Shown: piece after piece, positions 1-64,000 of the stretch
How the letters are laid out: each line of letters starts with the position of its first letter
Position numbering within the stretch: position 1 is the first letter of the stretch
Assembly: GCA_011525915.1 (NCBI GenBank)
Contig: WYBM01000035.1
Coordinates: 1-64,000 of the forward strand
From: Ardenticatenaceae bacterium
GTDB taxonomy: Bacteria; Chloroflexota; Anaerolineae; Promineifilales; Promineifilaceae
Direction of reading: 5' to 3'
DNA length: 64,000 bases
Notes under the pieces: model-generated
Seen by the model: the letters and a program-made list of their open reading frames with translations, nothing else
What the model was told of the DNA's origin: nothing
The model's database searches: none
Position numbers and translations under genes: made by a program

Positions 1-117
1 CACCAGACCCCTATCCAGCCATCGCTTCCAGGAAACAAGCCCATCTGCCTGTTCTGGCCATTTGCTGTATCGAGCAGTTATGATGTTGTCAAGGTTCTCT
101 TTTATAAGTTTTGTCGG

Positions 118-552
118 TCAATCAGGTCGTGTACCCTTTTTAGGCATTCCCATAGGCTTTGGTAAGGAAGAGGGTAAACCAACGGAAGGGAGCAAGTTGG
201 CTGGCGTTTTGTTTTCAACAGTTTCTATTGCATGCACGGCCGTGGGGTTATCTGGAAAAAGATCGGCGCATAGCTTTTCAGGGTAAGGGTGTCTGGCGCT
301 GTATAAAAACCTGGCGAGCCACTCTCGGTCTAAGCGGTTATGGCTGCGCTCAACAAGCAGACGGGCCAACATTTCTCTGTCATATATTTCCGGCGGTAAA
401 TGCCCGGCTCGCCAACGAACGATAGCCGCGCCACCTTTACGCCCTAAGGCATAGCCAAGCTCATCTTGAACGGCCTGAATCGTCTTGCCTTCACTGACAC
501 TGATGAGCCGTATGGCCTCTGATAACATGTGTCCAAACTGAGGGGTTTTCAT
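118..552 (-). CDS. Short helix-turn-helix protein, possibly a truncated regulator
   Basis: This 144-residue soluble protein has an N-terminal HTH-like region (about residues 8-60, around the motif LGRKGGAAIVRW). A helical stretch ending near LARFLYSARHPYP follows, then a Pro/Lys-rich tail. In Chloroflexota such N-terminal domains often precede a large NB-ARC or TPR signalling ATPase. Here the protein stops at residue 144 with TGA, while the same frame stays open for the remaining 39 codons to the window edge, so truncation or a nonsense change is possible. The start is the ATG at 552, with no clear Shine-Dalgarno. A dispersed two-hairpin repeat lies 30 bp upstream. Function as a DNA-binding protein is inferred. 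Confidence 0.6.
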   Translation of the reverse strand: MKTPQFGHMLSEAIRLISVSEGKTIQAVQDELGYALGRKGGAAIVRWRAGHLPPEIYDREMLARLLVERSHNRLDREWLARFLYSARHPYPEKLCADLFPDNPTAVHAIETVENKTPANLLPSVGLPSSLPKPMGMPKKGTRPD

Positions 553-581
553 TAGCGCAAACTTCTTTGGCTCTATCCATT

Positions 582-683
582 AGGTAATCGGCAACAATAA
601 TTCAACATTAAGGTTGCTTTAGGCGTTGCCGATTCCTTGAGGAAACCGTACAAAACTGGTATGCCGGATTTGTGCGGTTTACC
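582..683 (-). repeat. Dispersed two-hairpin repeat, copy A
   Basis: Read on the minus strand, this 102-bp element aligns over its whole length with 11377-11489. Both copies begin GGTAAACCGCA, carry CGGTTTCCTC(A/G)AGGAATCGGCAAC in the middle (two shared blocks) and end TTGTTGCCGATTACCT. Two stems can form: AACCGC with GCGGTT, and AATCGGCAAC with GTTGCCGATT. This copy sits just upstream of the HTH gene in the same orientation. It could be an RNA leader, a small RNA or a small mobile repeat. Confidence 0.75.
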
Positions 684-750
684 TAAGCCTGCAAATCTTA
701 AAACTAAGAGTGTTTATCTTACCTCTGCGATCCCAAAACTACAATACTTC

Positions 751-860
751 TAGTGCCAGCCATCAGAAGCCAATAACCAGTGTTCATTGGACATTTACTG
801 GCGTTAGGCCCTGCTGATAACTGAATACTGATGACTGAATACTGATGACTGAATACTGAT
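751..860 (+). repeat. ACTGA-rich intergenic repeat, diverged copy
   Basis: This stretch is a diverged relative of the 95-bp repeats at 43045 and 43144. It shares CATCAGAAG, TAACCAGTGTTCA, TGGACATT and GTTAGGCCCT in the same order. It ends in three tandem ACTGAATACTGATG-like units. Confidence 0.75.
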
Positions 861-1053
861 ATTAGCCTTAAAAACAAAGTGATGGATCAGTTGAATAAAA
901 AGGGTCTCCACGGTTAGCTTTTTAGGCCGATCAGTCTGCCATTGAGTAAATGCGATAGCTGCCAATCATTATGGCGGGTGATGTCGGTTGAAAACCCGAC
1001 ACCCACTATGTTAAGGTGACCCTCATCGTAATTCATATCATATAAGGTGGCGC

Positions 1054-1698
1054 ATGGATCAGACTATTCGGGTTCTTTTAGCTGATAGGCATCAACTGCT
1101 TCATGTAGGTGTGGAGCTTATTATTAAAAATGCACAAGATATGGCTTATGTAGGCGGGGTAACGACCAGTGATGATGTCTTGCATCGGTGCTGTCGCCAT
1201 CAACCGCATGTTTTGTTGATAGCTTTGAATGTGGTAGCAGGCTCTGTCATTGAATTTATTGTCGCTTTAAGACAAGCATGTGCGGATACCAAACTATTGG
1301 CCCTTTTGGTTGAGGGTGATGAGGCTTGTGTGCGCACTTTGCTGGCAAGTGGTGTGAATGGCTGTGTTCTAAAGAGCACTCACCCAGGACATTTGCCAGA
1401 TGCTATTCGCTGTGTGGCGCAGGGAGAAATCTGGCTTGGCTATCCACTGTTGGAACGCCTCTTGATCGCGCAAAAACCCCTGGCAACCACAGAGTTGCTC
1501 AATCATCGGGAAAGGCAGATCTTAGAGATGCTTGCCGCGGAAAAAACAGATCGAGAGATGGCCCAGATGCTTCATGTAGGCGAACGAACCATACGACGAC
1601 TGTTACAAAATTTGTACTTGAAGTTGGGCGTCCAAAGCCGTGTGGGGGCTGCTTATGAAGCCGGCCGACGCTCGACATTTGTCCCCAACGCTCCATAA
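1054..1698 (+). CDS. NarL/LuxR-type regulator with a degenerate receiver domain
   Basis: This 214-residue protein has a receiver-like domain (about 5-120) and a C-terminal LuxR-type HTH (about 148-205, starting LNHRERQILEML). The receiver fold is recognisable, but the acidic pair is D11-R12 instead of D-D. The usual phospho-acceptor Asp is Ala57 (in LLIALNV), and the conserved Thr/Ser after strand 4 is missing. Lys107 is retained. It therefore probably acts without phosphorylation. The start is the ATG at 1054 preceded by AAGGTGG. It stands alone, with no kinase beside it, 211 bp upstream of the cytochrome operon. Control of that operon is possible but only inferred from position. Confidence 0.85.
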   Translation: MDQTIRVLLADRHQLLHVGVELIIKNAQDMAYVGGVTTSDDVLHRCCRHQPHVLLIALNVVAGSVIEFIVALRQACADTKLLALLVEGDEACVRTLLASGVNGCVLKSTHPGHLPDAIRCVAQGEIWLGYPLLERLLIAQKPLATTELLNHRERQILEMLAAEKTDREMAQMLHVGERTIRRLLQNLYLKLGVQSRVGAAYEAGRRSTFVPNAP

Positions 1699-1876
1699 CC
1701 CCCTGCTTTTCACCTCCCCCTTAAGGAAAGGCATTACTTATAGGCCAGCGCCATTTTGCAGCGATACAATCCCTTTGTCATGAAGGGCATATGACATCTG
1801 TCATTGTAGCATTTTTCACAAAGACCCTATACTTGGCAAAAGGTGGTATCTATGGCTCGATCTGTATAAAATAATC

Positions 1877-1896
1877 ATTAAGATGCTCGTCTTAAT
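1877..1896 (+). promoter_or_regulatory. Hairpin directly before the ribosome binding site
   Basis: ATTAAGA (1877-1883) and TCTTAAT (1890-1896) form a 7-bp stem with a 6-nt loop. The Shine-Dalgarno AGGGAGG of the next gene starts within a few bases of it. It could modulate translation or mRNA stability. Confidence 0.4.
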
Positions 1897-1909
1897 AGGG
1901 AGGAAGATC

Positions 1910-3172
1910 ATGAAGCACAAGCATCCATGTACGTTCTGCCTTGTTTTAATGGCTATGGTAGTGGCGCTGGCTGCCTGCCAGCCACAAGAAGGGCCACCCG
2001 GCCCGGCTGGTGCGGAAGGTCCACAGGGCCCCCCAGGCCCTGAAGGTCGTGCTGGCGAACAAGGCCCGCCAGGTATACCGGGCGAAGATGGCCTTAGTTT
2101 TGTCCCCCCAGCTTTTGTGGGCAGTGAGGCGTGCGCCGAATGTCACCAGGAGACCTATGACGTTTTTATCAAGAGCGGCCACCCCTATAAGTTAACACCT
2201 GTGGTGGATGGGCAGCCTCCGGAATACCCTTTTACCGAACTTCCTGGCCCGCCGACCGGGTACACCTGGGATGACATTAGTTACGTCATCGGCGGTTACA
2301 ATTGGAAGGCGCGTTTTATTGACCAGGACGGGTTCATCATCACCGGCGGTGCCGACGCCACCACCCAGTATAACTTTTACAACCCGACGTTGGACTTAGG
2401 CGACAATTGGGTGGCCTACCATGCCGGGGAAGAAAAGCCGTATGATTGTGGCACCTGCCACACTACTGGCTATAGTTCCGTCGGCAACCAGGACGGCCGT
2501 CCGGGGTTGATCGGCACCTGGGCAGCGGGTGGCATCCAGTGTGAGGAATGTCACGGTGCCGGCAGCCTGCACGTGAATGCTCCCATCGTCTGGGAGATGA
2601 AAGTAGACCGCGATGCCCAGGCGTGTGGCGACTGCCACCGGCGTGGTGATACGACGGTAGTGGATGCCAAAGGCGGCTTCATTCAGCACCATGAGCAGTA
2701 TGAAGAGTTATTCCAGGGTAAACATATCACCATCGACTGCGTCGTTTGTCATGACCCTCATGCGGGCGTGGTGCAGCTGCGCCGGGCAGAGGTGCAGACA
2801 ACACGCACAACATGCGAAAACTGCCACTTTGATATTGCCCGTAACCGGGAGAATGAGATTCACAGCCGGGCAGAATGCATCAGCTGCCATATGCCTCGTG
2901 TGACCAAGACGGCCGTGGGTGATGCGGCCCAGTTCAGCGGTGACATTCGCACCCACCTGATGGCCATTAACCCGGCGCTGACCAGCCAGTTTAACGAAGA
3001 TGGCACAGTGGCCGCCTCTGAATTGGCATTGGACTTTGCCTGCCGCAGCTGCCACAATGAGACGTCTAATGCGTTTGCTGATAACAAAACAAACGAAGAA
3101 CTGGTTAATGCGGCCACCGGGTATCATAATCCGCCGGCGCCGGCGGTGGAAACGGAAACAAGCAATGAGTAG
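1910..3172 (+). CDS. Octaheme c-type cytochrome lipoprotein with collagen-like stalk
   Basis: This 420-residue exported lipoprotein begins with a signal peptide ending in the lipobox LAAC (Cys about 23). A collagen-like Gly-X-Y stretch rich in GPP/GPA/GEQ follows (about residues 28-63). The rest is a cytochrome c554-like domain with eight CXXCH motifs: CAECH, CGTCH, CEECH, CGDCH, CVVCH, CENCH, CISCH, CRSCH. The start is the ATG at 1910 behind AGGGAGGAAG; an upstream TTG/ATG in frame has no such site. It is first in a plus-strand cytochrome operon and is paralogous to the product of 10044-11309. It is likely anchored on the outer face of the membrane, the stalk holding the heme domain away from it. 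Electron donor and acceptor are unknown. Confidence 0.9.
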   Translation: MKHKHPCTFCLVLMAMVVALAACQPQEGPPGPAGAEGPQGPPGPEGRAGEQGPPGIPGEDGLSFVPPAFVGSEACAECHQETYDVFIKSGHPYKLTPVVDGQPPEYPFTELPGPPTGYTWDDISYVIGGYNWKARFIDQDGFIITGGADATTQYNFYNPTLDLGDNWVAYHAGEEKPYDCGTCHTTGYSSVGNQDGRPGLIGTWAAGGIQCEECHGAGSLHVNAPIVWEMKVDRDAQACGDCHRRGDTTVVDAKGGFIQHHEQYEELFQGKHITIDCVVCHDPHAGVVQLRRAEVQTTRTTCENCHFDIARNRENEIHSRAECISCHMPRVTKTAVGDAAQFSGDIRTHLMAINPALTSQFNEDGTVAASELALDFACRSCHNETSNAFADNKTNEELVNAATGYHNPPAPAVETETSNE

Positions 3173-3182
3173 AAGACTACAC

Positions 3183-3212
3183 ATTCCCGAACATGGTGCC
3201 ATGTTCGGGAAT
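3183..3212 (+). promoter_or_regulatory. Perfect 14-bp hairpin at operon junction
   Basis: ATTCCCGAACATGG (3183-3196) and its exact complement (3199-3212) are separated by only two bases. The hairpin lies between the octaheme gene and the next gene and just before TAGGAG. It covers an in-frame ATG (3193), which argues for the downstream TTG start. It may set relative expression or mRNA processing. Confidence 0.6.
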
Positions 3213-3228
3213 GGTAGGAGTAAGACGC

Positions 3229-4884
3229 TTGTCTTTTAAATTATCCCTTTCCGGGTTGATAGCCTACGGCCTGATGGCGGCCGGGGTGTGTTTGCTGCTG
3301 GGAATGTTGGCTGCAGCGGTAAACGCCCTGGCCGCCCCTGGTGAAGCACCCTTGGGTCAACCTGCGGCTCGCCCCCTACCAGCACAGCTCTCAGATAATC
3401 ACCCACCATTTAGCGATGATGCCTGCTTGCTGTGCCATACGGACACAGATGCCACCATCACTTTTCCCTCTGGTGAGGTGAAGCCTGTGCAGGTAGACAC
3501 GGCCGTGTTGGCCGCCTCTGTTCACGGGAGCATGGCTGAATCACCGCTGGCCTGCCAGGCGTGCCACCAGCCGCCCAATGATTACCAGTTCCCCCACACA
3601 CCACTGACCACCGCCACGCTGCGTGCGTATGACATTGCGCGATCAGAAACGTGTGAGCGCTGCCACGCGCAGTCTCATCTCACCAGCCACCCTGGCCCCC
3701 AGAGTGATAACCCGGTTGTCTGCACAGATTGCCACAACAGCCATGACGTGCAGCCCGCCGAAAGCTGGCACAGCGGCGCCAGCGAGGAAAATTGTACCGC
3801 CTGCCATGAAGCCCAAGGCGTGGCCGTATCACCGGAAATGACCACGGCCGTCATCCAATCTGGCCTTTTTGCCGCCCAAAAGAAAGACAATGCTTACTGC
3901 CTGGCCTGCCACAGCCAGCCAGGGCAAACCATGACCTTTGCCAATGGTGACCAGGTTTCCATTACGGTGGACGCTGCCGCACTGCATGATTCTGTCCATG
4001 GGGCGAACAATAAATGGGATGCACTGCAATGTACAGATTGCCATCAAGCGTATGACTTTCCCCACGCGCCGGTCACGGCCGTGACCGGCCGCCAATACAG
4101 CCTGAACCAGGATAACCTGTGCCAGCGCTGCCATGAAGTGCAGTTTGCCAAAGCACTCTCCAGTGTTCACAGTGCCGCCTTATTGGAAGGTAATCTAGAA
4201 TCGGCCCTTTGTTCAGACTGCCACAGCGCACACACCATGCCCAAACCAGACGAACCCCGGTCACGTATTAATGAGACGTGCCGCCAATGTCACAGCACTA
4301 TCTATGATGATTACGTAGAAAGTGTGCATGGCGCGGCGCTTACCACAGAAGGCAACCCAGATGTACCCTCTTGCGTGAACTGCCACGGTGTTCACAACAT
4401 TCAAGACCCGACCACCGCTGAATTTCGCATCAATTCGCCCACGCTGTGTGCCACCTGCCATGCCGATAAGGCGTTGATGGCCCAATATGAGATTTCTACC
4501 GACGTCTTTGAAACATACGTGGCTGATTTTCATGGGACAACGGATCTGCTTTTTGTCAGTGCTGGTGTCGAAGGGGCGCAGCTAAACGAGGCTGTTTGTT
4601 ATGATTGCCACGGCATTCACAACATTAAGGCTCCAGACGATCCTCAAGCTGGGATTAAACAAAATTTGCTGGAAACATGCCAACAGTGCCATCCTGATGC
4701 CACGGCAAACTTCCCCGCCAGTTGGACCAGCCATTACAAACCCTCGCTGCAGCACAATACGCTGGTTTATCTGATTGAACTGTTTTACAGCATTGTCATA
4801 CCGGTTACGCTGGGCTTCTTTGGCTTCCTGGTGGTGGTAGATGTGTACGGCCGTATGCGCCGCTACCGGCAGGCAAATCGCTGA
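3229..4884 (+). CDS. Membrane-anchored multiheme cytochrome c, 14 hemes
   Basis: The protein has 551 residues if started at TTG 3229, which sits 8 nt after TAGGAG. An ATG at 3193 would add 12 residues but lies inside a hairpin and lacks a ribosome site. It has an N-terminal signal peptide or anchor (about 5-35) and fourteen CXXCH motifs spread over about 60-495, several with the paired pattern of the doubled-CXXCH/cytochrome c3 type. A C-terminal hydrophobic segment (about 515-540) is followed by a basic tail. It should be held in the membrane with its heme domain outside. It sits between the octaheme lipoprotein and a cytochrome b, which suggests it links the membrane quinone system to surface cytochromes (inference). 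Confidence 0.88.
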   Translation: MSFKLSLSGLIAYGLMAAGVCLLLGMLAAAVNALAAPGEAPLGQPAARPLPAQLSDNHPPFSDDACLLCHTDTDATITFPSGEVKPVQVDTAVLAASVHGSMAESPLACQACHQPPNDYQFPHTPLTTATLRAYDIARSETCERCHAQSHLTSHPGPQSDNPVVCTDCHNSHDVQPAESWHSGASEENCTACHEAQGVAVSPEMTTAVIQSGLFAAQKKDNAYCLACHSQPGQTMTFANGDQVSITVDAAALHDSVHGANNKWDALQCTDCHQAYDFPHAPVTAVTGRQYSLNQDNLCQRCHEVQFAKALSSVHSAALLEGNLESALCSDCHSAHTMPKPDEPRSRINETCRQCHSTIYDDYVESVHGAALTTEGNPDVPSCVNCHGVHNIQDPTTAEFRINSPTLCATCHADKALMAQYEISTDVFETYVADFHGTTDLLFVSAGVEGAQLNEAVCYDCHGIHNIKAPDDPQAGIKQNLLETCQQCHPDATANFPASWTSHYKPSLQHNTLVYLIELFYSIVIPVTLGFFGFLVVVDVYGRMRRYRQANR

Positions 4885-4939
4885 TAGCAAATCACCGATT
4901 TGTTTGCGCCAAATGTTGTCTTGCCTTACGGGAGATAGG

Positions 4940-5794
4940 ATGACCTCTAAAGAACAACAATACGACCGCTTTCGGCTTGGTGCCCGGATTGAGCATATCA
5001 TTCTGCTGGTTAGTTTTACGGTGCTGGCCGTGACCGGCCTGCCACAGCGGTATGCCCAATGGGACTGGGCCCAAACCACCATCAATGCCCTGGGGGGCAT
5101 TGAAACGGTGCGCCTCATTCACCGCTATGCCGCCTTCTTGTTGGTCATTGGCTCTGTCTATCACCTATTCACCAGCGCCTACCGTTTATATGTGCGGCGT
5201 GAAAGAAACCGGATGATGCCAGACCGCAAAGATGCCGCCGACCTGGTGGGTTATGTGAAGTACAATCTGGGGCTGCAGGCAGAGCATCCCAAAATGCGTA
5301 AATTTAACTTTGGTGAGAAGCTGGAATTTTGGGCTGTGGTGTGGGGCACGGCCGTGATGATCATCACCGGCTTCATGTTGTGGAATCCCATTGCTACCAC
5401 CACTATCTTTCCCGGCCAGATCATCCCGGCGTCTAAAGCCGCCCACAGCTATGAAGCTTTGCTGGCAGTTGCTTCCATCATCATCTGGCATCTGTATAAC
5501 GTGGCTGTCAAACATTGGAACCCCAGCATGTGGACCGGTAAGCTGCCCCGCAAAATCATGGCCGAAGAACATGCCCTGGAACTGGAAAGAGTGGAAAGCG
5601 GCGAGCCGCCCTGGCCAGAAGTAGAGGCACCTGTTTTGCGCCGTCGCCGCCTGGTATTTGCCATAACCAGCGTGGTCGTGGGCAGCATTGTCCTGGTGGT
5701 GTTGATATGGGCTTTTACGTTTGAACAGACGGCGCTCATCACTATCACACCAACCAGGGAAGTATTTGTGCCTCTGGCCACACAGGTGCCCTGA
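4940..5794 (+). CDS. Cytochrome b561-like membrane subunit
   Basis: This 284-residue integral membrane protein has four main hydrophobic segments in the first 200 residues. They carry His residues typical of di-heme b-type cytochromes of the formate dehydrogenase/hydrogenase gamma type (for example ARIEHIILL, RLIHRYAAF, SKAAHSYEAL, IIWHLYNVAVKHW). A further C-terminal transmembrane helix (about 235-262) follows a charged linker. The start is the ATG at 4940 after GGGAGATAGG; open frame exists further upstream but overlaps the previous gene. Such subunits exchange electrons with the quinone pool. Placed among multiheme c cytochromes, it is the likely quinone-reactive module of the complex (inference). 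Confidence 0.85.
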   Translation: MTSKEQQYDRFRLGARIEHIILLVSFTVLAVTGLPQRYAQWDWAQTTINALGGIETVRLIHRYAAFLLVIGSVYHLFTSAYRLYVRRERNRMMPDRKDAADLVGYVKYNLGLQAEHPKMRKFNFGEKLEFWAVVWGTAVMIITGFMLWNPIATTTIFPGQIIPASKAAHSYEALLAVASIIIWHLYNVAVKHWNPSMWTGKLPRKIMAEEHALELERVESGEPPWPEVEAPVLRRRRLVFAITSVVVGSIVLVVLIWAFTFEQTALITITPTREVFVPLATQVP

Positions 5795-5904
5795 TGACTA
5801 AGGCCGCAAAGCACACAGAGGCTACAGAGCGTGAACCCTCTGCAGTCTCTGTGTTCTCTGTGGTAAAACAACCATTGAGCAACATGTTTTATTGTAGTTG
5901 TTTT

Positions 5905-5931
5905 TCTGGCACACACCCGGGATGTGCCAGA
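5905..5931 (+). promoter_or_regulatory. Hairpin in the leader of the decaheme gene
   Basis: TCTGGCACA (5905-5913) pairs with TGTGCCAGA (5923-5931), giving a 9-bp stem and 9-nt loop. It lies 30 nt upstream of the start codon and ahead of AGGAGG. It is another example of hairpins at the junctions of this operon. Confidence 0.5.
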
Positions 5932-5960
5932 TCATTCCTAACAAAAGGAGGAATTTCACT

Positions 5961-8198
5961 ATGACACACCCGAAATTTAGACGCATATGCCTTATTATCG
6001 GGTTTTTACTATTGTTCTCCTTCGGCATAACCGCCTGCTCTCAGGAGCCGGAAACCGTAGAGGTCACCCGCATTGTTGAAGTGCCGGTGGAGATTGAGGT
6101 TCCTGCCGAAACGGTAGAGGTTGAAGTGCCGGTAGAGGTGACGCGGGTGGTCGAGGTGATGGTGGAGCCGGACATGGCGATGTCCACCGTTCCCTTTGAA
6201 GAAGCATGGGCCAACTCGCCGCACGCGGACGCCGAAGCCCAAGCCTTTAATCACTGGAACGAAGATGACCCGGCCGAGATACCCATTGCCTGTGCTAAAT
6301 GCCACAGCACCACAGGTTTTATGGACTTTGTGGGCGCCGATGGCAGCGCCTTTGGTTCTGTGGAAACGGCCGTGTCCGTAGGTGAAGTGATCGAATGTCA
6401 GGCCTGCCACAATGATGCCACGGTGGAACTGGCCAGTGTTACCTTTCCTTCTGGGGTAGAGGTAACCGGGTTAGGGCCAGAAGCGCGTTGTATGACCTGC
6501 CATCAAGGCCGCGCCTCCACGGCTAGAGTCAACCAGGGCATTGCCGATGCCGGGCTGGACCCGGTAGCCGACCTGGATACGGTCAGCGCCGATGTGGGCT
6601 TTACCAATATTCATTACTATCCGGCAGCCGCCACACAATATGGCACCATCGCCATGGGCGGTTATGAATATGAAGGCAAGGCCTATGATTCCAAGTTTGA
6701 CCATGTTGAAGGTGTAGATACCTGCGTAGACTGCCACAATCCCCATACCCTGGAAGTGCAGTTTGATAAATGCACAGCCTGTCATCAAGATATGAGTGGC
6801 CCGGAAGACCTGGTAAATATCCGTATGCCTGGTTCGTTGGTAGATTACAACGGCAACGGTGATATCGAAGAAGGCATTATGGCCGAGATTACCGGGCTGC
6901 AAGCGGCTTTGTACCAGGCCATACAGGCGTATGCCAATGAAGTCACCGGCTCACCCATTGTGTATGACAGCGCCAGTTACCCCTACTTCTTTGCTGATGT
7001 CGATGGCAACGGTGAAATGAATGAAGGCGATGAGCGGTATGCCTCCTGGACGCCGCGCCTGGCCAAGGCCGCCTACAATTACCAGATGTCCCAAAAAGAC
7101 CCTGGTGAGTTTGCTCACGGTGGCAAATATACCATTCAACTGTTGTTTGATTCCATCGAAGACCTGAACCAGGCCATTTCTGAACCCGTTGACATGAGCG
7201 CCATGCGCCGCATTGACCACGGTCACTTTGCTGGTTCAGAAGCGGCGTTCCGCCGTTGGGACGAAGATGGTGAGGTGCCAGGTAACTGCAGCCGCTGCCA
7301 TTCGGCGGCCGGCTTGCCGTTGTTCATTGAACAAGGTGTGACCATCAACCAGCATCCGTCAAACGGCTTAAACTGCGCTACCTGCCACAATGATCTGGCC
7401 ACATTCAGCCGGTATACGGTGGAGAGCGTCCCGTTCCCCAGTGGAGCAACGCTGACGCTGGTGGAAGCAGAAGACGACGAAGCTGGCCTGGAAAGCAACA
7501 TGTGTATTAACTGTCACCAGGGACGCTCATCGACAGGCACGGTTAACCAACGATTGGGTGACCTGCCGGCCAATGACGTTTCAGACACCATCCGCTTTGT
7601 GAACATCCACTACTTTGCGGCCGGGGCCACGCTGTTTGGCAATGAGGCTCAAGGCGCCTACCAGTACGCGGACAAAGAATACTTGGGCCGTAATGAACAT
7701 GTCAACAGGTTTGATTCCTGTGTGGAATGCCATGACACGCATGCCCTGGAAGTGGTGGTGACGGAATGCGCCGACTGTCATGAAAATGTGGTGTCAGCCG
7801 CTGACCTGGTGAATATCCGTGACGAAGATAACACCACAGATTATGATGGTGATGGTGATGCTGCGGAAGGAATGGCTGGTGAAATTGCCACCATGGCCGA
7901 GGTGCTGTATGCAGCCATGCAAACGTATGCGGCCAACACCCCGGGCGCACTTCCTATCATCTACGATTCCCATCGTTACCCGTACTTCTTTGGCGACGCC
8001 GATGGCAATGGCGAGGTTAACGGCGAGGAGGCTGGTTACAACACCTTTACGCCGGAACTGCTGAAGGCCGCTTACAATTACCAATATGCTCAGAAAGACC
8101 CCGGCGCATTCGCCCATAATGGCAAGTATGTGCTGCAAGTCTTGTATGACTCCATTGAAGCGATTGGCGGTGATACTGCTGGTATGACACGGCCGTAA
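5961..8198 (+). CDS. Decaheme cytochrome c lipoprotein with internal duplication
   Basis: This 745-residue lipoprotein has a signal peptide with a Cys acceptor near residue 27, then a Val/Glu-rich linker of EVTRIVEVPVE-type repeats (about 30-72). Two homologous halves follow, each with five CXXCH motifs: CAKCH, CQACH, CMTCH, CVDCH, CTACH, then CSRCH, CATCH, CINCH, CVECH, CADCH. Each half also carries acidic loops such as DYNGNGD, DVDGNGE, DYDGDGD and DADGNGE that look like calcium sites. The start is the ATG at 5961 behind AGGAGG. It is last in the plus-strand cytochrome operon, ahead of a strong terminator. It is likely a surface electron carrier; no substrate can be read from the sequence. 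Confidence 0.88.
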   Translation: MTHPKFRRICLIIGFLLLFSFGITACSQEPETVEVTRIVEVPVEIEVPAETVEVEVPVEVTRVVEVMVEPDMAMSTVPFEEAWANSPHADAEAQAFNHWNEDDPAEIPIACAKCHSTTGFMDFVGADGSAFGSVETAVSVGEVIECQACHNDATVELASVTFPSGVEVTGLGPEARCMTCHQGRASTARVNQGIADAGLDPVADLDTVSADVGFTNIHYYPAAATQYGTIAMGGYEYEGKAYDSKFDHVEGVDTCVDCHNPHTLEVQFDKCTACHQDMSGPEDLVNIRMPGSLVDYNGNGDIEEGIMAEITGLQAALYQAIQAYANEVTGSPIVYDSASYPYFFADVDGNGEMNEGDERYASWTPRLAKAAYNYQMSQKDPGEFAHGGKYTIQLLFDSIEDLNQAISEPVDMSAMRRIDHGHFAGSEAAFRRWDEDGEVPGNCSRCHSAAGLPLFIEQGVTINQHPSNGLNCATCHNDLATFSRYTVESVPFPSGATLTLVEAEDDEAGLESNMCINCHQGRSSTGTVNQRLGDLPANDVSDTIRFVNIHYFAAGATLFGNEAQGAYQYADKEYLGRNEHVNRFDSCVECHDTHALEVVVTECADCHENVVSAADLVNIRDEDNTTDYDGDGDAAEGMAGEIATMAEVLYAAMQTYAANTPGALPIIYDSHRYPYFFGDADGNGEVNGEEAGYNTFTPELLKAAYNYQYAQKDPGAFAHNGKYVLQVLYDSIEAIGGDTAGMTRP

Positions 8199-8230
8199 CC
8201 AACCACCACCCGCATAGGTAACAACAAAAA

Positions 8231-8268
8231 GATGACAGCCACTTTCAAGTGGCTGTCATCTTTTCTTT
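8231..8268. terminator. Bidirectional rho-independent terminator
   Basis: A perfect 13-bp stem (8231-8243 with 8248-8260) has a 4-nt loop. It is followed by TTTTCTTT on the plus strand and preceded by AACAAAAA, which serves the minus strand. It lies between two convergent cytochrome operons. Confidence 0.9.
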
Positions 8269-8289
8269 AACTTATCTATGGACGTACCC

Positions 8290-10017
8290 TTACTTTTCGG
8301 GCGCGCCGGCGGCTATCCAATCAGCCAGAGCATCAAGTTCATCCTCTAACATCTGCCCAAAGTGTTCACGGGCCTCCGACTGTTTTTGAATGATCAGACT
8401 GGCTTCCGGGTTTCCGGGAACCAGCACCGGGCCGTTTTGGCCGCCGCGGCCCATGGCCTCATAGCTGCTCAGGTCCAGATCGGCTTCGGCTTTAACACCG
8501 CTGTGACAAAAGGTGCAACGGCCGTCAAACATCGTTCGGAATGTGCCTTCATATGTGCGCGGCACCCCCTCCAACAAATATGGGCTGGTGTGCAGCAAAA
8601 TGTATAGCTGCCGCTCCAGAACGGGCTGCAATTCTGTTGCATCAAAACCGGCGTACACCCATTCATTGGCATGGCAGGCGCTGTTGCCGCAAAATGAGCC
8701 ATCGGACGGCGGCTTTTCTGTGAGTTCTGTATAGTCTATAGACGGGTCTGCCGGCGCATGGCAGGCAGCACATGAGCTATCAATGGCTTTACCATGCAGG
8801 GTGATCCAACTGGAATGGGTATGTGATGGCGGTTCTGGCCCTCGCGGCAGTTCGATTGTGGTCACCAAGGCAGTATTATCCACCTGCGCCGGAATGGAGT
8901 GGCACAGATTGCATTCCAGACGAATGGCCTCGCCGCTGCCGGTGAGGTGCTTGCCATCATGGCAGCGAAAGCAGCCCGGATCATAGGTATGCCCCAGGTT
9001 ATTCGGGTGGGTATCCCAATCAATCTTTTGTTCGCGGAAAACAGATTGCTTGTAGATTTCTTGCACTGTTTTTACTGCTGCTTGCACGTCATCTGCACGT
9101 TCGGCATAAATGTCTGGGTAGGTTTCCGCATAAAAACTTTCCAGCCCGGCAATTCCTTCATAAGCAGCCTGATCACTCTCATACTCGGCGCTTAAAACGG
9201 CAAAAGCTTGCTGCCGTATATGGGGCAAATCGCCGGCGATCAAATATTTGCGCATAGCGGCATCAATGGCATTGCCTGGGTTGGGAATGTTATGGGTAAT
9301 GCGGTTGTGGCAGTTAAGGCAGTCCATGCGCGCCAAGACTGTACCAGCTATGTCGTCTGGTGTGTAGCCTGCACTGACGTCATAATATTCGCGGATATTG
9401 CCGGCTTCGTCTACCACCCGCACATAGGGGATGTCCTGTTCCAAGGCATCGGTGGCCAGGTAATAGACTTCGTTTTCAATGTGCCAGTGAATGCCCTGCC
9501 CCAATCCTTCACGCCGGGTGCCGCCGCCCGTTTTTAAGATGAGGTAGGTGTTTTCTGGCGTATTGTTTACATCATCGGCAAAGTGGTAAATTTCCCGCAG
9601 GCTGTCATCGGAGAATTTTTCAGGAAAGTGACACTTTTCACAGGTATCACGGGCGGGGCGCATCGCCCGGCTGTGAATGGGGAATTCATAATTTTGGGTA
9701 ATGGTCAACAACACATGGCGCAGATCACCTGCTTTGCGGGTGAATTGGGTAGTGACCACATCGCGGCCAATGTGGCATTCCACACACTGCACCCGGGCGT
9801 GTGGAGAGCGCTGATAGGCGCTGTATTCGGGCGGCATGGTATGGCAGGTGGTGCCACAGAATTCAGCGGAGTTGGTGTAAGTCCAGGCCTCCACGCTGCC
9901 ATAGGCAAATACGATGGTGACCATGCCTAAGACCACAAACGGCAGCAGGCGCAGCCACAAGGAACTGCCAGGGGGCGGAAGGAAAAAGTGTTTGAGGGCG
10001 GAAAACAGGTTGCGCAT
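8290..10017 (-). CDS. NapC/NirT-like nonaheme cytochrome c, membrane anchored
   Basis: This 575-residue protein has one N-terminal transmembrane anchor (about 22-45). A NapC/NrfH-like segment follows, with a CX3CH first site (CGTTCH, followed by TM) and CVECH. Further sites are CEKCH, CLNCH, CFRCH, CNLCH, CAACH, a CX4CH site (CGNSACH) and CTFCH, about nine hemes in all. The last about 80 residues resemble the small cytochrome domain of planctomycete-type proteins (from TFCHSGVKAEADLDL to the end). NapC-family proteins oxidise menaquinol and pass electrons outward. It lies 26 bp downstream of the octaheme lipoprotein at 10044, so the two are probably co-transcribed. Its role as quinol oxidase for that lipoprotein is inferred. 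Confidence 0.87.
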   Translation of the reverse strand: MRNLFSALKHFFLPPPGSSLWLRLLPFVVLGMVTIVFAYGSVEAWTYTNSAEFCGTTCHTMPPEYSAYQRSPHARVQCVECHIGRDVVTTQFTRKAGDLRHVLLTITQNYEFPIHSRAMRPARDTCEKCHFPEKFSDDSLREIYHFADDVNNTPENTYLILKTGGGTRREGLGQGIHWHIENEVYYLATDALEQDIPYVRVVDEAGNIREYYDVSAGYTPDDIAGTVLARMDCLNCHNRITHNIPNPGNAIDAAMRKYLIAGDLPHIRQQAFAVLSAEYESDQAAYEGIAGLESFYAETYPDIYAERADDVQAAVKTVQEIYKQSVFREQKIDWDTHPNNLGHTYDPGCFRCHDGKHLTGSGEAIRLECNLCHSIPAQVDNTALVTTIELPRGPEPPSHTHSSWITLHGKAIDSSCAACHAPADPSIDYTELTEKPPSDGSFCGNSACHANEWVYAGFDATELQPVLERQLYILLHTSPYLLEGVPRTYEGTFRTMFDGRCTFCHSGVKAEADLDLSSYEAMGRGGQNGPVLVPGNPEASLIIQKQSEAREHFGQMLEDELDALADWIAAGAPEK

Positions 10018-10043
10018 AACATTCTCCTGGTGTTGTCACCGGC

Positions 10044-11309
10044 TCAGGGTTGGGAAGTAGGGGTAGCCTCAGGCACGGCCGTAGGCTCTGGTGTGGGGTC
10101 AGGCGTGGCTGTAGGGGGTATCCAGGCATGGTATCCACGGGCCGCGGCGGCCAAGACGGCTGGCTCTTTTACATCGGCAAAGTCGCCGTTGTGGCATTGG
10201 CCACAAACATAGGTCAGTGTCAGGTATGGCATCACCTGGGTGCCGTCCTCGTTAAACTGGGGCGCATCAGGATCTGGGTTGATGGAAAATTGATGGGCAT
10301 GGATGTCGGCGGTAAACGTATCCAGGCGGCCCACGGCTGACCTGGCCATGAGCGGCATATGGCATTGGATGCAGGTGACACGGCCGTGACGGCTTACATT
10401 TTGCACCTGTTCTTGTGGCCAATGGCACGTTTCACATGCCTGGCTGATGCCTTTGTTGGGGCTCCGTTCAGCGTCTTCATAACGAGCGCTGGTGTGTGCA
10501 TCATGGCAGGTAATGCAGTCCAGGGCAAAATGTTTAGAGTTGTACAGATCGCTAAACTGCTGGTTGTGTTCGGCAAACCCCTCACGGGCATCGATGGTCG
10601 CTTTTTCGTCACGGACATGACAGTGGCCGCATAATTGGGCACTGCGGTCTACCACCAGGCGCACCCCCTGGGGGTCTTCCGCGTGGCGGCTGCCGGGACC
10701 GTGGCATTTTTCACATTGCACACCTTCATAGACCCACGTACCGTCAATCCCTTCGCGGTTATCCTGATGACCCTGGGTGGCGTAGCCCGTGGTGTGGCAG
10801 CGAGCACAGTCAAAAGCCACCGGCTCGCCCGGGTGGAAAGCGGCCCATTCGGCGTCCGTTTCCAGATTTTCATTGGCGAAGTTGTACTGGGCTGCCTCCC
10901 CGGTAATAACATAACCATCGTTGTCTACAAAACGAGCCATCCAGCCAAACCCCCCAATAACATAGCTGATGTCATCCCAGGTGTACCCGGCGGGTGGTGC
11001 TGGCAGGCCGTTAGTGATGTCGTCGTAGGGAAAAGCAGGGGGCTGGCCATTGCTGACAGCCGCAAGCGCGTTGGCATGGCCCGTCTGCAAAAAGCGGCTG
11101 TATATCTCTTCATGGCAAGAACCACATTGCGCCGCGCCCACAAAGGTCTGGCCGGCGGCGGCGTCTTCGCCGGCGGGGCCTACCGGGCCCATGGGCCCCG
11201 CCGGGCCGGCCGGGCCAAGTGGGCCGGCCTGGCCCTGAGGGCCAGCGCAGCTGACCACGGCTAAGCTTAACAACAGCAAAAGAGCAAACAGGTTATGGCT
11301 GTCAGGCAT
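10044..11309 (-). CDS. Second octaheme cytochrome lipoprotein with collagen-like stalk
   Basis: This 421-residue paralogue of the 1910-3172 product has a lipoprotein signal (VVSC, Cys about 21). A short collagen-like run of GPx triplets (about 22-47) comes next, then eight CXXCH motifs: CGSCH, CARCH, CEKCH, CGHCH, CITCH, CETCH, CIQCH, CGQCH. The C-terminus is Pro/Thr-rich, about 30 residues of TPDPTPEPT type, absent from the paralogue. The shared block AGYTWDDISYVIGG and the heme spacing show the relation. The start is the ATG at 11309 behind AAGGAGA. It is first in a two-gene minus operon with the NapC/NirT-like gene. Collagen-like stalks on cytochromes suggest cell-surface display. Confidence 0.9.
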   Translation of the reverse strand: MPDSHNLFALLLLLSLAVVSCAGPQGQAGPLGPAGPAGPMGPVGPAGEDAAAGQTFVGAAQCGSCHEEIYSRFLQTGHANALAAVSNGQPPAFPYDDITNGLPAPPAGYTWDDISYVIGGFGWMARFVDNDGYVITGEAAQYNFANENLETDAEWAAFHPGEPVAFDCARCHTTGYATQGHQDNREGIDGTWVYEGVQCEKCHGPGSRHAEDPQGVRLVVDRSAQLCGHCHVRDEKATIDAREGFAEHNQQFSDLYNSKHFALDCITCHDAHTSARYEDAERSPNKGISQACETCHWPQEQVQNVSRHGRVTCIQCHMPLMARSAVGRLDTFTADIHAHQFSINPDPDAPQFNEDGTQVMPYLTLTYVCGQCHNGDFADVKEPAVLAAAARGYHAWIPPTATPDPTPEPTAVPEATPTSQP

Positions 11310-11376
11310 TGTAGAATCTCCTTCATTGGGTGGCTTTTTGGGGGCTTGTGTATTATTTGAGATGGAGAGCGTATAT

Positions 11377-11489
11377 GGTAAACCGCAAAAAGTTTTCGCA
11401 AATCCATCGCACCAGGTTTTTGCGGTTTCCTCGAGGAATCGGCAACACCGACAACGATCTTAATTTTGAAATATTGTTGCCGATTACCT
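11377..11489 (+). repeat. Dispersed two-hairpin repeat, copy B
   Basis: This 113-bp element matches the minus strand of 582-683 end to end, with an 11-bp insertion after GGTAAACCGCA. The palindrome TTCCTCGAGGAA sits between the two possible stems. Substitutions and indels fall mostly outside the stem arms. Here it points away from the nearest gene (11309, minus), so a fixed leader role is less likely than a free-standing RNA or mobile repeat. Confidence 0.75.
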
Positions 11490-11585
11490 TACTGAATCAT
11501 GGTACGGCCGTGCATCTTATCTGCCTAGTGATCATGTTCCACCGATTATCAGCTATTTGTCACTGTTTAAGGTTAGAAAAATAAA

Positions 11586-11609
11586 GGTGGTTTACTGTTG
11601 TAAACCACC
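11586..11609 (-). terminator. Rho-independent terminator of greA
   Basis: The 10-bp stem GGTGGTTTAC/GTAAACCACC with a 4-nt loop is followed on the minus strand by TTTATTTTTC. It lies 67 bp past the greA stop codon. Confidence 0.8.
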
Positions 11610-11676
11610 CATTACCGCCCGCCAGATAGCCCGCAGGCGTCGCGGATTGGTCATGTTACTGCCGGTAGGCAGCACG

Positions 11677-12150
11677 CTACCGTCTGATTGCCAGAATGTG
11701 ATACCGAATGTCACCCATAGGCGCGGTAACAACGACCTCATCGCCGGCTTTGCGGTTGAGCAATGCACGCCCCAAAGGGGACTCATTGGAGATCAAACCC
11801 TCACTGGGATCAGCCTCAGCCATGCCCACGATGGTGTATTCTTCCAATTCGCCGCCATTTGTCTGGATGAGTACCGTTTCGCCAATGTCTACGATATTGT
11901 CTTGATTACCAGGTTCGATGAGTTGGGCATGATCCAGCATGTATTGCAGTTCACGGATACGGCCGTCTACAAAAGCCAACTCTTCTTCTACCAGCATATG
12001 TTCCGTGTTATCCATCCAGTCGCCCCCGCCTCTGGCATTTTGCAGCCGTTCAATAATTTCCAGCCGTTTTTTTGTTTGCAACTGTGCCAGTTCTGCCTCT
12101 AACTCAATGATACCTTTTTCAGTTACGTAAATGGGTTTGTCCAATAGCAT
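11677..12150 (-). CDS. greA: Transcription elongation factor GreA/GreB family
   Basis: This 157-residue protein has the two-part Gre fold: an N-terminal coiled coil (about 8-80) and a C-terminal FKBP-like domain (about 85-157, ending with GDEVVVTAPMGDIRYHIL). Gre factors enter the RNA polymerase secondary channel and stimulate cleavage of backtracked RNA. The coiled-coil tip reads GGGDWMDNTEH, matching the canonical G-D-x-x-E-N-x-E with Asp in place of Glu, so the acidic residues are kept. The length is normal. The start is the ATG at 12150 behind AAGGAAGA. It probably has its own terminator at 11586. Confidence 0.88.
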   Translation of the reverse strand: MLLDKPIYVTEKGIIELEAELAQLQTKKRLEIIERLQNARGGGDWMDNTEHMLVEEELAFVDGRIRELQYMLDHAQLIEPGNQDNIVDIGETVLIQTNGGELEEYTIVGMAEADPSEGLISNESPLGRALLNRKAGDEVVVTAPMGDIRYHILAIRR

Positions 12151-12222
12151 GGTGCATCTTCCTTTTCAGGCGGGAAGCATGTGCCTGCATAGGGTTGTAG
12201 AAAGCCGCTGGTCATACAGGCA

Positions 12223-12771
12223 TCAGCGATCTTTTCTAGGTAGATCCAATAAATCCTCTAACTCCTCGTGGGGCCGCATCGCTTCCAGATGTTCGCTGAC
12301 GGACATGGGGATAGAGGATGCTTCCTCCGGTGGCTGTGACCGGATGAGCAGTACGGGTATGTGGGCTTGCTGCAGTACCCTGTCGGCTACGCTGCCAAAA
12401 ACCCACCGTTTGACACCGCCACGGCCGTGGGTACTCATCACAATGGCATCCGCCCCTAATTCCTCGGCGGTGTCTAAAATAGCAGCCGCTACAGATTCGC
12501 CGTCTACAACACGGCCGTGGACGTGGTACCCTTCGGCTTGCAGTGTATCTTCTTTGGCAGCCATATACGCCGCCGCTTCGCGGTGCATATCTTCACGCAG
12601 ACTAAAGTATAGGCCGGCAAAGTCGTGCCCGCTGCCGATAATGTGTTGTGGATGGATCACGCGTAGAAGTGTCACCTTGCTTTCAAAGCGGACGGCTATT
12701 TCCAGGGCTACAGGCAGTGCCAATTCAGCCAGGTCAGAACCGTCTAAAGGAACCAGCAAATGCGTGAACAT
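12223..12771 (-). CDS. Universal stress protein (UspA family)
   Basis: This 182-residue cytoplasmic protein has a single Usp domain (about 1-145), opening FTHLLVPLDGSDLAE. It ends with the ATP-binding signature G-x-G-G-x(6)-F-G-S (STHGRGGVKRWVFGSVAD). It has a 35-residue acidic and basic tail not typical of the family. The ATP-binding type is usually linked to stress signalling. The start is the ATG at 12771 behind a near-perfect GGAGGTGA. A pair of 23-bp direct repeats lies about 40 bp upstream of the start. Confidence 0.88.
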   Translation of the reverse strand: MFTHLLVPLDGSDLAELALPVALEIAVRFESKVTLLRVIHPQHIIGSGHDFAGLYFSLREDMHREAAAYMAAKEDTLQAEGYHVHGRVVDGESVAAAILDTAEELGADAIVMSTHGRGGVKRWVFGSVADRVLQQAHIPVLLIRSQPPEEASSIPMSVSEHLEAMRPHEELEDLLDLPRKDR

Positions 12772-12807
12772 GATTCACCTCCATTCAAAGCCATGCTCTT
12801 GTCCTGT

Positions 12808-12855
12808 TTGGATCAGTATCAAGCGGGTCCGCTTGGATCAGTATCAAGCGGGTCC
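12808..12855. repeat. Two 23-bp direct repeats upstream of the stress gene
   Basis: TTGGATCAGTATCAAGCGGG followed by TCC occurs at 12808-12830 and again at 12833-12855, a 25-bp period. The position in the promoter region of the minus-strand usp gene fits an operator with two in-phase sites, though a simple duplication cannot be excluded. Confidence 0.6.
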
Positions 12856-12965
12856 ATAAAAATGTGCCACGCTCCCTTCTAAACACTATAGTAGCTTTAA
12901 CTGCTGACCTGGTAGTGATAAAGGGCATCTATTGGCTTTGCTAAAAGTCATCTGCTGAATGAAAT

Positions 12966-12994
12966 AACCTCCCAGAGGTGTCCTCTGGGAGGTT
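12966..12994 (-). terminator. Perfect 13-bp hairpin after the F420-type oxidoreductase gene
   Basis: AACCTCCCAGAGG and CCTCTGGGAGGTT flank a 3-nt loop, 55 bp past the stop of the minus-strand gene at 13050. The following minus-strand bases (ATTTC) are only weakly T-rich, so termination is likely but not certain. Confidence 0.6.
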
Positions 12995-13049
12995 AACTTC
13001 AAAGGGGAAACCTTACCATGAGCGTGGAACGGAACGTGAACGATGACGG

Positions 13050-13499
13050 TTATGAAGATGGGGGTCGCAGCACAACCATCGGTATGTGCCGTGTTTGTGG
13101 CCGATAATGGGCATAGCTGGGCGCTAGGGTAAGCAGGTGCGACCACAACCGCTGGCGCAGCTGCTCTTCTACGATCACGGCCGTGGCCGGTGTGCGCTTG
13201 CCCCCAACCTGAATCTCAACCTGGGGCTGGCTCTTCAGGTTATAATACCAGCCGGGGTTACTCTCCTGCCCGCCGTTAGAGGCAATGATAACGTAGCCGC
13301 CTTCTGCTTCAAAGTAGCCCAGGGGTAACGTGCGCACTTTGCCGCTTTTGCGCCCTGTGGTTGTCAGCAAGAGTACCTGAAAGTCCCGCATTTTGTGGCC
13401 AACGCGGCCGCTGCTCAGGCGGTACACCAGCACGTGCAGGCCGGTGAAAAATTTCCACATCCACTTTTGCATCTCATTTTGTTGTGTTAAAGATGTCAT
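13050..13499 (-). CDS. Nitroreductase/deazaflavin (F420)-dependent oxidoreductase family
   Basis: This 149-residue protein matches the Ddn/DUF385 split-barrel family. It has the typical blocks LLLTTTGRKSGKVRTLPLGYF, YVIIASNGGQESNPGWYYNL (quoted with one overlap residue trimmed) and a C-terminal PQTRHIPMVVLRP. Relatives use reduced F420 or a flavin to reduce quinones or nitro compounds at the membrane. The start is the ATG at 13499 behind AGGAGA. It follows the marR gene by 57 bp, and that gap contains a candidate MarR operator. Control by that regulator in response to a toxic compound is a reasonable inference. Confidence 0.82.
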   Translation of the reverse strand: MTSLTQQNEMQKWMWKFFTGLHVLVYRLSSGRVGHKMRDFQVLLLTTTGRKSGKVRTLPLGYFEAEGGYVIIASNGGQESNPGWYYNLKSQPQVEIQVGGKRTPATAVIVEEQLRQRLWSHLLTLAPSYAHYRPQTRHIPMVVLRPPSS

Positions 13500-13525
13500 G
13501 ATAAACTTCTCCTATCAGGTTTTTG

Positions 13526-13537
13526 TTAGTCGGCTAA
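13526..13537 (-). promoter_or_regulatory. Candidate MarR operator before the oxidoreductase gene
   Basis: TTAGTCGGCTAA is a TTAG-N4-CTAA palindrome in the gap upstream of the gene starting at 13499. It differs by one central base from the site at 14004-14015. Confidence 0.55.
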
Positions 13538-13556
13538 GTAAATGGCCAAAAAAAAC

Positions 13557-13985
13557 TCAGGTTAAATTTTGATAAACTTGAAGCATCAGGCGGCGCAGCA
13601 GCACCCGCTCATCGGTGGTCAGGTTGGTAAAGCTGATCGTTTCCAGCATCATCCATACAGCCTCAATGTCCTTTTGCACTGCACGGCCGTTATCGGTTAA
13701 ATACACCCTTGAAACTCTCTGGTCGTCCGGGTCGGGCTGCCGTCGAATGTAACCCGCCTTTTCCATCCGGTCTATCATGCGTGTCAGGGTGGCGGGCTGC
13801 ACACAAAGCTGGTCAGCCAGTTCTGACTGCCGCGGCCCGTCTTCCAGCCAAAGGTTCATCAATAAAAACTCCTGGCCAGGGTGCAGCCCCACGCGCGCCA
13901 ACAGTTCTTGGGCCTTGTTACGATGGGCACGGCAGATTTGCACCAATAGATGTCCGGTTGTCTCTGTTATTGCCTGACTGCTCAT
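13557..13985 (-). CDS. MarR-family transcriptional regulator
   Basis: This 142-residue winged-helix protein has the MarR pattern: an N-terminal dimerisation helix, then recognition and wing regions (about 50-95) with QSELADQLCVQPATLTRMIDRMEKAGYI and the wing RRQPDPDDQRVSRVYLTDNG, each shown only in part of its span. A C-terminal helix follows. MarR proteins are usually repressors released by small aromatic or oxidising ligands. The start is the ATG at 13985 behind AGGAG. Nearly identical 12-bp palindromes lie upstream of this gene and of the oxidoreductase gene below it, so autoregulation and control of that gene are likely (inference). Confidence 0.88.
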   Translation of the reverse strand: MSSQAITETTGHLLVQICRAHRNKAQELLARVGLHPGQEFLLMNLWLEDGPRQSELADQLCVQPATLTRMIDRMEKAGYIRRQPDPDDQRVSRVYLTDNGRAVQKDIEAVWMMLETISFTNLTTDERVLLRRLMLQVYQNLT

Positions 13986-14003
13986 GAGCTCCTGCTAATT
14001 TAT

Positions 14004-14015
14004 TTAGTCAGCTAA
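14004..14015 (-). promoter_or_regulatory. Candidate MarR operator before marR
   Basis: TTAGTCAGCTAA lies 19 bp upstream of the marR start codon and is the partner of the site at 13526-13537. The spacing would let bound protein block the promoter. Confidence 0.55.
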
Positions 14016-14075
14016 CTATATTTTAGAGGATTTTCTCCACTCGTCAACCTGTACAAATGGGCAGCCACTTTGCAC

Positions 14076-15581
14076 TCAGGCGGCCTGTTCAGGAATGGAA
14101 ACCGGCTCAGATGCCAGTTTAACGGCCTGGCGGGCCACAGCGTTTATCATCCGAGAGAAAATAAGGCCATGCAAGGGGTAAATGCCGTACCAATAGAGCA
14201 GCCCGAACAGCCCTTTGGGGGCAAAGTAAGCCGTTTGCACCAGTTCTGTACGGCCGTTGTCCTGGTCATTTGCTTCAAATTGCAGCCAGCCTCGGCCTGG
14301 TAGTTTCATTTCTGCCCGCAGGCGTAAAAGATGGTTGGGGTTCACCAATTCCACCCGCCAGAAGTCCAACGCTTCCCCCTGCCGCAGCTCATCAGGGTGG
14401 CGGCGGCCGCGGCGCATGCCCACGCCACCCACCAGACGGTCTAAGGCCCCACGTATGTGCCACAGCCAGTTATAGGGTGGCCAACCACGTTCTCCTCCCA
14501 GACCAGAAAATGCTCGGAAGACAGTCGCTGGCGCGGCCGCCACTGTCTTTTGCCGCCGTTCAATCAACATCCCTTGTTCCTGGGTCAGATAAACTGGCTT
14601 GATATCTCCCTGACTGGAGGCCATGGCGTCACTCCACAATGTTTCGATGTCCCCTTCTTCCACCCGTGCCAGGGCCAGGCGCACGGCCGTGGCAAAATCC
14701 AACGGTTTTATGTCTGGAAATAGTGACTTGGCCAGCGGATCATGCACAACCAATTCATTGCGCAAACCGGCAATCAGGGGGCTGGCCACGCTGGCTGACA
14801 CGGGCGTCATCCAATGGACCCAATAAGAAGAGAGGCGTGGTGTTAATACCGGTACGGGGATGATAAACCGGCGTAGGCCGCGGATGCGGGCATAACGCAG
14901 CATCATATCGGCGTAGGTTAACACGTCAGCACCACCGATCTCAATGATTTTCCCGGCGCTTTGGGGCGTGCTTAAAGCGGATACGAGGTAGTGTAACACG
15001 TCGCGGATGGCGATGGGCTGCGTTTTGGTATAGACCCAACGCGGAGCGATCATCACGGGCAGCCGTTCGGTGAGGTTGCGCACCATTTCAAAAGAGAGGC
15101 TGCCAGAGCCAACCACCATGCCAGCTCGGAATTCGGTCACCGGGACGTTAAACTGGCGCAGAGCGGCCCCCGTTTCCTGGCGTGACTGTAAATGTTCAGA
15201 CAGGTTGCTGTCTGCTTCCCCCAAACCCCCCAGGTAGATAATAACCTTTACCCCTGCGTCAGCTGCCGCCCGGGCGAAGTTTTGGGCCGCCTGCACATCT
15301 CGTTGGCTGAACTCCTCATTACCGCTCATGCTGTGAATGAGGTAATACGCTGCGTCTATACCTTGCATCGCTGACGTCAGAGAGTCGGGGTGCAGAACAT
15401 CACCAATGGCAATGTTAACCTGATCGTGCCAGGCACGGCCGTTTAACCGCTGGGCACTTCCCCGTATTAACACTCGTACTTCATACTCGGCGGCCAACAA
15501 ACGAGGCACCAGGCGGCCACCAACATAACCGGTAGCGCCAGTCACCAGAATCGATCTTACCTTCCGTTCACTGCTCATCAT
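14076..15581 (-). CDS. NAD(P)-binding SDR-type protein with DUF2867-like C-terminal domain
   Basis: This 501-residue protein starts with an extended-SDR Rossmann domain (glycine motif VTGATGYVGGRLVPRLL, about 13-30), continues to about residue 300, and has a second domain (about 340-490) like DUF2867 (HWWRVE-type motif here as DFWRVE). Proteins with this pairing are annotated as NAD(P)H-binding proteins of unknown substrate. The start is the ATG at 15581 or 15578; GAGGTG precedes it. It follows a truncated SDR gene by 6 bp and a DoxX-like gene, suggesting a small redox operon. The function cannot be assigned. Confidence 0.8.
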   Translation of the reverse strand: MMSSERKVRSILVTGATGYVGGRLVPRLLAAEYEVRVLIRGSAQRLNGRAWHDQVNIAIGDVLHPDSLTSAMQGIDAAYYLIHSMSGNEEFSQRDVQAAQNFARAAADAGVKVIIYLGGLGEADSNLSEHLQSRQETGAALRQFNVPVTEFRAGMVVGSGSLSFEMVRNLTERLPVMIAPRWVYTKTQPIAIRDVLHYLVSALSTPQSAGKIIEIGGADVLTYADMMLRYARIRGLRRFIIPVPVLTPRLSSYWVHWMTPVSASVASPLIAGLRNELVVHDPLAKSLFPDIKPLDFATAVRLALARVEEGDIETLWSDAMASSQGDIKPVYLTQEQGMLIERRQKTVAAAPATVFRAFSGLGGERGWPPYNWLWHIRGALDRLVGGVGMRRGRRHPDELRQGEALDFWRVELVNPNHLLRLRAEMKLPGRGWLQFEANDQDNGRTELVQTAYFAPKGLFGLLYWYGIYPLHGLIFSRMINAVARQAVKLASEPVSIPEQAA

Positions 15582-15587
15582 GACACC

Positions 15588-15743
15588 TCACCCGCGCTCG
15601 CGGCTCCGGCCGTCTTTGTACGCCGGTGGTAAGCCTGACGTATCGCGGGCGGCGGCAAATACCCGCCAACTTCTGCTAATCAACTTCTCTGTCAATGCTC
15701 GCCCCATGCCGCCGGACGCACCCCAAATTAAAGCATCAGGCAT
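15588..15743 (-). pseudogene. Truncated SDR gene, N-terminal Rossmann fragment
   Basis: The 51-codon frame from the ATG at 15743 has a strong AGGAGG site lying in the last codons of the gene before it. It encodes only the first strand, the glycine motif (GASGGMGRAL) and the second strand of a short-chain dehydrogenase. It then ends in a short Arg-rich tail and TGA. Families of this type are about 230-280 residues, so this is a remnant or a recent 3' deletion. The deletion joins directly to the start of the gene at 15581. Confidence 0.65.
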
Positions 15744-15744
15744 G

Positions 15745-16227
15745 TTAAGCCTCCTGAGGTAACTGGTGAAGGTCACTGATAAGACCCCCACCGCGTACAG
15801 TAGCCCCCACAACGATAGCGGCGGCGATCAGAACCATGTTTTTGAAGATATATTGGCCCTCGAGTGTGGGAACAAAAGGAAAACGGGCAAATACGGCACT
15901 CGGATTGATAAACAGCGGCGAGGCTGCCCCTACCATTTGTAAAAACATCAAAAGGATGGTCAGACGCATAAATTTGCCGCTGACAAAACCCAGGCCAATG
16001 ATAACTTCCCACAGTCCCAGGAAGGGCATGAAAAGGTCCATCGGCAGGAAGGGCAACGATCCCCGAATTAATGCCTCCGCCGGGCTGACGCCCGGAACGA
16101 GCTTCAGAGCGCCAAACCAGATATAAACCAGACCAATAGAGATGCGCAGCAAGGTCACGCCATTGTGGGCCATCCACTCAGTCACCATGGTATCAAAGTG
16201 ATCAAAACGGATTCGTAAGGTGTTCAT
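15745..16227 (-). CDS. DoxX/YkgB-like four-helix membrane protein
   Basis: The protein has 160 residues from the ATG at 16227 (GAGG nine bases upstream); TTG 16248 and ATG 16242 are alternatives. It has four hydrophobic helices with the DoxX-type opening TLLRISIGLVYIWFGALKL and a conserved LGLWEVIIGLGF segment. Members sit in the cytoplasmic membrane and have been linked to oxidative-stress and quinone metabolism, without a defined reaction. It is the first gene of a run reaching 14076. The stop codon and the next ATG are separated by one base. Confidence 0.75.
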   Translation of the reverse strand: MNTLRIRFDHFDTMVTEWMAHNGVTLLRISIGLVYIWFGALKLVPGVSPAEALIRGSLPFLPMDLFMPFLGLWEVIIGLGFVSGKFMRLTILLMFLQMVGAASPLFINPSAVFARFPFVPTLEGQYIFKNMVLIAAAIVVGATVRGGGLISDLHQLPQEA

Positions 16228-16318
16228 CTTTTTAAACCTCATGGACAAAGTTAAAGCTGGGTACCTTAAAACTACCGTTGATTGTAGAGCGGACAGACGG
16301 CCGTGCCGCTGTCATTAA

Positions 16319-16657
16319 TCATTCAGTCATATATCTGGCGGTTATGTGCACTTCATTGATTTGCAGAATCGGCCGAATGTTTGTGTAATTGGCGATATCC
16401 GCTTGCAGCTCTTCTGCATGGGGCATAAAGGCCGCCATAAAATCTTCCACGGAGTCAAAATAGTAGTGACACATGGCCACATAGGCTGATGCTATATTCA
16501 GGGTTTCAATGTCTAGACCACGCTCGACAGATACCCCCTTAAATCCTTTTGCTCCTGATAAGCGCTCAATTGACAACGGCATATGCTTTTTCAGGTAGTA
16601 ATCAAAGTCGAATTGAGCCCCTTCGCGCTGCGGATAAATACTTGAGATATTAAACAT
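16319..16657 (-). CDS. EthD-family small protein
   Basis: This is a 112-residue ferredoxin-like (dimeric alpha/beta barrel) protein. The opening MFNISSIYPQREGAQFDFDYY, the block HMPLSIERLSGAKG and the closing NEVHITARYM match EthD/EthD-like proteins. These are often found near dehydrogenases, and their exact reaction is not settled. The ATG at 16657 was chosen because homology starts there, though no clear ribosome site precedes it. An open extension to 16774 overlaps the next gene and looks non-coding. Confidence 0.7.
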   Translation of the reverse strand: MFNISSIYPQREGAQFDFDYYLKKHMPLSIERLSGAKGFKGVSVERGLDIETLNIASAYVAMCHYYFDSVEDFMAAFMPHAEELQADIANYTNIRPILQINEVHITARYMTE

Positions 16658-16764
16658 TTTGGTTGGATGGTTTTGGCGCCGGTGTTGGTGGTGATGTGAA
16701 TAACACCCTCGTATTCCATAATCCGCCAGGCTTTGCAATTTTTGAAGATAGATGGGGCAAGACA

Positions 16765-18591
16765 TCACTTCCAATACAGACGGGCAAAGGTCTTGCGGGC
16801 CTCATCTAACGCTTTTTCGTCTTTCCACAAGCCAAACAATTCAAAACCGGACACAGGATAAGGCTCCCCAGTCCACAAGGACAGGCGGTTGTATTTGATT
16901 TTCTTCGGTGGAAAGCCATATTCCTCAGCAAAGGCGACAAGTTCATCATGTATTTGTTTTTCAATGGAGCGGGTTTCAGACGGCCGTATGATGATCCCAT
17001 TTGCCTGGCATGATTCGCCTTTTTCGCACGTGCAGTTCTGCAAAATGCCGCCTTCTCTAATGTTCAATTCCCAGAAACGATCGGCTATCTCTTTTTCCTT
17101 TTTACCCAATAAATATGCAGCGACCACTTCGGAATTCAGGACTACTTCCATGCGCAGCGGTTTGGGACCTCTTTTGGACAGCACGGTTGATTTCGGTGTG
17201 GCTTTGACTTTGGGTTTTTCTTTGGATGGTGGGGTTTTGGTGCGGCTTTGGCTAGACGAGGAAACCGCTGTTTTTGTCGCAGGTGGGGGCGTGGGTGGTG
17301 ACGGCGGCGCAGTTTGTGTGGTCAGGTCAACCGGACGGCCGTTATCGGCATGGCACAATCCGCGATGTTCCTGGCAGGTATGGCGACCACAGCCGGGGCA
17401 GGTTAACTGGCTGTGGCCGCAAAGCGGCTTGTGGCACACATCACAGGTGCCAACTTCGTGGGCGCAATCCTGGCAGAACAGTCGTTTACAGTCAATACAG
17501 GCGGGAGCCAGGCATGTTTCATGGACCAGATGTCCATTGTAGCAAAGATACAGGCGCTGGCCTGGTTGGCTGCATACCTGGCAGTGCAGCGGCTCCACCT
17601 GATGCAGCAGGGGATCCCAAACGGCGTGGACGCTAATCTGGGTAGAGCGGTTGGCAATTTGCATGGATTGAATGAGCTTGGCCTGTTGGATAATGAGCAA
17701 GTTGATGAGAGTGAGATTGATGCGAACCTGATAGCGTTCGTCCAGATCGGCTATTTTATGGGTCCACTCGGTTTGTACGGCCGTTAATTTGTCCTGCAAG
17801 CCGGGGCGGCGGTCAGCGGATGCTGCTTTCAGACGGGTGTGCAGGTCTTTTTCCAGGCTGTCGTAATAGTCGTTGAGGCGGGCTTCGTCCAGCTGTCGGA
17901 AGCGGTTGACGCGCTTTTGCAGGGCAGCCAGGTCGGTTTGCATTTCTTGCAGAACGGCCGTTTGTGCCTGTTCCAATAAGACAGAGAGTGCCGTTTCCGT
18001 CAGGGGCCCCTTCAATGATTGCCCGTCTTTGGGCTGCCAGCGACTAGGTGCAAAAGGCAGAGAGGCAAGTGTGGTGTCGGGGGAAACGGCCGTAGCCCTG
18101 CTTTCAATGGCGGCAGCCTCGGCCACGCGGCAGCCGGTGTGGGCGTCGATCAATATAGAGACGAGCCGTTCCTGCTTGTCATCGGTGAGAATGGCGGCCT
18201 TGAAGTTGAAGCGGATGTAGGTGCTGCACACACGGGCAACAACAGCTTGTTTTTGTGGTTGGGTACGGGCGTTGAGAATTACCCAATTTTTGATGGCTGT
18301 CTCGTCAATATTGTTTTTATCCAGGCGCAAATCATTAATATAGAGACGGGTGGAGGCAGCACGGCCGTTTGCCTCTTGCACCATTTTCTCGACCAGGGGG
18401 TGGTTGTAACCCAACCGAGTCACGTTTTCCTGCCCGTCATCGGTGAAAGCAAGCTGCAAATAGGGATCAACCTGCCAGCGCTCAGCCACTTTTTCCGGCA
18501 ACAGCACCTCATACACGCGAAACGCCGGTGGTTCTACCAGACCACCCGCCTCTTCTAAATATCCAAGAACAAACCTTTCTAAATCACTCAT
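16765..18591 (-). CDS. Cys-rich coiled-coil protein paired with an SNF2 helicase
   Basis: I do not recognise a named family. The 608-residue protein has an N-terminal alpha/beta region (about 1-200), a helical and Gln/Leu-rich probable coiled coil (about 200-330), and a dense zinc-binding region (about 340-430). The zinc region has repeated C-x2-C and C-x2-H pairs, such as CQVC, CIDC, CQDC, CDVC, CPGC and CQEH. A Pro/Ser/Thr/Lys-rich linker (about 440-490) follows, then a C-terminal domain with three more cysteines (CTCEKGESC). It lies 120 bp downstream of the SNF2 ATPase gene on the same strand. A DNA- or protein-binding partner of that ATPase is likely (inference); a defence or repair role is possible. 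Confidence 0.75.
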   Translation of the reverse strand: MSDLERFVLGYLEEAGGLVEPPAFRVYEVLLPEKVAERWQVDPYLQLAFTDDGQENVTRLGYNHPLVEKMVQEANGRAASTRLYINDLRLDKNNIDETAIKNWVILNARTQPQKQAVVARVCSTYIRFNFKAAILTDDKQERLVSILIDAHTGCRVAEAAAIESRATAVSPDTTLASLPFAPSRWQPKDGQSLKGPLTETALSVLLEQAQTAVLQEMQTDLAALQKRVNRFRQLDEARLNDYYDSLEKDLHTRLKAASADRRPGLQDKLTAVQTEWTHKIADLDERYQVRINLTLINLLIIQQAKLIQSMQIANRSTQISVHAVWDPLLHQVEPLHCQVCSQPGQRLYLCYNGHLVHETCLAPACIDCKRLFCQDCAHEVGTCDVCHKPLCGHSQLTCPGCGRHTCQEHRGLCHADNGRPVDLTTQTAPPSPPTPPPATKTAVSSSSQSRTKTPPSKEKPKVKATPKSTVLSKRGPKPLRMEVVLNSEVVAAYLLGKKEKEIADRFWELNIREGGILQNCTCEKGESCQANGIIIRPSETRSIEKQIHDELVAFAEEYGFPPKKIKYNRLSLWTGEPYPVSGFELFGLWKDEKALDEARKTFARLYWK

Positions 18592-18711
18592 ACATCACCA
18601 ATAGTTACACTGGGCCGCTTCACCATAGGAGTTCGCATCCTCAGATGCCCAACTCCTCAATTTAAGGGGGACTCCATGTAAGCACAGATTGCACAGAATT
18701 GTTGCCTCATG

Positions 18712-20463
18712 TTACGCCGTAAAATCCTCGCCGAAGAGGGTGTTATCAAAGGTTTGGATGCGGCGCATGGTGTCGCGGGCCGTCAGGAGACGGTCGCCAA
18801 GCTCAGTCATACCGCTTTCCAGGCCAGCCTCATCGGCGCTGTTGAACCATACCTCCAGCAGCATTTCCTCAAAGTCCTGCTCCTGGGTCAGGTAGCCTAA
18901 AATCATTTCCATTTCGCCAATGACCAGTTCAAACATATTCAGTTTGCGGTCCAAAATATTGAGCAAGTAATCTTCGATGGTTCCCTGGGCAGAAAGGTTG
19001 AAGATTTCCACCTGCCGGTTTTGCCCCACGCGGTGAATACGGCCGACGCGCTGTTCGATGCGCTGTGGATTCCAGGGCAGGTCAAAGTTGACCATGATGT
19101 GGCAGAACTGCAAATTGCGTCCTTCGCCAGCCGCTTCCGTGGAGAGCAGTACGTGCCCTTCCTGTTCAAAGCGGCGAATGGCCTCATCTTTTTGCTGGAT
19201 GGTGAGGCCGCCGTGGTAGGGGATGAAGTCAATGCCAACGGCCGTTAATCGTTCCGCCAGCGCCTCCAAAGTCGCTTGAAAGTGGGTAAAGACGAGTACA
19301 CGGTCCTGCCCGGCGCTGTGCAGAATTTTGAGCAGGGCATCGGCTTTGGCCCAGTCAGTAATGGCGGCGGCTTCGGCGGCCAGGGAGAGCAGACGCGTTT
19401 TATGCGTTTTCCAGGCGGGTTGTTCGGCCAGTTTGTGCAGGGTGTGGGTAACGGCCGTGGCGCTGCTGCCAATCTCCCGCTGCAAGACCCCCAGGGTTAG
19501 TTTACGCGCTCCCCCGTCGCGCCCTTCTTGCAAGACCTGGCGTACAAAATCGCTCACGTTCTGGTACAGGCTTTGCTCGGCGGGAGACAGGGCCAGGCGG
19601 ACCGTGTGCGCCCGGCGCGGCGGTAGTTTCACGCTGACCTGGCCCCGGCTGTGGCGAATCATGACGTCGGCCATTAATTCGCGCAGCAGGCCGCGATTCT
19701 TGGGCGAATGCGGATCTCCTTTCACCACGAACTGGCGGCGGAACTCTTGGGGCGTGCTAAGCTGACCGGGCTTGAGGATGGTAATGAGGTTGTACAGCTC
19801 TTCGAGCCTATTTTCTACCGGCGTGGCGGTTAGCATAAGGATGAAACGCTTTTGCAGGTCATTCACAAATTTCCAGGTGACGCTGCTGCGATTTTTCAGA
19901 TGGTGTGCTTCGTCTACGACGATCAGATCATAGGTGAGACTGGTGATGAGGTCGCGGTTTCCAGTGTGGCGGGCAGCGGCGATGGAGGCGATGATGCGAG
20001 GGAATTCGCTCCAGGCGTCATCGCCGGCTGCGCGAAAGGCTTCATCGGTGTTGGTGACAAAATCGCGCAGGCCAAATTTTTCGGCCAGTTCTTCGCGCCA
20101 CTGCTGCACCAAACCAGGCGGGGTGAGGATGAGGATGCGCTCGGCCATCTGGCGCATGAGGTACTCTTTGATAACGAGGCCAGCTTCGATGGTTTTGCCC
20201 AGACCAACTTCGTCGCACAACATGCCGCGACCACGAAAACGGCGCAGGGCCGCCTGTGCGGCCTTCAACTGGTAGGGGAATGGCTCGAAGTGGAGATTGT
20301 CTAGGCAGATCAACTCATCGAAACCGCCGATGAGAAGTATATGGGCAGCGGCAAGCTGTAAGCGGTAAGCCTGGGGGGAGAGGAACTGCTGTTGGGCAAC
20401 GGCCGTTAACACCACCTCGGCTCCCGGCTGCAAATGGATGCTGGGCTGAAAGCTGTTGATCAT
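18712..20463 (-). CDS. SNF2/RapA-type DEAD-like helicase (DNA translocase)
   Basis: This 583-residue superfamily-2 ATPase has all motifs in order: Walker A in DEVGLGKTIEAGLV (about 85-98), motif II DEAH (VVDEAHHLKN), motif III LTATPVEN, the helicase C-terminal domain with YHGGLT and LLSTEAAGEGRNLQF, and motif VI QRVGRIHRVGQ. This is the RapA/HepA-like branch. It lacks the long N-terminal domains of true RapA (about 970 residues), so it is a core-only ATPase. A TATAAT lies 9 bp before the ATG, suggesting a leaderless transcript. It is the first gene of a pair with the Cys-rich protein at 16765. It probably remodels protein-DNA complexes; the target is unknown. Confidence 0.88.
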   Translation of the reverse strand: MINSFQPSIHLQPGAEVVLTAVAQQQFLSPQAYRLQLAAAHILLIGGFDELICLDNLHFEPFPYQLKAAQAALRRFRGRGMLCDEVGLGKTIEAGLVIKEYLMRQMAERILILTPPGLVQQWREELAEKFGLRDFVTNTDEAFRAAGDDAWSEFPRIIASIAAARHTGNRDLITSLTYDLIVVDEAHHLKNRSSVTWKFVNDLQKRFILMLTATPVENRLEELYNLITILKPGQLSTPQEFRRQFVVKGDPHSPKNRGLLRELMADVMIRHSRGQVSVKLPPRRAHTVRLALSPAEQSLYQNVSDFVRQVLQEGRDGGARKLTLGVLQREIGSSATAVTHTLHKLAEQPAWKTHKTRLLSLAAEAAAITDWAKADALLKILHSAGQDRVLVFTHFQATLEALAERLTAVGIDFIPYHGGLTIQQKDEAIRRFEQEGHVLLSTEAAGEGRNLQFCHIMVNFDLPWNPQRIEQRVGRIHRVGQNRQVEIFNLSAQGTIEDYLLNILDRKLNMFELVIGEMEMILGYLTQEQDFEEMLLEVWFNSADEAGLESGMTELGDRLLTARDTMRRIQTFDNTLFGEDFTA

Positions 20464-20471
20464 AGCGGCGT

Positions 20472-20477
20472 ATTATA
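20472..20477 (-). promoter_or_regulatory. -10 box of a likely leaderless promoter
   Basis: TATAAT on the minus strand is followed by the start codon 8 nt later, so transcription would begin at or next to the ATG. No good -35 is visible and no Shine-Dalgarno exists. Confidence 0.45.
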
Positions 20478-20521
20478 GCAAGATGTAGGGATGGGGAAAC
20501 GCCCGTTGCCCCCATCTACGC

Positions 20522-20554
20522 AAAAAAAAGCTCGCCTGATTGCAAGCGAGCTTT
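20522..20554 (-). terminator. Rho-independent terminator of the mevalonate operon
   Basis: The 9-bp stem AAAGCTCGC/GCGAGCTTT has a 10-nt loop and is followed on the minus strand by a run of eight T. It lies 25 bp past the DUF35 gene stop. Confidence 0.9.
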
Positions 20555-20578
20555 CTGATTATGAAGGTAGAGGGGGGG

Positions 20579-20986
20579 TTAGGCTACGACCGTTTGCAGG
20601 TGGGGCCTAAATTTATAGCCGTAGACTATCATTCCTTCGTTGCCGTCGGTGCGCAGTTTGCGGGTCACCATTTCCACCGGCATCCCAATATACATTTCAT
20701 CATTGTCCATATCGGTTAGCTGTGCTGTGACCAGGGGGCCTTCTTCTAACTTCACCAAAGCTACCGTATAGGGTGCATTGTGTTCAAACCCGGCAGGAGC
20801 ATCATAAATCGTTGTGTAAGAGTAAACCTCACCAAGTCCAGTGAAGGTATACAATTCTTGGGCCGGCGCTTCGCATTCCAGGCAAACATCGCGTGGTGGG
20901 AAAAGCTTAACGCCGCAGTTATCACATGTTTCCCCTATAAGTTTGTAACGCTGTTCTTGTAAACGCCAATGACGTGAAACTTCCAT
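20579..20986 (-). CDS. DUF35 OB-fold protein with zinc ribbon, thiolase partner
   Basis: This 135-residue protein has an N-terminal rubredoxin-like zinc ribbon (C-x2-C twice: CDNC and CLEC, about 21-37). A C-terminal OB-fold follows (about 50-125) with VYSYTTIYDAP and the block PYTVALVKLEEG. In archaea such a protein bridges acetoacetyl-CoA thiolase and HMG-CoA synthase in one complex and helps pass the intermediate. It is the fourth gene of the minus-strand upper mevalonate cluster, which fits that role. The ATG at 20986 has GGAGG upstream. A 17-bp motif shared with the region upstream of HMG-CoA reductase lies in the 158-bp gap before it, so it may also have its own promoter. Confidence 0.87.
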   Translation of the reverse strand: MEVSRHWRLQEQRYKLIGETCDNCGVKLFPPRDVCLECEAPAQELYTFTGLGEVYSYTTIYDAPAGFEHNAPYTVALVKLEEGPLVTAQLTDMDNDEMYIGMPVEMVTRKLRTDGNEGMIVYGYKFRPHLQTVVA

Positions 20987-21098
20987 TTTTATTTATCCTC
21001 CGGTTTTTTTGTTCCGGTTCAGGTGGGGTAAAAGCTAAAAACCTGTCTATTATTATCTACAAAAACCCTCTCATCTTCTGCCAGTGTCGGGTGAGTAG

Positions 21099-21115
21099 CT
21101 GTCAAAAGCTGTCAG
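21099..21115. promoter_or_regulatory. 17-bp motif shared within the mevalonate operon, copy 2
   Basis: CTGTCAAAAGCTGTCAG is identical to 24931-24947 and in the same orientation. It contains the direct repeat CTGTCA/CTGTCA. It lies between the thiolase-like gene stop and the DUF35 gene start. Confidence 0.45.
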
Positions 21116-21144
21116 ATCGAAGGGATCAGGTGTTTTGCTTCCTA

Positions 21145-22296
21145 TTAAATGCTCAAAACGTGGGTCACGGCCGTAGCCCCGTTGCTGCCCAGATTTTGGG
21201 CCATGCCAATCTTGGCCCCGGCTACCTGGCATGCGTCTGCCTGGCCGCGTAACTGCCGTACAACTTCCACAATTTGGTAAACGCCTGTAGCGCCACCGGG
21301 GTTGCCGCGCGCTTTCAGGCCGCCAAATGTGCTGATGGGAATACGGCCGTCGCGCTTGATCTGCCCGTCTTGGGCCAGTTTCCAGCCCGCACCCAACTCT
21401 GCAAAACCGGCCGCTTCCAGGGATAGCGCGGCCGTCACAGTGAACGAATCATGGAGTTCAAACAGGTCAATATCATCAACAGACACCCCGGCCATGGCCA
21501 TGGCCCGTTGGGTGCTGGTGGCCGCGGCCCCCAGCCAGAGTGGGTTCTGGCGATCATGCAGCGCCAATGTGTCTGTGGCTAACGCTGAGCCCAGAATGCG
21601 AATCGGCTGAGGGGACATATCCATAGCCCGCTCGCTGTTAACCACAATGACGGCGGCGGCCCCGTCTCCTGACGGCGCGGCGTCAAAGAGGCTCACCGGT
21701 GTGGCTACCGGCGGCGCTTTGGCAAACGATTCCGCCTTTAACCGGTTACGATACATGGCCAGTGGGTTATCTGCGCCATTGGCGTGAGCGTTTACGCTGA
21801 ACCCGGCAAAGTCAGCTACGTCCACGCCATATTCGTGCATGTAGCGGCGCATCAGCAGGGCACCCGAACCGGCTGTAGTCAGCCCATGCATGGCCTCGTA
21901 ATCGGCGTCCAGGCCGGTAGCCAGCGCGGACGTGACCGGCGTGCCGGTCTGGTCGGTCATCTTTTCCACACCAACAACCAGAACAGTTTCCACCAATCCA
22001 CTTTGTACGGCCAGCACTGCCTGGCGCAGGGCTGCCCCGCCAGAAGCGTCTGCCGCTTCTACCGTCACAGCCTCGATGCCTCGCAGCCCGGCAAAGTCAG
22101 CTACCAGCGCCCCCAAATGGTGTTGATGGCTTAGCTGCCCGGCCAACATGTTGCCCACATACAGGGCATCTACTTTGCTGAGGTGAGCGTTGTCCAGCGC
22201 CGCCTCGATGGCATACCAGGCCAGGTGGCGGATAGAGGTGTCCCAATGTTCATTTACGGCCGTGCAGCCGATGCCAATAATCGAAACGTTTGTCAT
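21145..22296 (-). CDS. Archaeal-type thiolase-like protein with altered catalytic residues
   Basis: This 383-residue protein has the thiolase fold of the archaeal acetoacetyl-CoA/SCP2 type, with conserved blocks VEKMTDQTG, DLFELHDSFTVTAALSLE and GGLKARGNPGGATG. In normal members the acyl-accepting Cys lies in an A-C-A-S-G-G motif; here Asp83 (codon GAC) replaces it (EAADASGG). The His of the usual G-H-P motif is Asn332 (GNP). The H-D-S/A-F His is kept. It sits between HMG-CoA synthase and DUF35 genes, as in archaeal thiolase/HMGCS complexes. By context it should supply acetoacetyl-CoA, but the missing nucleophile suggests a different chemistry or a structural role. The ATG at 22296 has a weak AGGGAA upstream. 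Confidence 0.85.
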   Translation of the reverse strand: MTNVSIIGIGCTAVNEHWDTSIRHLAWYAIEAALDNAHLSKVDALYVGNMLAGQLSHQHHLGALVADFAGLRGIEAVTVEAADASGGAALRQAVLAVQSGLVETVLVVGVEKMTDQTGTPVTSALATGLDADYEAMHGLTTAGSGALLMRRYMHEYGVDVADFAGFSVNAHANGADNPLAMYRNRLKAESFAKAPPVATPVSLFDAAPSGDGAAAVIVVNSERAMDMSPQPIRILGSALATDTLALHDRQNPLWLGAAATSTQRAMAMAGVSVDDIDLFELHDSFTVTAALSLEAAGFAELGAGWKLAQDGQIKRDGRIPISTFGGLKARGNPGGATGVYQIVEVVRQLRGQADACQVAGAKIGMAQNLGSNGATAVTHVLSI

Positions 22297-22385
22297 ACTT
22301 TTCCCTATGGGCAGGTAAGGGCCAGGCAGTTAGAGAAAATCGGTCTTGCAAGACATGATAGAACCCAACTGCCTCGCCCCTACAC

Positions 22386-23462
22386 CTACGACATCTTTAA
22401 CTTATCCCGATACCGTGTATACGTAGCGTAATTGATCTCTTTACGGCGGGCGATGTAGGTCTCTGTACTGGGAGCATGGCCACGCACTTCTGGCAGTTTG
22501 TCTGTGGCCGTCAGGTCAAAAGCGTCTGACCCCGCGCCGGAACCATAGCTGACCATAAGAATGCGGTCACCCGCTTTGGCCACATCCAGAATAGCCGTCA
22601 GACCAATCATGCATGAGCCGGAATAGGTGTTGCCAATGCGTGGGCTGAGCAGGCCAGGTTTGATCTGCTCCATAGTAAAGCCCAACTGTTTAGCTGCCCG
22701 TTCCGGAAACTTGGCGTTGGGTTGGTGGAAGACAGCCCAATCATAATCGGCGGCCGTTTTGCCCATAGCGCTCATCATTGCTTCAGCAGCGCCCATGATG
22801 TGTTTAAAGTAAGCCGGTTCACCTGTAAAACGGTCACCATGGGACGGATACTCCGCATGGGCGCGGCGCCAGAAATCCGGTGTATCTGTGACAAAGGAGT
22901 AAGAGCCGTTGATAATGGCTACTGCTTCGTCGGCCGGGCCTAACAAAATAGCCGCCCCGCCGGCCGCGGCGGTGTACTCCAGGGCATCGCCGGGCCGCCC
23001 CTGGGCCGTATCCATGCCAATGCTCAGCGCATAGCGAGACATGCCGGAACCCACAAAGCCGATGCCAGCCTGCATGGCTTCCGTGCCCGCTTTACAGGCA
23101 AACTCCCAGTCAGCGGCCAGTGTATTAGGCACGGCGCCAATGGCTTCAGCCACAATGGTGCTGGTGGGTTTAACCGCGTAAGGGTGGCTTTCGCTGCCTA
23201 CCCAGACAGCGCGGATATCCTGGGGATCGATCTGGCCGCGCAGCAAGGCGTTGCGGGCGGCTTCCACAGACATGGTGGCCACGTCTTCATCCAGGCCGTT
23301 GACAGCTTTTTCCTGGATGGGGACGCCGCCCACCCCGTTGGTCCACATCTGTGAGATTTCTTTGGCGGGCAGGCGGTAGCGGGGCACGTAAGCGCCATAG
23401 CCCACAATGCCTACGGGCCGGTCTGGTTTCATGAGTCCATTTGCAGGTTTATAATCGGTCAT
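22386..23462 (-). CDS. mvaS: Hydroxymethylglutaryl-CoA synthase, archaeal type
   Basis: This 358-residue protein condenses acetyl-CoA with acetoacetyl-CoA to HMG-CoA in the mevalonate pathway. Catalytic features are present: Glu/Cys around [13 protein letters not shown], the His of [18 protein letters not shown] and the C-terminal [12 protein letters not shown]. It opens with [15 protein letters not shown] after an 11-residue extension. The start is the ATG at 23462 with AGAGGA upstream; the ATG at 23432 is an alternative. It lies second in the operon, 118 bp after HMG-CoA reductase, with an ACTG-type repeat filling the gap. The gene symbol is by function; the protein is of the archaeal rather than the staphylococcal type. 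Confidence 0.9.
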
Positions 23463-23523
23463 GGTTCCTCTTTATAAATATTCCGTAGGCAGTGTCCAAT
23501 AGTCGCCGTTTAGTCATCCACCA

Positions 23524-23594
23524 ACTACTGATTACTGACTACTGCCTACTGACTACTGATTACTGCCTACTGCCTACTGATTACTGCCTACTGA
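23524..23594. repeat. Tandem ACTG-type repeat at the HMG-CoA reductase 3' end
   Basis: Ten or so units of the form TACTGATTACTGCC/TACTGACTACTG fill the gap between the two mevalonate genes. The repeat runs into the reductase gene and supplies its last codons and stop (ATC AGT AGG CAG TAA on the minus strand). Confidence 0.7.
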
Positions 23595-24864
23595 TAAGCA
23601 GCTCTTTAGCGCGTTCTACGCGGATATTTTGTTCTTTCACAAGCATGTCGGCGATGGTTTGTACCTGGCCGTCCAGGGCCCCGGCGGCCATGGCCACCTG
23701 ACGTGCATGCATGCGCATGTGCCCTTGTTGAATGCCGACGGTGGCCAGGGCTTTGATGGCCGCCAGGTTTTGAGCCAGGCCAACACAGGCGATCACTTCA
23801 GCCAGCTCGGCTGCAGATTGCACGTTGAGGATCTTCAAAGCGACCTGGGCAGTGGGGTGGACTTTGGTAGCACCGCCGACCACACCTACAGAGAGGGGGA
23901 GCGTGATTTCACCGGCCAGGTCGCCGGTGTCGGTCACGTACCAGTCTGTGAGAGATTGGTAACGGCCGTGCCGCGCCGCATACGCATGAGCGCCCGCTTC
24001 CACCGCCCGCCAATCATTGCCGGTGGCAATACACACCGCATCAATGCCGTTCATGATGCCCTTGTTATGGGTGGTGGCCCGGTACGGGTCCACCACGGCA
24101 AAAGCGTTGGCTTCGGCGATAAGTTGGGCCACTTCCTGGCCGCTGTAGGTGGTGCGCTGTGCCAGGGCATCGGTGGGGATAGTGCAGCGGGCCGTCGCCG
24201 TGCGCCGGTCTGTGAGGTTAGAGAGGATGCGCAGGTTGGGGCGGCCGCCGGTGAGGTCAGCCACCAGGGGGGCAATGCTTTCCACGGCCGTATTAATGGC
24301 GTTGGCCCCCATGGCATCACGGCAGTCATAGAGCAGGTGAATGACGAGCATAGGGCCCACAGGGGTGTCTGGAAACGGCCGTATCTCAATATCACGTGCC
24401 CCGCCGCCCCGTTTGACAATACTCTGACTGCTTTCATTGGCCGCGTCCATGAGCTTTTGTTTATGGGCGGCCACGGCCGTCATGGCCGCGTTCATGTCTG
24501 GCACATCCAGCAGTTGAATTTGGCCGATCATCACCGGGTCAGAGGATTCGGTATGGAAGCCACCACCTTCGCGGATGAGCTTGGCGGCATGGCTGACGGC
24601 CGCCAATACACTGGGTTCTTCCACAGCCATGGGAATAAGATAGTCATGGCCGTTGATCAAAAAGTTGGCAGCAATGCCCAGCGGCAGGGCAAATGTGCCC
24701 AGTGCATTTTCGATCATTTTGTCTGCCTGGGTGGGGGGTAGGCCACGGCCGTGCAGCACTGCTTTGTCCTCTTCTGTCAGGTCTGCCCACGCGGCTACCA
24801 TTTGAATGCGCTCTTCGAGCGACAACTTATAAAAACCGGGGAGCCGGGAAGATTTATCGGTCAC
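23581..24864 (-). CDS. mvaA: Hydroxymethylglutaryl-CoA reductase, class II
   Basis: This 427-residue enzyme reduces HMG-CoA to mevalonate, the committed step of the pathway. Class II features are present: ENALGTFALPLGIAANF with the catalytic Glu, the Asp-containing DAMGAN, the Lys in TTHNKGIMNGIDAV and the His in GHMRMHARQ. There is no membrane domain. Class II enzymes are called degradative in Pseudomonas but serve biosynthesis in many bacteria, and the operon here (synthase, thiolase-like, DUF35) points to biosynthesis. It starts at GTG 24864 behind AAGGAAGGA. A 17-bp repeated motif lies about 67 bp upstream. The last residues are encoded by an invading intergenic repeat. Confidence 0.92.
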   Translation of the reverse strand: MTDKSSRLPGFYKLSLEERIQMVAAWADLTEEDKAVLHGRGLPPTQADKMIENALGTFALPLGIAANFLINGHDYLIPMAVEEPSVLAAVSHAAKLIREGGGFHTESSDPVMIGQIQLLDVPDMNAAMTAVAAHKQKLMDAANESSQSIVKRGGGARDIEIRPFPDTPVGPMLVIHLLYDCRDAMGANAINTAVESIAPLVADLTGGRPNLRILSNLTDRRTATARCTIPTDALAQRTTYSGQEVAQLIAEANAFAVVDPYRATTHNKGIMNGIDAVCIATGNDWRAVEAGAHAYAARHGRYQSLTDWYVTDTGDLAGEITLPLSVGVVGGATKVHPTAQVALKILNVQSAAELAEVIACVGLAQNLAAIKALATVGIQQGHMRMHARQVAMAAGALDGQVQTIADMLVKEQNIRVERAKELLISRQ

Positions 24865-24930
24865 AGGGTTCCTTCCTTACAATTAACTAGAATTCCTACT
24901 ACAAACAACCCGGACTATACCGTTTGATCT

Positions 24931-24947
24931 CTGTCAAAAGCTGTCAG
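24931..24947. promoter_or_regulatory. 17-bp motif shared within the mevalonate operon, copy 1
   Basis: CTGTCAAAAGCTGTCAG lies upstream of HMG-CoA reductase and recurs exactly at 21099-21115. Its complement contains TTGACA, so it may include a -35 element, or it may be an operator. Confidence 0.45.
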
Positions 24948-24978
24948 GAAGGGGATAAGGAAGGTTTTGGCGGGGAAA

Positions 24979-25004
24979 ATGAGGCGACTTTAAGGTCGCC
25001 TCAT
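24979..25004 (-). terminator. Terminator of the lipoprotein/ABC operon
   Basis: A 10-bp stem (ATGAGGCGAC/GTCGCCTCAT) with a 6-nt loop is followed on the minus strand by TTTTCCCC. It lies 64 bp past the stop of the gene at 25068. Confidence 0.7.
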
Positions 25005-25067
25005 CCATAAGTTGCGGTATCGATTAAAGTGACCTTTACTCCAAGGGGGCATTTTCCAGCCGTTTGC

Positions 25068-25844
25068 TTATGCCCGCCCCGCGATGACAGTCATGGTTCC
25101 TTCCCCCATGATGATGTTCTGTAAGGTGAGGCCGGCCGGGAGCTGGTTCATGGCGCTGCCCAGTGTACTGTTTAACGTGTTTTCCGCTTCTTGCAGAAGT
25201 GGCGGGGGGACATTGATCCCCCCTACACTGGCGCTGACCAGATCAAACTGCACGGTGCCATTGACCACGTAAGGGGTAAAGACGGCCGTTAACTGACCTA
25301 TGTCTACAATGGCAGCCGTGAGCACTATATTGCCGCCGGTAAATAAAACAACCGGGTTTTGTATGGGTGATGATTGGCCGGCCTGGGCCGAGGCGGCCTG
25401 CGCTGCCTGTATGGCCTGGTTCACCTCATCGTCTGTGACGGTAATGTTGACAGTATCACTGCCGGCGGGCAGTTGGGCAGTGGCAAATTTCTGGCTAAGC
25501 GCCGTCATGGTGTCGGAAGATGGTGACTGTTGCCCTGAGACTGCCGCGGCAGGGTTGCTGGGGGCGCCTGCTGCCCTAGGTGGAAGTTGGTCTATGATAC
25601 GGCCGCCGTCGGATGACAGAAGATTACCCTGGCCGGCTGTTGGCTGGGGCAGCTGGGGTTGGGCCCCGGCAGGGGGTAGGGCGTCTACCACGTTACCTTG
25701 CCCGGCACCGTTGCCCGGCGCCTGAGCCGGGGCTTCTAACGGGGGGGAAGCCACCTGGCGATTGCTGTTTCTACCGCCACTACAGGCAGCCAGCAGCAAA
25801 AAAAGGCATACATACAGGCAGCGATCTAGCTTCTGATTTTTCAC
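25068..25844 (-). CDS. Lipoprotein with Pro/Gly-rich linker, unknown function
   Basis: This 258-residue lipoprotein has the lipobox LAAC (Cys about 21) and a disordered Pro/Gln/Gly-rich region (about 22-115). A C-terminal folded domain (about 120-258) reads like a lipid-binding DUF2993/DUF2140-type sheet, with ITVTDDEVNQAIQAAQ at the start and amphipathic strands after it. That resemblance is weak. The domain would lie outside the membrane. It follows the ABC-2 exporter genes on the same strand after a 163-bp gap, so it may belong with them. No catalytic motif is visible. Confidence 0.6.
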   Translation of the reverse strand: MKNQKLDRCLYVCLFLLLAACSGGRNSNRQVASPPLEAPAQAPGNGAGQGNVVDALPPAGAQPQLPQPTAGQGNLLSSDGGRIIDQLPPRAAGAPSNPAAAVSGQQSPSSDTMTALSQKFATAQLPAGSDTVNITVTDDEVNQAIQAAQAASAQAGQSSPIQNPVVLFTGGNIVLTAAIVDIGQLTAVFTPYVVNGTVQFDLVSASVGGINVPPPLLQEAENTLNSTLGSAMNQLPAGLTLQNIIMGEGTMTVIAGRA

Positions 25845-26007
25845 GGCCGTATCCTCCGGTAAATGAAAAAGTTGTCACCAAGTGTAATCAGGCAGAGCTG
25901 CCTGTAAATGGGCGTTTAGTCCAGCGTAACATTCGTTTTGCACGCTTTGGGTGGGGTAGGTCTCGCCCCTACTTCTGTTACATTGTATCCAGGCCGCAAC
26001 CGGGAGT

Positions 26008-27087
26008 TTATGAAGCGGCCACTACCACGTCATAATGGTGGGAGCGGCGAATCACGTAGGCGATGATCGCCACCTGGACCAGGATAATGAGACAGAGGAT
26101 CAACAACTCTGGCGCAATGTCAGGCAGGGTGGCCCCTTGCTGCACAATCTCAACCACCGGCTGTACGATGTAGTACGTGGGGAAAACCTGGGCGATCCAC
26201 TGAGGAATCGACGGAAAGAGGTAAATAAATGCGGGTGCGTACAGCAAAATACCGATCCCTTTAATGACGGCAAACAAGGTGGTGATGTCTTTTACAAACG
26301 CACCCAGCAAAATGCCAAACAGCCCGGAGGCAGTGGCCCCCAGAAACAGCACACATACCAGCAGCGCCGGCTGGCTGCCAATGGCGCGGTTTAACAGCAG
26401 CACGCCCACGCCCATCAGGGTGCTGACGATGATGCCTAGCAGCACCTTGGCGGCAAACACTTCGCCCAATGAGGCCGGGGTAATGGTCAGGGCATTAAGG
26501 GTACGTTTCTGCTTTTCGTCTACCAGAGAAGTGGCCGGAATCATGGTGCCGCCGATGATGACGGTCATGAGGATGATCAAAGGCAAGATGCGGTCTTCCC
26601 AGGGGATAAAGTCTGCGTCGCCCAGGGTGCGGGTGATAATGTTAACAGGCGCTTCCTGCCCGGCCATCTGGCGGATGAGGCCGGCGAGGGTAAAGCCCAG
26701 GACGGCCCGGTTTTTGAGCAAACTTTCACCCCAGACATAGGCGGTAAGTTCGGTTTCCTCACCACGGCGCACACGTGCATCGAAGTCAGCTGGCAAGATG
26801 AGGCCCAGGTCTACTCCCCCATTGCCCACGGCGTCTTTAAGGGCCACGGCCGTGTCATATTCCTTCACTACAAATGAATCCACCTCATTTGCCAAGGCCA
26901 CCACCTGAGACTGACCGGCATCGGCAAAGCCGAGGCGCGGCTTACCCACAAACAGCGTGCCAAACAACAGCGACACCACCAGGGTGATGAGAAAAGGTAT
27001 GATGATGGCGAAGATAAAAATGTAATTGCGTGGCCCCCGTACCAGTTCTCGTTGTAATAAAATACCGATGCGCCGTAACCCACTCAT
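26008..27087 (-). CDS. ABC-2 type exporter permease
   Basis: This 359-residue membrane protein has one N-terminal helix (about 22-48), a large outside domain (about 50-170) and five more helices in the C-terminal half (about 170-345). This is the ABC2_membrane_3/YhhJ-NatB layout. It overlaps the end of the upstream permease gene by four bases (ATGA), so translation is coupled. Together with the permease at 27084 and the ATPase at 28218 it makes a heterodimeric exporter; the substrate is unknown. Confidence 0.85.
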   Translation of the reverse strand: MSGLRRIGILLQRELVRGPRNYIFIFAIIIPFLITLVVSLLFGTLFVGKPRLGFADAGQSQVVALANEVDSFVVKEYDTAVALKDAVGNGGVDLGLILPADFDARVRRGEETELTAYVWGESLLKNRAVLGFTLAGLIRQMAGQEAPVNIITRTLGDADFIPWEDRILPLIILMTVIIGGTMIPATSLVDEKQKRTLNALTITPASLGEVFAAKVLLGIIVSTLMGVGVLLLNRAIGSQPALLVCVLFLGATASGLFGILLGAFVKDITTLFAVIKGIGILLYAPAFIYLFPSIPQWIAQVFPTYYIVQPVVEIVQQGATLPDIAPELLILCLIILVQVAIIAYVIRRSHHYDVVVAAS

Positions 27088-28142
27088 TGGAATTTCCTCC
27101 GCAGCGCCAGGATGCCCAGCCCAAAAAAGAGCAGCGCAAAAGCCAGCAGCGCCAATAAATTCTGGCCCACATCGGCCCAGCCTGCCTCAAAGTTCATCAC
27201 CCGGTACAACGTATCAACAATGTAATAAGAAGGGATCACCTTGACCCAATTTGTCACCAGGCCAGGGATAAAGGCGGTAAACGCGGGCATGGTCAGGATG
27301 ATGATGGCCAGCATGCCCCAGCCCATCACACTCATCAGGTCACGGGCGAAGGAAGCAATAAGAAAGCCCAGGCCGGTGACCAGCATAGAACCAAGCAGCA
27401 GGGTGAACAAGATCAGCAGCGGCCCGTCACTCAAGGTGCGGGTGGCCAACATCAACAATGACACTTGCGCAAAGGCCAGCCCCACGCCCATGATACCTTT
27501 GCCAGTAAACAGGCCACCAATGCTCAAAGGGGTAACCAGCAGGGCCTCAATGGTGCGCCCTTCAATTTCTGAGCTGATGAGGGCCGCCAACCCCAGCGTT
27601 TCTATCATAAGGATGGCCACTGCCAGCAGCGGTATCAGTTGGTCACGCAGTGCCACCTGCCGCCCCACCATATCCATTCCCAGGACTTCTTCGGTGGCGT
27701 TTATGTTAAGCGGCTGCCCCGCCAGGCTGTAAGCCAACTCTTGAAAGAGGATAACATAGGCTGCTTGTAACTCCTGGGGGAAGTCCGGGGTGAAGTAGAG
27801 GATGACATCATCCTGTTCACCGGTGGCCAGCCGGGCCATTAGATCATCTGAAAGCACCACACCCACGTTGTAATCACCGTTTTCCATGGCTTCCAGCAGA
27901 GAAGCTTCGGTCACGGCCGTTTGCAGCACAATGCCCGCTTCAGCCAATGGTTCTACAAAAGCCGGGGGCGCAGCCGGCGCATACAGCCCCACCGTCAGGG
28001 TCTCATCGACGGTCGCTGGCAGCAGGTAGTAAGCGATAGCATAAAAGACCAGCCCCAATACTGTGACAAAGGCAAAAAAGCGGTTGCGAAAATAGAGTGA
28101 AAGGTCTTTGATCACAATGGTGCTGATTAAATGTAGGTTCAT
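27084..28142 (-). CDS. ABC-2 type exporter permease
   Basis: This 352-residue protein has the same layout as the permease at 26008: one N-terminal helix, an outside domain of about 130 residues, and five to six C-terminal helices with GRTIEALLVTPLSIGGLFTGK, the typical cytoplasmic loop of this family. The ATG at 28142 (MNLHLIST) is preferred; a TTG at 28175 would add 11 residues without similarity. It lies 75 bp after the ATPase gene. Confidence 0.85.
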   Translation of the reverse strand: MNLHLISTIVIKDLSLYFRNRFFAFVTVLGLVFYAIAYYLLPATVDETLTVGLYAPAAPPAFVEPLAEAGIVLQTAVTEASLLEAMENGDYNVGVVLSDDLMARLATGEQDDVILYFTPDFPQELQAAYVILFQELAYSLAGQPLNINATEEVLGMDMVGRQVALRDQLIPLLAVAILMIETLGLAALISSEIEGRTIEALLVTPLSIGGLFTGKGIMGVGLAFAQVSLLMLATRTLSDGPLLILFTLLLGSMLVTGLGFLIASFARDLMSVMGWGMLAIIILTMPAFTAFIPGLVTNWVKVIPSYYIVDTLYRVMNFEAGWADVGQNLLALLAFALLFFGLGILALRRKFQ

Positions 28143-28217
28143 CACACATACCCAATCCGCGCTGGCGGGTTTCAAAAACCTGTCAATGCGCTAAACGCCG
28201 GGCAAAAGTGGTTTGCT

Positions 28218-29081
28218 TTATACCAGGGCGCGCCCGGTGATCTGGTGGAAAATGTCTTCCAGGGTAGCTTCCTCGCTGTGTACGGTGATCACTTTCTCTT
28301 GACTGAACAAGGTTTGCAGCGCCTGGGGCGTCTCATGTTCATCCAGCACAATTTCCCGAATCTCCAGGTCACCGTTTGCGGCCGATACCTGAATTTTGAG
28401 GGCGCGTTTACCATACTGTTGTTTCAGCGTATGTGGGGTATTCAGAGCTACGATTTTACCCTGGTTGATAAAGGCCACCCGATCAGAAAGCTTATCGGCC
28501 TCTTCCATATCATGGGTGGTCAAAAAAACGGTAGCGCCGCGTTCGCGCTCTTCCAGAATAATGTTGCGAATGCTCTGGGCAGAGGTGGGGTCTAGCCCCT
28601 CGGTGGGCTCATCAAGAAAGAGGATGCTGGGCTTGTTCACCAGCGCCCGCGCCACCATCAGCCGCTGTTTCATGCCTTTGGAGAAGGTTTCCACACGATC
28701 ATCGCCACGGCCGTCTAACCCCACCCGCCGCAACACGGCCTCGGCATCAAACCCTTTTACGGCAAACAACCGGGCAAAAAGATTCAGGTTTTCGCGGGCG
28801 CTTAACTGCTCATATAGATTGGTCAATTCAAAGCAGATGCCAATTTGAGCCTGCACCTTTTTGGGTTTTTGGGTAACGTCCATGCCCAATAATATGGCCT
28901 GGCCATTTTGCGGCCGTAACTGCCCGGTCAGCATCTTCACCGTGGTAGATTTTCCGGCGCCGTTGGGGCCTAAGAATCCTAGAATTTCCCCCTTGTCCAC
29001 ATGGAAGTTGATGTGGTCTACGGCCAGAAGATCCCCATAACGATAGGTCAATTCTTGGGCGATAATCGCTTTTTCAGTCAT
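28218..29081 (-). CDS. ABC transporter ATP-binding protein
   Basis: This 287-residue ATPase has Walker A GPNGAGKST (about 38-46), the Q-loop, signature FSKGMKQR, Walker B ILFLDEPTEGLDP and the switch His in TTHDMEEA. A C-terminal extension of about 75 residues is common in ABC-2 drug or sodium exporters. The start at 29081 has a strong GAGGAGG; upstream in-frame codons to 29114 lack one. It is the first gene of the exporter operon. Confidence 0.9.
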   Translation of the reverse strand: MTEKAIIAQELTYRYGDLLAVDHINFHVDKGEILGFLGPNGAGKSTTVKMLTGQLRPQNGQAILLGMDVTQKPKKVQAQIGICFELTNLYEQLSARENLNLFARLFAVKGFDAEAVLRRVGLDGRGDDRVETFSKGMKQRLMVARALVNKPSILFLDEPTEGLDPTSAQSIRNIILEERERGATVFLTTHDMEEADKLSDRVAFINQGKIVALNTPHTLKQQYGKRALKIQVSAANGDLEIREIVLDEHETPQALQTLFSQEKVITVHSEEATLEDIFHQITGRALV

Positions 29082-29220
29082 GATACCTCCTCTTTTTGTA
29101 GAAGCACCAGCCATGACAATATACGGTTCCAGTAGCGCATGGTTGTATAGTTATCCAGCCTGTGTCTGGCGCTGCTGGCCAATAGACTTATTGTAACAGA
29201 TGGGGCCATATGCCGATATT

Positions 29221-29268
29221 GAGCTTTGTCATGTTCACGTGGCTGCCGAAGCTTTTATGACAAAGCTC
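29221..29268. repeat. 12-bp inverted repeat in the divergent promoter region
   Basis: GAGCTTTGTCAT (29221-29232) and ATGACAAAGCTC (29257-29268) are perfect complements 24 bases apart. Arm centres are about 36 bp apart, compatible with an operator bound on one face of DNA. Confidence 0.5.
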
Positions 29269-29352
29269 GCCTGACTATGAGCCTTGCCTTAACCTGATGG
29301 CTTTTTCTTTGGCGGCAGGCCGGGCACACGTTAAACTCCTTTTAGGATAGGG

Positions 29353-29380
29353 AGGTTGCTCAAAGCAGCAACCTTTTCTT
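29353..29380 (+). terminator. Terminator-like hairpin just before a start codon
   Basis: AGGTTGCT/AGCAACCT with a 6-nt loop is followed by TTTCTT, only 15 bases before the ATG at 29389. As no plus-strand gene lies upstream, it may act as an attenuator or simply as a leader hairpin. Confidence 0.45.
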
Positions 29381-29388
29381 CATTGGGT

Positions 29389-30588
29389 ATGTCTGTGGGA
29401 AGAGTAGGGATTGTGTTGGGAATCGGCTTTATGCTGGCAATAGCGGCCTGTCAACCACAGGTGGTGATGGTAGAAGTGACGCGGCTGGTAGAACCAAGCG
29501 CGCCGTCTCCGGCGACACCCAGTCCGTCTACCCTTGAGGTCACCCGGCTGGTTCCCCAAGAAGTGACCCGGCTCGTCCCCCAGGAAGTGATCATTACCGT
29601 AACGTCGGTGCCCGTTGGTGCGCCAACACGGCCGTTACAGTTATTGTTTTCGCCGGTGGCCGACACGGCCGTGCTCATGCAGCGCGCTCAACCATTGGCC
29701 AATGCTTTGGCCGCCGCCACCGGCCGCCATTTTACCATTGGCATTGTGGATGATGAGCAGACGGTGATTGACCTGATGTGTGCTGCCCCGGCAGACACCC
29801 TGGGCTTCCTGTCGGCCGGCGGGTACGTGCTGGCCCACGAGCAGTGTGGTGTAATCGCGGCCGGTGTGGGCGTTAATGCCACCGGCCAGCCCTGGCAGAT
29901 GGGGATGATCGTAGCACGTGCAGACAGCAACATTCAAACCCTGGCCGGTTTAGCCGGCAAAACCTGGGCTACACCTGATGAAACCAGCCTCCCCACCACG
30001 TTGTATTTCCAGGCACTGCTGGCGGACGCGGGCGTCACGCCCGGTAACGTCACCGTTGTTCCTGGTGACAGCGCCGCCATGTTGGCAGTGTTAAACGGGG
30101 AAGTAGACTTTGCCACTGCCAGCTTTGTGCCTCCGGTGATGCCTTATGAAACCCGTGCATGGGTCTATGGGGAAGATGACCCGGAAGTGTGGCGGACGAC
30201 GGGCATTTTGCCGGGCCGCAGCGGCATTGGTTTTGTCATTGTCAACGGCGGGCCGGAAAATGGCGGTTACCGGGTGCGCGACGCCCGCAGCGGCATCTTG
30301 GACACCAACCGACTGGTTTTCCGAGATACGGAGATAGTGGCTTTGAGCGCCCCCATGCCCAATGAGACCATTGCCTTTGGGGCAGAATTCCCGGTAAGTG
30401 TGGCTCACCAGGTCACGGCCGTCTTAGCCACATGGGGCGCGTCTGAAGCTTGCCGCGCTTCACTTTGCGCCAGCGACGTGTATGGCTGGTCGGCCATCGC
30501 CCCGGCGGCTGACGCCGAGTATGAACCATTGCGTTTTATGGCTGACACGTTGGATTTGTCAGCAGAGGATTTGTTAGGTAATGATTAA
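29389..30588 (+). CDS. PhnD-like phosphate/phosphonate-type binding lipoprotein
   Basis: This 399-residue lipoprotein (start ATG 29389, lipobox IAAC) has a Chloroflexota-type linker of VEVTRLV and VPQEVTRLVPQE repeats (about 26-75). A periplasmic-binding-protein domain of the PhnD/phosphite type follows (about 85-370). Blocks such as RPLQLLFSPVADTAVL, DTLGFLSAGGYVLAH and LAGLAGKTWATPDETS support this. No permease or ATPase of that transporter type lies beside it, so it may be a sensor or an orphan receptor. It overlaps the next gene by 8 bases. Confidence 0.75.
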   Translation: MSVGRVGIVLGIGFMLAIAACQPQVVMVEVTRLVEPSAPSPATPSPSTLEVTRLVPQEVTRLVPQEVIITVTSVPVGAPTRPLQLLFSPVADTAVLMQRAQPLANALAAATGRHFTIGIVDDEQTVIDLMCAAPADTLGFLSAGGYVLAHEQCGVIAAGVGVNATGQPWQMGMIVARADSNIQTLAGLAGKTWATPDETSLPTTLYFQALLADAGVTPGNVTVVPGDSAAMLAVLNGEVDFATASFVPPVMPYETRAWVYGEDDPEVWRTTGILPGRSGIGFVIVNGGPENGGYRVRDARSGILDTNRLVFRDTEIVALSAPMPNETIAFGAEFPVSVAHQVTAVLATWGASEACRASLCASDVYGWSAIAPAADAEYEPLRFMADTLDLSAEDLLGND

Positions 30589-31543
30589 CGTTGCCGTCAT
30601 TATTGTAAGCTGGAATGTGCGGGATTATCTGGTCAAGTGTCTGAGCTCTGTCTATACCGAATTTAAACGTTCGGGGTTACAGGGTGAAATATGGGTGGTG
30701 GACAATGCTTCCACTGACGGCACGGTTAATTTGCTGGCCGATCTGTTCCCACAGGTGCATTTGCTGGCCAATGATCATAATCCCGGTTTTGGCGCGGCCA
30801 ATAATCAGGGTATGCACGCGGCGGCGGCCTGCAAACCACAATATTACTTTCTGTTAAACCCGGATACCGTCTTGCAGCCTGGGGCGCTGAAGGAACTGGT
30901 GCGCTGCCTGGATGAGCGCCCCGACGGTGGCATGGCCGGGGCGAGGCTGGTCTATGGCGACGGCCGTTTTCAACACAGCGCCTTTACCTTTCCTGGCCTG
31001 GGGCAGCTGGCGTTTGACCTGTTTCCTTTGCCCGCCCGCCTGTATGAAAGCCGCTTAAACGGCCGTTACCGCCGCTCCCTTTACCAGCGTCACGGCAAAC
31101 CGTTTGCCATTGACCACCCGTTGGGCGCTACCATGTTGGTGCGCGCCGAAGTGGCTGAAGCTACCAAAGGCTTTGACGAGAATTACCACATGTATTGTGA
31201 AGAAATTGATTGGAGCTGGCGGGTACGGGCAGCCGGTTGGAAGATTTATGCTGTGCCCACCGCCGAGATTGTACATTACGGGGGTGAAAGCACGCGCCAG
31301 GTACCGGCGCGTTCGGTGGTTCATTTGTGGCGCAGCCGGGCACAATTATACCAGCAGCATCACGGCCGTATGACGCTGGCCATCGCCCGTAAACTGGTGG
31401 TCCGGGGCATGCGTCGCAAAGTGGCCCAGACAGATGACCCCGAGCTCAAACGTGCATACGAAGAAGTCATTCGCATCTGGCAGCAGACGCCTGAAACCGT
31501 GGATGGGGCGGCCCCCGGTGTGCCCGTGACCAGCAGTAAGTGA
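30581..31543 (+). CDS. Family 2 glycosyltransferase
   Basis: This 320-residue GT-A enzyme of the rhamnosyltransferase-like group has VAVIIVSWNVRDYLVKCLSS at the N-terminus, VVDNASTDGT, the DxD-equivalent in LLNPDTVL and a FDENYHMYCEEIDWSWR acceptor-side motif. It transfers a nucleotide-sugar residue to a surface glycan; the sugar is not known. It overlaps the end of the binding-protein gene (ATGATTAA), so the two are co-translated. Confidence 0.88.
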   Translation: MINVAVIIVSWNVRDYLVKCLSSVYTEFKRSGLQGEIWVVDNASTDGTVNLLADLFPQVHLLANDHNPGFGAANNQGMHAAAACKPQYYFLLNPDTVLQPGALKELVRCLDERPDGGMAGARLVYGDGRFQHSAFTFPGLGQLAFDLFPLPARLYESRLNGRYRRSLYQRHGKPFAIDHPLGATMLVRAEVAEATKGFDENYHMYCEEIDWSWRVRAAGWKIYAVPTAEIVHYGGESTRQVPARSVVHLWRSRAQLYQQHHGRMTLAIARKLVVRGMRRKVAQTDDPELKRAYEEVIRIWQQTPETVDGAAPGVPVTSSK

Positions 31544-31562
31544 CGGCTGGAGGTAGGTGTCA

Positions 31563-32321
31563 ATGTCTGCTTTACAGCCCCCACAGTTAACGGCTATCAT
31601 TCTCACACTCAATGAAGCGAGACACGTCCAACCCTGTATTAAAAGCTTGGGTTGGGCCGATCGTGTTGTGGTCTTTGATGCTTACAGCCAGGATGAGACG
31701 GTGCCCCTGGCCAGCGCTGCCGGTGCCGAAATTTACCGCTCCCCCTTTGAGAATTACGCCCAACAGCGAAACGCCGCTCTGGCCGCCATCCAGACCGATT
31801 GGGTCTTTTTTGTGGATGCTGATGAACGAGGCACCGCGGAATTAGCCGCCGAAATTCGCCGGGTCACCGGCAGCCGGGGGGAGACGGGTTGGTACGTGCC
31901 CCGGCACAATGTCATTTTTGGCCGGCTGACGCGAGGTGCTGGCTGGTACCCTGATTATCAGTTACGGTTGTTTAAACACGGCCATGTGCGGTATGAACGC
32001 CCTGTGCATGAAATTGCGGTCGTGAATGGGGCTGTGGGCCATCTGGAAAACCCGCTCATTCATTACAATTACCAGGATGTGGCCCACTTCCAGACCAAAC
32101 AGCGGGCGTACACGGCGTATGACGCCTCTATGCTTAAAGCTGAAGGGGTCCGGCCCAAACCACACACCTTCATTTTGCAGCCGCTGCGCCACTTTTATTG
32201 GCGTTTTATTGCCCTGGGCGGCTATAAAGATGGCCCCCATGGGCTGCGCCTGAGCCTGTACATGGCCTATTATGAATGGGTGAAGTACCGTAAACTGGCG
32301 GCGCTCTGGCGCCAGCCATAG
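31563..32321 (+). CDS. Family 2 glycosyltransferase, WaaE/KdtX-like
   Basis: This 252-residue enzyme has TAIILTLNEARHVQPCIKSL, the VVVFDAYSQDETV block, the metal-binding FVDADER and QLRLFKHG, typical of lipid-linked core glucosyltransferases. The start is ATG 31563 with GGAGGTAGG upstream; GTG 31557 is possible. It follows the previous glycosyltransferase by 19 bp and acts on a cell-envelope glycan by inference. Confidence 0.85.
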   Translation: MSALQPPQLTAIILTLNEARHVQPCIKSLGWADRVVVFDAYSQDETVPLASAAGAEIYRSPFENYAQQRNAALAAIQTDWVFFVDADERGTAELAAEIRRVTGSRGETGWYVPRHNVIFGRLTRGAGWYPDYQLRLFKHGHVRYERPVHEIAVVNGAVGHLENPLIHYNYQDVAHFQTKQRAYTAYDASMLKAEGVRPKPHTFILQPLRHFYWRFIALGGYKDGPHGLRLSLYMAYYEWVKYRKLAALWRQP

Positions 32322-32359
32322 CGTATGGTGTGTAAATCTTTAAGTGGTGAGTGAGCGCT

Positions 32360-32593
32360 ATGAAACCAATCGGCGTCGATTGTATTTTTGACCCAGAGGG
32401 CACCGTTCAGGTACGGCGGGTGTTGGTGGACGGGCAGTGGCAGCGTGTGGGGTCAGGGCGGCAGTGGGTAGACAGCCACGGCCGTCACCTTCTGGTTATG
32501 TTCCCTGATAACCAGCCCCAAGAACTGCTGCTGCGGGCAGACACCCTCACCTGGGCGTTGAAGCCTGTATCCCGGCAGCCACAATGGGTGTAA
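32360..32593 (+). CDS. Small protein of unknown function
   Basis: This 77-residue soluble protein (ATG 32360) has no signal, helices or metal motif. It opens with MKPIGVDCIFDPEGTVQVRR and contains Trp- and Arg-rich beta-type segments (GQWQRVGSGRQWVDSHGRH). Codon use and the two-gene context after glycosyltransferases support coding, and it carries one ACGGCCGT. It ends 6 bp before the convergent gene at 32600. Confidence 0.55.
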   Translation: MKPIGVDCIFDPEGTVQVRRVLVDGQWQRVGSGRQWVDSHGRHLLVMFPDNQPQELLLRADTLTWALKPVSRQPQWV

Positions 32594-32599
32594 GGTGGC

Positions 32600-33991
32600 T
32601 CAGGTGAGGTGGGGGATGATCACCCGGTAGAGAGCGTATACGTCTAACACCACCAGCCCCAGGCCCAGACCGACGGGGAGCATATAAAACAACCAGGCAA
32701 AACGGGGCAGCCACGGCCGGACCAGCAGCCAGAGACCCGTTTCCCATCCTACGGCCAGCCCCAGGCCGATAGGGATTAAGGCCGGGAACAAGTAACGCCC
32801 CTGATGCTGGACAAACGTCAGGTTATAGCCCACGTGCAGCCCCACCGTCAGCAGAAAAAGTAAAAGCAGTAAAAAAAATTGAAGATGCCAGCTGGAAGCT
32901 TGGCATGGAGAAAGAACCAGCCCTTCGGCGGCGGCCCCTTTTGGGGGAGCAAAACGGGGATGAAGGGATCGCTTACCCTGTGACCATACAAAGGGTGTTA
33001 ACACCAGGCCCAGGACGGCCGTGCCCACCAGCAGCCATAACAACGGGTATAACCAGGGCGGGTTGAGCAGAGGCAGGGCCATCCAGCCAAACTGCCCCCA
33101 GAAGCTGTTAAACGTCGTCTGCCCAAACCGTTGTACAGTGCCCAGCAGGCCATAGAGGGCGACCCACTCTGTCGTGCGGATTTGGCCGATCACCACGGCA
33201 TCATGGCGAGCTTTGCCCATAAAATCCAGGCCACCATACACAGCTATGTTGCGCCCCCACCACAAAGCCCCCAGCAAAAGCGCCGGGCCAAACAGTTGTA
33301 GGCTTTGGCGTATGAATGCTCGCCATTGGCCCCCATACCGCCACACCAGGGCTGCCCCCACCACCGGCGCCATCAGGTAAACGGTGCCTTTTGTCAGAAA
33401 CCCTAACCCCAACAGTGTGCCCATAGCCAACAGCCGCGCCGGCTGCGCCCCTGGTGATTGTGCCCAGCGCAGCAGCACGCTTAAAATAGCAGCGATGAGC
33501 AGTTCGGCCAGGGCGTCATTGTTGACGGAGGCCATGATAGCCATATGCTGCGGCAAGAAGGCCACAAACACGGCCGTTGTCCAGGCTACCCATGGCTGCC
33601 GCGGAAACAGCAGCCCGGCTGCCCCATAGGCCAGTATGACTACACCCGCCCCCAACAGCACGGAAACCAGCCGCATGGCAAACAGGGAACCGCCGGTGAG
33701 CCGATAGATAGGTGTTTGCAGCAGATAATATAACGGTGGCTGCCAATCTTCATAGGTGATGGTAGAAATGTCATAACGCGGGTCAAAACCAGAACTGATG
33801 ATTTCATGCCGATACGCTTCATCATAGTCGCCCAAGGCCATAATGGGCAAACGGCCGTCAGCTAACTGGCGCACATAATTATAATGGGCTGGTTCATCCG
33901 GGGCCTGCCAGGCTGGCGTTTGCCTGGCGTATAACACGCCAACCAGCACATAAATGGTTACAATTACCAGCAGTGGGTAAAATTGACGCAT
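32600..33991 (-). CDS. DUF2142-type polytopic membrane protein
   Basis: This 463-residue protein has about ten to twelve hydrophobic helices. The motif WQAPDEPAHYNYVRQLADGR just after the first helix is typical of DUF2142/GT39-like lipid-dependent glycosyltransferases, with acidic residues before the second helix. Such enzymes use polyprenyl-phosphate sugars on the outer face of the membrane. It is convergent with the glycosyltransferase run and probably belongs to the same envelope glycan work. The ATG at 33991 is preferred over one at 34003. Confidence 0.78.
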   Translation of the reverse strand: MRQFYPLLVIVTIYVLVGVLYARQTPAWQAPDEPAHYNYVRQLADGRLPIMALGDYDEAYRHEIISSGFDPRYDISTITYEDWQPPLYYLLQTPIYRLTGGSLFAMRLVSVLLGAGVVILAYGAAGLLFPRQPWVAWTTAVFVAFLPQHMAIMASVNNDALAELLIAAILSVLLRWAQSPGAQPARLLAMGTLLGLGFLTKGTVYLMAPVVGAALVWRYGGQWRAFIRQSLQLFGPALLLGALWWGRNIAVYGGLDFMGKARHDAVVIGQIRTTEWVALYGLLGTVQRFGQTTFNSFWGQFGWMALPLLNPPWLYPLLWLLVGTAVLGLVLTPFVWSQGKRSLHPRFAPPKGAAAEGLVLSPCQASSWHLQFFLLLLLFLLTVGLHVGYNLTFVQHQGRYLFPALIPIGLGLAVGWETGLWLLVRPWLPRFAWLFYMLPVGLGLGLVVLDVYALYRVIIPHLT

Positions 33992-34029
33992 GGGCATGAT
34001 CATAACCTATTTTCAGAAACGTAAAACGT

Positions 34030-34130
34030 AGTATCAGTTTTCAGTCAGCAGTGTACAATTTTCAGTGCCGGCCTACCTCTGGAAATAGTCTACTGAAAAC
34101 TGATGACAAACTTCTGATGACTGGTAGTAG
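34030..34130. repeat. ACTGA-type intergenic repeat
   Basis: Inverted and direct CAGTTTTCAGT and ACTGAAAACTGATGAC units occur between the membrane protein and the hybrid kinase gene. They belong to the same family as 43045-43238. Confidence 0.6.
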
Positions 34131-34169
34131 GTCCTTCATGTTAGCAGAATGGGCAGTTATTTTTAGCCC

Positions 34170-34221
34170 GGTACTCAGTAGTACCAACGGGGGATAACTC
34201 ATTATCCCCTACCTGAGTACC
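34170..34221 (+). promoter_or_regulatory. Nested stem-loop in the leader of the hybrid kinase gene
   Basis: The outer stem GGTACTCAG/CTGAGTACC (34170-34178, 34213-34221) encloses an inner stem GGGGATAA/TTATCCCC (34190-34197, 34202-34209) with a 4-nt loop. It lies 56 nt before the start codon. It has no T-run, so it is more likely an mRNA structure or operator than a terminator. Confidence 0.5.
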
Positions 34222-34277
34222 ATCTTCACAGCTTTGACGGCCGTAGCCAACATCACCTGCCCCCACCCAAGGCAGAT

Positions 34278-37200
34278 ATGGACCAACAACAGCACACCCG
34301 AATAGCCCCACCCAAGGTCATGATCTACGTGACCGTTTTGGCGTTCCTGGTTGTGGTCCGGCTGCTGATGCCTATGTTGCGTTGGCAGCCAGCCTCCGAT
34401 TTGTATGCCTTATGGGTGTTTATTGCTATCAGTCTGGCCTTATTTGTGGGGGTTCTGGCCCTGGTGCGTTTTTATACCCGTAAAGATGGCGTTTATTTTT
34501 TCATCGGCGTAGGGTATGTGGGTGCCGGCTTGTTGATGGTGTATTACCTTTTTTTATTCCGGCAAGCCGCGGTCGATCTGGACGCTAATGCCAGCCAATT
34601 TGGTTATCGGTCTACGACGGTGGCAGCCATTTTCCTGGCGATCTTTCTGGTAGGAAGCTGGGGCAGCTGGCTGCGCACCCGCGGTTGGCGCCGCACACCC
34701 AGACGATTCTGGGTCGTGGTCACGGCCTTCCTTCTGCTTAACATTCTTCATTTTGCCGCCTTACCTGCGTTGACCGGATTTGACCTCAATAATTTTGAAA
34801 ACCTGGCCACGGCCGTAGCCGCCACATTTTTCCTCATAGCGCTCCTGGGATATTTGCAAAAAGGGCACTGGCCGCGTGATGCCTTTGAACATTGGCTCAT
34901 CATCGCCCTCATCATTATGGTGGGCAGCCAGACGCTTTTTATTGCCTACGCCCAACACCTGTTTGATGCCATGGTGGCCGCTGCCCTGGTGCTGCAGGCG
35001 CTGGCCAACCTGTGCGTTTTTACCGGTCTGCTTATCAACATCATTTCTATTTTCCGCCGGGCGGAAACGATGGCCACGGAACAGGCCACCATCAACGAAG
35101 CTCTGCAGCGTGAAGTCGCCGAGCGTAAGCGTGTGGAGGCCGCTGAACACCGGCAGCGCCAGTTAGCTGAGGCGCTGCGTGAAGTGGGGATCGCCCTCAG
35201 TTCCATTCTAGATTTTGACCGGCTGTTGGATATTTTGCTTGACCAGATCGCTCGTGTGATGCCCTATGACACTGCCAATGTCATGCTGGTGCATGGCGAC
35301 GAGATTAACATAGGCGTTACTCGTGGTTATGGGCAAGACATCCGCCCTGGCGTCCCCCAAAATTTCCCCGTGACCCGTATGCCCAGCTTGCAGCGTATGG
35401 TAGAGACCCAGGAACCGGTTATTGTGCCCGACACGGCCGTGCATGAACTGTGGGTCAACCCTGAAGAATCGCCTCATGTGCGATCCTGGGCCGGCGCCCC
35501 CATCAGCATCAAAGGGGAAGTTATCGCCTTTTTGGCCCTGAACAACAGCCAGCCCGGCTTTTACCACCCGGAAGACGCGGCCCGCCTTTCGGCCTTTGCC
35601 GGTCAAGCGGCTGTGGCCTTTGAGAATGCCCGTCTTTATGAACAGGTCAGGCAGCGCGCTGAGGAATTGTCTACACTTAATACCATCAGCCAGGCCGTCT
35701 CCTCAACGTTGGACCTCTCCCAGACACTTACGGTTATCACGGGAAGCACCGTGCGTTTGTTGCACGTGGAAGCGGCCTCTGTGGTTTTGTTAGACGCGGC
35801 TGCTGGTGATCTGTTTTTTGCCGCTGCCTCTGGCCAGGCGGCTGATTTTGTAAAAGGGCAGCGGCTGGCATTGGGCCAGGGCGTCATTGGCTGGGTGGTG
35901 CAGCATGGTGAACCGGTTGTGGTTGTGGATACCCGCCATGACAAGCGTCACTTCACCGACTTTGACAAAAAGAGCGGTTTCCTGGCCCGCTCCATCCTTT
36001 GTGTCCCTCTGCAAACCAAAGGCCAGACCATTGGCGCTTTAGAAGCGATCAACAAAGACACGGGTACGTTTGATGAAGAAGATTTACGCTTGCTGACCCG
36101 TCTGGCAGCACCGGCGGCTAACGCCATTGAGAATGCCCAGCTTTTTGCCCAGGCGCAGCAAGAAATTGCCGAACGCACCCGCATCGAGAATGCATTGGAA
36201 GCCGAGCGTTCCCTGCTGGCCCGCCGGGTGACCGAACGCACCGCTGATCTAAGTAGAGCCAATGCCGAACTGGCCCGCGCCGCCCGGCTAAAGGATGAGT
36301 TTCTGGCCAGTATGAGTCATGAATTACGCACGCCGCTTAACGCTATTTTGGGCATCTCTGAAGCGCTGCAGGAAGAGGTGTATGGTCAGCTGAATGAAAA
36401 CCAGATCGTTTCCTTGCGCAGTATTGAAGAAAGCGGTCGTCACCTGCTGGCATTGATCAATGACATATTAGACCTGTCTAAGATTGAAGCCGGAAAGCTG
36501 GAGTTGGAATTAACCCCTGTGCCGGTGGAGATTGTATGCCAGGCCAGCCTGCGGATTATTAAGCAAAACGCGCACAATAAGCGGTTGACCATCCATTCCT
36601 CCTATGACAGTGTGGTCACCACCATTCAGGCAGATGAGCGGCGTATGAAGCAAATTTTGGTGAATTTGCTCAGTAATGCCGTCAAGTTCACGCCAGATGG
36701 CGGGGAAGTTGGCCTGGAAGTTGTGGGAGATGAAGCGGCAGATACGGTACACATTGCAGTATGGGATACGGGAATTGGCATTGCTGAGGAGGACATGCCC
36801 CGTCTCTTCCAGCCCTTTGTGCAGCTAGACAGCCGTCTGGCCCGCGAGTATGGTGGTACCGGGCTGGGGCTGTCTTTGGTGCAGCGCATGATGGATTTAC
36901 ATGGCGGCTCGGTATCGGTGGTCAGCAAACCGGGAAAAGGCAGCCGTTTCACCATCTCTTTTCCATGGCGCATCAGTGCATTGTTGACGCCGTTGGAGCA
37001 GGTGCAGCAGGCAGGGGATGAGATGGCGCTGCCGTTTCGGTTGGCATTGGTGGTGGATGATTCGCCGGCGGCGATGGGGCAGATGAAACGCTATTTAAAT
37101 GAGCTGCAGATTGACGTGGTTTCCTGGCAACACGGCCGTGGGGTGGTCGATCAGGCGGTAGAGATGCTGCCAGACGTGATCGTGCTGGATATTTTGCTTC

Positions 37201-37826
37201 CGGATATCTCAGGTTGGGAAGTGTTGGCCGGGCTAAAGGCCCATCCTCGCACACGGCGGATTCCGGTGGTCATTGCCTCGGTGATTGATGAGCGGGAAAG
37301 CGCCCTGATTGCCGGTGCCGCCGATTGTTTGTTAAAACCCGTAACCCGGCAGCAGCTGCATGCCGTGTTACAGCGGCTGCTGGCACATGGGCAGCGCTTG
37401 CAGACACGGCCGTTGCCTTCTGGCCCAGATGGCCTCATCGACCAGCAAAAATCGTCACCAGAACGGCCGCGCATCTTGTTAGCCGAAGACAATGAAGCCA
37501 ATGTCAATACCTTTTCTCACTACCTGATCGCCAAGGGGTATGATATTATCGTGGCCCAAAATGGGCGCGAAGCCATTGAGCGCGCCAAAGCGGAAAAACC
37601 AGATCTGATTCTTATGGACATCCAAATGCCAACCATGAACGGACTGGAGGCCATCCGTGAACTACGCGCCGATGAGACAATGCGCACTGTTCCGATTATC
37701 GCCGTTACAGCGCTGGCGATGCCTGGTGATCAGGAACGCTGCCTGGCGGCCGGCGCCAATGACTACATCAGCAAACCTGTTAGCCTGAAAGGGTTGTTAA
37801 ACCGGATTCAGGCTCAGCTGAATTAG
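34278..37826 (+). CDS. Hybrid sensor histidine kinase with two GAF and two receiver domains
   Basis: This 1182-residue protein has about eight N-terminal transmembrane helices (about 13-262) and a coiled coil (about 265-300). GAF domains follow at about 301-455 and 462-618, then HisKA with the H-box His681 (SHELRTPLNAIL), an HATPase domain (N-box VNLLSNAVKFTP, DTGIGIAEEDM, GGTGLGLSLV; about 775-897), and receivers with acceptors Asp971 (VIVLDILLPD) and Asp1114 (LILMDIQMP). It should autophosphorylate and pass phosphate to its own receivers; there is no output domain or HPt. The next gene encodes a receiver-kinase that could take part. The ligand is unknown; the membrane part suggests a small lipophilic or respiratory signal. 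Confidence 0.9.
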   Translation: MDQQQHTRIAPPKVMIYVTVLAFLVVVRLLMPMLRWQPASDLYALWVFIAISLALFVGVLALVRFYTRKDGVYFFIGVGYVGAGLLMVYYLFLFRQAAVDLDANASQFGYRSTTVAAIFLAIFLVGSWGSWLRTRGWRRTPRRFWVVVTAFLLLNILHFAALPALTGFDLNNFENLATAVAATFFLIALLGYLQKGHWPRDAFEHWLIIALIIMVGSQTLFIAYAQHLFDAMVAAALVLQALANLCVFTGLLINIISIFRRAETMATEQATINEALQREVAERKRVEAAEHRQRQLAEALREVGIALSSILDFDRLLDILLDQIARVMPYDTANVMLVHGDEINIGVTRGYGQDIRPGVPQNFPVTRMPSLQRMVETQEPVIVPDTAVHELWVNPEESPHVRSWAGAPISIKGEVIAFLALNNSQPGFYHPEDAARLSAFAGQAAVAFENARLYEQVRQRAEELSTLNTISQAVSSTLDLSQTLTVITGSTVRLLHVEAASVVLLDAAAGDLFFAAASGQAADFVKGQRLALGQGVIGWVVQHGEPVVVVDTRHDKRHFTDFDKKSGFLARSILCVPLQTKGQTIGALEAINKDTGTFDEEDLRLLTRLAAPAANAIENAQLFAQAQQEIAERTRIENALEAERSLLARRVTERTADLSRANAELARAARLKDEFLASMSHELRTPLNAILGISEALQEEVYGQLNENQIVSLRSIEESGRHLLALINDILDLSKIEAGKLELELTPVPVEIVCQASLRIIKQNAHNKRLTIHSSYDSVVTTIQADERRMKQILVNLLSNAVKFTPDGGEVGLEVVGDEAADTVHIAVWDTGIGIAEEDMPRLFQPFVQLDSRLAREYGGTGLGLSLVQRMMDLHGGSVSVVSKPGKGSRFTISFPWRISALLTPLEQVQQAGDEMALPFRLALVVDDSPAAMGQMKRYLNELQIDVVSWQHGRGVVDQAVEMLPDVIVLDILLPDISGWEVLAGLKAHPRTRRIPVVIASVIDERESALIAGAADCLLKPVTRQQLHAVLQRLLAHGQRLQTRPLPSGPDGLIDQQKSSPERPRILLAEDNEANVNTFSHYLIAKGYDIIVAQNGREAIERAKAEKPDLILMDIQMPTMNGLEAIRELRADETMRTVPIIAVTALAMPGDQERCLAAGANDYISKPVSLKGLLNRIQAQLN

Positions 37827-37829
37827 GAC

Positions 37830-37885
37830 GTGTTGACATTTCTTCTAGGGCAAAGGCAATCAACTACCTCTAGAAATGTCAACAC
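37830..37885 (+). promoter_or_regulatory. 14-bp inverted repeat that covers a start codon
   Basis: GTGTTGACATTTCT (37830-37843) is the exact complement of 37872-37885, which includes the ATG at 37876. Folding would hide the start codon until ribosomes from the upstream gene open it, consistent with translational coupling. Confidence 0.5.
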
Positions 37886-39006
37886 TACCTAGTAATCAGT
37901 TAAGAGAGGTTCCTATTAACGAAATCCCCCAGATCCTCATCGTCGATGACGAGCCAAGCGCGCGGCAGACCATGGAGATGCTGCTGCTGCGTGAAGGGTA
38001 TGAACTGTATTTTGCCGCTGATGGGTATGAAGCACTGACACACCTGGACGAAGATGAAGCCGACGTCATTTTGCTGGATGTGATGATGCCCGGCATGGAT
38101 GGCTTTGAATTGTGTGAGCGGCTGCGGCGAAACCCCAAGTGGCAGCATGTGCCCATCATCCTGGTGACAGCCCTGGATAGCAAACAAGACCTGGCACGCG
38201 GCTTAGAGGCTGGGGCCGATGACTTTTTGCAAAAGCCGTACAATGGGCTGGAACTGCGGGCACGGGTGCGGTCGATGCTGCGCATCAAACAGCGCCATGA
38301 TGAACTGGAAGCGGCACTGCAGCTGCGCCATGATCTTTCAAACATGATCGTGCATGATATTCGCAGCCCGCTCTCCTCTATCATGATTTATTGTGACTTG
38401 TTGGAAGGGGAGTTGGGGGGACAGTCAGAGACGTTGGATACCATTCGCGGTGAAGCCAACCGTTTGAGCGGTTTCCTGACGGATATGCTGATGATGGCCA
38501 AGATGGAAGGTGGCCGCCTGATATTGGCCCGCGCTAAAGTAGATATGAATGAATTGGCGAAAGCGACGGCCGATAGTTTTAGCCAGATGGCCCGGCTAAA
38601 AGATATCGATCTGTCCTTGGACCTGCCCGAAACCAGCAACGCGCTGTCTGTTGATCCCAGTTTATGGCGGCGGGTGCTGGATAACCTGATCTCCAATGCG
38701 CTTAAGTTTTCCCCCACCGGGGGAGCGGTGACGGTGCGGGTCACCTATCCGGAGAACGATCCTGCGGCGGCGTTGGTGTCGGCCGTACAGGTGCGTATTC
38801 AAGTGATTGACAATGGCCCGGGCATCCCTGAAGAACACCGGGAGACGGTCTTTGACAAATTTAAGATCGTGGCCTCCAAGCGGCGAGACGTATCCCAGGT
38901 AGGGTTGGGGCTCACTTTCTGTAAGATGGTGGTTGAAGCGCATGACGGCCGTATCTTTGTAGAACGTAATAAGCCGCGTGGTTCTGTTTTTACGATCGAG
39001 CTTTAG
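37876..39006 (+). CDS. Receiver-histidine kinase protein
   Basis: This 376-residue cytoplasmic protein has a receiver domain (about 19-135, acceptor Asp68 in VILLDVMMPG), then HisKA with His160 (VHDIRSPLSSIM) and an HATPase domain (DNLISNALKFSP, DNGPGIPEEHR, GLGLTFCKMVVEAH). This order fits a kinase whose activity is set by its own receiver, as in a phosphorelay. It follows the hybrid kinase by 49 bp. The start codon lies in a hairpin arm and no Shine-Dalgarno is seen, so the start is the weakest point of the call. Confidence 0.88.
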   Translation: MSTLPSNQLREVPINEIPQILIVDDEPSARQTMEMLLLREGYELYFAADGYEALTHLDEDEADVILLDVMMPGMDGFELCERLRRNPKWQHVPIILVTALDSKQDLARGLEAGADDFLQKPYNGLELRARVRSMLRIKQRHDELEAALQLRHDLSNMIVHDIRSPLSSIMIYCDLLEGELGGQSETLDTIRGEANRLSGFLTDMLMMAKMEGGRLILARAKVDMNELAKATADSFSQMARLKDIDLSLDLPETSNALSVDPSLWRRVLDNLISNALKFSPTGGAVTVRVTYPENDPAAALVSAVQVRIQVIDNGPGIPEEHRETVFDKFKIVASKRRDVSQVGLGLTFCKMVVEAHDGRIFVERNKPRGSVFTIEL

Positions 39007-39007
39007 G

Positions 39008-39025
39008 GCTTGTCTGGAAACAAGC
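39008..39025 (+). promoter_or_regulatory. Small hairpin after the kinase stop codon
   Basis: GCTTGT/ACAAGC with a 6-nt loop starts two bases after the TAG stop. There is no T-run, and the next gene starts 44 bp later. Confidence 0.35.
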
Positions 39026-39069
39026 TGCGGCATTGATGGACATACCTCAAATCACTCTCAAAGGAGAAA

Positions 39070-41766
39070 ATGGTGAATTTTTATAGACCAGCAAAATCTA
39101 CGTGGCGACGTGTTGTTTTTTTGGGTGTTGTGTTTCTTCTACTGGTCGCCGTCGTTTCCAGGCAGGCAACGGCCAGCGTATGGGCCAGCCCATCGCCCGA
39201 TGACCTGTGGGTAGACGTGACTGAAGCCACAATTAACGCCACCCGGCAGTTGCATCCGGATCAATACCGTGTCCTGAGGCTAAACACGGCCGTTATGCAG
39301 GCGCAGTTGACCCAGGCGCCGTTGGAATCTACAGTGCCGGCCGCTGGCAGCCCGGTGATGGTGTATTTACCGCTGCCTTATGAGGGTTACGGCCGTTTTC
39401 AGATCATCGAGTCACCCATCATGGCCCCTGAATTGGCGGCCAAATACCCTGGGATCAAAACCTATATAGGGCGCGGCCTGGATGATGTGACGGCCGTAGC
39501 CCGCATCGATTGGACTCAGTTTGGGTTCCATGCCATGATACTTTCTACTGAAGGCACGGTTTTTATAGACCCCTACAGCCGCGAAGATATTAGCCACTAT
39601 CTGGTCTATGACCGGCAAGATTATACTCAACCTAGCAGCCCCTTTATTAAACACGAACCCTTAGGCGACAACAGTGACGTTGAAGCGCTGGTAGCGGCGC
39701 TGCGAGTCAACGGCGGGCTGCCTTCCGGTGACGAACTGCGTACCTACCGCCTGGCGATGGCCGCCACCGGCGAATATACACAGTTCCATGGGGGCACCGT
39801 TCCCGCTGGCATGGCGGCCATTGTGACCGCTATGAACCGTGTCAACGGCATTTATGAACGTGACCTGGCGGTGCGCATGGTGCTGGTGGCTAACAACGAC
39901 CTGATCGTTTACACCAACCCGGCGACTGACCCCTATACCAACAACAGCGGGGGTCAGATGTTGGGTGAAAATCAGGCAAACCTGGACGCCGTTATCGGTA
40001 ATGCTAACTATGACATTGGGCACGTTTTTAGTACCGGCGGTGGGGGCATCGCTTCCCTGGGCGTGCCCTGCCGCACAGGGCTTAAAGCGCGTGGTGTAAC
40101 CGGCTTATCATCGCCCATTGGTGACCCTTTTTACGTCGATTACGTAGCCCATGAGATAGGGCACCAATATGGTGCTAATCACACATTTAATGGCAATGCC
40201 GGTTCATGCGCCGGTGGCAACCGCAATGGTTCTACCGCCTTTGAGCCGGGCAGCGGCACCACCATTATGGCGTACGCCGGTATTTGTGGCGGCCAAAACA
40301 TACAGTCAAACAGCGATGATGATTTCCATGGTGCCAGCTTTGATGAAATACGGGCGTATACTGTGCAGGGGCTGGGCAACACCTGCCCGGTTATCACATC
40401 TACGGGTAATACGGCACCGACTGTGGATGCCGGCAGCGACTACACCATTCCGGTGAACACTCCTTTTGTGCTAACAGGTTCGGCCACCGACGCCGAAGGT
40501 GATCCCCTGACCTATGATTGGGAAGAGTTTGATCTGGGCCCGGCCGGCCATCCTGATACCCCTGTAGGCAACGCCCCCATTTTCCGTTCGTTTGTGCCGG
40601 TGACGGTGCCTTACCGCATTTTCCCGCAGATGTCAGATATTGTGAATAATACCCATACCATTGGTGAACTTCTCCCCAGTTACACCCGGGTCATGAACTT
40701 CCGCCTGACGGTACGTGACAATAATGTCTCTCCCAGCGCCGGGGGGGTCAACTATGACATGATGCAAGTGTCGGCCACAGGCGGGGCGGGGCCGTTTCAA
40801 GTGACGGCGCCCAACACGGCCGTCACCTGGAACAGCGGGGATATAGAAACCGTCACCTGGAATGTGGCCAACACTGACCAGGCACCTGTGAACTGTGCCG
40901 CGGTGGACATTCGCCTTTCTACGGATGGCGGCTACACATATCCGGTCACCATTGAGGCTGGTGTGCCCAATGATGGCGCCGAAGATGTGGTTGTGCCTTT
41001 CCTATCTACCGCGCAGGCACGCATTCAGGTGTTCTGTTCTGATAACATCTTCTTTGATATTTCCAACACCAACTTTACCATTGTAGCCGTAGACCAGGCT
41101 GTGTTGTACATAGACAAAAGCGCGTCGGCCAGTGGGCCGGTGCTGCCGGGTGAGGCGCTGACGTACACCATTGCCGTTAGTAATACGGGCAACATCACAG
41201 CTACTACGGCCGTGACCGATGTTTTCCCGGCTGGCCTTATCAACCCGGTTTGCAACGGTGTGCCCGGTGACCTGGCAGTCACGGTAGATATTAACCCCGC
41301 CAGTCAGGCGGCGTTTGTCTGTACCGCCGAGGTTGAGCCATCATTGGCCGTGGCGATCACGAAAGTGGTTGATCAAACCACGGTAGCCGCGGGCACGGCC
41401 GTGACCTACACCATCACCATCACCAACCCCCATGCCCTCACCTTAACCAATGTGCTGGTGAATGATCCAGGTGTGGCTAGTTGTTCCCCGGCGTTAGGTA
41501 CGCCTATTACGCTGGGCCCGGCCGCCAGCCAGGTGTACGTTTGTGCCAATAACATCATCACCAACACCACGACCAATACAGCCACTGTCACCGCCGAACT
41601 GGTGTTGGTTAATGTGGCTACGGCCACAGCACCTGAAGCGCCCAACAGCCCCGTCACCAGCGATCCGGCTGTGCTGGCCGTCATACTGACGGCTGATGCC
41701 AGTGTCACCGTAGCCATCGCCACCCAATACCAGCTGTACTTGCCGATTGTGTGGCGCGAAGATTAA
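39070..41766 (+). CDS. Secreted zinc metalloprotease with DUF11-like repeats
   Basis: This 898-residue protein has an N-terminal signal peptide (about 1-38) and a reprolysin-like peptidase domain with the zinc motif HEIGHQYGANH (H-E-x2-H-x2-G-x2-H, about residue 361). A PKD/Ig-like region follows (about 450-560), and two DUF11-type repeats come near the C-terminus (AITVSNTGN- and TYTITITNPH-like). It ends in LYLPIVWRED, a tail seen in Chloroflexota exported proteins that might act in surface retention (inference). The ATG at 39070 has AAGGAG. It probably degrades extracellular protein. Confidence 0.85.
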   Translation: MVNFYRPAKSTWRRVVFLGVVFLLLVAVVSRQATASVWASPSPDDLWVDVTEATINATRQLHPDQYRVLRLNTAVMQAQLTQAPLESTVPAAGSPVMVYLPLPYEGYGRFQIIESPIMAPELAAKYPGIKTYIGRGLDDVTAVARIDWTQFGFHAMILSTEGTVFIDPYSREDISHYLVYDRQDYTQPSSPFIKHEPLGDNSDVEALVAALRVNGGLPSGDELRTYRLAMAATGEYTQFHGGTVPAGMAAIVTAMNRVNGIYERDLAVRMVLVANNDLIVYTNPATDPYTNNSGGQMLGENQANLDAVIGNANYDIGHVFSTGGGGIASLGVPCRTGLKARGVTGLSSPIGDPFYVDYVAHEIGHQYGANHTFNGNAGSCAGGNRNGSTAFEPGSGTTIMAYAGICGGQNIQSNSDDDFHGASFDEIRAYTVQGLGNTCPVITSTGNTAPTVDAGSDYTIPVNTPFVLTGSATDAEGDPLTYDWEEFDLGPAGHPDTPVGNAPIFRSFVPVTVPYRIFPQMSDIVNNTHTIGELLPSYTRVMNFRLTVRDNNVSPSAGGVNYDMMQVSATGGAGPFQVTAPNTAVTWNSGDIETVTWNVANTDQAPVNCAAVDIRLSTDGGYTYPVTIEAGVPNDGAEDVVVPFLSTAQARIQVFCSDNIFFDISNTNFTIVAVDQAVLYIDKSASASGPVLPGEALTYTIAVSNTGNITATTAVTDVFPAGLINPVCNGVPGDLAVTVDINPASQAAFVCTAEVEPSLAVAITKVVDQTTVAAGTAVTYTITITNPHALTLTNVLVNDPGVASCSPALGTPITLGPAASQVYVCANNIITNTTTNTATVTAELVLVNVATATAPEAPNSPVTSDPAVLAVILTADASVTVAIATQYQLYLPIVWRED

Positions 41767-41827
41767 TGGCTGTTTGGTAGACCAATCATTGGCTAACAGT
41801 TCACTGAATAGTGAAGGAAGGACCTTT

Positions 41828-41856
41828 TTGACAACCACCCACCCGGTGGCTATAAT
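41828..41856 (+). promoter_or_regulatory. Consensus sigma-70-type promoter of rplU
   Basis: A perfect TTGACA (41828-41833) and TATAAT (41851-41856) are separated by 17 bases. Transcription should begin near 41863, giving an about 107-nt leader to rplU that contains short competing stems (GATGG/CCATC and AGCC/GGCT around 41917-41951). Confidence 0.85.
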
Positions 41857-41969
41857 CCTAAGTCGCTGTGTGGGTTTTTCACCACTCCCCATACAATTAA
41901 AACTACAACCAGCAGCAGCGATGGTCCTACAGCCATCTCTGTGGGCTGGTTATTTTATTGGAGGTACTT

Positions 41970-42284
41970 ATGTACGCAATTGTTGAAAGTGGTGGTCGGC
42001 AATACCGCGCCGAAGTGGGCAACAGTTTTGTGACTGAAAAGTTGCCCCACGAAGTCGGTGAGCAGATTGAGTTAAACAATATCTTGCTCCTGGCTCATGG
42101 CGATGAGGTAAAAATCGGCCAACCCGCTGTTGAGGGTGTTACCGTGAAAGTGACCGTGGTGGAGCAGTTTCGCGGGAAGAAGATTTTTGTATGGAAATAT
42201 AAGCCTAAAAAACGGTATCGTCATCGTCAGGGGCATCGGCAAAGTTATACCCGGCTCCGTGTGGATGAGATTGTAGTAGGTTAA
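41970..42284 (+). CDS. rplU: 50S ribosomal protein L21
   Basis: This 104-residue protein has the L21 barrel, opening MYAIVESGGRQYRAEVG and ending with KKRYRHRQGHRQSYTRLRV, the usual rRNA-binding basic block. The start at 41970 has TTGGAGG; an ATG four codons upstream lacks a good site. It is first in the rplU-rpmA operon behind a consensus promoter. Confidence 0.95.
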   Translation: MYAIVESGGRQYRAEVGNSFVTEKLPHEVGEQIELNNILLLAHGDEVKIGQPAVEGVTVKVTVVEQFRGKKIFVWKYKPKKRYRHRQGHRQSYTRLRVDEIVVG

Positions 42285-42296
42285 GGAGAGTGCATC

Positions 42297-42554
42297 ATGG
42301 CTCATAAAAAAGGGGCCGGTTCGAGTAAAAACGGCCGTGACAGTAATTCCAAGCGACTAGGCGTGAAGCGGTATGGCGGCGAAAGTGTCATTCCAGGGAA
42401 CATTATCTTGCGCCAACGCGGCACCAAGATTAAGCCCGGCGAAAATGTAGGTCTGGGCAAAGATTTTACCATTTATGCCCTGGCCGATGGACAGGTGACG
42501 TTTGAAACGCGGCACGGCCGTAAATACGTCAGCGTCTATCCCGCTGAAAGTTAA
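42297..42554 (+). CDS. rpmA: 50S ribosomal protein L27
   Basis: This 85-residue protein has the canonical N-terminus [27 protein letters not shown], shown here as part of its usual span. The N-terminal residues reach the peptidyl transferase centre. It is 12 bp after rplU with AAGGAG upstream. No long pre-sequence that needs cleavage is present. Confidence 0.95.
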
Positions 42555-42569
42555 CCGGGGGCTTACACA

Positions 42570-43016
42570 ATGAAAAGTGATATTCATCCTAAATGGTACC
42601 CTGAAGCTAAAGTGCTTGTGGAAGGTGAAGTTGTCATGACCGTTGGCTCCACCGTTCCGGAAATCCGCGTGGAAATTTGGTCAGGCACTCATCCGTTTTA
42701 TACCGGTCAGCAGCGGTTGGTAGACACAGAAGGGCAGGTTGATCGCTTCATGCGCCGCTTGCAGAAGCGTGATTCTATGATGAAGCAGACCGAAACACAG
42801 AAAGAAAAAGCCAAACCGGTCAATCTTTCTGTCGATGCCATGTCGTTGGGCACTCGCGCCGAAAAAGCGCTGGAAGAAGCCGGCGTGACCACTGTGGGTG
42901 ACGTGCTTAATCTTTTGGCCCAAGGTGATGATGCCTTGCTGGCTTTGCCCGGTATTGGTCAAAAAGCGCTCATTGACATTAAGCGTTTCCTGCGCGCCGA
43001 AGAGTTGATTGACTAA
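42570..43016 (+). CDS. rpmE: Ribosomal protein L31 fused to an alpha-CTD-like HhH domain
   Basis: This 148-residue protein has an L31 domain (about 1-70, opening [15 protein letters not shown], with [20 protein letters not shown]). The four zinc Cys are absent (the C-minus form). A charged linker leads to a C-terminal domain (about 88-148, [20 protein letters not shown] through [16 protein letters not shown]) that reads like the RNA polymerase alpha C-terminal domain or a helix-hairpin-helix. Normal L31 has about 70-90 residues. The fusion could tie ribosome and RNA polymerase, or simply bind rRNA. It follows rpmA by 15 bp. Confidence 0.87.
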
Positions 43017-43044
43017 CGATTAGCGTTCAGATCTGAGAGAGTAT

Positions 43045-43139
43045 AGTAGCAGTCATCAGAAGTCAGTAACCAGTGTTCAGTGGACATTGACGGGCTGTTA
43101 GGCCCTACTGAAAACTGACCACTGACGACTGAAAACTGA
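43045..43139. repeat. 95-bp ACTGA-type repeat, unit 1
   Basis: This copy is identical in all 95 bases to 43144-43238. It carries CAGTGTTCAGTGGACATTGA, GGCTGTTAGGCCC and three ACTGA-type terminal repeats. The two units are 99 bp apart start to start. Confidence 0.9.
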
Positions 43140-43143
43140 TTCC

Positions 43144-43238
43144 AGTAGCAGTCATCAGAAGTCAGTAACCAGTGTTCAGTGGACATTGACGGGCTGTTAG
43201 GCCCTACTGAAAACTGACCACTGACGACTGAAAACTGA
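43144..43238. repeat. 95-bp ACTGA-type repeat, unit 2
   Basis: This is the second perfect unit of the tandem pair. The absence of any difference points to a recent duplication or gene conversion. A diverged copy is at 751-860. Confidence 0.9.
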
Positions 43239-43266
43239 ACTAGAAACCTGACAGATCTCTCTGATA

Positions 43267-43302
43267 AAAAGGGCAGATACGGCAACGTGTCTGCCTTTTC
43301 TT
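43267..43302 (+). terminator. Terminator of the ribosomal protein operon
   Basis: The 9-bp stem GGCAGATAC/GTGTCTGCC (one G-T pair) with a 6-nt loop is followed by TTTTCTT. It lies between the duplicated repeat and tdk. Confidence 0.8.
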
Positions 43303-43352
43303 GTTTATAGACCATCTTGTTATGGGCGGCTGCTTAAGCTTAAGGAGGCTCA

Positions 43353-43943
43353 ATGGCCAAACATACCCGAGGCCGGGTTGAAGTGATTTGTGGCAGTATG
43401 TTTAGTGGCAAGACGGAGGAACTCATTCGCCGCTTGCGCCGGGCGCGTATTGCCAAACAGAAAGTGCAGGTGTTTAAGCCGGTGATTGATGATCGTTATC
43501 ATGGGGAACGGGTAACGTCCCATAATGGCCTGGCGTTTGAAGCCCAACCGGTGCAGTGGGCACATGACATCATTGCCCAATTGGCGCCAGACACGACCGT
43601 GGTCGCCATTGATGAGGTTCAGTTTTTTGAAACGGCCGTTGTCGAAATTTGCGATATACTGGCTAACCAGGGCAAACGTGTTATCTGTGCCGGACTGGAT
43701 ATGGACTTCCGCGGGGAGCCATTTGGCCCCATGCCTGACCTCATTGCCCGCGCCGAGATGATAGATAAACTGCACGCCATTTGTGTAGTGTGCGGCGAAG
43801 AAGCCAGCCGCACCCAACGCCTTATTGACGGCCGTCCGGCGGCTTGTGATGATCCCATTGTGCTGGTGGGTGCGGCCGAAGTCTATGAAGCCCGTTGCCG
43901 CCGCTGCCACCAGGTAGGGGAAGCCCATCATGAACAGGTGTAA
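43353..43943 (+). CDS. tdk: Thymidine kinase
   Basis: This 196-residue type II enzyme has Walker [10 protein letters not shown] (about 14-22), the acid-metal motif DEVQFF and [12 protein letters not shown]. Zinc-binding Cys pairs appear as CVVC and CRRC, and the lasso loop as [15 protein letters not shown]. It makes dTMP from thymidine with ATP in the salvage pathway. It starts at 43353 behind AAGGAGG and is followed 21 bp later by hpt, giving a small nucleotide salvage operon. Confidence 0.95.
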
Positions 43944-43964
43944 TTGCCTTAATCAACAGTGTCT

Positions 43965-44546
43965 ATGCATACCATGAATGTACTCATCCCCAATTTATAC
44001 GATCATATTGACCGGGTATTTATCAGTGAAAGCCAGATTCAGGCACGGATCGGTGAATTGGTGGCTCAGATCGAGGCCGATTATGCCAGCGTAGCTGACT
44101 TGCTGCTCATTTGTGTGTTAAAAGGTGGGTACATTTTCCTGGGTGACCTGAGCCGGGCATTGTCACGGCCGCATTCCCTGGATTTTATGGGAGTATCCAG
44201 TTACCGTGGCGGCACACGCAGCAGCGGTGCGGTACAGATCATCATGGACCTGAAGCAGCCTATTGACGGCCGTCATATTTTGTTGGTAGAAGACATTATT
44301 GACAGCGGCCGTACCCTCAGTTATTTGCGCCAGAACCTGTTGGCCCGTCAGCCAGCCTCGCTAAAGATTTGCACACTGCTCAACAAACCCTCACGCCGCG
44401 AAGCGGATGTACCCGTTGATTACATAGGGTTTGACATTCCTGATGAGTTTGTGGTTGGTTACGGCCTGGACTTTGATGAGTTGTATCGAAATTTGCCTTT
44501 TATTGCGATTCTTAAGCCAGAACGTTTTGCTCATCTTCTTGAATGA
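43965..44546 (+). CDS. hpt: Hypoxanthine (guanine) phosphoribosyltransferase
   Basis: This 193-residue enzyme has the PRPP-binding motif ILLVEDIIDSGRTLSYL, the LKGGYIFLGDL loop and the substrate segment VDYIGFDIPDEFVVGYG. It makes IMP or GMP from the free base. The start is uncertain between GTG 43959, ATG 43965 and ATG 43974, as no Shine-Dalgarno is visible. It lies directly behind tdk. Confidence 0.93.
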   Translation: MHTMNVLIPNLYDHIDRVFISESQIQARIGELVAQIEADYASVADLLLICVLKGGYIFLGDLSRALSRPHSLDFMGVSSYRGGTRSSGAVQIIMDLKQPIDGRHILLVEDIIDSGRTLSYLRQNLLARQPASLKICTLLNKPSRREADVPVDYIGFDIPDEFVVGYGLDFDELYRNLPFIAILKPERFAHLLE

Positions 44547-44613
44547 CGTATCATGTGCATTAGATTCCTGAGGTAAGAGGCAGTAACACCAGCTCATTGG
44601 GACCAATCATCTT

Positions 44614-46227
44614 GTGAATGATTTATCTCCTTATGCAGGGCGATGGGTTGCCCTGGTAGATGAAGAAGTAGCCGGGGTGGGGACCACGGCCGTGGCAGCC
44701 GCCCATGCCGCCCGCCGCAGCCGCCCCCGTGACCGCTTTCAGATACAGTACGTGGAACCACCCGGCGGCTACCCCTTGATCTTGCCACCATTGATGGACA
44801 GGCTGCGGCCGTTGTTGGCCCAGGAAGCACAGCCCGTTTACCTGGTGGGGGGTACCGTCCGTGACGCCCTGATAGGGCAGGTGAGTGGTGACCTGGACTT
44901 TGTGCTGCCGACGGGCGCCGTCAAGCTTTCCTTTCGGGTCGCTGACGCTCTGGGCATACCGGCATACGTACTGGATAAAGAGCGTGACGCCGGGCGAGTG
45001 GTTTTGCCAGACAGCCATACGTACCTGGATTTTACCTGTTTTCGGGGGCCGGATTTAGAGGCAGACCTGCGCGACCGTGACTTTACCATTAACGCCATGG
45101 CTATGCCGGTGGCGGCCCACACGGATGCCAGCCTGATTGATCCTACCGGAGGGATCGCTGATTTACGCGCTGGTCTTGTTCGTCATATTCACGGCCGTTC
45201 CCTGTTGGATGACCCGGTGCGTGCCTTGCGAGGGCTGCGGTTGGCCCTGCGCCTTCGTTTTGCCCTGGCCCCAGACACGGCCGTGGCCATCACCGAAGCG
45301 GCGCCGGCCCTGCATACCTGCGCCACCGAGCGTATCCGCGATGAACTGCTCAAACTGCTGCAGACCAGCCAGCCAGACACGGCCGTACACCAGATGCACA
45401 CCCTGGGCTTGCTGCCCGTGATCTTGCCAGAGATGGCAGCCTGCGCCGGTGTTACGCAGTCACCGCCGCATAAGGAAGACGTACTTCACCACACCATTTC
45501 CACCTTGCGTTGGCTGGTGGTGCTTGAACAGAGTTTCGCCGGGCATGGCGTTCCAGAAGTGGCGGCCGTCCGCACAAAATTGGCCCCTTATGAGGCAAAA
45601 TTACAGCTCCACTGGCAGCGTATGGTAGATGGTGGCTTAGACGGCCGTACCCTGCTGCGGCTGGGGGCACTGTATCATGATGTGGGCAAGCCGCCAACCA
45701 GAACGGTAGCAAGTGACGGCCGTGTTCGTTTCTTGAACCATGACAAGGTGGGGGCAGACATTACCGCGCGCCAGCTGCACCACCTGGTGTTAAGCAATCA
45801 GGCAGCAGCCTATGTGCAGCATATTGTTGCCGGGCACATGCGGCCCCTGCTGCTTAGCCAGGCGGGGCCAACCCTTTCGCGCCGGGCTGTTTACCGCTAT
45901 TTTCGGGCCACGGGTGGCGCTGGGTTGGATGTGGCTGTACTTTCCCTGGCTGATCATCTGGCTACCTATGATGGCCCTGGTGATGCGGCCGCCTGGGAAA
46001 CCCTGGTGTCGATTGTGGCTCAATTGTTTACCCATTACTTCGAACACCACGAAGAAACCGTAGCACCACCGCCGCTGGTGAACGGCCGTGATCTCATGAC
46101 AGAGCTCCACCTGCCACCCGGCCCTGAAGTAGGTCGCCTGCTGCGCCTCATTCAAGAAGCCCAGGCCGCGGGCGAAGTTCATACCCGCGAACAAGCGATT
46201 CAGCTGGCACACCAAAGCACACATTAA
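44614..46227 (+). CDS. CCA-adding tRNA nucleotidyltransferase with DUF5678-like N-terminus and HD domain
   Basis: This 537-residue protein starts at GTG 44614. It has an N-terminal unit of about 50 residues resembling DUF5678 (PYAGRWVALVDEEVAGVG). A class II nucleotidyltransferase domain follows (about 75-200, YLVGGTVRDALIG and the acid pair in DLDFVLP, then DRDFTINAMAM), then the RNA-binding helical region with RIRDELLKLL and an HD phosphohydrolase-like domain (YHDVGKPPTR, about 350). It adds CCA, or A only, to tRNA 3' ends, or adds poly(A); sequence alone does not choose. The N-terminal addition is unusual. Confidence 0.85.
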   Translation: MNDLSPYAGRWVALVDEEVAGVGTTAVAAAHAARRSRPRDRFQIQYVEPPGGYPLILPPLMDRLRPLLAQEAQPVYLVGGTVRDALIGQVSGDLDFVLPTGAVKLSFRVADALGIPAYVLDKERDAGRVVLPDSHTYLDFTCFRGPDLEADLRDRDFTINAMAMPVAAHTDASLIDPTGGIADLRAGLVRHIHGRSLLDDPVRALRGLRLALRLRFALAPDTAVAITEAAPALHTCATERIRDELLKLLQTSQPDTAVHQMHTLGLLPVILPEMAACAGVTQSPPHKEDVLHHTISTLRWLVVLEQSFAGHGVPEVAAVRTKLAPYEAKLQLHWQRMVDGGLDGRTLLRLGALYHDVGKPPTRTVASDGRVRFLNHDKVGADITARQLHHLVLSNQAAAYVQHIVAGHMRPLLLSQAGPTLSRRAVYRYFRATGGAGLDVAVLSLADHLATYDGPGDAAAWETLVSIVAQLFTHYFEHHEETVAPPPLVNGRDLMTELHLPPGPEVGRLLRLIQEAQAAGEVHTREQAIQLAHQSTH

Positions 46228-46331
46228 TCATAAGCATAAGCAATTACCCCTTACTTATTAAAAACGATATACTTCGATTATTATTTTCATCTACAAAACA
46301 ATATCCCCACCACACGAAACAGGAGGCTATC

Positions 46332-47621
46332 ATGAGCGAAGATACTCTGACAATTACTGATAATCGCACCGGGCGAACGTATGAAATCCCTGTTGAAAAC
46401 GACACCATCAAAGCGATGAATCTGCGACAGATCAAAGTTAATGATGATGATTTTGGCATGATGAGCTACGACCCGGGTTTCACCAACACCGCCTCTACCA
46501 GGAGTACCATTACCTATATTGACGGCGTCAAAGGCATCTTGCGGTATCGCGGGTACCCCATTGAGCAGTTGGCAGAACATTCCAACTACCTGGAGGTGGC
46601 GTACCTCATCCTTTTTGGTGAACTGCCAACGAAAGAGCAGTACCAAGTTTGGGAATATGATATTTTGCACCATACCTTTGTGCATGAAAATATCAAACAA
46701 CTGATGCACGCTTTCCGGCACGATGCTCACCCCATGGGTATGTTTATTGCCACCGTAGCCGCTATGTCTACTTTTTACCCTGAAGGGCGCAACATTCATG
46801 ACCAGGACACACGCATGAAGCAAATTCAGCGGCTTATTGCCAAAGTGCCCACGGTGGCGGCCTTTTCCTACCGGCACAGCCGGGGCCTGCCCTATGTCTA
46901 CCCGGACAATGACCTTAGTTACACCGGCAATTTCTTAAATATGCTGGATAAAATGACGCAGGTGCGGTATGAACCAGACCCCGTGCTGGAACGTGCCTTA
47001 GACGTGCTTTTTATTTTGCATGCTGACCACGAGCAAAACTGCGGTACGGCCGCGATGCGTGTCATTGGCTCCAGCCACACTGACCCTTACACGGCTATGG
47101 CTGGCGCGGCGGCGGCCCTTTATGGCCCCCTGCATGGCGGTGCAAACGAGGCCGTGCTGCGCATGTTGCTGGAAATTGGCGATGTGCAGCATATACCACA
47201 GTTTATTAAAGATGTGAAAAACCGGGAACGGCTGCTGATGGGCTTTGGGCATCGTGTCTATAAAAATTATGACCCCCGGGCGCGTATCATTAAGCGTATT
47301 GCCGATGAAGTCTTTGAGGTGACGGGGAAAAATCCGTTGCTGGCCATTGCGCTGGAATTGGAGCGTATTGCCCTGGAAGACGAATTTTTCGTAGAGCGCA
47401 ACCTGTACCCGAATGTAGACTTTTATTCAGGCATCATTTACCAGGCAATGCGCTTTCCCATTGCCATGTTCCCGGTGTTGTTTGCCATTCCACGTACGGT
47501 GGGCTGGCTGTCACAGTGGGTAGAAATGTTGAATGATCCGGAGCAAAGAATAGCCCGGCCCCGCCAGATGTACCTGGGTGAAGAAAAACGGGACTTTGTC
47601 CCACTGGCCGAACGAGGGTAA
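46332..47621 (+). CDS. gltA: Citrate synthase
   Basis: This 429-residue type II citrate synthase condenses acetyl-CoA and oxaloacetate in the TCA cycle. The key residues are in HADHEQNCGTAAMRVIGSS (first His), GPLHGGANEAVLRML (second His) and GFGHRVYKNYDPRA; the catalytic Asp lies in VDFYSGIIYQAM. The length and order are normal. The start at 46332 has AGGAGG. A strong terminator built from two ACGGCCGT palindromes follows at 47651. Confidence 0.95.
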   Translation: MSEDTLTITDNRTGRTYEIPVENDTIKAMNLRQIKVNDDDFGMMSYDPGFTNTASTRSTITYIDGVKGILRYRGYPIEQLAEHSNYLEVAYLILFGELPTKEQYQVWEYDILHHTFVHENIKQLMHAFRHDAHPMGMFIATVAAMSTFYPEGRNIHDQDTRMKQIQRLIAKVPTVAAFSYRHSRGLPYVYPDNDLSYTGNFLNMLDKMTQVRYEPDPVLERALDVLFILHADHEQNCGTAAMRVIGSSHTDPYTAMAGAAAALYGPLHGGANEAVLRMLLEIGDVQHIPQFIKDVKNRERLLMGFGHRVYKNYDPRARIIKRIADEVFEVTGKNPLLAIALELERIALEDEFFVERNLYPNVDFYSGIIYQAMRFPIAMFPVLFAIPRTVGWLSQWVEMLNDPEQRIARPRQMYLGEEKRDFVPLAERG

Positions 47622-47650
47622 AGTCATCGTTAAATTCTGCAGCAGCTCTA

Positions 47651-47690
47651 AAACACGGCCGTTTCCCCTGGGGAAACGGCCGTGTTTTTT
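47651..47690 (+). terminator. Terminator built from two ACGGCCGT palindromes
   Basis: A 17-bp perfect stem (47651-47667 with 47671-47687) has a 3-nt loop and a following T6 run. Each arm contains one ACGGCCGT. It lies 30 bp past the gltA stop. Confidence 0.95.
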
Positions 47691-47722
47691 GTTGACTTGT
47701 CGGTGGGGCTTGGACTTTTGCC

Positions 47723-47728
47723 TATAAT
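47723..47728 (+). promoter_or_regulatory. -10 box of a likely leaderless promoter
   Basis: TATAAT ends six bases before the ATG at 47735, so the transcript start would coincide with the start codon. The only TTGACT nearby is 25 bases upstream, too far for a standard -35. Confidence 0.5.
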
Positions 47729-47734
47729 CTACTT

Positions 47735-50062
47735 ATGAAATGGGTGCAATACTATCATCGGCAAAGTCTGCGTACCAAATTGGTGTTTGCTTTTATGCTG
47801 ACAGTGTCTATCCCCCTGGTGGGGGCCAGTCTATATGGCAACTGGATCACCAGCCAGGTGCTGCAATCCCGTGCTGTGGAGGCGACCCAGGCAGATTTGC
47901 GCCTGCGCCGCTTACAAATGGAAGAAGCCCTGCGTGGTGTAGAGCAAGACCTGTTGTTCCTTAGCCAGATGAACTCCATGACGGCGCTGCTTAACGAGCG
48001 TACACTAGACAACCTGGCCCGTGTCCAGGTGGATTTTGCCGATTTTGTTGTTACCCATCCCTCTGTTTTTCAGGCTCGTTATCTGGACGAAACGGGGATG
48101 GAAGTGGTGCGTATTGATGCCGGACCTGAAGGCGCCAGCCTGGTTCCGCCACCGCACTTACAAAACAAGGCCGACCGTTATTACTTTACCCACACCATGA
48201 CCATGCCTCTGGGTGGCGTTTATATTTCGCCCATAGACTTGAACCGGGAATTTAGCCGAATTCAGCAGCCGCATACACCCACTATTCGTTATGCTACGCC
48301 CGTTTTTGCCGCCGACGGCCGTCGTGTTGGCATTGTTATCTTAAACCTGTATGCAGAGCCGCTGCTGCAATTTGCCAGAGGGGAAAAACTGGCGCTGACA
48401 GATGACGAGGGGTATTTTCTGACTCACCCGGATCCAGCGCTGGTGTGGGGCGGCCCATCTGACCTGAACACCAACGTGGGCGCGTTTACCATTTACCCGG
48501 AAGCGTGGCCACAAGTTCGCCAGCGTGATGTTGGTGTGATTACCCCTCAACCAGAGAATTGGGGGCAGGCCGTATGGGAATTTTTGATGCCGGTGCAGTC
48601 AGTAAATGACACCCGCCGTGTCCTGGCATATGAAGTGGTACAAGGTGGTAACAATCAATGGCATCTTATCGTGGACATGCCCCGCGCCAGTTTGTTTGCT
48701 TCCGTTTCCGCCTTTCGGGTCACGGCCGTGTTTATTATTCTTTGGGCACTGTTTATTGCGGCAATGATGGCTGTTGCCTTTTCTAGACAGTTAACCGACC
48801 CTATCCGCCGACTGACGGCTGATGTGCGCCAGTTTGGCCAGAAACGAGGCTTGTATTTAACCTGGCGCAAAAACTCTGCTGCTCCTTCAAATAATGAGAT
48901 TGAGACCCTGACATTTGCCTTTTATGACATGTCGACGGCTTTAGACCAGCACATGTTGCAGCTTTCAAAGCTAAACCTGGCCGGCCACCATATTGCCGCC
49001 CGCCTGGAAAAGCCAGAACTCTTAACGGCCGTAGCGACAGCCATACGCCGCCTTTTCCCGGTAGATTACTTCGTTCTCACCCTGGAAGGTAATGTCCTCT
49101 ATCGTGAAGGAGAGGCGAGTTGGGCCGCCTACCGCCATGAGCGGCTGACCCAGACGTTAATGCAAGACGCTCTGGATGCCGGTAACTGGACCATCATGGC
49201 CTTGTCTGCAGCCACACGGCCGTCTGGTTTTGTCTGCAGCGCCCCCATCTGTGTGGCCGGGCGGTTGGGGCTGATGGAGCTGTACGGCCGTGCCCCAATG
49301 CTTGGAGACAACATGACCGGTGAATTACTGGCCACGCTGGCCGTCCAGGTATCTGTGGCCCTGGAGAATGCAGAACTCGTAGCCCATCTGGCGCAGCGGC
49401 GAGCAGATTTGCAGACGCTGCTGGCGCAGTTGATGAATGCGCAGGAAGAGGAACGACGCCGGATCGCCTATGACATTCATGACGGACTGATTCAAATGTT
49501 GGTGGGGGTGCGGCTGCAACTGGTGAACTTTACCGCCGACCGGGAACGTGACGTCGTGCGGGCCACTGCCTCTCTGCAAAAAGGGATCGAGGGTCTGGGG
49601 AACTCAATTGTAGAAGCGCGCCGCATTATTGAGGGGCTGCGGCCGGCGGCGCTGGATGATCTGGGGCTGGTAGCTACCATCCATTATGCGGGCGAAGAGG
49701 CCGCGGCTGCCTGCGGCTGTACCCTAATGTTTACGGCCAACGTGCCTGACGGCCGTCTGCCGCCCACCCTAGAAACGACCGCCTTTCGCATTATGCAAGA
49801 AGCGATCACCAATGCCCGCAAATATGCCCAGATGACCTGTCTGTCCATTACCCTCAAGCAGGAAAACGCCCGTTTATACGTTGAAGTGCGGGACGACGGT
49901 CAGGGCTTTGACCTGGACCAGGTGGTGACGACCAGGGAAGGTGGGTTTGGTCTGCGCAGTATGCAGGAGCGGGCGCGCCTTATGGGCGGCAAATGTACCA
50001 TTGTCAGTGAACCGGGGCGGGGTACGGCCGTGCAACTCACCTTACCGCTCCCTTTAAGCTAA
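47735..50062 (+). CDS. NarX/LiaS-type sensor histidine kinase with dCache and GAF regions
   Basis: This 775-residue membrane kinase has helices at about 17-37 and 325-347 framing an extracellular sensor of Cache type (about 40-320). HAMP (about 350-400), a GAF-like region (about 420-550) and a HisKA_3 dimerisation domain with His582 (RRIAYDIHDGLIQM) follow, then a HATPase (DDGQGFDLDQV, GGFGLRSMQERA). The partner response regulator starts 9 bp downstream. It faces the idr-like gene cluster and may control it, though no binding site can be named. The start ATG follows a -10 box directly. Confidence 0.9.
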   Translation: MKWVQYYHRQSLRTKLVFAFMLTVSIPLVGASLYGNWITSQVLQSRAVEATQADLRLRRLQMEEALRGVEQDLLFLSQMNSMTALLNERTLDNLARVQVDFADFVVTHPSVFQARYLDETGMEVVRIDAGPEGASLVPPPHLQNKADRYYFTHTMTMPLGGVYISPIDLNREFSRIQQPHTPTIRYATPVFAADGRRVGIVILNLYAEPLLQFARGEKLALTDDEGYFLTHPDPALVWGGPSDLNTNVGAFTIYPEAWPQVRQRDVGVITPQPENWGQAVWEFLMPVQSVNDTRRVLAYEVVQGGNNQWHLIVDMPRASLFASVSAFRVTAVFIILWALFIAAMMAVAFSRQLTDPIRRLTADVRQFGQKRGLYLTWRKNSAAPSNNEIETLTFAFYDMSTALDQHMLQLSKLNLAGHHIAARLEKPELLTAVATAIRRLFPVDYFVLTLEGNVLYREGEASWAAYRHERLTQTLMQDALDAGNWTIMALSAATRPSGFVCSAPICVAGRLGLMELYGRAPMLGDNMTGELLATLAVQVSVALENAELVAHLAQRRADLQTLLAQLMNAQEEERRRIAYDIHDGLIQMLVGVRLQLVNFTADRERDVVRATASLQKGIEGLGNSIVEARRIIEGLRPAALDDLGLVATIHYAGEEAAAACGCTLMFTANVPDGRLPPTLETTAFRIMQEAITNARKYAQMTCLSITLKQENARLYVEVRDDGQGFDLDQVVTTREGGFGLRSMQERARLMGGKCTIVSEPGRGTAVQLTLPLPLS

Positions 50063-50071
50063 AATAGCGGC

Positions 50072-50734
50072 ATGGCAAAATCAATCACGGTACTCATTGC
50101 GGATGATCATGGCGTTGTACGTGAAGGCTTGCGAGCCATGCTGGAACGTGAAGGTTTCCAGGTAGTGGCCGAAGCAAGTACCGGTCGTGAAGCCATTGAA
50201 CAGGTGAGTGCTCACAATCCCCAGGTGGTATTGCTGGATATTCGCATGCCTGATCTAGATGGCTTGCAAGCCCTGGCCGCCATCAAAGAGGCGCATCCGC
50301 ATACGGCCGTTATCATGCTCACTTCCCACACCTACCCGGCGTATCTGGCCCGTGCCGTGGCTTATGGCGCGGCCGGTTTCCTTTCTAAAGAAGTAGACCC
50401 GGCTAAAATTCCGGCGACGGTGCGGGCCGCTGCCGAAGGAAATCATTTGCTGGACAGGGAGTTGTTACAGATGGCCCTGGCCACGGCCGTGGCTGACTAC
50501 CCTACCCCCCAGACCACAGCCGAATTTACCCCCACCCCCGATGACCTGTTGACCGAAGCTGAACGGCGCGTCTTGCGCCTGATTGGCCAGGGGCTGGACA
50601 ACACCGCCATCGCCCAATCCCTGCATCTTTCGCCCAACACCATCAAAACCCACGTCCGCCACATCTTTGAAAAGCTGCATGTCTCTGACCGTACCCAGGC
50701 GGCCTTGTGGGCTGTGCGGCACGGTTTTGCCTGA
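50072..50734 (+). CDS. NarL/LuxR-type response regulator
   Basis: This 220-residue protein has a standard receiver (acidic pair in LIADDHG, acceptor Asp56 in VVLLDIRMPD, Lys in FLSKEVD) and a LuxR HTH (LTEAERRVLRLIGQGLDNTAI, about 160-215). The length and motifs are complete, unlike the degenerate regulator at 1054. It is the cognate partner of the kinase at 47735 and lies 162 bp before the peroxidase/molybdoenzyme cluster. Confidence 0.92.
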   Translation: MAKSITVLIADDHGVVREGLRAMLEREGFQVVAEASTGREAIEQVSAHNPQVVLLDIRMPDLDGLQALAAIKEAHPHTAVIMLTSHTYPAYLARAVAYGAAGFLSKEVDPAKIPATVRAAAEGNHLLDRELLQMALATAVADYPTPQTTAEFTPTPDDLLTEAERRVLRLIGQGLDNTAIAQSLHLSPNTIKTHVRHIFEKLHVSDRTQAALWAVRHGFA

Positions 50735-50896
50735 TTGGTTTTGCCTGATTGCCTGTTAAATTCACCCCTCAGGGTGATCCCAATCACCCCACCGTGTGAC
50801 GCGTTTACTCCCTCCTTCTGCCACACTATGGTTTGACCCTAAACTGACCGGTGTTTAACGCCTGTCAAAGTTCAATCCGGAGAAGGAGGTCCCCAT

Positions 50897-52381
50897 ATGC
50901 AAACACCTTTTAAACTCTTACTGGCTGGCTTGTTTGCCCTGCTTGTTGCTGCGGTGGTGAGCCTGATAAACGGTCGGCCTACGGCCGTATTTAGCGCCCA
51001 AACGGACGATCCCCCTGACAGGGTGACACAGGCCGCTTTTACGGCCGCCGGCTGCGGCGGCTGCCACGTCATTCCCGGCATTCCCAACGCGGTGGGCCAG
51101 GTAGGGCCAGATTTAACGAACATCGGCAGTGACGCTGCTAACCGGGTGGCCGGGCAAGACGCCGAAGCTTATATCCGCGAATCTGTGCTGAACCCTAATG
51201 CTTTCATCGCCCCGGTGTGCCCCGCCGGTGAATGCCCCAGCGACGTGATGCCACCTAACATGGCTGACCGCCTCAGCGCCAGCGAGTTTGACTACATCGT
51301 TGCGCACTTACTCACTTTGCAAGGGGAAGGCGTCACCAGCCCACCGCCTTATGAACTGACGCCAATTGAGATAACACGGCCGTCAGAAGCCAGCCTCACC
51401 CCCTTTGCCGAACCGCCCAAAACATATGAAGATGCCCAGGTTTTGCTGGGTAAATACCTCTTTTTTGACCCCCGACTTTCTGGGGATTCTAGTGTAAGCT
51501 GCGCCACTTGCCACCAGCCTGACAAAGCCTATGCCGACGGCCTGGCCCTCAGCGAGGGGTACACCAGCATGGGCTACTTCCGTAACACACCTACCCTCTA
51601 CAACACCGTCTACAACGAGGGGTATCTGTATTGGGACGGCCGTCTGGATGCCCTGGATATGCCTACGACTGTTCGTGATCATCTAACCGAAGCCCACTTT
51701 ATGAACAGTGACGGCCGTTTGCTGGTTGAACGCCTCAAACAGGTGCCCGAATACGTTCAGCTCTTCCAGGACGCCTACGGCAAGAACCCCTCCTTCGGCG
51801 GCGTTCTCAACGCCATCACGGCCTACGTTCACAGCTTGAACAGTGCTGCCACCCCCTATGATCTGTACCTGGCCGGGGAGCAGGACGCCCTGTCCACAGA
51901 GGCACTGGCCGGCCTGGAACTGTTTCAGGCCAACTGTGCCGCCTGCCACAGCGGCCCCACCTTCAGTGATGGCGCATTTTACGTCTCTGGCGTCCCTGAA
52001 AACGGGGACATCTGGGCAGACCCCATGCGGCACATCACCTTCCGCCACTTTATGCGCCAGCTTGGCGTGCCCAACTATCGTAACCTGGCAGCTGACGTTG
52101 GTTTGTATGATGTCACCAAAGAAGCGGCTGATTGGGGCGCGTTCCGCACAGCCCCCCTGCGTGAAGCCGCACACACCGCACCGTACATGCACAATGGCGT
52201 TTTGGGCACGCTGGCAGAGGTGGTTGACTTTTACAATGACTCATTAGCCCTGAACCTTACGGCCGCCGAGAAAGCTCAACTGCTGGCTTTCCTCAACAGC
52301 CTCAGTTCACCAGAACTACCCGCCGTGGAAGCAACCGATCAGCCCACATACCAACTGCGCACATTAGGAGACAACCAATGA
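50897..52381 (+). CDS. Triheme cytochrome c peroxidase-like protein (IdrP1/MauG family)
   Basis: This 494-residue exported protein (signal anchor about 7-30) has an extra N-terminal cytochrome c domain (CGGCH, about residue 53). The di-heme peroxidase module follows with CATCH (about 200) and CAACH (about 350) and conserved blocks FFDPRLSGDSSVSCATC, YWDGRLDALDMP and FRTAPLREAAHTAPYMHNG, each shown in part. Such enzymes reduce peroxide with electrons from cytochrome c. The context (second peroxidase, Rieske, AioA-type subunit) matches IdrP1/IdrP2 of iodate reductase. It starts at ATG 50897 with AAGGAGG and overlaps the next gene by four bases. Confidence 0.88.
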   Translation: MQTPFKLLLAGLFALLVAAVVSLINGRPTAVFSAQTDDPPDRVTQAAFTAAGCGGCHVIPGIPNAVGQVGPDLTNIGSDAANRVAGQDAEAYIRESVLNPNAFIAPVCPAGECPSDVMPPNMADRLSASEFDYIVAHLLTLQGEGVTSPPPYELTPIEITRPSEASLTPFAEPPKTYEDAQVLLGKYLFFDPRLSGDSSVSCATCHQPDKAYADGLALSEGYTSMGYFRNTPTLYNTVYNEGYLYWDGRLDALDMPTTVRDHLTEAHFMNSDGRLLVERLKQVPEYVQLFQDAYGKNPSFGGVLNAITAYVHSLNSAATPYDLYLAGEQDALSTEALAGLELFQANCAACHSGPTFSDGAFYVSGVPENGDIWADPMRHITFRHFMRQLGVPNYRNLAADVGLYDVTKEAADWGAFRTAPLREAAHTAPYMHNGVLGTLAEVVDFYNDSLALNLTAAEKAQLLAFLNSLSSPELPAVEATDQPTYQLRTLGDNQ

Positions 52382-53640
52382 GCGATAAGAATCAAAACCA
52401 AAGTGGCGACATGAAATCTTTTGTTATTGTGATGGCCTTCGGGTTGGCGGGCATGTTAATCATCATCGGTTTCGGTATTTTTTACTACACGTACCTGAAT
52501 TCGTCAGCTCAAACAAAAACGACTGACGCCCCCACGGCCGTCACTGACGCCACGGGCACAGAAACGGCGGCAACAACAGTTACCGGGCCACCGCCATTAG
52601 CCCCTTTACCGCCAGTCAGCTTCCCGCCAGACAACCCCTACAGCATGGCCAAGGCCGAACTGGGGCGCCTGCTTTACTTTGACCCGCGCTTCTCCGGTGA
52701 TGGCTCTATCTCTTGTAACTCTTGCCACCCGGCCAGTGATGGCAGTTGGAGCGTATCCAGCCCCATCTCTTTTGGCTACCCCGGCAGTACCCACTGGCGC
52801 AATGCCTCCACCATCATTAACAGCGCCTACTACAGCAGGGTCAACTGGGACGGCAGCGCTACCAGCCTGGAAAAACAGGCCAACGGTGCCTGGGGTGGTG
52901 CCGTGGCCGGGAACATAGATTCCGCCCTGGCAGAAGAGCGGCTGGCGCAGATTCCTGACTATGTGCGCCTCTTCAAAGAAGTGTATGGCACAGAGTACCC
53001 CACCTGGGGGCAGGCGCTGGATGCCGTAGCTACCTTTGAACGTACCATTGTCAGCCAGAATGTGCCATTTGACGCTTACCTTAGCGGTGATAGCCATGCT
53101 CTTTCTGATGAAGCCAAAGCGGGTTATGATCTGTTTGTCGGCCGGGCGAACTGTATTGCCTGCCACAACGGCCCGCTTATCAGTGATGACTCGTTCCACA
53201 ACACGGCCGTGCCGGAAGCCCCTGAATTCACCAACAACCCCCTGAACCAGATAACCTTCCGGTATGAGCAGTGGGCCAAAGGGGTGACGGAAGAAGATTA
53301 CAACACGGCCGTGGCTGATTTTGGCCTCTATTACATCACCAAGATGGAAAGTGACCGGGGCAGCTTCCGTACGCCTGGCCTGCGTGATGTTTGTTATACG
53401 GCCCCTTATATGCACAACGGCATTTTTAAAACCCTGGAAGAGGTAGTCGCCTTTTATAATGCCGGGGGTGGCAGCAGTCCCCATAAAGACCCGCTTCTTC
53501 AGCCGCTCAACCTGACAGACGACGAGCAGGCATCTTTAATTGCCTTCCTACAAAGCCTCTGTGGTGACAAATTGATCATCCAGGCGCCGGAACTGCCGCC
53601 ATACGCCCCATCAGATATGAGCGAGGCCAGTGGCCCGTAG
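52378..53640 (+). CDS. Di-heme cytochrome c peroxidase-like protein (IdrP2/MauG family)
   Basis: This 420-residue protein has an N-terminal helix (about 16-38) as signal anchor, a Thr-rich linker, and two heme sites, CNSCH and CIACH. The blocks LGRLLYFDPRFSGDGSISC and FRTPGLRDVCYTAPYMHNG are shared with its neighbour at 50897. It overlaps that gene (ATGA), so they are co-translated. The two are probably partners; in idr loci they are thought to deal with hydrogen peroxide or reactive iodine intermediates. Confidence 0.88.
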   Translation: MSDKNQNQSGDMKSFVIVMAFGLAGMLIIIGFGIFYYTYLNSSAQTKTTDAPTAVTDATGTETAATTVTGPPPLAPLPPVSFPPDNPYSMAKAELGRLLYFDPRFSGDGSISCNSCHPASDGSWSVSSPISFGYPGSTHWRNASTIINSAYYSRVNWDGSATSLEKQANGAWGGAVAGNIDSALAEERLAQIPDYVRLFKEVYGTEYPTWGQALDAVATFERTIVSQNVPFDAYLSGDSHALSDEAKAGYDLFVGRANCIACHNGPLISDDSFHNTAVPEAPEFTNNPLNQITFRYEQWAKGVTEEDYNTAVADFGLYYITKMESDRGSFRTPGLRDVCYTAPYMHNGIFKTLEEVVAFYNAGGGSSPHKDPLLQPLNLTDDEQASLIAFLQSLCGDKLIIQAPELPPYAPSDMSEASGP

Positions 53641-53641
53641 G

Positions 53642-53720
53642 CACTATTCAGTATTCAGTTGTCACTATTCAGTGGCAGGGAGTGATCAATCACTAACGAC
53701 TGAATACTGAACACCGAATA
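53642..53720. repeat. ACTGA-type intergenic repeat
   Basis: CACTATTCAGTATTCAGTTG and GACTGAATACTGAACACC units lie in inverted order between the second peroxidase and the Rieske gene. They can form a long imperfect hairpin inside the cluster. Confidence 0.6.
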
Positions 53721-53739
53721 TAAAAGCCGGAGAAAAATT

Positions 53740-54294
53740 ATGACTGAAAACCTTTGTGATCCTACTCAAACTGTCATTTCCCGCCGTGGCTTCCTCAAAT
53801 TGGGGACGGCCGCTGTGGTGACCATTACCCTGCCCGCCTATCTGCGTAAGCCGGGCATGCCCATCACCTTTAAAGCCAATCTGGCCCAATATGAGCAAAA
53901 AGTTATTGCCAAAATGAGTGCGCTGAAGCCAAATGAACCGGTCGCCTTCAACTATCCCTGGGATGATCCGGCTGCCGCTAACTTCTTGATCATGCTCAAC
54001 GAACCAGCCGGTGGTGGCATAGGCCCAGACCAAAACGTGGTGGCCTTTAACAGCTTTTGTACGCACCAGGGTGGCCCGCTTACCGGGCAGTTCCAGGGCA
54101 ATAAAGGCATTGCTGGCCCCTGCCCCTTGCATTGGACGACGTTTGATATGACCCGGCATGGTATGGTCATCAGCGGCCATGCAACGCAGGGATTGCCCCA
54201 AATCTTATTAACATTGGAAGGTGATAACATTATCGCCACCGGTGTGATGGGCTTGATTTTTGGGTACGTTGATAACCAGGAAAACCCAGCTTAG
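53740..54294 (+). CDS. Rieske [2Fe-2S] small subunit, AioB/IdrB family
   Basis: This 184-residue protein has a Tat signal (SRRGFLKLG, about 14-22) and a Rieske domain with both cluster-binding loops, C-T-H in FCTHQGG and C-P-L-H in GPCPLHWTTFD. AioB/IdrB proteins accept electrons from or give them to the molybdenum subunit and carry it through the Tat pathway. The start at 53740 has GGAGAAA upstream. It is followed directly by the large subunit gene, the standard pairing. Confidence 0.9.
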   Translation: MTENLCDPTQTVISRRGFLKLGTAAVVTITLPAYLRKPGMPITFKANLAQYEQKVIAKMSALKPNEPVAFNYPWDDPAAANFLIMLNEPAGGGIGPDQNVVAFNSFCTHQGGPLTGQFQGNKGIAGPCPLHWTTFDMTRHGMVISGHATQGLPQILLTLEGDNIIATGVMGLIFGYVDNQENPA

Positions 54295-54307
54295 GTGGCG
54301 GCTGCTG

Positions 54308-54322
54308 ACGAGCTTCGCTCGT
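54308..54322 (+). promoter_or_regulatory. Small hairpin at the junction of the two reductase subunits
   Basis: ACGAGC/GCTCGT with a 3-nt loop (possibly one further G-T pair) lies between the Rieske stop codon and AAGAGGA of the next gene. Confidence 0.45.
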
Positions 54323-54356
54323 TTAGAAGAGCATGTCACCTTTCCAAGAGGAAACT

Positions 54357-57005
54357 ATGTCAGACGAATACACTCCCCAAGACAGTGTCCCTATTCCCCC
54401 ACCGGATGCTAACGTTTATACTACTGCCTGCGACTACTGCGTGGTGGCCTGTGGCTACAAAGTTTATACCTGGCCCACCGATAGCAAAAATGGCGGTCGT
54501 GCGGCCGAAGAAAACGCTTTTGGCCGGCCCATTGGTGGTATATTCAGCCCCTGGGTTAGCCCAAACCAGCACAACATCGTTTCTGTGGATGGCCAGCCGC
54601 ACCATGCTGTTGTGGTAGCAGACTTTGATTCGGCCGTTGTCAACAAGGCAGGCAACCACTCCATTCGCGGCGGTACCCTGGCCCTGAAGTGTTACAACCC
54701 TGAAACCCCCACCCGTGACCGCCTGCAATACCCGCAAATCCGCGTCAAAGGTCAGTTGGAACGGGTAGATTGGGATACCGCCACCGAGGTGATGGCCGAA
54801 GTTTCCAAACATGTCCTTAAGAAATATGGCGAAGCCGCCTGGGCAATGAAAACGTACTCCTACGAATTTTTTGAAAACACATTTGCCATTACCAAACTGG
54901 CCTTTAACGCCATCAAGACCCCCGCCTACTCACCCCATGACAAGCCCAGCGCCGGTAATGACACAGCTGGTGTGGATGATAGCGGCATCATCACCTTTAG
55001 CGCCAGCTATAAAGATTGGGCCGAAGCCGATGTCCTCTTCATTTCTGGCACTGACCCATTTGAAACAAAGACCATCGTCTTCACCAGTTGGATTATGAAC
55101 GGGCCAAAGTTGATCATGGCGCTGCCCCGCCGTACGGCCGGCGTAGCCTACGCCGAAGCCAACGGCGGCCTTTTCCTGCAAGTAAACCCTGGCTCTGATA
55201 CCCTGCTGCATCTGGCCCTCATCCGCTATATTCTGGAGCAGGGTTGGGAAGACAAAGCGTTTATTGACCACTGGATCGCTTCCAGTTGGGAAATTGAAAT
55301 GGGCATGGGGCGCGGCACACGCAACACTCCCTGGCAGTGGCGCACGACCTGGGGCAAACTGGGTGGCGACTATGACAGTTACCGGGAATGGATACTCAAT
55401 TACGAACCGGCCACGCTGGCGTTTGCAGCAGAAGTTACGGGCGTGCCGGCAGAACAGATCATCCAGGCGGCGGAAATGCTGACAGGAGCCGGTGGAGAAC
55501 GGCCGAAGAGCTCCTTTGCTTTTGAAAAAGGCAACTACTGGTCTAACAATTACACCAACACTGCCTCTTATGCGGCGTTGGGGCTGATCAACGGTGCTGG
55601 TAACCGCCCCGGCCGTATGATCAGCCGGATGGGCGGCCATCAACGCGGTTGGATGGGCGCCGGCTCTTATCCGCGTGAAAAGTCGCCAGAGAAGCTGCCC
55701 GGCCGCCGCAAGCGTGAACTGGATCTAGACCGTTGGGTAGAAGCAGGGCAGGTGCGTTTTGCCTGGGTCATTGGCACCACCTGGACGGGGGCGATGGCCG
55801 CCAGTCAGGAATTTGAACGCCGTTTCCGTGAGATGACCTCAGAACACCCGGTGCAAATCACCTCGTCAGATAAACAGTCCATCATCGCGGCTCTCATCAA
55901 GCGGGTGGATGAAGGGGGCATGGTTGTGGTCAACTCTGACATTTATCCGGTAGTGCCCATCAATACCGAATTTGCAGACATCGTGCTGCCGGCCGCTGCC
56001 TGGGGTGAGCATGACGCTGCCCGCAACAATGGTGAACGTCGCCTGCGACTTTACGCCAAGTTTTATGATGCACCAGGAGAGGCACAGCCAGATTGGTGGG
56101 CCATTGCTAAATTTGCGCAAAAGATGGGCTTTGAGGGGTTTGATTGGGAAGATGATAACGCCGTCTTTGAAGAAGCCGCCCGTTTCAGCCGCGGCGGCCA
56201 TCGCGATTACTATGTGTTGGTGTGGCGGGCGCGGCAGTTGGGCATGAGGGGGCATGAACTGCTGCGTACGTTGGGCACACAGGGCATCCAGACGCCCATT
56301 CGCTGGGTCAATGGAGAGATGGTGGGCACAGAGCGGCTGCATGACTCGACGCTGGCACTGGCGGCACCGCAAGGGCCAACCATGCACCATAAATGGCTGA
56401 CGCATTTCCATACCCATTCAGGCAAGGCCATTTTGAATAAATCACCCTGGGAATTGTTTGATGATTTCTACCAACACATTAAACCAGATCGCAGTAAAGG
56501 GGAGTTATGGTTGACCAGCGGCCGTATTAATGAAATCTGGCAGTCCGGTGCAGATGACATACGTAAGCCATATATATATAATCGCTGGCCAGATACGTGG
56601 GTGGAAATTCACCCCGACGATGCCATAGAATTTGGCATTGAAAGTGGAGATGAAGTGCGTATGTGGAGCGATCAGATCCTGGTACAAGACGGCGGCTGGA
56701 TTTTGGTGAAGGGGGATGATATGTCCTTTACCAGCCTTATGGCGCAAGGGCTTATTCGCACCGGCCGTGGCGAGGCGCGTGCGGTGGCCATTGTATCTGA
56801 GGACACAAAACCGGGCGTGTTGTTTACCAACTTCCTACATCCATCCAGCCCGTCAAATTCGCTGGTGCACCGTGTGCCAGACCCGATTACAAATGCTTAC
56901 CGCTTTAAACTGGGCAAAGCGTTTATTGAAAAAACAGGCGAGTCGCCCTATAAAAACTCCTTTGAAGCGATGACGTTTAAGGAGCGGACGACAAAACCGC
57001 AGTAA
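54357..57005 (+). CDS. idrA: Molybdopterin oxidoreductase catalytic subunit, AioA/IdrA family (likely iodate reductase)
   Basis: This 882-residue member of the DMSO-reductase superfamily has an N-terminal FeS motif C25-x2-C28-x3-C32 (CDYCVVACGY). It has no signal peptide, so it would ride with the Tat-bearing Rieske subunit. Motifs include RGGTLALKCYNP, a catalytic-region RMGGHQRGWMGAG and C-terminal cofactor-binding motifs (NSLVHRVPDP). AioA proteins are usually about 825-845 residues; the larger size, and two di-heme peroxidases plus a Rieske partner in the same operon, favour iodate reductase IdrA over arsenite oxidase. Arsenite oxidase remains possible. The start at ATG 54357 has AAGAGGA. 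No ACGGCCGT occurs across this gene. Confidence 0.75.
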   Translation: MSDEYTPQDSVPIPPPDANVYTTACDYCVVACGYKVYTWPTDSKNGGRAAEENAFGRPIGGIFSPWVSPNQHNIVSVDGQPHHAVVVADFDSAVVNKAGNHSIRGGTLALKCYNPETPTRDRLQYPQIRVKGQLERVDWDTATEVMAEVSKHVLKKYGEAAWAMKTYSYEFFENTFAITKLAFNAIKTPAYSPHDKPSAGNDTAGVDDSGIITFSASYKDWAEADVLFISGTDPFETKTIVFTSWIMNGPKLIMALPRRTAGVAYAEANGGLFLQVNPGSDTLLHLALIRYILEQGWEDKAFIDHWIASSWEIEMGMGRGTRNTPWQWRTTWGKLGGDYDSYREWILNYEPATLAFAAEVTGVPAEQIIQAAEMLTGAGGERPKSSFAFEKGNYWSNNYTNTASYAALGLINGAGNRPGRMISRMGGHQRGWMGAGSYPREKSPEKLPGRRKRELDLDRWVEAGQVRFAWVIGTTWTGAMAASQEFERRFREMTSEHPVQITSSDKQSIIAALIKRVDEGGMVVVNSDIYPVVPINTEFADIVLPAAAWGEHDAARNNGERRLRLYAKFYDAPGEAQPDWWAIAKFAQKMGFEGFDWEDDNAVFEEAARFSRGGHRDYYVLVWRARQLGMRGHELLRTLGTQGIQTPIRWVNGEMVGTERLHDSTLALAAPQGPTMHHKWLTHFHTHSGKAILNKSPWELFDDFYQHIKPDRSKGELWLTSGRINEIWQSGADDIRKPYIYNRWPDTWVEIHPDDAIEFGIESGDEVRMWSDQILVQDGGWILVKGDDMSFTSLMAQGLIRTGRGEARAVAIVSEDTKPGVLFTNFLHPSSPSNSLVHRVPDPITNAYRFKLGKAFIEKTGESPYKNSFEAMTFKERTTKPQ

Positions 57006-57009
57006 ATAT

Positions 57010-57064
57010 GATTGGCGATCAGGGAGGAACGATTGGAAAATCTCTAATCCCCGGATCGCCAATC
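57010..57064 (+). promoter_or_regulatory. 11-bp inverted repeat before the FmdE start codon
   Basis: GATTGGCGATC (57010-57020) pairs with GATCGCCAATC (57054-57064), and the arm ends four bases before the ATG at 57068. An AGGGAGG sits in the loop. The fold could control how ribosomes reach the start. Confidence 0.5.
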
Positions 57065-57067
57065 TCT

Positions 57068-57724
57068 ATGAAAAACATGACACAGCTTGCAGAATTACTC
57101 ACACAATCGGCTGAACTGCACAAACATTTGTGTCCGCGCCAGGTGTTGGGGGTGCGGATGGGGTTGTTTGGTGGTGAACTGCTGGGTCTGGCCGTGCCCC
57201 AGGCAAAAAAGCGGCTGTTGACCATTATGGAAACAGATGGGTGTGGGGCCGACGGGGTTGCGGTGGCCACGAATTGTTGGGTTGGCCGGCGCACAATGCG
57301 TATTGAGGATTACGGCAAGATGGCGGCGACATTTGTAGATACCCGGACGGAAACGGCCGTACGTGTTTACCCTCACCCTCATTGCCGGGAAAGGGCGCTT
57401 ACCTATGCCCCCGAAGCCAGGAATCAGTGGGAAGGGTATCTGTGGGGCTACCAGCGGATGCCAGTAGCTGAGCTGTTGGTGGCGCAGGTTGTGCAGCTGC
57501 GCCAGCCGGTAGCGGAGATCATTAGCAAACCTGGGGTGCGCACGTTATGTGATCGCTGTGGCGAGGAGATCATTAATCAGCGGGAAGTCATGTGGGGAAG
57601 CCTGACCATGTGCCGGGGGTGTGCCGGAGAAAGATATTACGATGAAACGCAAGGGCTGATGACCGATTTGCCTGGCAGCCCATGTCATCAGGAGGCGGAC
57701 TCCCTTTTGCCCAAAGGCTCATGA
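57068..57724 (+). CDS. FmdE-like protein with C-terminal zinc ribbon
   Basis: This 218-residue protein has an FmdE domain (about 8-135), with HLCPRQVLGVRMG, ETDGCGADGVAVATNCWVG and a metal-binding Cys/His set. A C-terminal four-Cys zinc ribbon follows (CDRC, then CRGC, about 160-195). FmdE genes accompany molybdenum or tungsten enzymes such as formylmethanofuran dehydrogenase. Here the gene ends the idr-like cluster and may help mature the cofactor (inference). The start is taken at ATG 57068; an ATG at 57008 would add 20 codons through a hairpin. Confidence 0.8.
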   Translation: MKNMTQLAELLTQSAELHKHLCPRQVLGVRMGLFGGELLGLAVPQAKKRLLTIMETDGCGADGVAVATNCWVGRRTMRIEDYGKMAATFVDTRTETAVRVYPHPHCRERALTYAPEARNQWEGYLWGYQRMPVAELLVAQVVQLRQPVAEIISKPGVRTLCDRCGEEIINQREVMWGSLTMCRGCAGERYYDETQGLMTDLPGSPCHQEADSLLPKGS

Positions 57725-57731
57725 CGTTATG

Positions 57732-58109
57732 TTATAAAGGCTGACGGCCGTTAAACCCCGTATGTAACTCATGATAAAAAGCGATCTTCGGTTCGCCGTA
57801 GCGCCAACAGAGGTAAACTTCACGGCCGTTGCGTAAAGACAAAAAATCAAGCAACCCGGTGTGGATATCTTTTACCACACAACCATACCCCTGAATCTTA
57901 TGCACCAGGGCCTCAATGACGGCAAAGTCTTGCACAAGTTGTGAAGGCAGGGTGCCGCCCACATTGCTGTGCAGATCCATAAGCAGCCCCCCCATCTCCA
58001 GGCTTAACCGGGATACTTTGGCCCGCCGTTCTACCAGTTGAGCCACCAGCGGCTCGATTTTGGGGAGCAGGGCATTTGCCTCTTCAACCGTGTAATACTT
58101 GGTAAGCAT
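57732..58109 (-). CDS. DUF2203 family protein
   Basis: This 125-residue helical protein (ATG 58109) opens YYTVEEANALLPKIEPLVAQL, the DUF2203 signature. It ends with the family block GCVVKDIHTGLLDFLSLRNG, then VYLCWRYGEPKIAFYHEL. Function is unknown. A longer open frame to 58328 overlaps the next gene and has low-complexity content, so it was not used. It is convergent with FmdE, seven bases apart. Confidence 0.82.
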   Translation of the reverse strand: MLTKYYTVEEANALLPKIEPLVAQLVERRAKVSRLSLEMGGLLMDLHSNVGGTLPSQLVQDFAVIEALVHKIQGYGCVVKDIHTGLLDFLSLRNGREVYLCWRYGEPKIAFYHELHTGFNGRQPL

Positions 58110-58179
58110 CGTGAAAAAATCATCACAAAAAAAGCGGGGCAACATGCGCCCCGCTTTGGTATTTGCAAACGGTGTATCG

Positions 58180-58587
58180 TTAGCCGCAGCCGCAGCCGCC
58201 ACCGCCACTTTCCTCGTAGGCGCCGGCACTGTCTTTTGTCTTAAAAGAAGACCCGCAGCCACAAGAAGAAGCGGCGTTCGGGTTTTCAATCTTAAAACCA
58301 CCACCCATGAGGCTCTCTTCATAATCAATGGTGGCGGCGTTCAGGTACATCATGCTGGTGGGGTCAATAAAGACCTTTATACCGCCCTGTGCAATCACAT
58401 GGTCATAGGGACGAGGTTCAGCCTCCAGGGCCATGCCATACTGCATACCAGAACAGCCACCGCCAGAGACAAACACCCGCAGCCCATGATCAGGTACGGC
58501 TTTCTGTTCCAGCAACGTTTTTACCATTGCTGCGGCCGCATCTGTTAAATGAATTGTTTCTACTGCAGTTTGTTCCATCAGTTCCAT
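58180..58587 (-). CDS. erpA: Iron-sulfur cluster insertion protein ErpA/IscA family
   Basis: This 135-residue A-type carrier has the three cluster Cys: SGGGCSGMQYG (Cys45), then the pair in ASSCGCGSS near residue 110. It also has FKIENPNA, typical of the family. It carries Fe-S clusters to target enzymes such as respiratory proteins. The C-terminal Gly/Cys tail (GGGGCGCG) is longer than usual. The start is ATG 58587. It may serve the FeS enzymes encoded nearby. Confidence 0.85.
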   Translation of the reverse strand: MELMEQTAVETIHLTDAAAAMVKTLLEQKAVPDHGLRVFVSGGGCSGMQYGMALEAEPRPYDHVIAQGGIKVFIDPTSMMYLNAATIDYEESLMGGGFKIENPNAASSCGCGSSFKTKDSAGAYEESGGGGCGCG

Positions 58588-58727
58588 GCTTTTACCCTCT
58601 TTGTTTATGGCAGGCCACTGCCAGATTAGTCAAAAGTTTGCCTAAATTTTAACAACGAAGCGGACTCGTGTCAATTTTTATCAACTTTTTCTTATAAACG
58701 CCGTGCGGTCAAGATGAAGGGCTGTTG

Positions 58728-60185
58728 TTATAACCCAGTCATCTCGTTGAACTGTTCAATAAGGGCATCAATGGCTGCCCCTTGCTGGTGGATGTTGTGC
58801 CAGTAGTGGCGGTCATACCATTGCGCCTGGATTTCCTCATAGGTCTTGCCTTGCTGTTCAACCCAGGTGTAATATTTCAGGTTGTGGATGCGCTGGCGTG
58901 TCTGATACGTTAATTCCTCCATATAATCAATGGTGGTGCCCAACAGGTAGCGATGGTAGATAACGGCCGCATCTGTTTCCGTAAGCGGCCCTCGATGAGC
59001 ATTCAGCTCTCGCAGGCGGCTGCCGTACATCTCCATTGAATCGGTTAATGCTGTCAGGATCACATCATTTGGTCCCAATTCATAATACTTGGCCATTTTG
59101 ATGGCTGAGAGCAGGTTGGCCGCCCCGGAAATGCCCAACAGGTGCAGCTGGCTGATCACAGCTTCGGGCACCCCCTGCTGCGCCAGATAGTGCTGCCCGG
59201 CTCGCTCGTTGAATAACCGGATCAGGCTGACAGGCGCTTCATCGTCAATGCCCATCACCATGTCTGTCAGGCGCACGTTATGAATCCAGGGAATGTGTTT
59301 GTCGCCAATGCCTTCAATGCGGTGGGCGCCAAAGCCATTGTTGAGCAGTGTGGGGCATTGCTGGGCCTCTGACGCTGCCACTTTGCTTGTAGGAAATAGC
59401 TCTTTCAGATAGTCACCACAGCCAATGGTCCCGGCCGAACCGATGGTAAACACGGCCCCAAAATAAATGTCTTCGGGGCCAAGTTCCCGCTCTAGCACAT
59501 CGGCCATGGCCTGGCCGGTGACATGATAATGCCAGAGATGGTTGCCCATTTCTTCAAACTGGTTAAAGATAACCAGGTCCTGGCCTGACTGCCGCAGTTC
59601 GTTACACTTGTCAAAAATTTCTTTAACATTGGATTCCGTGCCCGGTGTGGTAATGATCTCTCCGGCCACTTTCTCCAGCCACTCGAAGCGCTCCCGGCTC
59701 ATGCCCTCTGGCAAGATGGCGATCGATTCGCAGGCCAGCAGGGCGGCGTCATAGGCGCCGCCGCGGCAGTAATTGCCGGTAGAAGGCCAGACAGCTTTTT
59801 GGGCAGCCGGGTCAAACTGACCGGTAACCAGGCGGGGGACCAGGCAGCCAAAAGCGGCCCCCACTTTATGGGCGCCGGTGGGCAGCCATTTGCCCACCAG
59901 GGCAATGATACGGGCGTCTACCCCGGTCAGGGATTTGGGGAATTCCAGCGTGTTAACCTTGCCGAAACCGCCGCCATGAGGCACCGGTTCGTTTTTCCAG
60001 GTAATGCGGAACAGGTTTTCTGAGGCCTGGTCCCACAAGCCGATACTGGCCAGCCTGTTTTTAATGTCATCAGGAATCAGGGTCGGGTTACTCTGCTGGG
60101 CCAGGGTAGGAATGATGATGCGGCGTTCTCGTGCCCGCCGCACGGCGCTTTGTAATCCTTGGGGGTTAATGGTTAGGTCTATCAT
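58728..60185 (-). CDS. PLP-dependent fold type II enzyme
   Basis: This 485-residue protein belongs to the tryptophan synthase beta/cysteine synthase-like superfamily. The PLP Lys lies in PTGAHKVGAAFGCL (about residue 107), and the phosphate loop in TIGSAGTIGCGDYLKE. A substrate-binding part reads WPSTGNYCRGGAYDAALLA. I cannot assign a substrate; a lyase or synthase of an amino acid is likely. The gene is 6 bp after a PfkB-type kinase gene, so the two are probably one operon. The start is ATG 60185. Confidence 0.8.
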   Translation of the reverse strand: MIDLTINPQGLQSAVRRARERRIIIPTLAQQSNPTLIPDDIKNRLASIGLWDQASENLFRITWKNEPVPHGGGFGKVNTLEFPKSLTGVDARIIALVGKWLPTGAHKVGAAFGCLVPRLVTGQFDPAAQKAVWPSTGNYCRGGAYDAALLACESIAILPEGMSRERFEWLEKVAGEIITTPGTESNVKEIFDKCNELRQSGQDLVIFNQFEEMGNHLWHYHVTGQAMADVLERELGPEDIYFGAVFTIGSAGTIGCGDYLKELFPTSKVAASEAQQCPTLLNNGFGAHRIEGIGDKHIPWIHNVRLTDMVMGIDDEAPVSLIRLFNERAGQHYLAQQGVPEAVISQLHLLGISGAANLLSAIKMAKYYELGPNDVILTALTDSMEMYGSRLRELNAHRGPLTETDAAVIYHRYLLGTTIDYMEELTYQTRQRIHNLKYYTWVEQQGKTYEEIQAQWYDRHYWHNIHQQGAAIDALIEQFNEMTGL

Positions 60186-60191
60186 AATGGT

Positions 60192-61121
60192 TTAGACGAT
60201 GAGATGATCATACAACATATCCAGGCTGAGATCAGGCACAACGGTTTCGTTGGTTTGCAGCGTCAGGCTGGCGGCGGCGGCCCCCAGCCGAATGGCGGCA
60301 ATAGGGGAGAGGTCATTCAACAGGCCAAAGATGACGGCAGCGGTTACGGCGTCGCCGGTACCCGTGCTGTCTACCATTTCCATGTAGGAGGGGGGAAGAT
60401 AGCCAGTTTCATCTGTGGTGGCATACACCAGGCCAAAGTCAAACAGGGTGACAACCACGTTTTTGACACCCTGGCGCACCAACGCCCGTGCCAGATCCAG
60501 GCTGGCGTCAGGAGCGTAACCGGTGTAGTCACACTGGCACAATTCGGCGGCTTCCACTTCGTTGGGAACGACGAGGTGAAATTGAGAAAGATACGGCCGT
60601 AACTTGTAGGCCAGCCGTGCGGAGGAAGGGTCTGCGCATAGAGGGACGCGGTACTTTTCACACAGGTTGACGGCCGTTTTCATGGCGTCTGGTGTCAGGC
60701 TGCCATCCATCATGACCAGGGCGGCATCCTTAAACAGGCTGCGATGTTGGTAAAGGTAAGCTGCGGTAATGTGATGCATGACGTGTACATCATCCAGGGC
60801 TACTGCCAGTGAGCCATCTTCATCCAGCACGGCCAGGTAAGTGCCCGTACTTTCACCAGCAATGACCTGCACATGCTCTGTATTAACATCGGCAGCGCTG
60901 GTTTGTTCCCGTAGTTGGCGGCCAATGAGGTCATCACCCACGGCGGATATCAGTATCACCTCAGCGCCCAGGCGCCCCAGGTTTTCGGCTACGTTGCGGG
61001 CGGTGCCTCCCCGCGTCACACGCACCCGGGCCGGATTAGACGTATTGGGTTCTAACCCGGCTTCTGGCTTGCCTTTGGTATCCAACAGGGTAGCACCTAT
61101 AACCAGTACATGATCACCCAT
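60192..61121 (-). CDS. PfkB-family carbohydrate/nucleoside kinase
   Basis: This 309-residue ribokinase-fold protein has the N-terminal GGTARNVAENLGRLG, the DSTGTGDAVTAA catalytic motif with the base Asp (about 247) and a central lid. It resembles pseudouridine kinases and other small-sugar kinases; the substrate cannot be chosen. It is co-directional with the PLP enzyme. The start is ATG 61121 with GAGGAAA. Confidence 0.85.
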   Translation of the reverse strand: MGDHVLVIGATLLDTKGKPEAGLEPNTSNPARVRVTRGGTARNVAENLGRLGAEVILISAVGDDLIGRQLREQTSAADVNTEHVQVIAGESTGTYLAVLDEDGSLAVALDDVHVMHHITAAYLYQHRSLFKDAALVMMDGSLTPDAMKTAVNLCEKYRVPLCADPSSARLAYKLRPYLSQFHLVVPNEVEAAELCQCDYTGYAPDASLDLARALVRQGVKNVVVTLFDFGLVYATTDETGYLPPSYMEMVDSTGTGDAVTAAVIFGLLNDLSPIAAIRLGAAAASLTLQTNETVVPDLSLDMLYDHLIV

Positions 61122-61138
61122 TTACCACTTTTCCTCGC

Positions 61139-62341
61139 TTATTTACCATTGACCATCTGTGATGTAGGCCGCCACAAGCCAACCACGATGCCAATGATTT
61201 TAGTTAAATCTACAAATTCTTCTTGCCCGGCTGCGGGAATACTCATCTCGCCGGTGGCCTGGTTACGGGCAAAGGTTCCCATAAACTCCTGTTCTGCTGG
61301 CGGAAAAAAGATGTCGCCAGTTTCCTGGTTGCGAACAAAAGGACCAGTTTTTATGGTTAACTCCCGTAAATAAATGCGATGACGCTGAGATGTTTGCTCA
61401 GATGGATGTGGTCGCAGATGAATTGTACCGCCACTTTCTGATTGGCACACTACAACAAGTGGTTGTTCTTCAGTAGGAGCTAAATCTGTTTGGTCTGGCT
61501 GCATAAAAACCAGCAGCCAATCATTTTGTTGAATTTGGGGGATATCGCCATCGGCGAGGCGTTTTTCTACGATGTACCAACGATAACGGCCGTCTACTTT
61601 TTGATGGCCATCGATGGGCATAGGATCATCAGACAAGTTGGTGCGGGGCGGCTGTGGCGCCCTTTCCGCTGTGTACTCAGATTCAGGGGGCGTGGTGTTT
61701 TCATGTTCTGCCGGACCTGTTATCATGTCATTTTCGGCCTTGAAGGCGTTATCTTGGGCTGTTGTGCCTGCGGGCTGAGCGTGCATTCTCTGGCGCAATC
61801 TCTCTTGCGCCTCATGGATATACTGCTCAATCTTTTTACGGAAAAAATCTTGCCTGTCTGACGGTGGGGCTAAACGAACGCGCCCTAATCCTTGCCACGC
61901 TTTAGCAAAGTTTATCATCGCCGCTTCGTAGTGAAGGGTAATGTCTTGGGCGTAGCCCCGGCCCAGGTGGGCCAGGCTTTGGGAAGCGGGCTCGTGGACA
62001 AACGACCACTGCCGCCAGGCCAGGTCAAACTGTTTTTCGGCCGCGTGGCATTCACCCTGGTAAAGATAAATGAGGCCAATGTGGAATTCATTCAGCCCAC
62101 TTTGCCCGTAATCTCCCAGGGCGCGGTTAATGCGCTGGGATTGTTCAATGTCATGAACGGCCGTCTCATTTAAACCATCATGGAGAGCAAGACGACCGTA
62201 CCTGAATTCAAAAGAGTCAAAGGTAAAAACTTCAGGATTGGGGTCAGGGTAAAGAATATTTAACAGCTCCCGCAGGCAGTGCACGGCCACACGCGTGCGG
62301 CTGTTGTTTTCATAGGCATTGGCTGACCGCTGACCACTCAC
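61139..62341 (-). CDS. TPR-type protein with two RNQ(E/A)TGE-like repeats
   Basis: I do not recognise a named family. The 400-residue protein has TPR-like helices at about 40-180, a charged linker of Pro, Gln and Glu (about 190-240), then a beta-rich domain (about 245-330). The beta-rich part reads WYIVEKRLADGDIPQIQQND and looks somewhat like an S24-type sheet. Two short repeats follow: PFVRNQETGDIFFPPAEQEF and TFARNQATGEMSIPAAGQEE. Starting at GTG 62341, it overlaps the SPFH gene by four bases. Partner to the SPFH proteins is likely. Confidence 0.6.
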   Translation of the reverse strand: MSGQRSANAYENNSRTRVAVHCLRELLNILYPDPNPEVFTFDSFEFRYGRLALHDGLNETAVHDIEQSQRINRALGDYGQSGLNEFHIGLIYLYQGECHAAEKQFDLAWRQWSFVHEPASQSLAHLGRGYAQDITLHYEAAMINFAKAWQGLGRVRLAPPSDRQDFFRKKIEQYIHEAQERLRQRMHAQPAGTTAQDNAFKAENDMITGPAEHENTTPPESEYTAERAPQPPRTNLSDDPMPIDGHQKVDGRYRWYIVEKRLADGDIPQIQQNDWLLVFMQPDQTDLAPTEEQPLVVVCQSESGGTIHLRPHPSEQTSQRHRIYLRELTIKTGPFVRNQETGDIFFPPAEQEFMGTFARNQATGEMSIPAAGQEEFVDLTKIIGIVVGLWRPTSQMVNGK

Positions 62342-63648
62342 GGTTTACCCGCTCCTTCCAAAGGTTGACCAGGCGGCAGGGTGGTGCTGGCCAACAATTG
62401 GCTGCGTATATCGGTGATGGCTGGCAGGACGTCATGGGTAGCGCGTGATTTTTCAGCCATACGTTCCAGCCCTTCCACCAGCCGTAGGGCCACAATATCG
62501 CTGGTACGGGTGGCGGCACCGCTGTGCCGGGCGCGTTGAATGCCCTCTAAAATGGCCTGGATCATAGCCACTTCGGCTTCGGCGCGGGCAATTTCTATTT
62601 CCTCCACGGCCGTGGCTTCACCGTCTACCCGGCTCAAATTTGCCTGCGCTTCCCAACGCGACTGCCAATATTTGATGTACAGCTCTTCAATGTCTTTTTG
62701 GGCTTCCAACCGCTCAATATGCACGGAGATCAGTTCGATGCCGTAATTAGCCAGTTCCGTGCGGGCGGTACGCCATACTTCCCGCTGCAGCGTGCGGTAA
62801 GGCTCATCAGAACGGCCTGGTGGGTGCATGATCTCGTCCAGCCGGTAGCGGCCAATGGCCGCCGCCAGCTTGGAGCGGGTGGTGCTGACGGGTTTGTTTT
62901 CCCAGGTAGAGGCTGTCAGATCGCCCATCACCGTATGGGCATAAGCGGCGGCGCGTACGGCCGTTTCATCAAACGGAAACGGCCGGCTTTCGGTTGGCGG
63001 GTCATCGCCCCGCCGGATGCAGTACATCACGCTAAACGTAGCCGTCAGATCAATATTGTCTCTGGTACGGGCGGTGGCAGTGGCCGTGCGTTCCTGTTGA
63101 CGCAAATCAACCACGGCATGAATAAATTCATAGGGTTGCAGCTGGTGGCTGCCGGGGGGGAGAATGCGGGCGAAACGGCCGTTATCTTCTGTGACCGCCA
63201 CCATGTGGGCGTCTACCTTAACTTTACCCGGCCCTCCCAGACGCAGCAGCACCGAGCCGGCCCGGTCTGCTTCCAGGGTTTGGGGATGAAGAGGCAGGCC
63301 ATGTTTGGTGTGGATGTTCGGTGAACGCAGCAGGCCCAGGAAGGCGCGAGCTGTCTCTTTGTCCGGCAAATCATACAAACGTTCGATGGTTTCTACCGCG
63401 GCTTGATAAGCGAACCACCAACCCACGATAACGGGGATAACATGGCGGAAAATGCGCCAGCCCAAAACGAAAATATCTATGATAAATGTAGGCGCCAGCG
63501 GCAAAAGCCCAAATAACCAGGCACTGAGGTTGATCCGCTCTAACAGCCAGACGATCACCAGGTAAAAAAGGAACAGCCCCACCATTCCCAAAGAAAACCA
63601 GCTTTGGGCGTGAGAGGTACGGAGTGTTTGCGGGCGTTGGTTTAGCAC
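62338..63648 (-). CDS. SPFH/band-7-type membrane protein
   Basis: This 436-residue protein has two to three N-terminal transmembrane segments (about 17-95) and an SPFH-like domain (about 120-320). A heptad-like Glu/Ala-rich coiled coil follows (about 325-375), ending in a basic and Pro tail. It resembles stomatin/flotillin proteins that form membrane microdomains. It starts at GTG 63648, 5 bp after the partial gene at 63654, and overlaps the TPR gene. Confidence 0.8.
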   Translation of the reverse strand: MLNQRPQTLRTSHAQSWFSLGMVGLFLFYLVIVWLLERINLSAWLFGLLPLAPTFIIDIFVLGWRIFRHVIPVIVGWWFAYQAAVETIERLYDLPDKETARAFLGLLRSPNIHTKHGLPLHPQTLEADRAGSVLLRLGGPGKVKVDAHMVAVTEDNGRFARILPPGSHQLQPYEFIHAVVDLRQQERTATATARTRDNIDLTATFSVMYCIRRGDDPPTESRPFPFDETAVRAAAYAHTVMGDLTASTWENKPVSTTRSKLAAAIGRYRLDEIMHPPGRSDEPYRTLQREVWRTARTELANYGIELISVHIERLEAQKDIEELYIKYWQSRWEAQANLSRVDGEATAVEEIEIARAEAEVAMIQAILEGIQRARHSGAATRTSDIVALRLVEGLERMAEKSRATHDVLPAITDIRSQLLASTTLPPGQPLEGAGKP

Positions 63649-63653
63649 GGCCG

Positions 63654-64000
63654 TTACGCCTCCTCCGCGTCATCCTGCTGGCCTGACGGCAATAGAGTGT
63701 CATCTAACCGCGCCCGCACCTGGGCAGAGGCATCGGCCAGCAAGCTGGCCATAATTTGCTGTGGCACAAACATACGTGGCGAATCGGCGGCGACGGCTTC
63801 TTCCAGGGCGTCGATCAGCCGCAAGACAATGACCTGGTAGAGGTCAGATTCGCCGCCCTGGCGCATCGTTTCCAGGTTCTGAATGATCGTCTGAATGATT
63901 TCTACCTGGGCCCGGGCGCGGGCCTGTTTTTTACGCCGAATCTCTTCCGCCTGACCGGTAGCTTCTTCGATTTTAATTTTCCGCTGCCATTCCGCACGCC
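63654..64000 (-). CDS. Second SPFH-like protein, C-terminal part (cut by window edge)
   Basis: The frame is open from the stop at 63654 to the right edge, so the start lies beyond the window. The visible 115 codons encode a coiled coil rich in Ala, Arg, Glu and Gln, similar in layout to the end of the SPFH protein at 62338, then VIVLRLIDALEEAVAADSP and a Gln/Asp tail. An internal ATG at 63866 is not the start. It is probably the upstream member of an SPFH pair. Confidence 0.7.
   Translation of the reverse strand, partial: RAEWQRKIKIEEATGQAEEIRRKKQARARAQVEIIQTIIQNLETMRQGGESDLYQVIVLRLIDALEEAVAADSPRMFVPQQIMASLLADASAQVRARLDDTLLPSGQQDDAEEA

Follow-up and report, generated by a model that had tools for sequence, protein, structure and literature searches.

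The placement of cytochromes on the surface of single-membrane bacteria is an open problem, and the mechanisms of metal reduction in such cells were called 'largely unknown' in the Ardenticatena genome paper (PMC4591325). Chloroflexota are regarded as single-membrane bacteria; in Ardenticatena maritima, cytochromes at the surface have been implicated in an exchange of electrons with electrodes (PMC5808234, PMC4591325). The present locus bears on this problem. A stretch of 64,000 nucleotides from an Ardenticatenaceae bacterium (assembly GCA_011525915.1, contig WYBM01000035.1, positions 1 to 64,000), referred to here as the window, codes for two octaheme lipoprotein cytochromes, P1 and P2, in which a collagen-like Gly-X-Y run lies between the lipobox cysteine and the first heme. 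An earlier note on this DNA had suggested that the run is a stalk. What this segment is, how widely it occurs and what it might do were examined by computation.

Materials and methods

Homologues of P1 and P2 were sought at an E value of 1e-20 among 298 genomes of the class, of which 39 gave matches, and 52 genomes of the family (37 with matches). A wider set was made up of 92 homologues with at least 150 bits, 55 of them from Chloroflexota. Individual loci are designated by L numbers. The class was searched with the collagen model PF01391 (199 genomes, 65 with matches) and the loci were then read; the same model matched in 63 of 148 genomes of a second Chloroflexota class and in 11 of 29 genomes of a third. 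The OmcA/MtrC decaheme model TIGR03507 matched in 15 of the 298 class genomes. Lipoboxes were called by visual inspection and with a simple rule-based script rather than with a trained predictor.

Substitutions in the stalk were counted over 1304 comparisons of 15 stalks ending in GxDG(L/I/V)S. A quick maximum-likelihood tree was built from 90 heme domains. P1 was modelled as a single chain with AlphaFold2 from a 50-row alignment, and structures were compared using VIA-align.

Results and discussion

Architecture of P1 and P2

The features of the two cytochromes and of the genes between them were as follows.

1910..3172, plus strand: P1, lipoprotein octaheme cytochrome, 420 aa
1910..1978, plus strand: P1 lipoprotein signal, LAAC lipobox, Cys23 (sequence and rule-based lipobox script)
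1991..2098, plus strand: P1 collagen-like stalk, 12 Gly-X-Y triplets
2132..3127, plus strand: P1 octaheme domain, first CXXCH to last conserved His, OcwA/MccA-like fold
3193..4884, plus strand: c7-type multiheme cytochrome, 563 aa, 14 CXXCH, C-terminal membrane segment
4841..5794, plus strand: b-type cytochrome (PF01292), formate-dehydrogenase-gamma-like; the true start is probably inside the ORF
5898..8198, plus strand: decaheme lipoprotein, 766 aa, VEV-type repetitive spacer behind the lipobox
8290..10017, minus strand: NapC/NirT-type multiheme quinol-oxidase-like cytochrome, PSCyt1 domain, 575 aa
10044..11309, minus strand: P2, lipoprotein octaheme cytochrome, 421 aa
11163..11243, minus strand: P2 collagen-like stalk, 9 Gly-X-Y triplets
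11247..11249, minus strand: P2 lipobox cysteine, VVSC, Cys21 (sequence and rule-based script)

An alternative start of the P1 ORF lies at 1883; the start at 1910 yields a normal lipoprotein signal. By the script rule, both proteins have a lipobox cysteine after the signal peptide. In P1, Cys23 is followed by QPQE, 12 unbroken triplets (residues 28-63) and 8 CXXCH sites from residue 75, and in P2, Cys21 is followed by one residue, 9 triplets (residues 23-49) and 8 CXXCH sites from residue 62; in each, roughly a dozen residues link the run to the first CXXCH. The arrangement described in the earlier note was thus confirmed, at 12 and 9 triplets, with P2 on the minus strand, a point that the note had left unsaid. 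The two proteins are 45% identical over 381 aligned positions. When each segment from the Cys to the first heme was shuffled 20,000 times, the observed run was never reached. PF01391 matched only the P1 and P2 stalks in the whole genome (7.46 Mb, 106 contigs, assigned to Chloroflexota from its relatives), with 31.2 bits for P1 (above the cut-off) and 22.7 for P2 (below it); in a protein scan the scores were 26.1 and 21.4, both under the cut-off of 27.2. A search of viral contigs gave no relative.

Conservation of the stalk

Within the family the stalk was present in 50 of 52 distinct octahemes, that is, in every copy with a readable N-terminus, the remaining two being a broken frame (L043) and a copy that runs off its contig (L046). 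All three parts, the lipid anchor, the collagen-type stalk and the octaheme domain, are real and conserved. Among the 55 Chloroflexota homologues of the wider set, 39 were stalked (including L020, whose own lipobox is cut off), 11 were stalkless and 5 were unreadable because of a broken frame or a cut; three homologues from other Chloroflexota classes were without a stalk. It was found in 0 of 37 homologues from other or unnamed phyla, at least three of which are cut at the N-terminus. On sequence evidence, stalked octahemes are restricted to Chloroflexota in the sets examined.

The 1304 comparisons held 737 changes at X, 822 at Y and 768 (59%) at the third base of the glycine codon; the count of 0 glycine changes is partly a product of how a run is defined, but the rarity of interior breaks is not. 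Such a break was seen in one of 38 stalks (L025, a single in-phase glycine replacement), and runs of 8-16 triplets were found in 37 of the 38. In 14 of the 15 stalks that end in GxDG(L/I/V)S, the linker length was a multiple of 3. Proline occupied X in 314 of 495 triplets and Y in 89 of 495; a preference of proline for X is expected in an unhydroxylated triple helix. These patterns of change indicate that the stalk is maintained by selection on glycine.

Fold of the heme domain and comparison with known systems

The model of P1 had a mean pLDDT of 87.9. Values exceeded 90 over most of the heme domain and lay at about 47-50 along the stalk; the latter, from a single chain, fits a disordered linker equally well. 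The best structural match was OcwA (6i5b; Z 17.1, rmsd 3.1, 286 residues), followed by MccA (4rkm; Z 16.4 over 319 residues) and the undecaheme S-layer cytochrome of Carboxydothermus (Z 14.9), after which the next family fell to 6.7. Octaheme nitrite reductases, HAO and NrfA reached a Z of only about 4-7, at which kinship is still possible. The modelled heme domain of P1 has the OcwA/MccA/c554-type multiheme fold. A His-His pair is placed over heme 2 of OcwA (excerpt of PMC6703420); in a profile alignment, with a derived numbering offset of 29, it aligns to H260-H261 of P1, and P2 has His-Asn at this position. Outside CXXCH, a ten-sequence alignment contains no more than six invariant His, which makes it possible that some hemes are open.

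OcwA, the cell-surface terminal reductase of Thermincola potens, comes, like P1 and P2, from a single-membrane host. It has nine hemes, whereas P1 and P2 have 8 CXXCH each; a C-terminal three-helix bundle, where the P1 model has one short helix past the last heme; and an ordinary cleaved signal peptide with no collagen stalk (PMC6703420, excerpt). The octaheme sulfite reductase MccA shares with P1 and P2 the eight hemes and the CHDP(H) and CHMP motifs, but it is larger, has no stalk and contains a CX15CH heme site (excerpt of PMC7096707). In place of that site, P1 and P2 have CRSCH / CGQCH as the last one. Geobacter sulfurreducens has an outer membrane. Like P1 and P2, its PgcA is a lipoprotein cytochrome whose linker is long, repetitive and rich in proline, but this linker consists of 29 PTx repeats instead of Gly-X-Y and there are three hemes instead of eight (PMC5732950, in excerpt).

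The bacterial collagen-like proteins Scl1/Scl2 and Bucl8 have Gly-X-Y repeats in common with P1 and P2, but no heme domain. Bucl8 has been predicted to be a lipoprotein, and its channel domain has been modelled as a trimer (PMC4565658); with 50-79 triplets, the repeats of Scl1/Scl2 are longer than the present stalks. The word 'cytochrome' is absent from the review PMC8968730, as is 'collagen' from the text of PMC5808234. No printed account of a collagen-stalked cytochrome was found among the matches listed in one open library, in agreement with the earlier note, which knew of no described cytochrome of this arrangement.

Gene neighbourhood

P1 is followed by the 563-aa c7-type cytochrome, the b-type cytochrome and the decaheme lipoprotein, and P2, on the minus strand, by the NapC/NirT-type cytochrome. 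In family loci with at least 900 bases downstream, a homologue of the 563-aa protein lay downstream of P1-like genes in 26 of 30 cases, and a NapC-type homologue downstream of P2-like genes in 16 of 16. The two copies head separate operons, the long-stalk form with the 14-heme/cytochrome b pair and the short-stalk form with the NapC/NirT-type protein. Stalk length was 10-17 triplets in P1-like proteins (n=34) and 8-10 in P2-like proteins (n=16; Mann-Whitney p 1.5e-8, kinship uncorrected). The difference fits a tuned spacer, though descent of the paralogues by itself could have produced it. Both the b-type and the NapC-type protein come from families that oxidise quinol, so that each stalked octaheme would appear to be distal in its own respiratory chain.

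The first heme site of the NapC/NirT-type protein (8290-10017, minus strand) is CGTTCH, with three residues between the cysteines, and its PSCyt1 domain is C-terminal. A repetitive spacer of the VEVTRxVEVP type stands behind the lipobox of two other lipoproteins (5898-8198 and 29356-30588), which brings the types of lipoprotein spacer in this genome to at least two.

History of the stalk

All stalked rows of the heme-domain tree fell in one clade of 53 (SH-aLRT 98), with two stalkless Spirochaetota rows inside. Seven changes suffice to explain the distribution of the stalk, and, with polarity read from the tree, the history would be one gain and six losses. Three losses are also without a lipobox (L053/L054; L017; L032/L037/L041). 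The other three keep it (L033, L034/L036, L035); these are first members of tandem pairs, in which the second copy is stalked where readable. The earlier note had held that loss in close relatives with intact function would tell against its reading: on the tree, stalk loss would have taken place outside the family, some six times, but not inside it. In six independent pairs, 3-4 showed stalk and lipobox changing in the same direction and 0-1 in the opposite one (p at least 0.125); a link between stalk and lipobox in the octaheme set is suggestive, not significant, and the idea that stalk loss follows lipobox loss was not retained.

The Spirochaetota rows, L053 and L054, are from MAGs titled Spirochaetes; the proteins are about 60% identical to P1, lie inside the Chloroflexota clade and have neither lipobox nor stalk, which may reflect either transfer or misbinning. 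In the stalkless L034 (5998-7215) and L036 (1886-3103) the first heme site is CGEADCH and CGEEGCH, with four residues between the cysteines. Close relatives of one family, L032, L037 and L041 without lipobox and stalk and L028, L029 and L038 with them, offer a natural comparison pair.

The same stalk on other proteins

P1 and P2 were themselves rejected as members of the OmcA/MtrC family, P1 scoring 18.2 bits against the TIGR03507 cut-off of 209.3 and P2 being unlisted. Class members of this decaheme family share the lipobox-plus-stalk arrangement. L174 has two tandem OmcA/MtrC decahemes (447 and 441 bits against the cut-off of 209), both with lipobox and stalk. More distant OmcA/MtrC-like decahemes (L167, L170-L173) carry the same pair, as does L175, a carboxypeptidase-regulatory-like plus multiheme protein. 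Likeness between P1 and the stalked decahemes and multihemes compared is confined to CXXCH and the stalk. Above the TIGR03507 cut-off there were 8 proteins, 7 of them stalked; the other, L212, combines its lipobox with a long Pro/Ser/Glu linker in place of the stalk. Below it, L214, L217, L220, L223 and L225 were stalked, L215 is the same place as the stalked L172, and L216, L218 and L219 were without both lipobox and stalk. L224 is truncated, and no ORF was called for L221 within the script limits. In the sets read, no complete stalk without a lipobox was found in either the octaheme or the OmcA/MtrC family.

Of 21 distinct ORFs in the class loci with Gly-X-Y next to a lipobox, 20 contained CXXCH, a figure biased by the choice of some regions by frame length (13 of 14 in the 30 loci picked by the search tool), against 0 of 20 other Gly-X-Y ORFs, some of which are antisense. 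In the two other classes, 20 of 39 Gly-X-Y ORFs were lipobox-adjacent and only 2 of these 20 had CXXCH, both being small cytochrome c lipoproteins (L272, L278); among the 18 others, L279 is a cut ORF that looks by eye like an OmcA N-domain. The candidate statement that only P1 and P2 have this arrangement fails on the stalked relatives and unrelated cytochromes, and that of a cytochrome-specific stalk fails on the other classes, in spite of 2 of 2 in the source genome. Occurrence on unrelated cytochromes, and elsewhere mostly on non-heme proteins, points to a lipoprotein display device at the level of the phylum, of which surface cytochromes make heavy use, rather than to an electron-transfer part as such. 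Judged by the loci read, the stalk is a general lipoprotein spacer of Chloroflexota, in the class of P1 and P2 carried almost only by cytochromes.

The loci L269-L320, from the other Chloroflexota classes, contain numerous small lipoproteins in which a collagen stalk bears uncharacterised non-heme domains.

Proposed function and alternatives

Omp85 gave no match in the source genome, as in single-membrane bacteria; the control was found in 7 of 14 genomes. With a probability of about 0.58, P1 and P2 are considered to be surface octahemes of the OcwA/MccA fold, set on lipid-anchored trimeric collagen masts and fed by their neighbours. In favour of this stand the architecture, the family-wide stalk with its steady glycine, its phase and its proline at X, the modelled fold, the operon pairing, the lack of an Omp85 match, the like stalk on OmcA/MtrC decahemes and the finding of every complete stalk with a lipobox. 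The lipid on the N-terminal cysteine would tie each chain to the cytoplasmic membrane on the outer face, and the Gly-X-Y segments of three chains would form a short triple helix. At the rise per residue of a triple helix, 9-12 triplets correspond to about 8 nm (P2) to about 10 nm (P1), and a mast of this length, itself non-conducting, would carry the cluster of heme domains off the bilayer. Electrons would pass from the quinone pool to the heme domains of P1 by way of the 14-heme membrane cytochrome together with cytochrome b, and to those of P2 by way of the NapC/NirT-type cytochrome, and then to extracellular or wall-side acceptors, which would amount to a role in extracellular electron transfer. 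A trimeric state of MccA or HAO was not confirmed by a text search. Against the mast, 9-12 triplets make a short run for a stable helix when no known trimerisation domain is attached; the low pLDDT of the stalk, the six losses read from the tree, three of them with the lipobox retained, the non-significant link of stalk and lipobox, the stalkless octahemes of other phyla and the mostly non-heme use of the stalk in another Chloroflexota class also count against it. Gram-positive walls measure 20-80 nm, and in Thermincola a polymerised cytochrome is thought to cross the wall (excerpt of PMC7911101); a stalk of 8-10 nm could not span such a wall alone, so the proposal of the earlier note that the stalk lifts the heme domain through a thick wall was given up.

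A monomeric, extended Pro-rich spacer comparable to the PTx linker of PgcA (excerpt of PMC5732950) or to the VEV-type spacer, giving reach with no trimer, is rather unlikely. The low stalk pLDDT in the single chain, the shortness of the stalk and the linkers of the lipoprotein cytochrome PgcA and the decaheme relative L212 would agree with it, but such a spacer does not need glycine at each third place, kept with an interior break in 1 of 38 stalks while X and Y vary freely, and it leaves the strong bias of proline to X and the mostly in-phase length changes unaccounted for. The repeat can practically be dismissed as chance low complexity, slippage or an assembly artefact: although GC-rich repeats can slip and frame breaks lie nearby in L036/L055 and L043, chance is ruled out by the shuffles, by the stalk of all 50 readable family members and by the drift of the glycine codon third base.

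As for the heme domain, it is unlikely that the octaheme is a displayed enzyme of small substrates (sulfite, nitrite or hydroxylamine) and not a reductase of solids. The fold match to MccA, the alignment of the OcwA heme 2 pair with H260-H261 of P1 (His-Asn in P2) and the possibly open hemes suggest an enzyme; set against these are the CXXCH in place of the CX15CH site, a conserved operon in which no substrate-specific gene was found, and OcwA itself, which does both jobs (excerpt of PMC6703420). Adhesins are among the known bacterial collagen-like proteins, judging by profile model names, but a part acting mainly in adhesion or in mineral or sheath binding, with no mast, is improbable for a segment that sits between the lipid and the first heme, keeps to 8-16 triplets in 37 of 38 stalks and is joined by no further binding domain.

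The reading of P1 and P2 as mast-borne octahemes may be extended, tentatively and at somewhat less than even odds, to a general lipid-anchored collagen mast of Chloroflexota with three chains (24 hemes in the octahemes) and a length matched to the partner quinol module (10-17 triplets for 14-heme/cytochrome b, 8-10 for the NapC-type). Its cargo would include OcwA/MccA-like octahemes, OmcA/MtrC decahemes and small cytochrome c domains. A collagen mast would be a concrete answer to the problem of surface placement for a large phylum with few isolates. If true, it would be, to our knowledge, the first collagen-type helix mounting redox proteins, and proteins of the OmcA/MtrC family, known from outer membranes, would also work in cells without one.

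Other genes in the window

An arsenite oxidase-type pair is located at 53740-57005, consisting of a Rieske small subunit (TIGR02694) and a molybdopterin large subunit (TIGR02693), both over the cut-off. It is preceded by two MauG/MbnH-like di-heme proteins (50897-53640).

Follow-up and report, generated by a model that had tools for sequence, protein, structure and literature searches.

The genome of an Ardenticatenaceae bacterium (phylum Chloroflexota) carries what is likely an idr-type iodate reductase module, acting on the periplasmic side or, here, at the outer face of the cell membrane. The window, by which we mean the whole 64,000-nucleotide stretch of DNA analyzed, holds a run of five genes on the plus strand with all open reading frames (ORFs) intact at the coordinates in Table 1, encoding two c-type peroxidases, a Rieske protein, a molybdoenzyme of the AioA/IdrA type, and an FmdE family protein. 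The original prediction proposed an idr-type cluster in a Chloroflexota genome, and this core claim is borne out: the large subunit lies outside AioA in phylogenetic trees, and its substrate pocket is not that of AioA. Iodate reductase is the best call for the module given the placement of the large subunit in the IdrA clade, its agreement with IdrA at 12 of 12 diagnostic columns, the spacing of the Rieske motif, and the existence of Idr orthologs for both peroxidases.

Ribosome-binding sites precede the main ORFs of the cluster, and the start of the second peroxidase gene overlaps the stop of the first. The large-subunit ORF has two candidate starts, 54333 and 54357. We prefer the latter as the best predicted start (882 aa), since a GAGGA ribosome-binding site precedes its ATG and an 82%-identical relative begins there.

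Table 1. Genes of the predicted idr-type cluster and the adjacent regulatory genes (positions are those of the window)
Feature	Position	Strand	Properties	Basis
Histidine kinase	47735..50062	+	Cache-type sensor, HisKA_3, HATPase_c	Pfam
NarL/LuxR-type response regulator	50072..50734	+		Pfam
First peroxidase, idrP2 position	50897..52381	+	494 aa, 3 CxxCH	Pfam/NCBIfam, heme counts, peroxidase tree, model
Second peroxidase, idrP1 ortholog, diheme	52378..53640	+	420 aa, 2 CxxCH	
IdrB-type Rieske [2Fe-2S] subunit	53740..54294	+	184 aa, SRRGFL Tat motif, CxHx18CxxH	TIGR02694 above cutoff, motif spacing
IdrA-type molybdopterin oxidoreductase	54357..57005	+	882 aa, [3Fe-4S] motif CX2CX3C...S, no signal peptide	
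FmdE family protein	57008..57724 (start possibly 57068 or 57077)	+		PF02663

The large subunit is 82% identical to a protein from an Ardenticatenaceae genome, 78% identical to one from a Chloroflexi MAG, and 70 to 72% identical to proteins from Caldilineaceae and Chloroflexi. Identity is 50 to 65% to sequences from Dehalococcoidia, Rokubacteria, Planctomycetota, and Proteobacteria (approximately 49 to 56% for proteobacterial proteins) and about 28% to arsenite oxidases. The original prediction was right that the protein is longer than a typical AioA, but 882 residues is a normal length for IdrA, as seen in relatives of 883 aa (L006) and 881 aa (L016). In two trees, the window protein falls not within AioA but inside the clade of proteins encoded beside two peroxidases (SH-aLRT, 100 and 99). 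AioA lies outside this IdrA clade in both, with a small peroxidase-less clade (Acidimicrobiia and one Chloroflexota protein) in between; the confirmed iodate reducers are represented in these trees by relatives only (Azonexus L101 and Roseovarius sp. L067). Constraining the window protein to AioA was rejected by the AU test (p-AU, 1.2e-6).

The pocket residues likewise are not identical to those of AioA, and the window protein has the Idr letter at all 12 of the columns that separate AioA from Idr-type proteins, as defined from 10 AioA and 78 Idr-type sequences. Asp203, beside the pocket histidine, is Asp in all 78 Idr proteins, Asn in AioA, and His in the peroxidase-less clade. The HQEGY motif of AioA becomes HQRG, with Arg438 in place of Glu (Arg in 77 of 78 Idr-type proteins), and the pocket Glu of AioA is Asp in the window protein and a residue other than Glu in 77 of 78. 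Here, we take the AioA pocket residues to have the roles that they have in the Alcaligenes structure, and the pocket Glu to be Glu203 in A. faecalis numbering. The [3Fe-4S] motif comprises C33, C36, and C40 with a downstream S110 (numbered from 54333). Judged from its sequence, IdrA is shown to be an enzyme of the Mo-bisMGD kind that has a [3Fe-4S] site and lacks a conserved amino acid ligand to the metal.

These comparisons also bear on the possibility that the locus encodes a divergent arsenite oxidase (Aio) that sits beside two peroxidases by chance. NCBIfam calls both subunits "arsenate reductase (azurin)" above its curated cutoff, the best solved relatives are AioA structures, and the pocket His, Arg, and second His of AioA are all kept in the window protein. 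However, the low identity to AioA compared with 50 to 82% to Idr-type proteins, the outcome of the AU test, the replacement of the pocket Glu by Asp, and the lack of aio or ars genes among the neighboring ORFs that were read make an arsenite oxidase highly improbable.

The smaller subunit and the gene order also point to an idr-type module. The Rieske loop spacing is 18 in the window, as it is in IdrB of strain DN11 (PMC10149662), compared with 17 in the peroxidase-less clade and 13 to 15 in AioB. The gene order had been thought to be reversed relative to the one described, which turned out to be incorrect. Essentially all IdrA-clade loci on a sufficiently long contig (approximately 60 loci, one genome per species) read peroxidase-peroxidase-B-A, the exceptions being a Dehalococcoidia form and a fused peroxidase pair in one Rokubacteria genome. 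Published work agrees, in that the two peroxidases always precede idrAB (PMC8801600) and the cluster of "Ca. Methylomirabilis iodofontis" reads idrP2, P1, B, A (PMC10989891). The name idrABP1P2 is an order of naming and not of transcription, so the first peroxidase by position is the ortholog of idrP2 and the second that of idrP1. A plasmid of Azonexus hydrophilus NCP973 has the order sensor, regulator, peroxidase, peroxidase, B, A, cytochrome c, moaA; we found no report of iodate reduction by this strain in the open-access literature searched.

Both peroxidases begin with hydrophobic stretches. In the second, a diheme protein, this is an N-terminal membrane anchor. In the first, an N-terminal hydrophobic helix is followed by a monoheme cytochrome c domain (approximately residues 42 to 145) and a diheme peroxidase of the CcpA/MauG type. 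An extra heme domain had been predicted in this protein, and both its three CxxCH motifs and a domain search confirm it. A tree of the diheme parts separates first-position and second-position clades (100 each), with both window peroxidases in the clade of their position. While DN11 has exactly two hemes in each peroxidase, the first peroxidase of the window has three; given that its diheme core is orthologous, the third heme is an extension rather than the loss of a defining part. All five of the Chloroflexota clusters with both peroxidases have three (window, L016, and L001) or four (L003 and L010) CxxCH motifs in the first peroxidase, whereas every other intact first peroxidase counted has two, apart from that of L009, which is a fused double peroxidase. 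In the Caldilineaceae protein (L010), the monoheme cytochrome c domain occurs a second time, at the C terminus.

Within the host genome, the fused heme domain resembles the diheme cytochrome c of the bc complex, matching its C-terminal heme domain at 48% identity; the gene for this cytochrome adjoins those for cytochrome b and the Rieske subunit of that complex. A separate c551 gene is frequent in proteobacterial idr clusters (PMC8801600), and the idr run of the window has neither a separate c551 gene nor moaA. We infer that the electron carrier was fused to the first peroxidase. No Omp85 was found in the host genome, which is consistent with a putative single-membrane cell. The structure model of the first peroxidase has a mean pLDDT of 68, which is too weak to place the extra domain.

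Directly upstream of the first peroxidase, on the same strand, are genes for a histidine kinase, likely the sensor partner of the adjacent regulator, and for the NarL/LuxR-type response regulator itself, the likely predicted regulator of the cluster. A kinase/regulator pair also lies upstream of the Rokubacteria idr cluster L009. Orthologs of the regulator are found upstream of idr in L016 (79% identity), where no histidine kinase gene adjoins it, and in L001 (70%). At the genome level, the best match is 79% in G020, beside its idr genes, and 40 to 43% in four congeners of the host, with no match in the fifth.

An FmdE gene ends the cluster, as originally predicted; its domain scores 97.9 bits against a Pfam cutoff of 22.9, and the protein has a four-cysteine zinc-finger-like motif at its C terminus. 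Among idr loci, FmdE follows idrA only in the window and in L016 (72% identical). FmdE genes are present in 34 of the 52 genomes of the host family. With idr loci excluded, a MopB-family gene lies in 21 of 40 FmdE neighborhoods (599 kb; 2 of these 21 supplied queries, and some stretches share a genome), and a MopB, TorD, NarH, or NrfD-type gene lies in 24 of 40. With 12 MopB genes per 7.46 Mb in the host, approximately 1 MopB-containing neighborhood would be expected. The figure of 21 was obtained with family-specific queries; queries too distant to detect 1,100-residue enzymes found only 7. The host itself has three FmdE genes, each accompanied by a MopB gene. This colocation suggests that FmdE is a molybdoenzyme-associated accessory in this family that was recruited to the idr run, and such an accessory role is its likely predicted function.

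Of the 52 family genomes, 2 encode the large subunit. Among 400 genomes drawn from across the phylum, Idr-like identity was seen only in the host and G381; two further matches were at 32% (AioA type in the tree) and 42% (partial). This distribution, along with a regulator that travels with the cluster, fits horizontal spread, which has been proposed for idr (PMC8692401). Comparison with the congeners for an empty site yielded no insertion point, as the flanking genes there lie on different contigs. The host genome is a draft assembly with 5.3% listed contamination, and the cluster is found in none of five congeners, as would be seen if the locus were mis-binned through contamination or made up of decaying genes. 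However, the ORFs are intact with ribosome-binding sites before the main ones, G+C is even along the window with no signal of recent transfer, an intact cluster with 82% identity exists in a second family genome, and all five congeners have a citrate synthase gene 87 to 89% identical to the one that lies 3 kb upstream of the first peroxidase. It is thus extremely unlikely that the locus is degenerate or mis-binned. From the citrate synthase identity and the even G+C, the contig is assigned to the host lineage.

The function of idrA has been proven genetically in Denitromonas (PMC8692401). The Idr enzymes tested are all from Proteobacteria, so iodate as the putative substrate is extrapolated to the Chloroflexota half of the clade. 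One alternative is that an Idr-type enzyme here acts on another natural oxidant (bromate, chlorate, selenate, or an organic N- or S-oxide), with the peroxidases in a protective role. The Rokubacteria/Chloroflexota half of the clade has no known tested member, and the pocket loop after HD differs between the halves (KPSAGND in the window protein, TPSDVTS in most proteobacteria). Yet synteny of all four genes, together with HD and HQRG residues that are (nearly) invariant, argues for one chemistry across the clade, and a published neighborhood analysis considered every carrier of idrABP1P2 a likely iodate reducer (PMC8692401). We consider a different oxidant unlikely.

For an iodate reductase, we propose that IdrB would carry IdrA outward via Tat and that electrons would pass from quinol through a cytochrome bc-type complex, a c-type heme, the Rieske center, and the [3Fe-4S] cluster to Mo. 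There, iodate would be reduced to hypoiodous acid, which would then disproportionate, as in the Denitromonas model (PMC8692401), while the peroxidases would clear oxidant by-products. In these Chloroflexota, the probable carrier is the fused monoheme domain of the first peroxidase, replacing the free cytochrome c551 that many proteobacterial clusters encode; without Omp85, the cell may have difficulty retaining a soluble carrier in the periplasm. A probable role of FmdE is to aid maturation of the Mo enzyme, and the adjacent kinase and regulator probably sense iodate or redox state. A model in which Cld removes HIO had no linkage support, as a chlorite-dismutase-family gene (52 bits, partial) lies elsewhere in the genome and not at the locus. 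More tentatively, Chloroflexota may have their own form of iodate respiration, suited to a cell without an outer membrane. The membrane-anchored triheme peroxidase (tetraheme in Caldilineaceae), with its added heme like that of the bc-complex cytochrome c, would then serve as an electron hub in place of c551, passing electrons from the bc complex both to IdrAB and to the peroxidase sites, and FmdE would be a maturation factor dedicated to the Mo enzyme. We regard this elaboration as possible but rather doubtful.

The idr cluster is complete and intact, and its phylum is not among the idrA hosts named in the idr papers we found. In the open-access literature searched for Chloroflexota and iodate, we found no earlier report of idr in this phylum, and of the papers that contain both words, those examined cite iodate in reference lists only. 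The fused heme domain is a clade-wide change that points to an electron route to the enzyme where a conventional periplasm is lacking, and FmdE, a family of unclear function, gains a testable link to enzymes of the DMSO reductase family.

Among known systems, AioBA (e.g., of Pseudorhizobium NT-26) shares the superfamily, the B-A order, the 3Fe-4S site, and the pocket His/Arg/His, but it lacks peroxidases, carries N and E at positions that in Idr are D and a residue other than E, has HQEGY rather than HQRG, and has a Rieske spacing of 13 to 15. The triheme peroxidase YhjA of E. coli (PDB 9qdt) resembles the first peroxidase in having an N-terminal membrane helix, a heme motif, and a diheme peroxidase (30% identity in the peroxidase part), whereas the two proteins show no sequence alignment in their N-terminal heme domains. 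A structural match to our model (mean pLDDT, 68) covers 404 columns at an rmsd of 16.8, so that YhjA is a possible analogue and only a lead. The cluster of "Ca. Methylomirabilis iodofontis" has the order P2-P1-B-A in a nonproteobacterial host, with a function that is predicted only; the paper's text reports no FmdE, gives no heme number for idrP2, and lists a "Chloroflexi bac." sequence as the best match of its idrP1 (PMC10989891). Finally, the idrABP1P2 clusters of Pseudomonas sp. SCT, Denitromonas sp. IR-12, Azoarcus sp. DN11, and Roseovarius azorensis have the same four genes in the order P-P-B-A, an IdrA-clade large subunit, the [3Fe-4S] and CxHx18CxxH motifs, a Tat signal on B, and no signal on A, and DN11 also has two-component genes upstream (PMC10149662). 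The cluster in the window differs from them in its Chloroflexota branch, its triheme first peroxidase with a fused cytochrome c, its terminal FmdE gene, its NarL-type rather than sigma-54-type regulator, and the lack of a separate c551 or moaA in the run. The core enzyme is already known, and the system extends this iodine-cycling enzyme to a little-studied phylum.

Variation in the peroxidase genes was observed among relatives of the candidate iodate reductase (idr) cluster. In a Rokubacteria locus, both Idr peroxidases appear to have been joined by fusion into a single open frame of 733 codons. The first Idr peroxidase carries four heme-binding CxxCH motifs in Chloroflexi and Caldilineaceae loci, and in the latter a diheme peroxidase is flanked at both ends by a cytochrome c domain. 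Four idr-type loci from Dehalococcoidia/Chloroflexi (L005, L006, L007, and L060) have one idrP1-type peroxidase immediately 5' of the IdrA-type gene; a further peroxidase is absent, and the two genes are not separated by a Rieske gene. This is a minimal arrangement of two genes.

Coordinates of variant peroxidases, multiheme cytochromes, and host FmdE genes
Feature	Locus	Position	CxxCH motifs
Single frame, Rokubacteria	L009	4198-6396	4
First peroxidase, Chloroflexi	L003	3237-5222	4
First peroxidase, Caldilineaceae	L010	1113-3155	4
Five cytochromes, both strands	window	1883-11309	8, 14, 10, 7, 8
FmdE, host genome	L137	G000:C6:316816	
FmdE, host genome	L138	G000:C93:58036	

The multiheme cytochrome genes, one of them NapC/NirT-like, lie approximately 40 kb upstream of idr. 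FmdE genes of the host family (Chloroflexota) often reside within or adjoining operons of DMSO-reductase-superfamily enzymes (21 of 40 neighborhoods: the two host loci and 38 family loci within L117-L156).

A partial Idr/Aio relative from the host's phylum (L110, genome G380; 630 codons, 42% identical) forms a long branch immediately outside the Idr and Acidimicrobiia group. Six loci from Acidimicrobiia and one Chloroflexota (L069, L070, L075, L077, L079, and L080) have a B-A pair but lack the peroxidases, and their proteins occupy an intermediate position in the tree, with AioA on one side and IdrA on the other. Their Rieske spacing, where read, is 17, and the pocket reads HH, as opposed to HN in AioA or HD in Idr.
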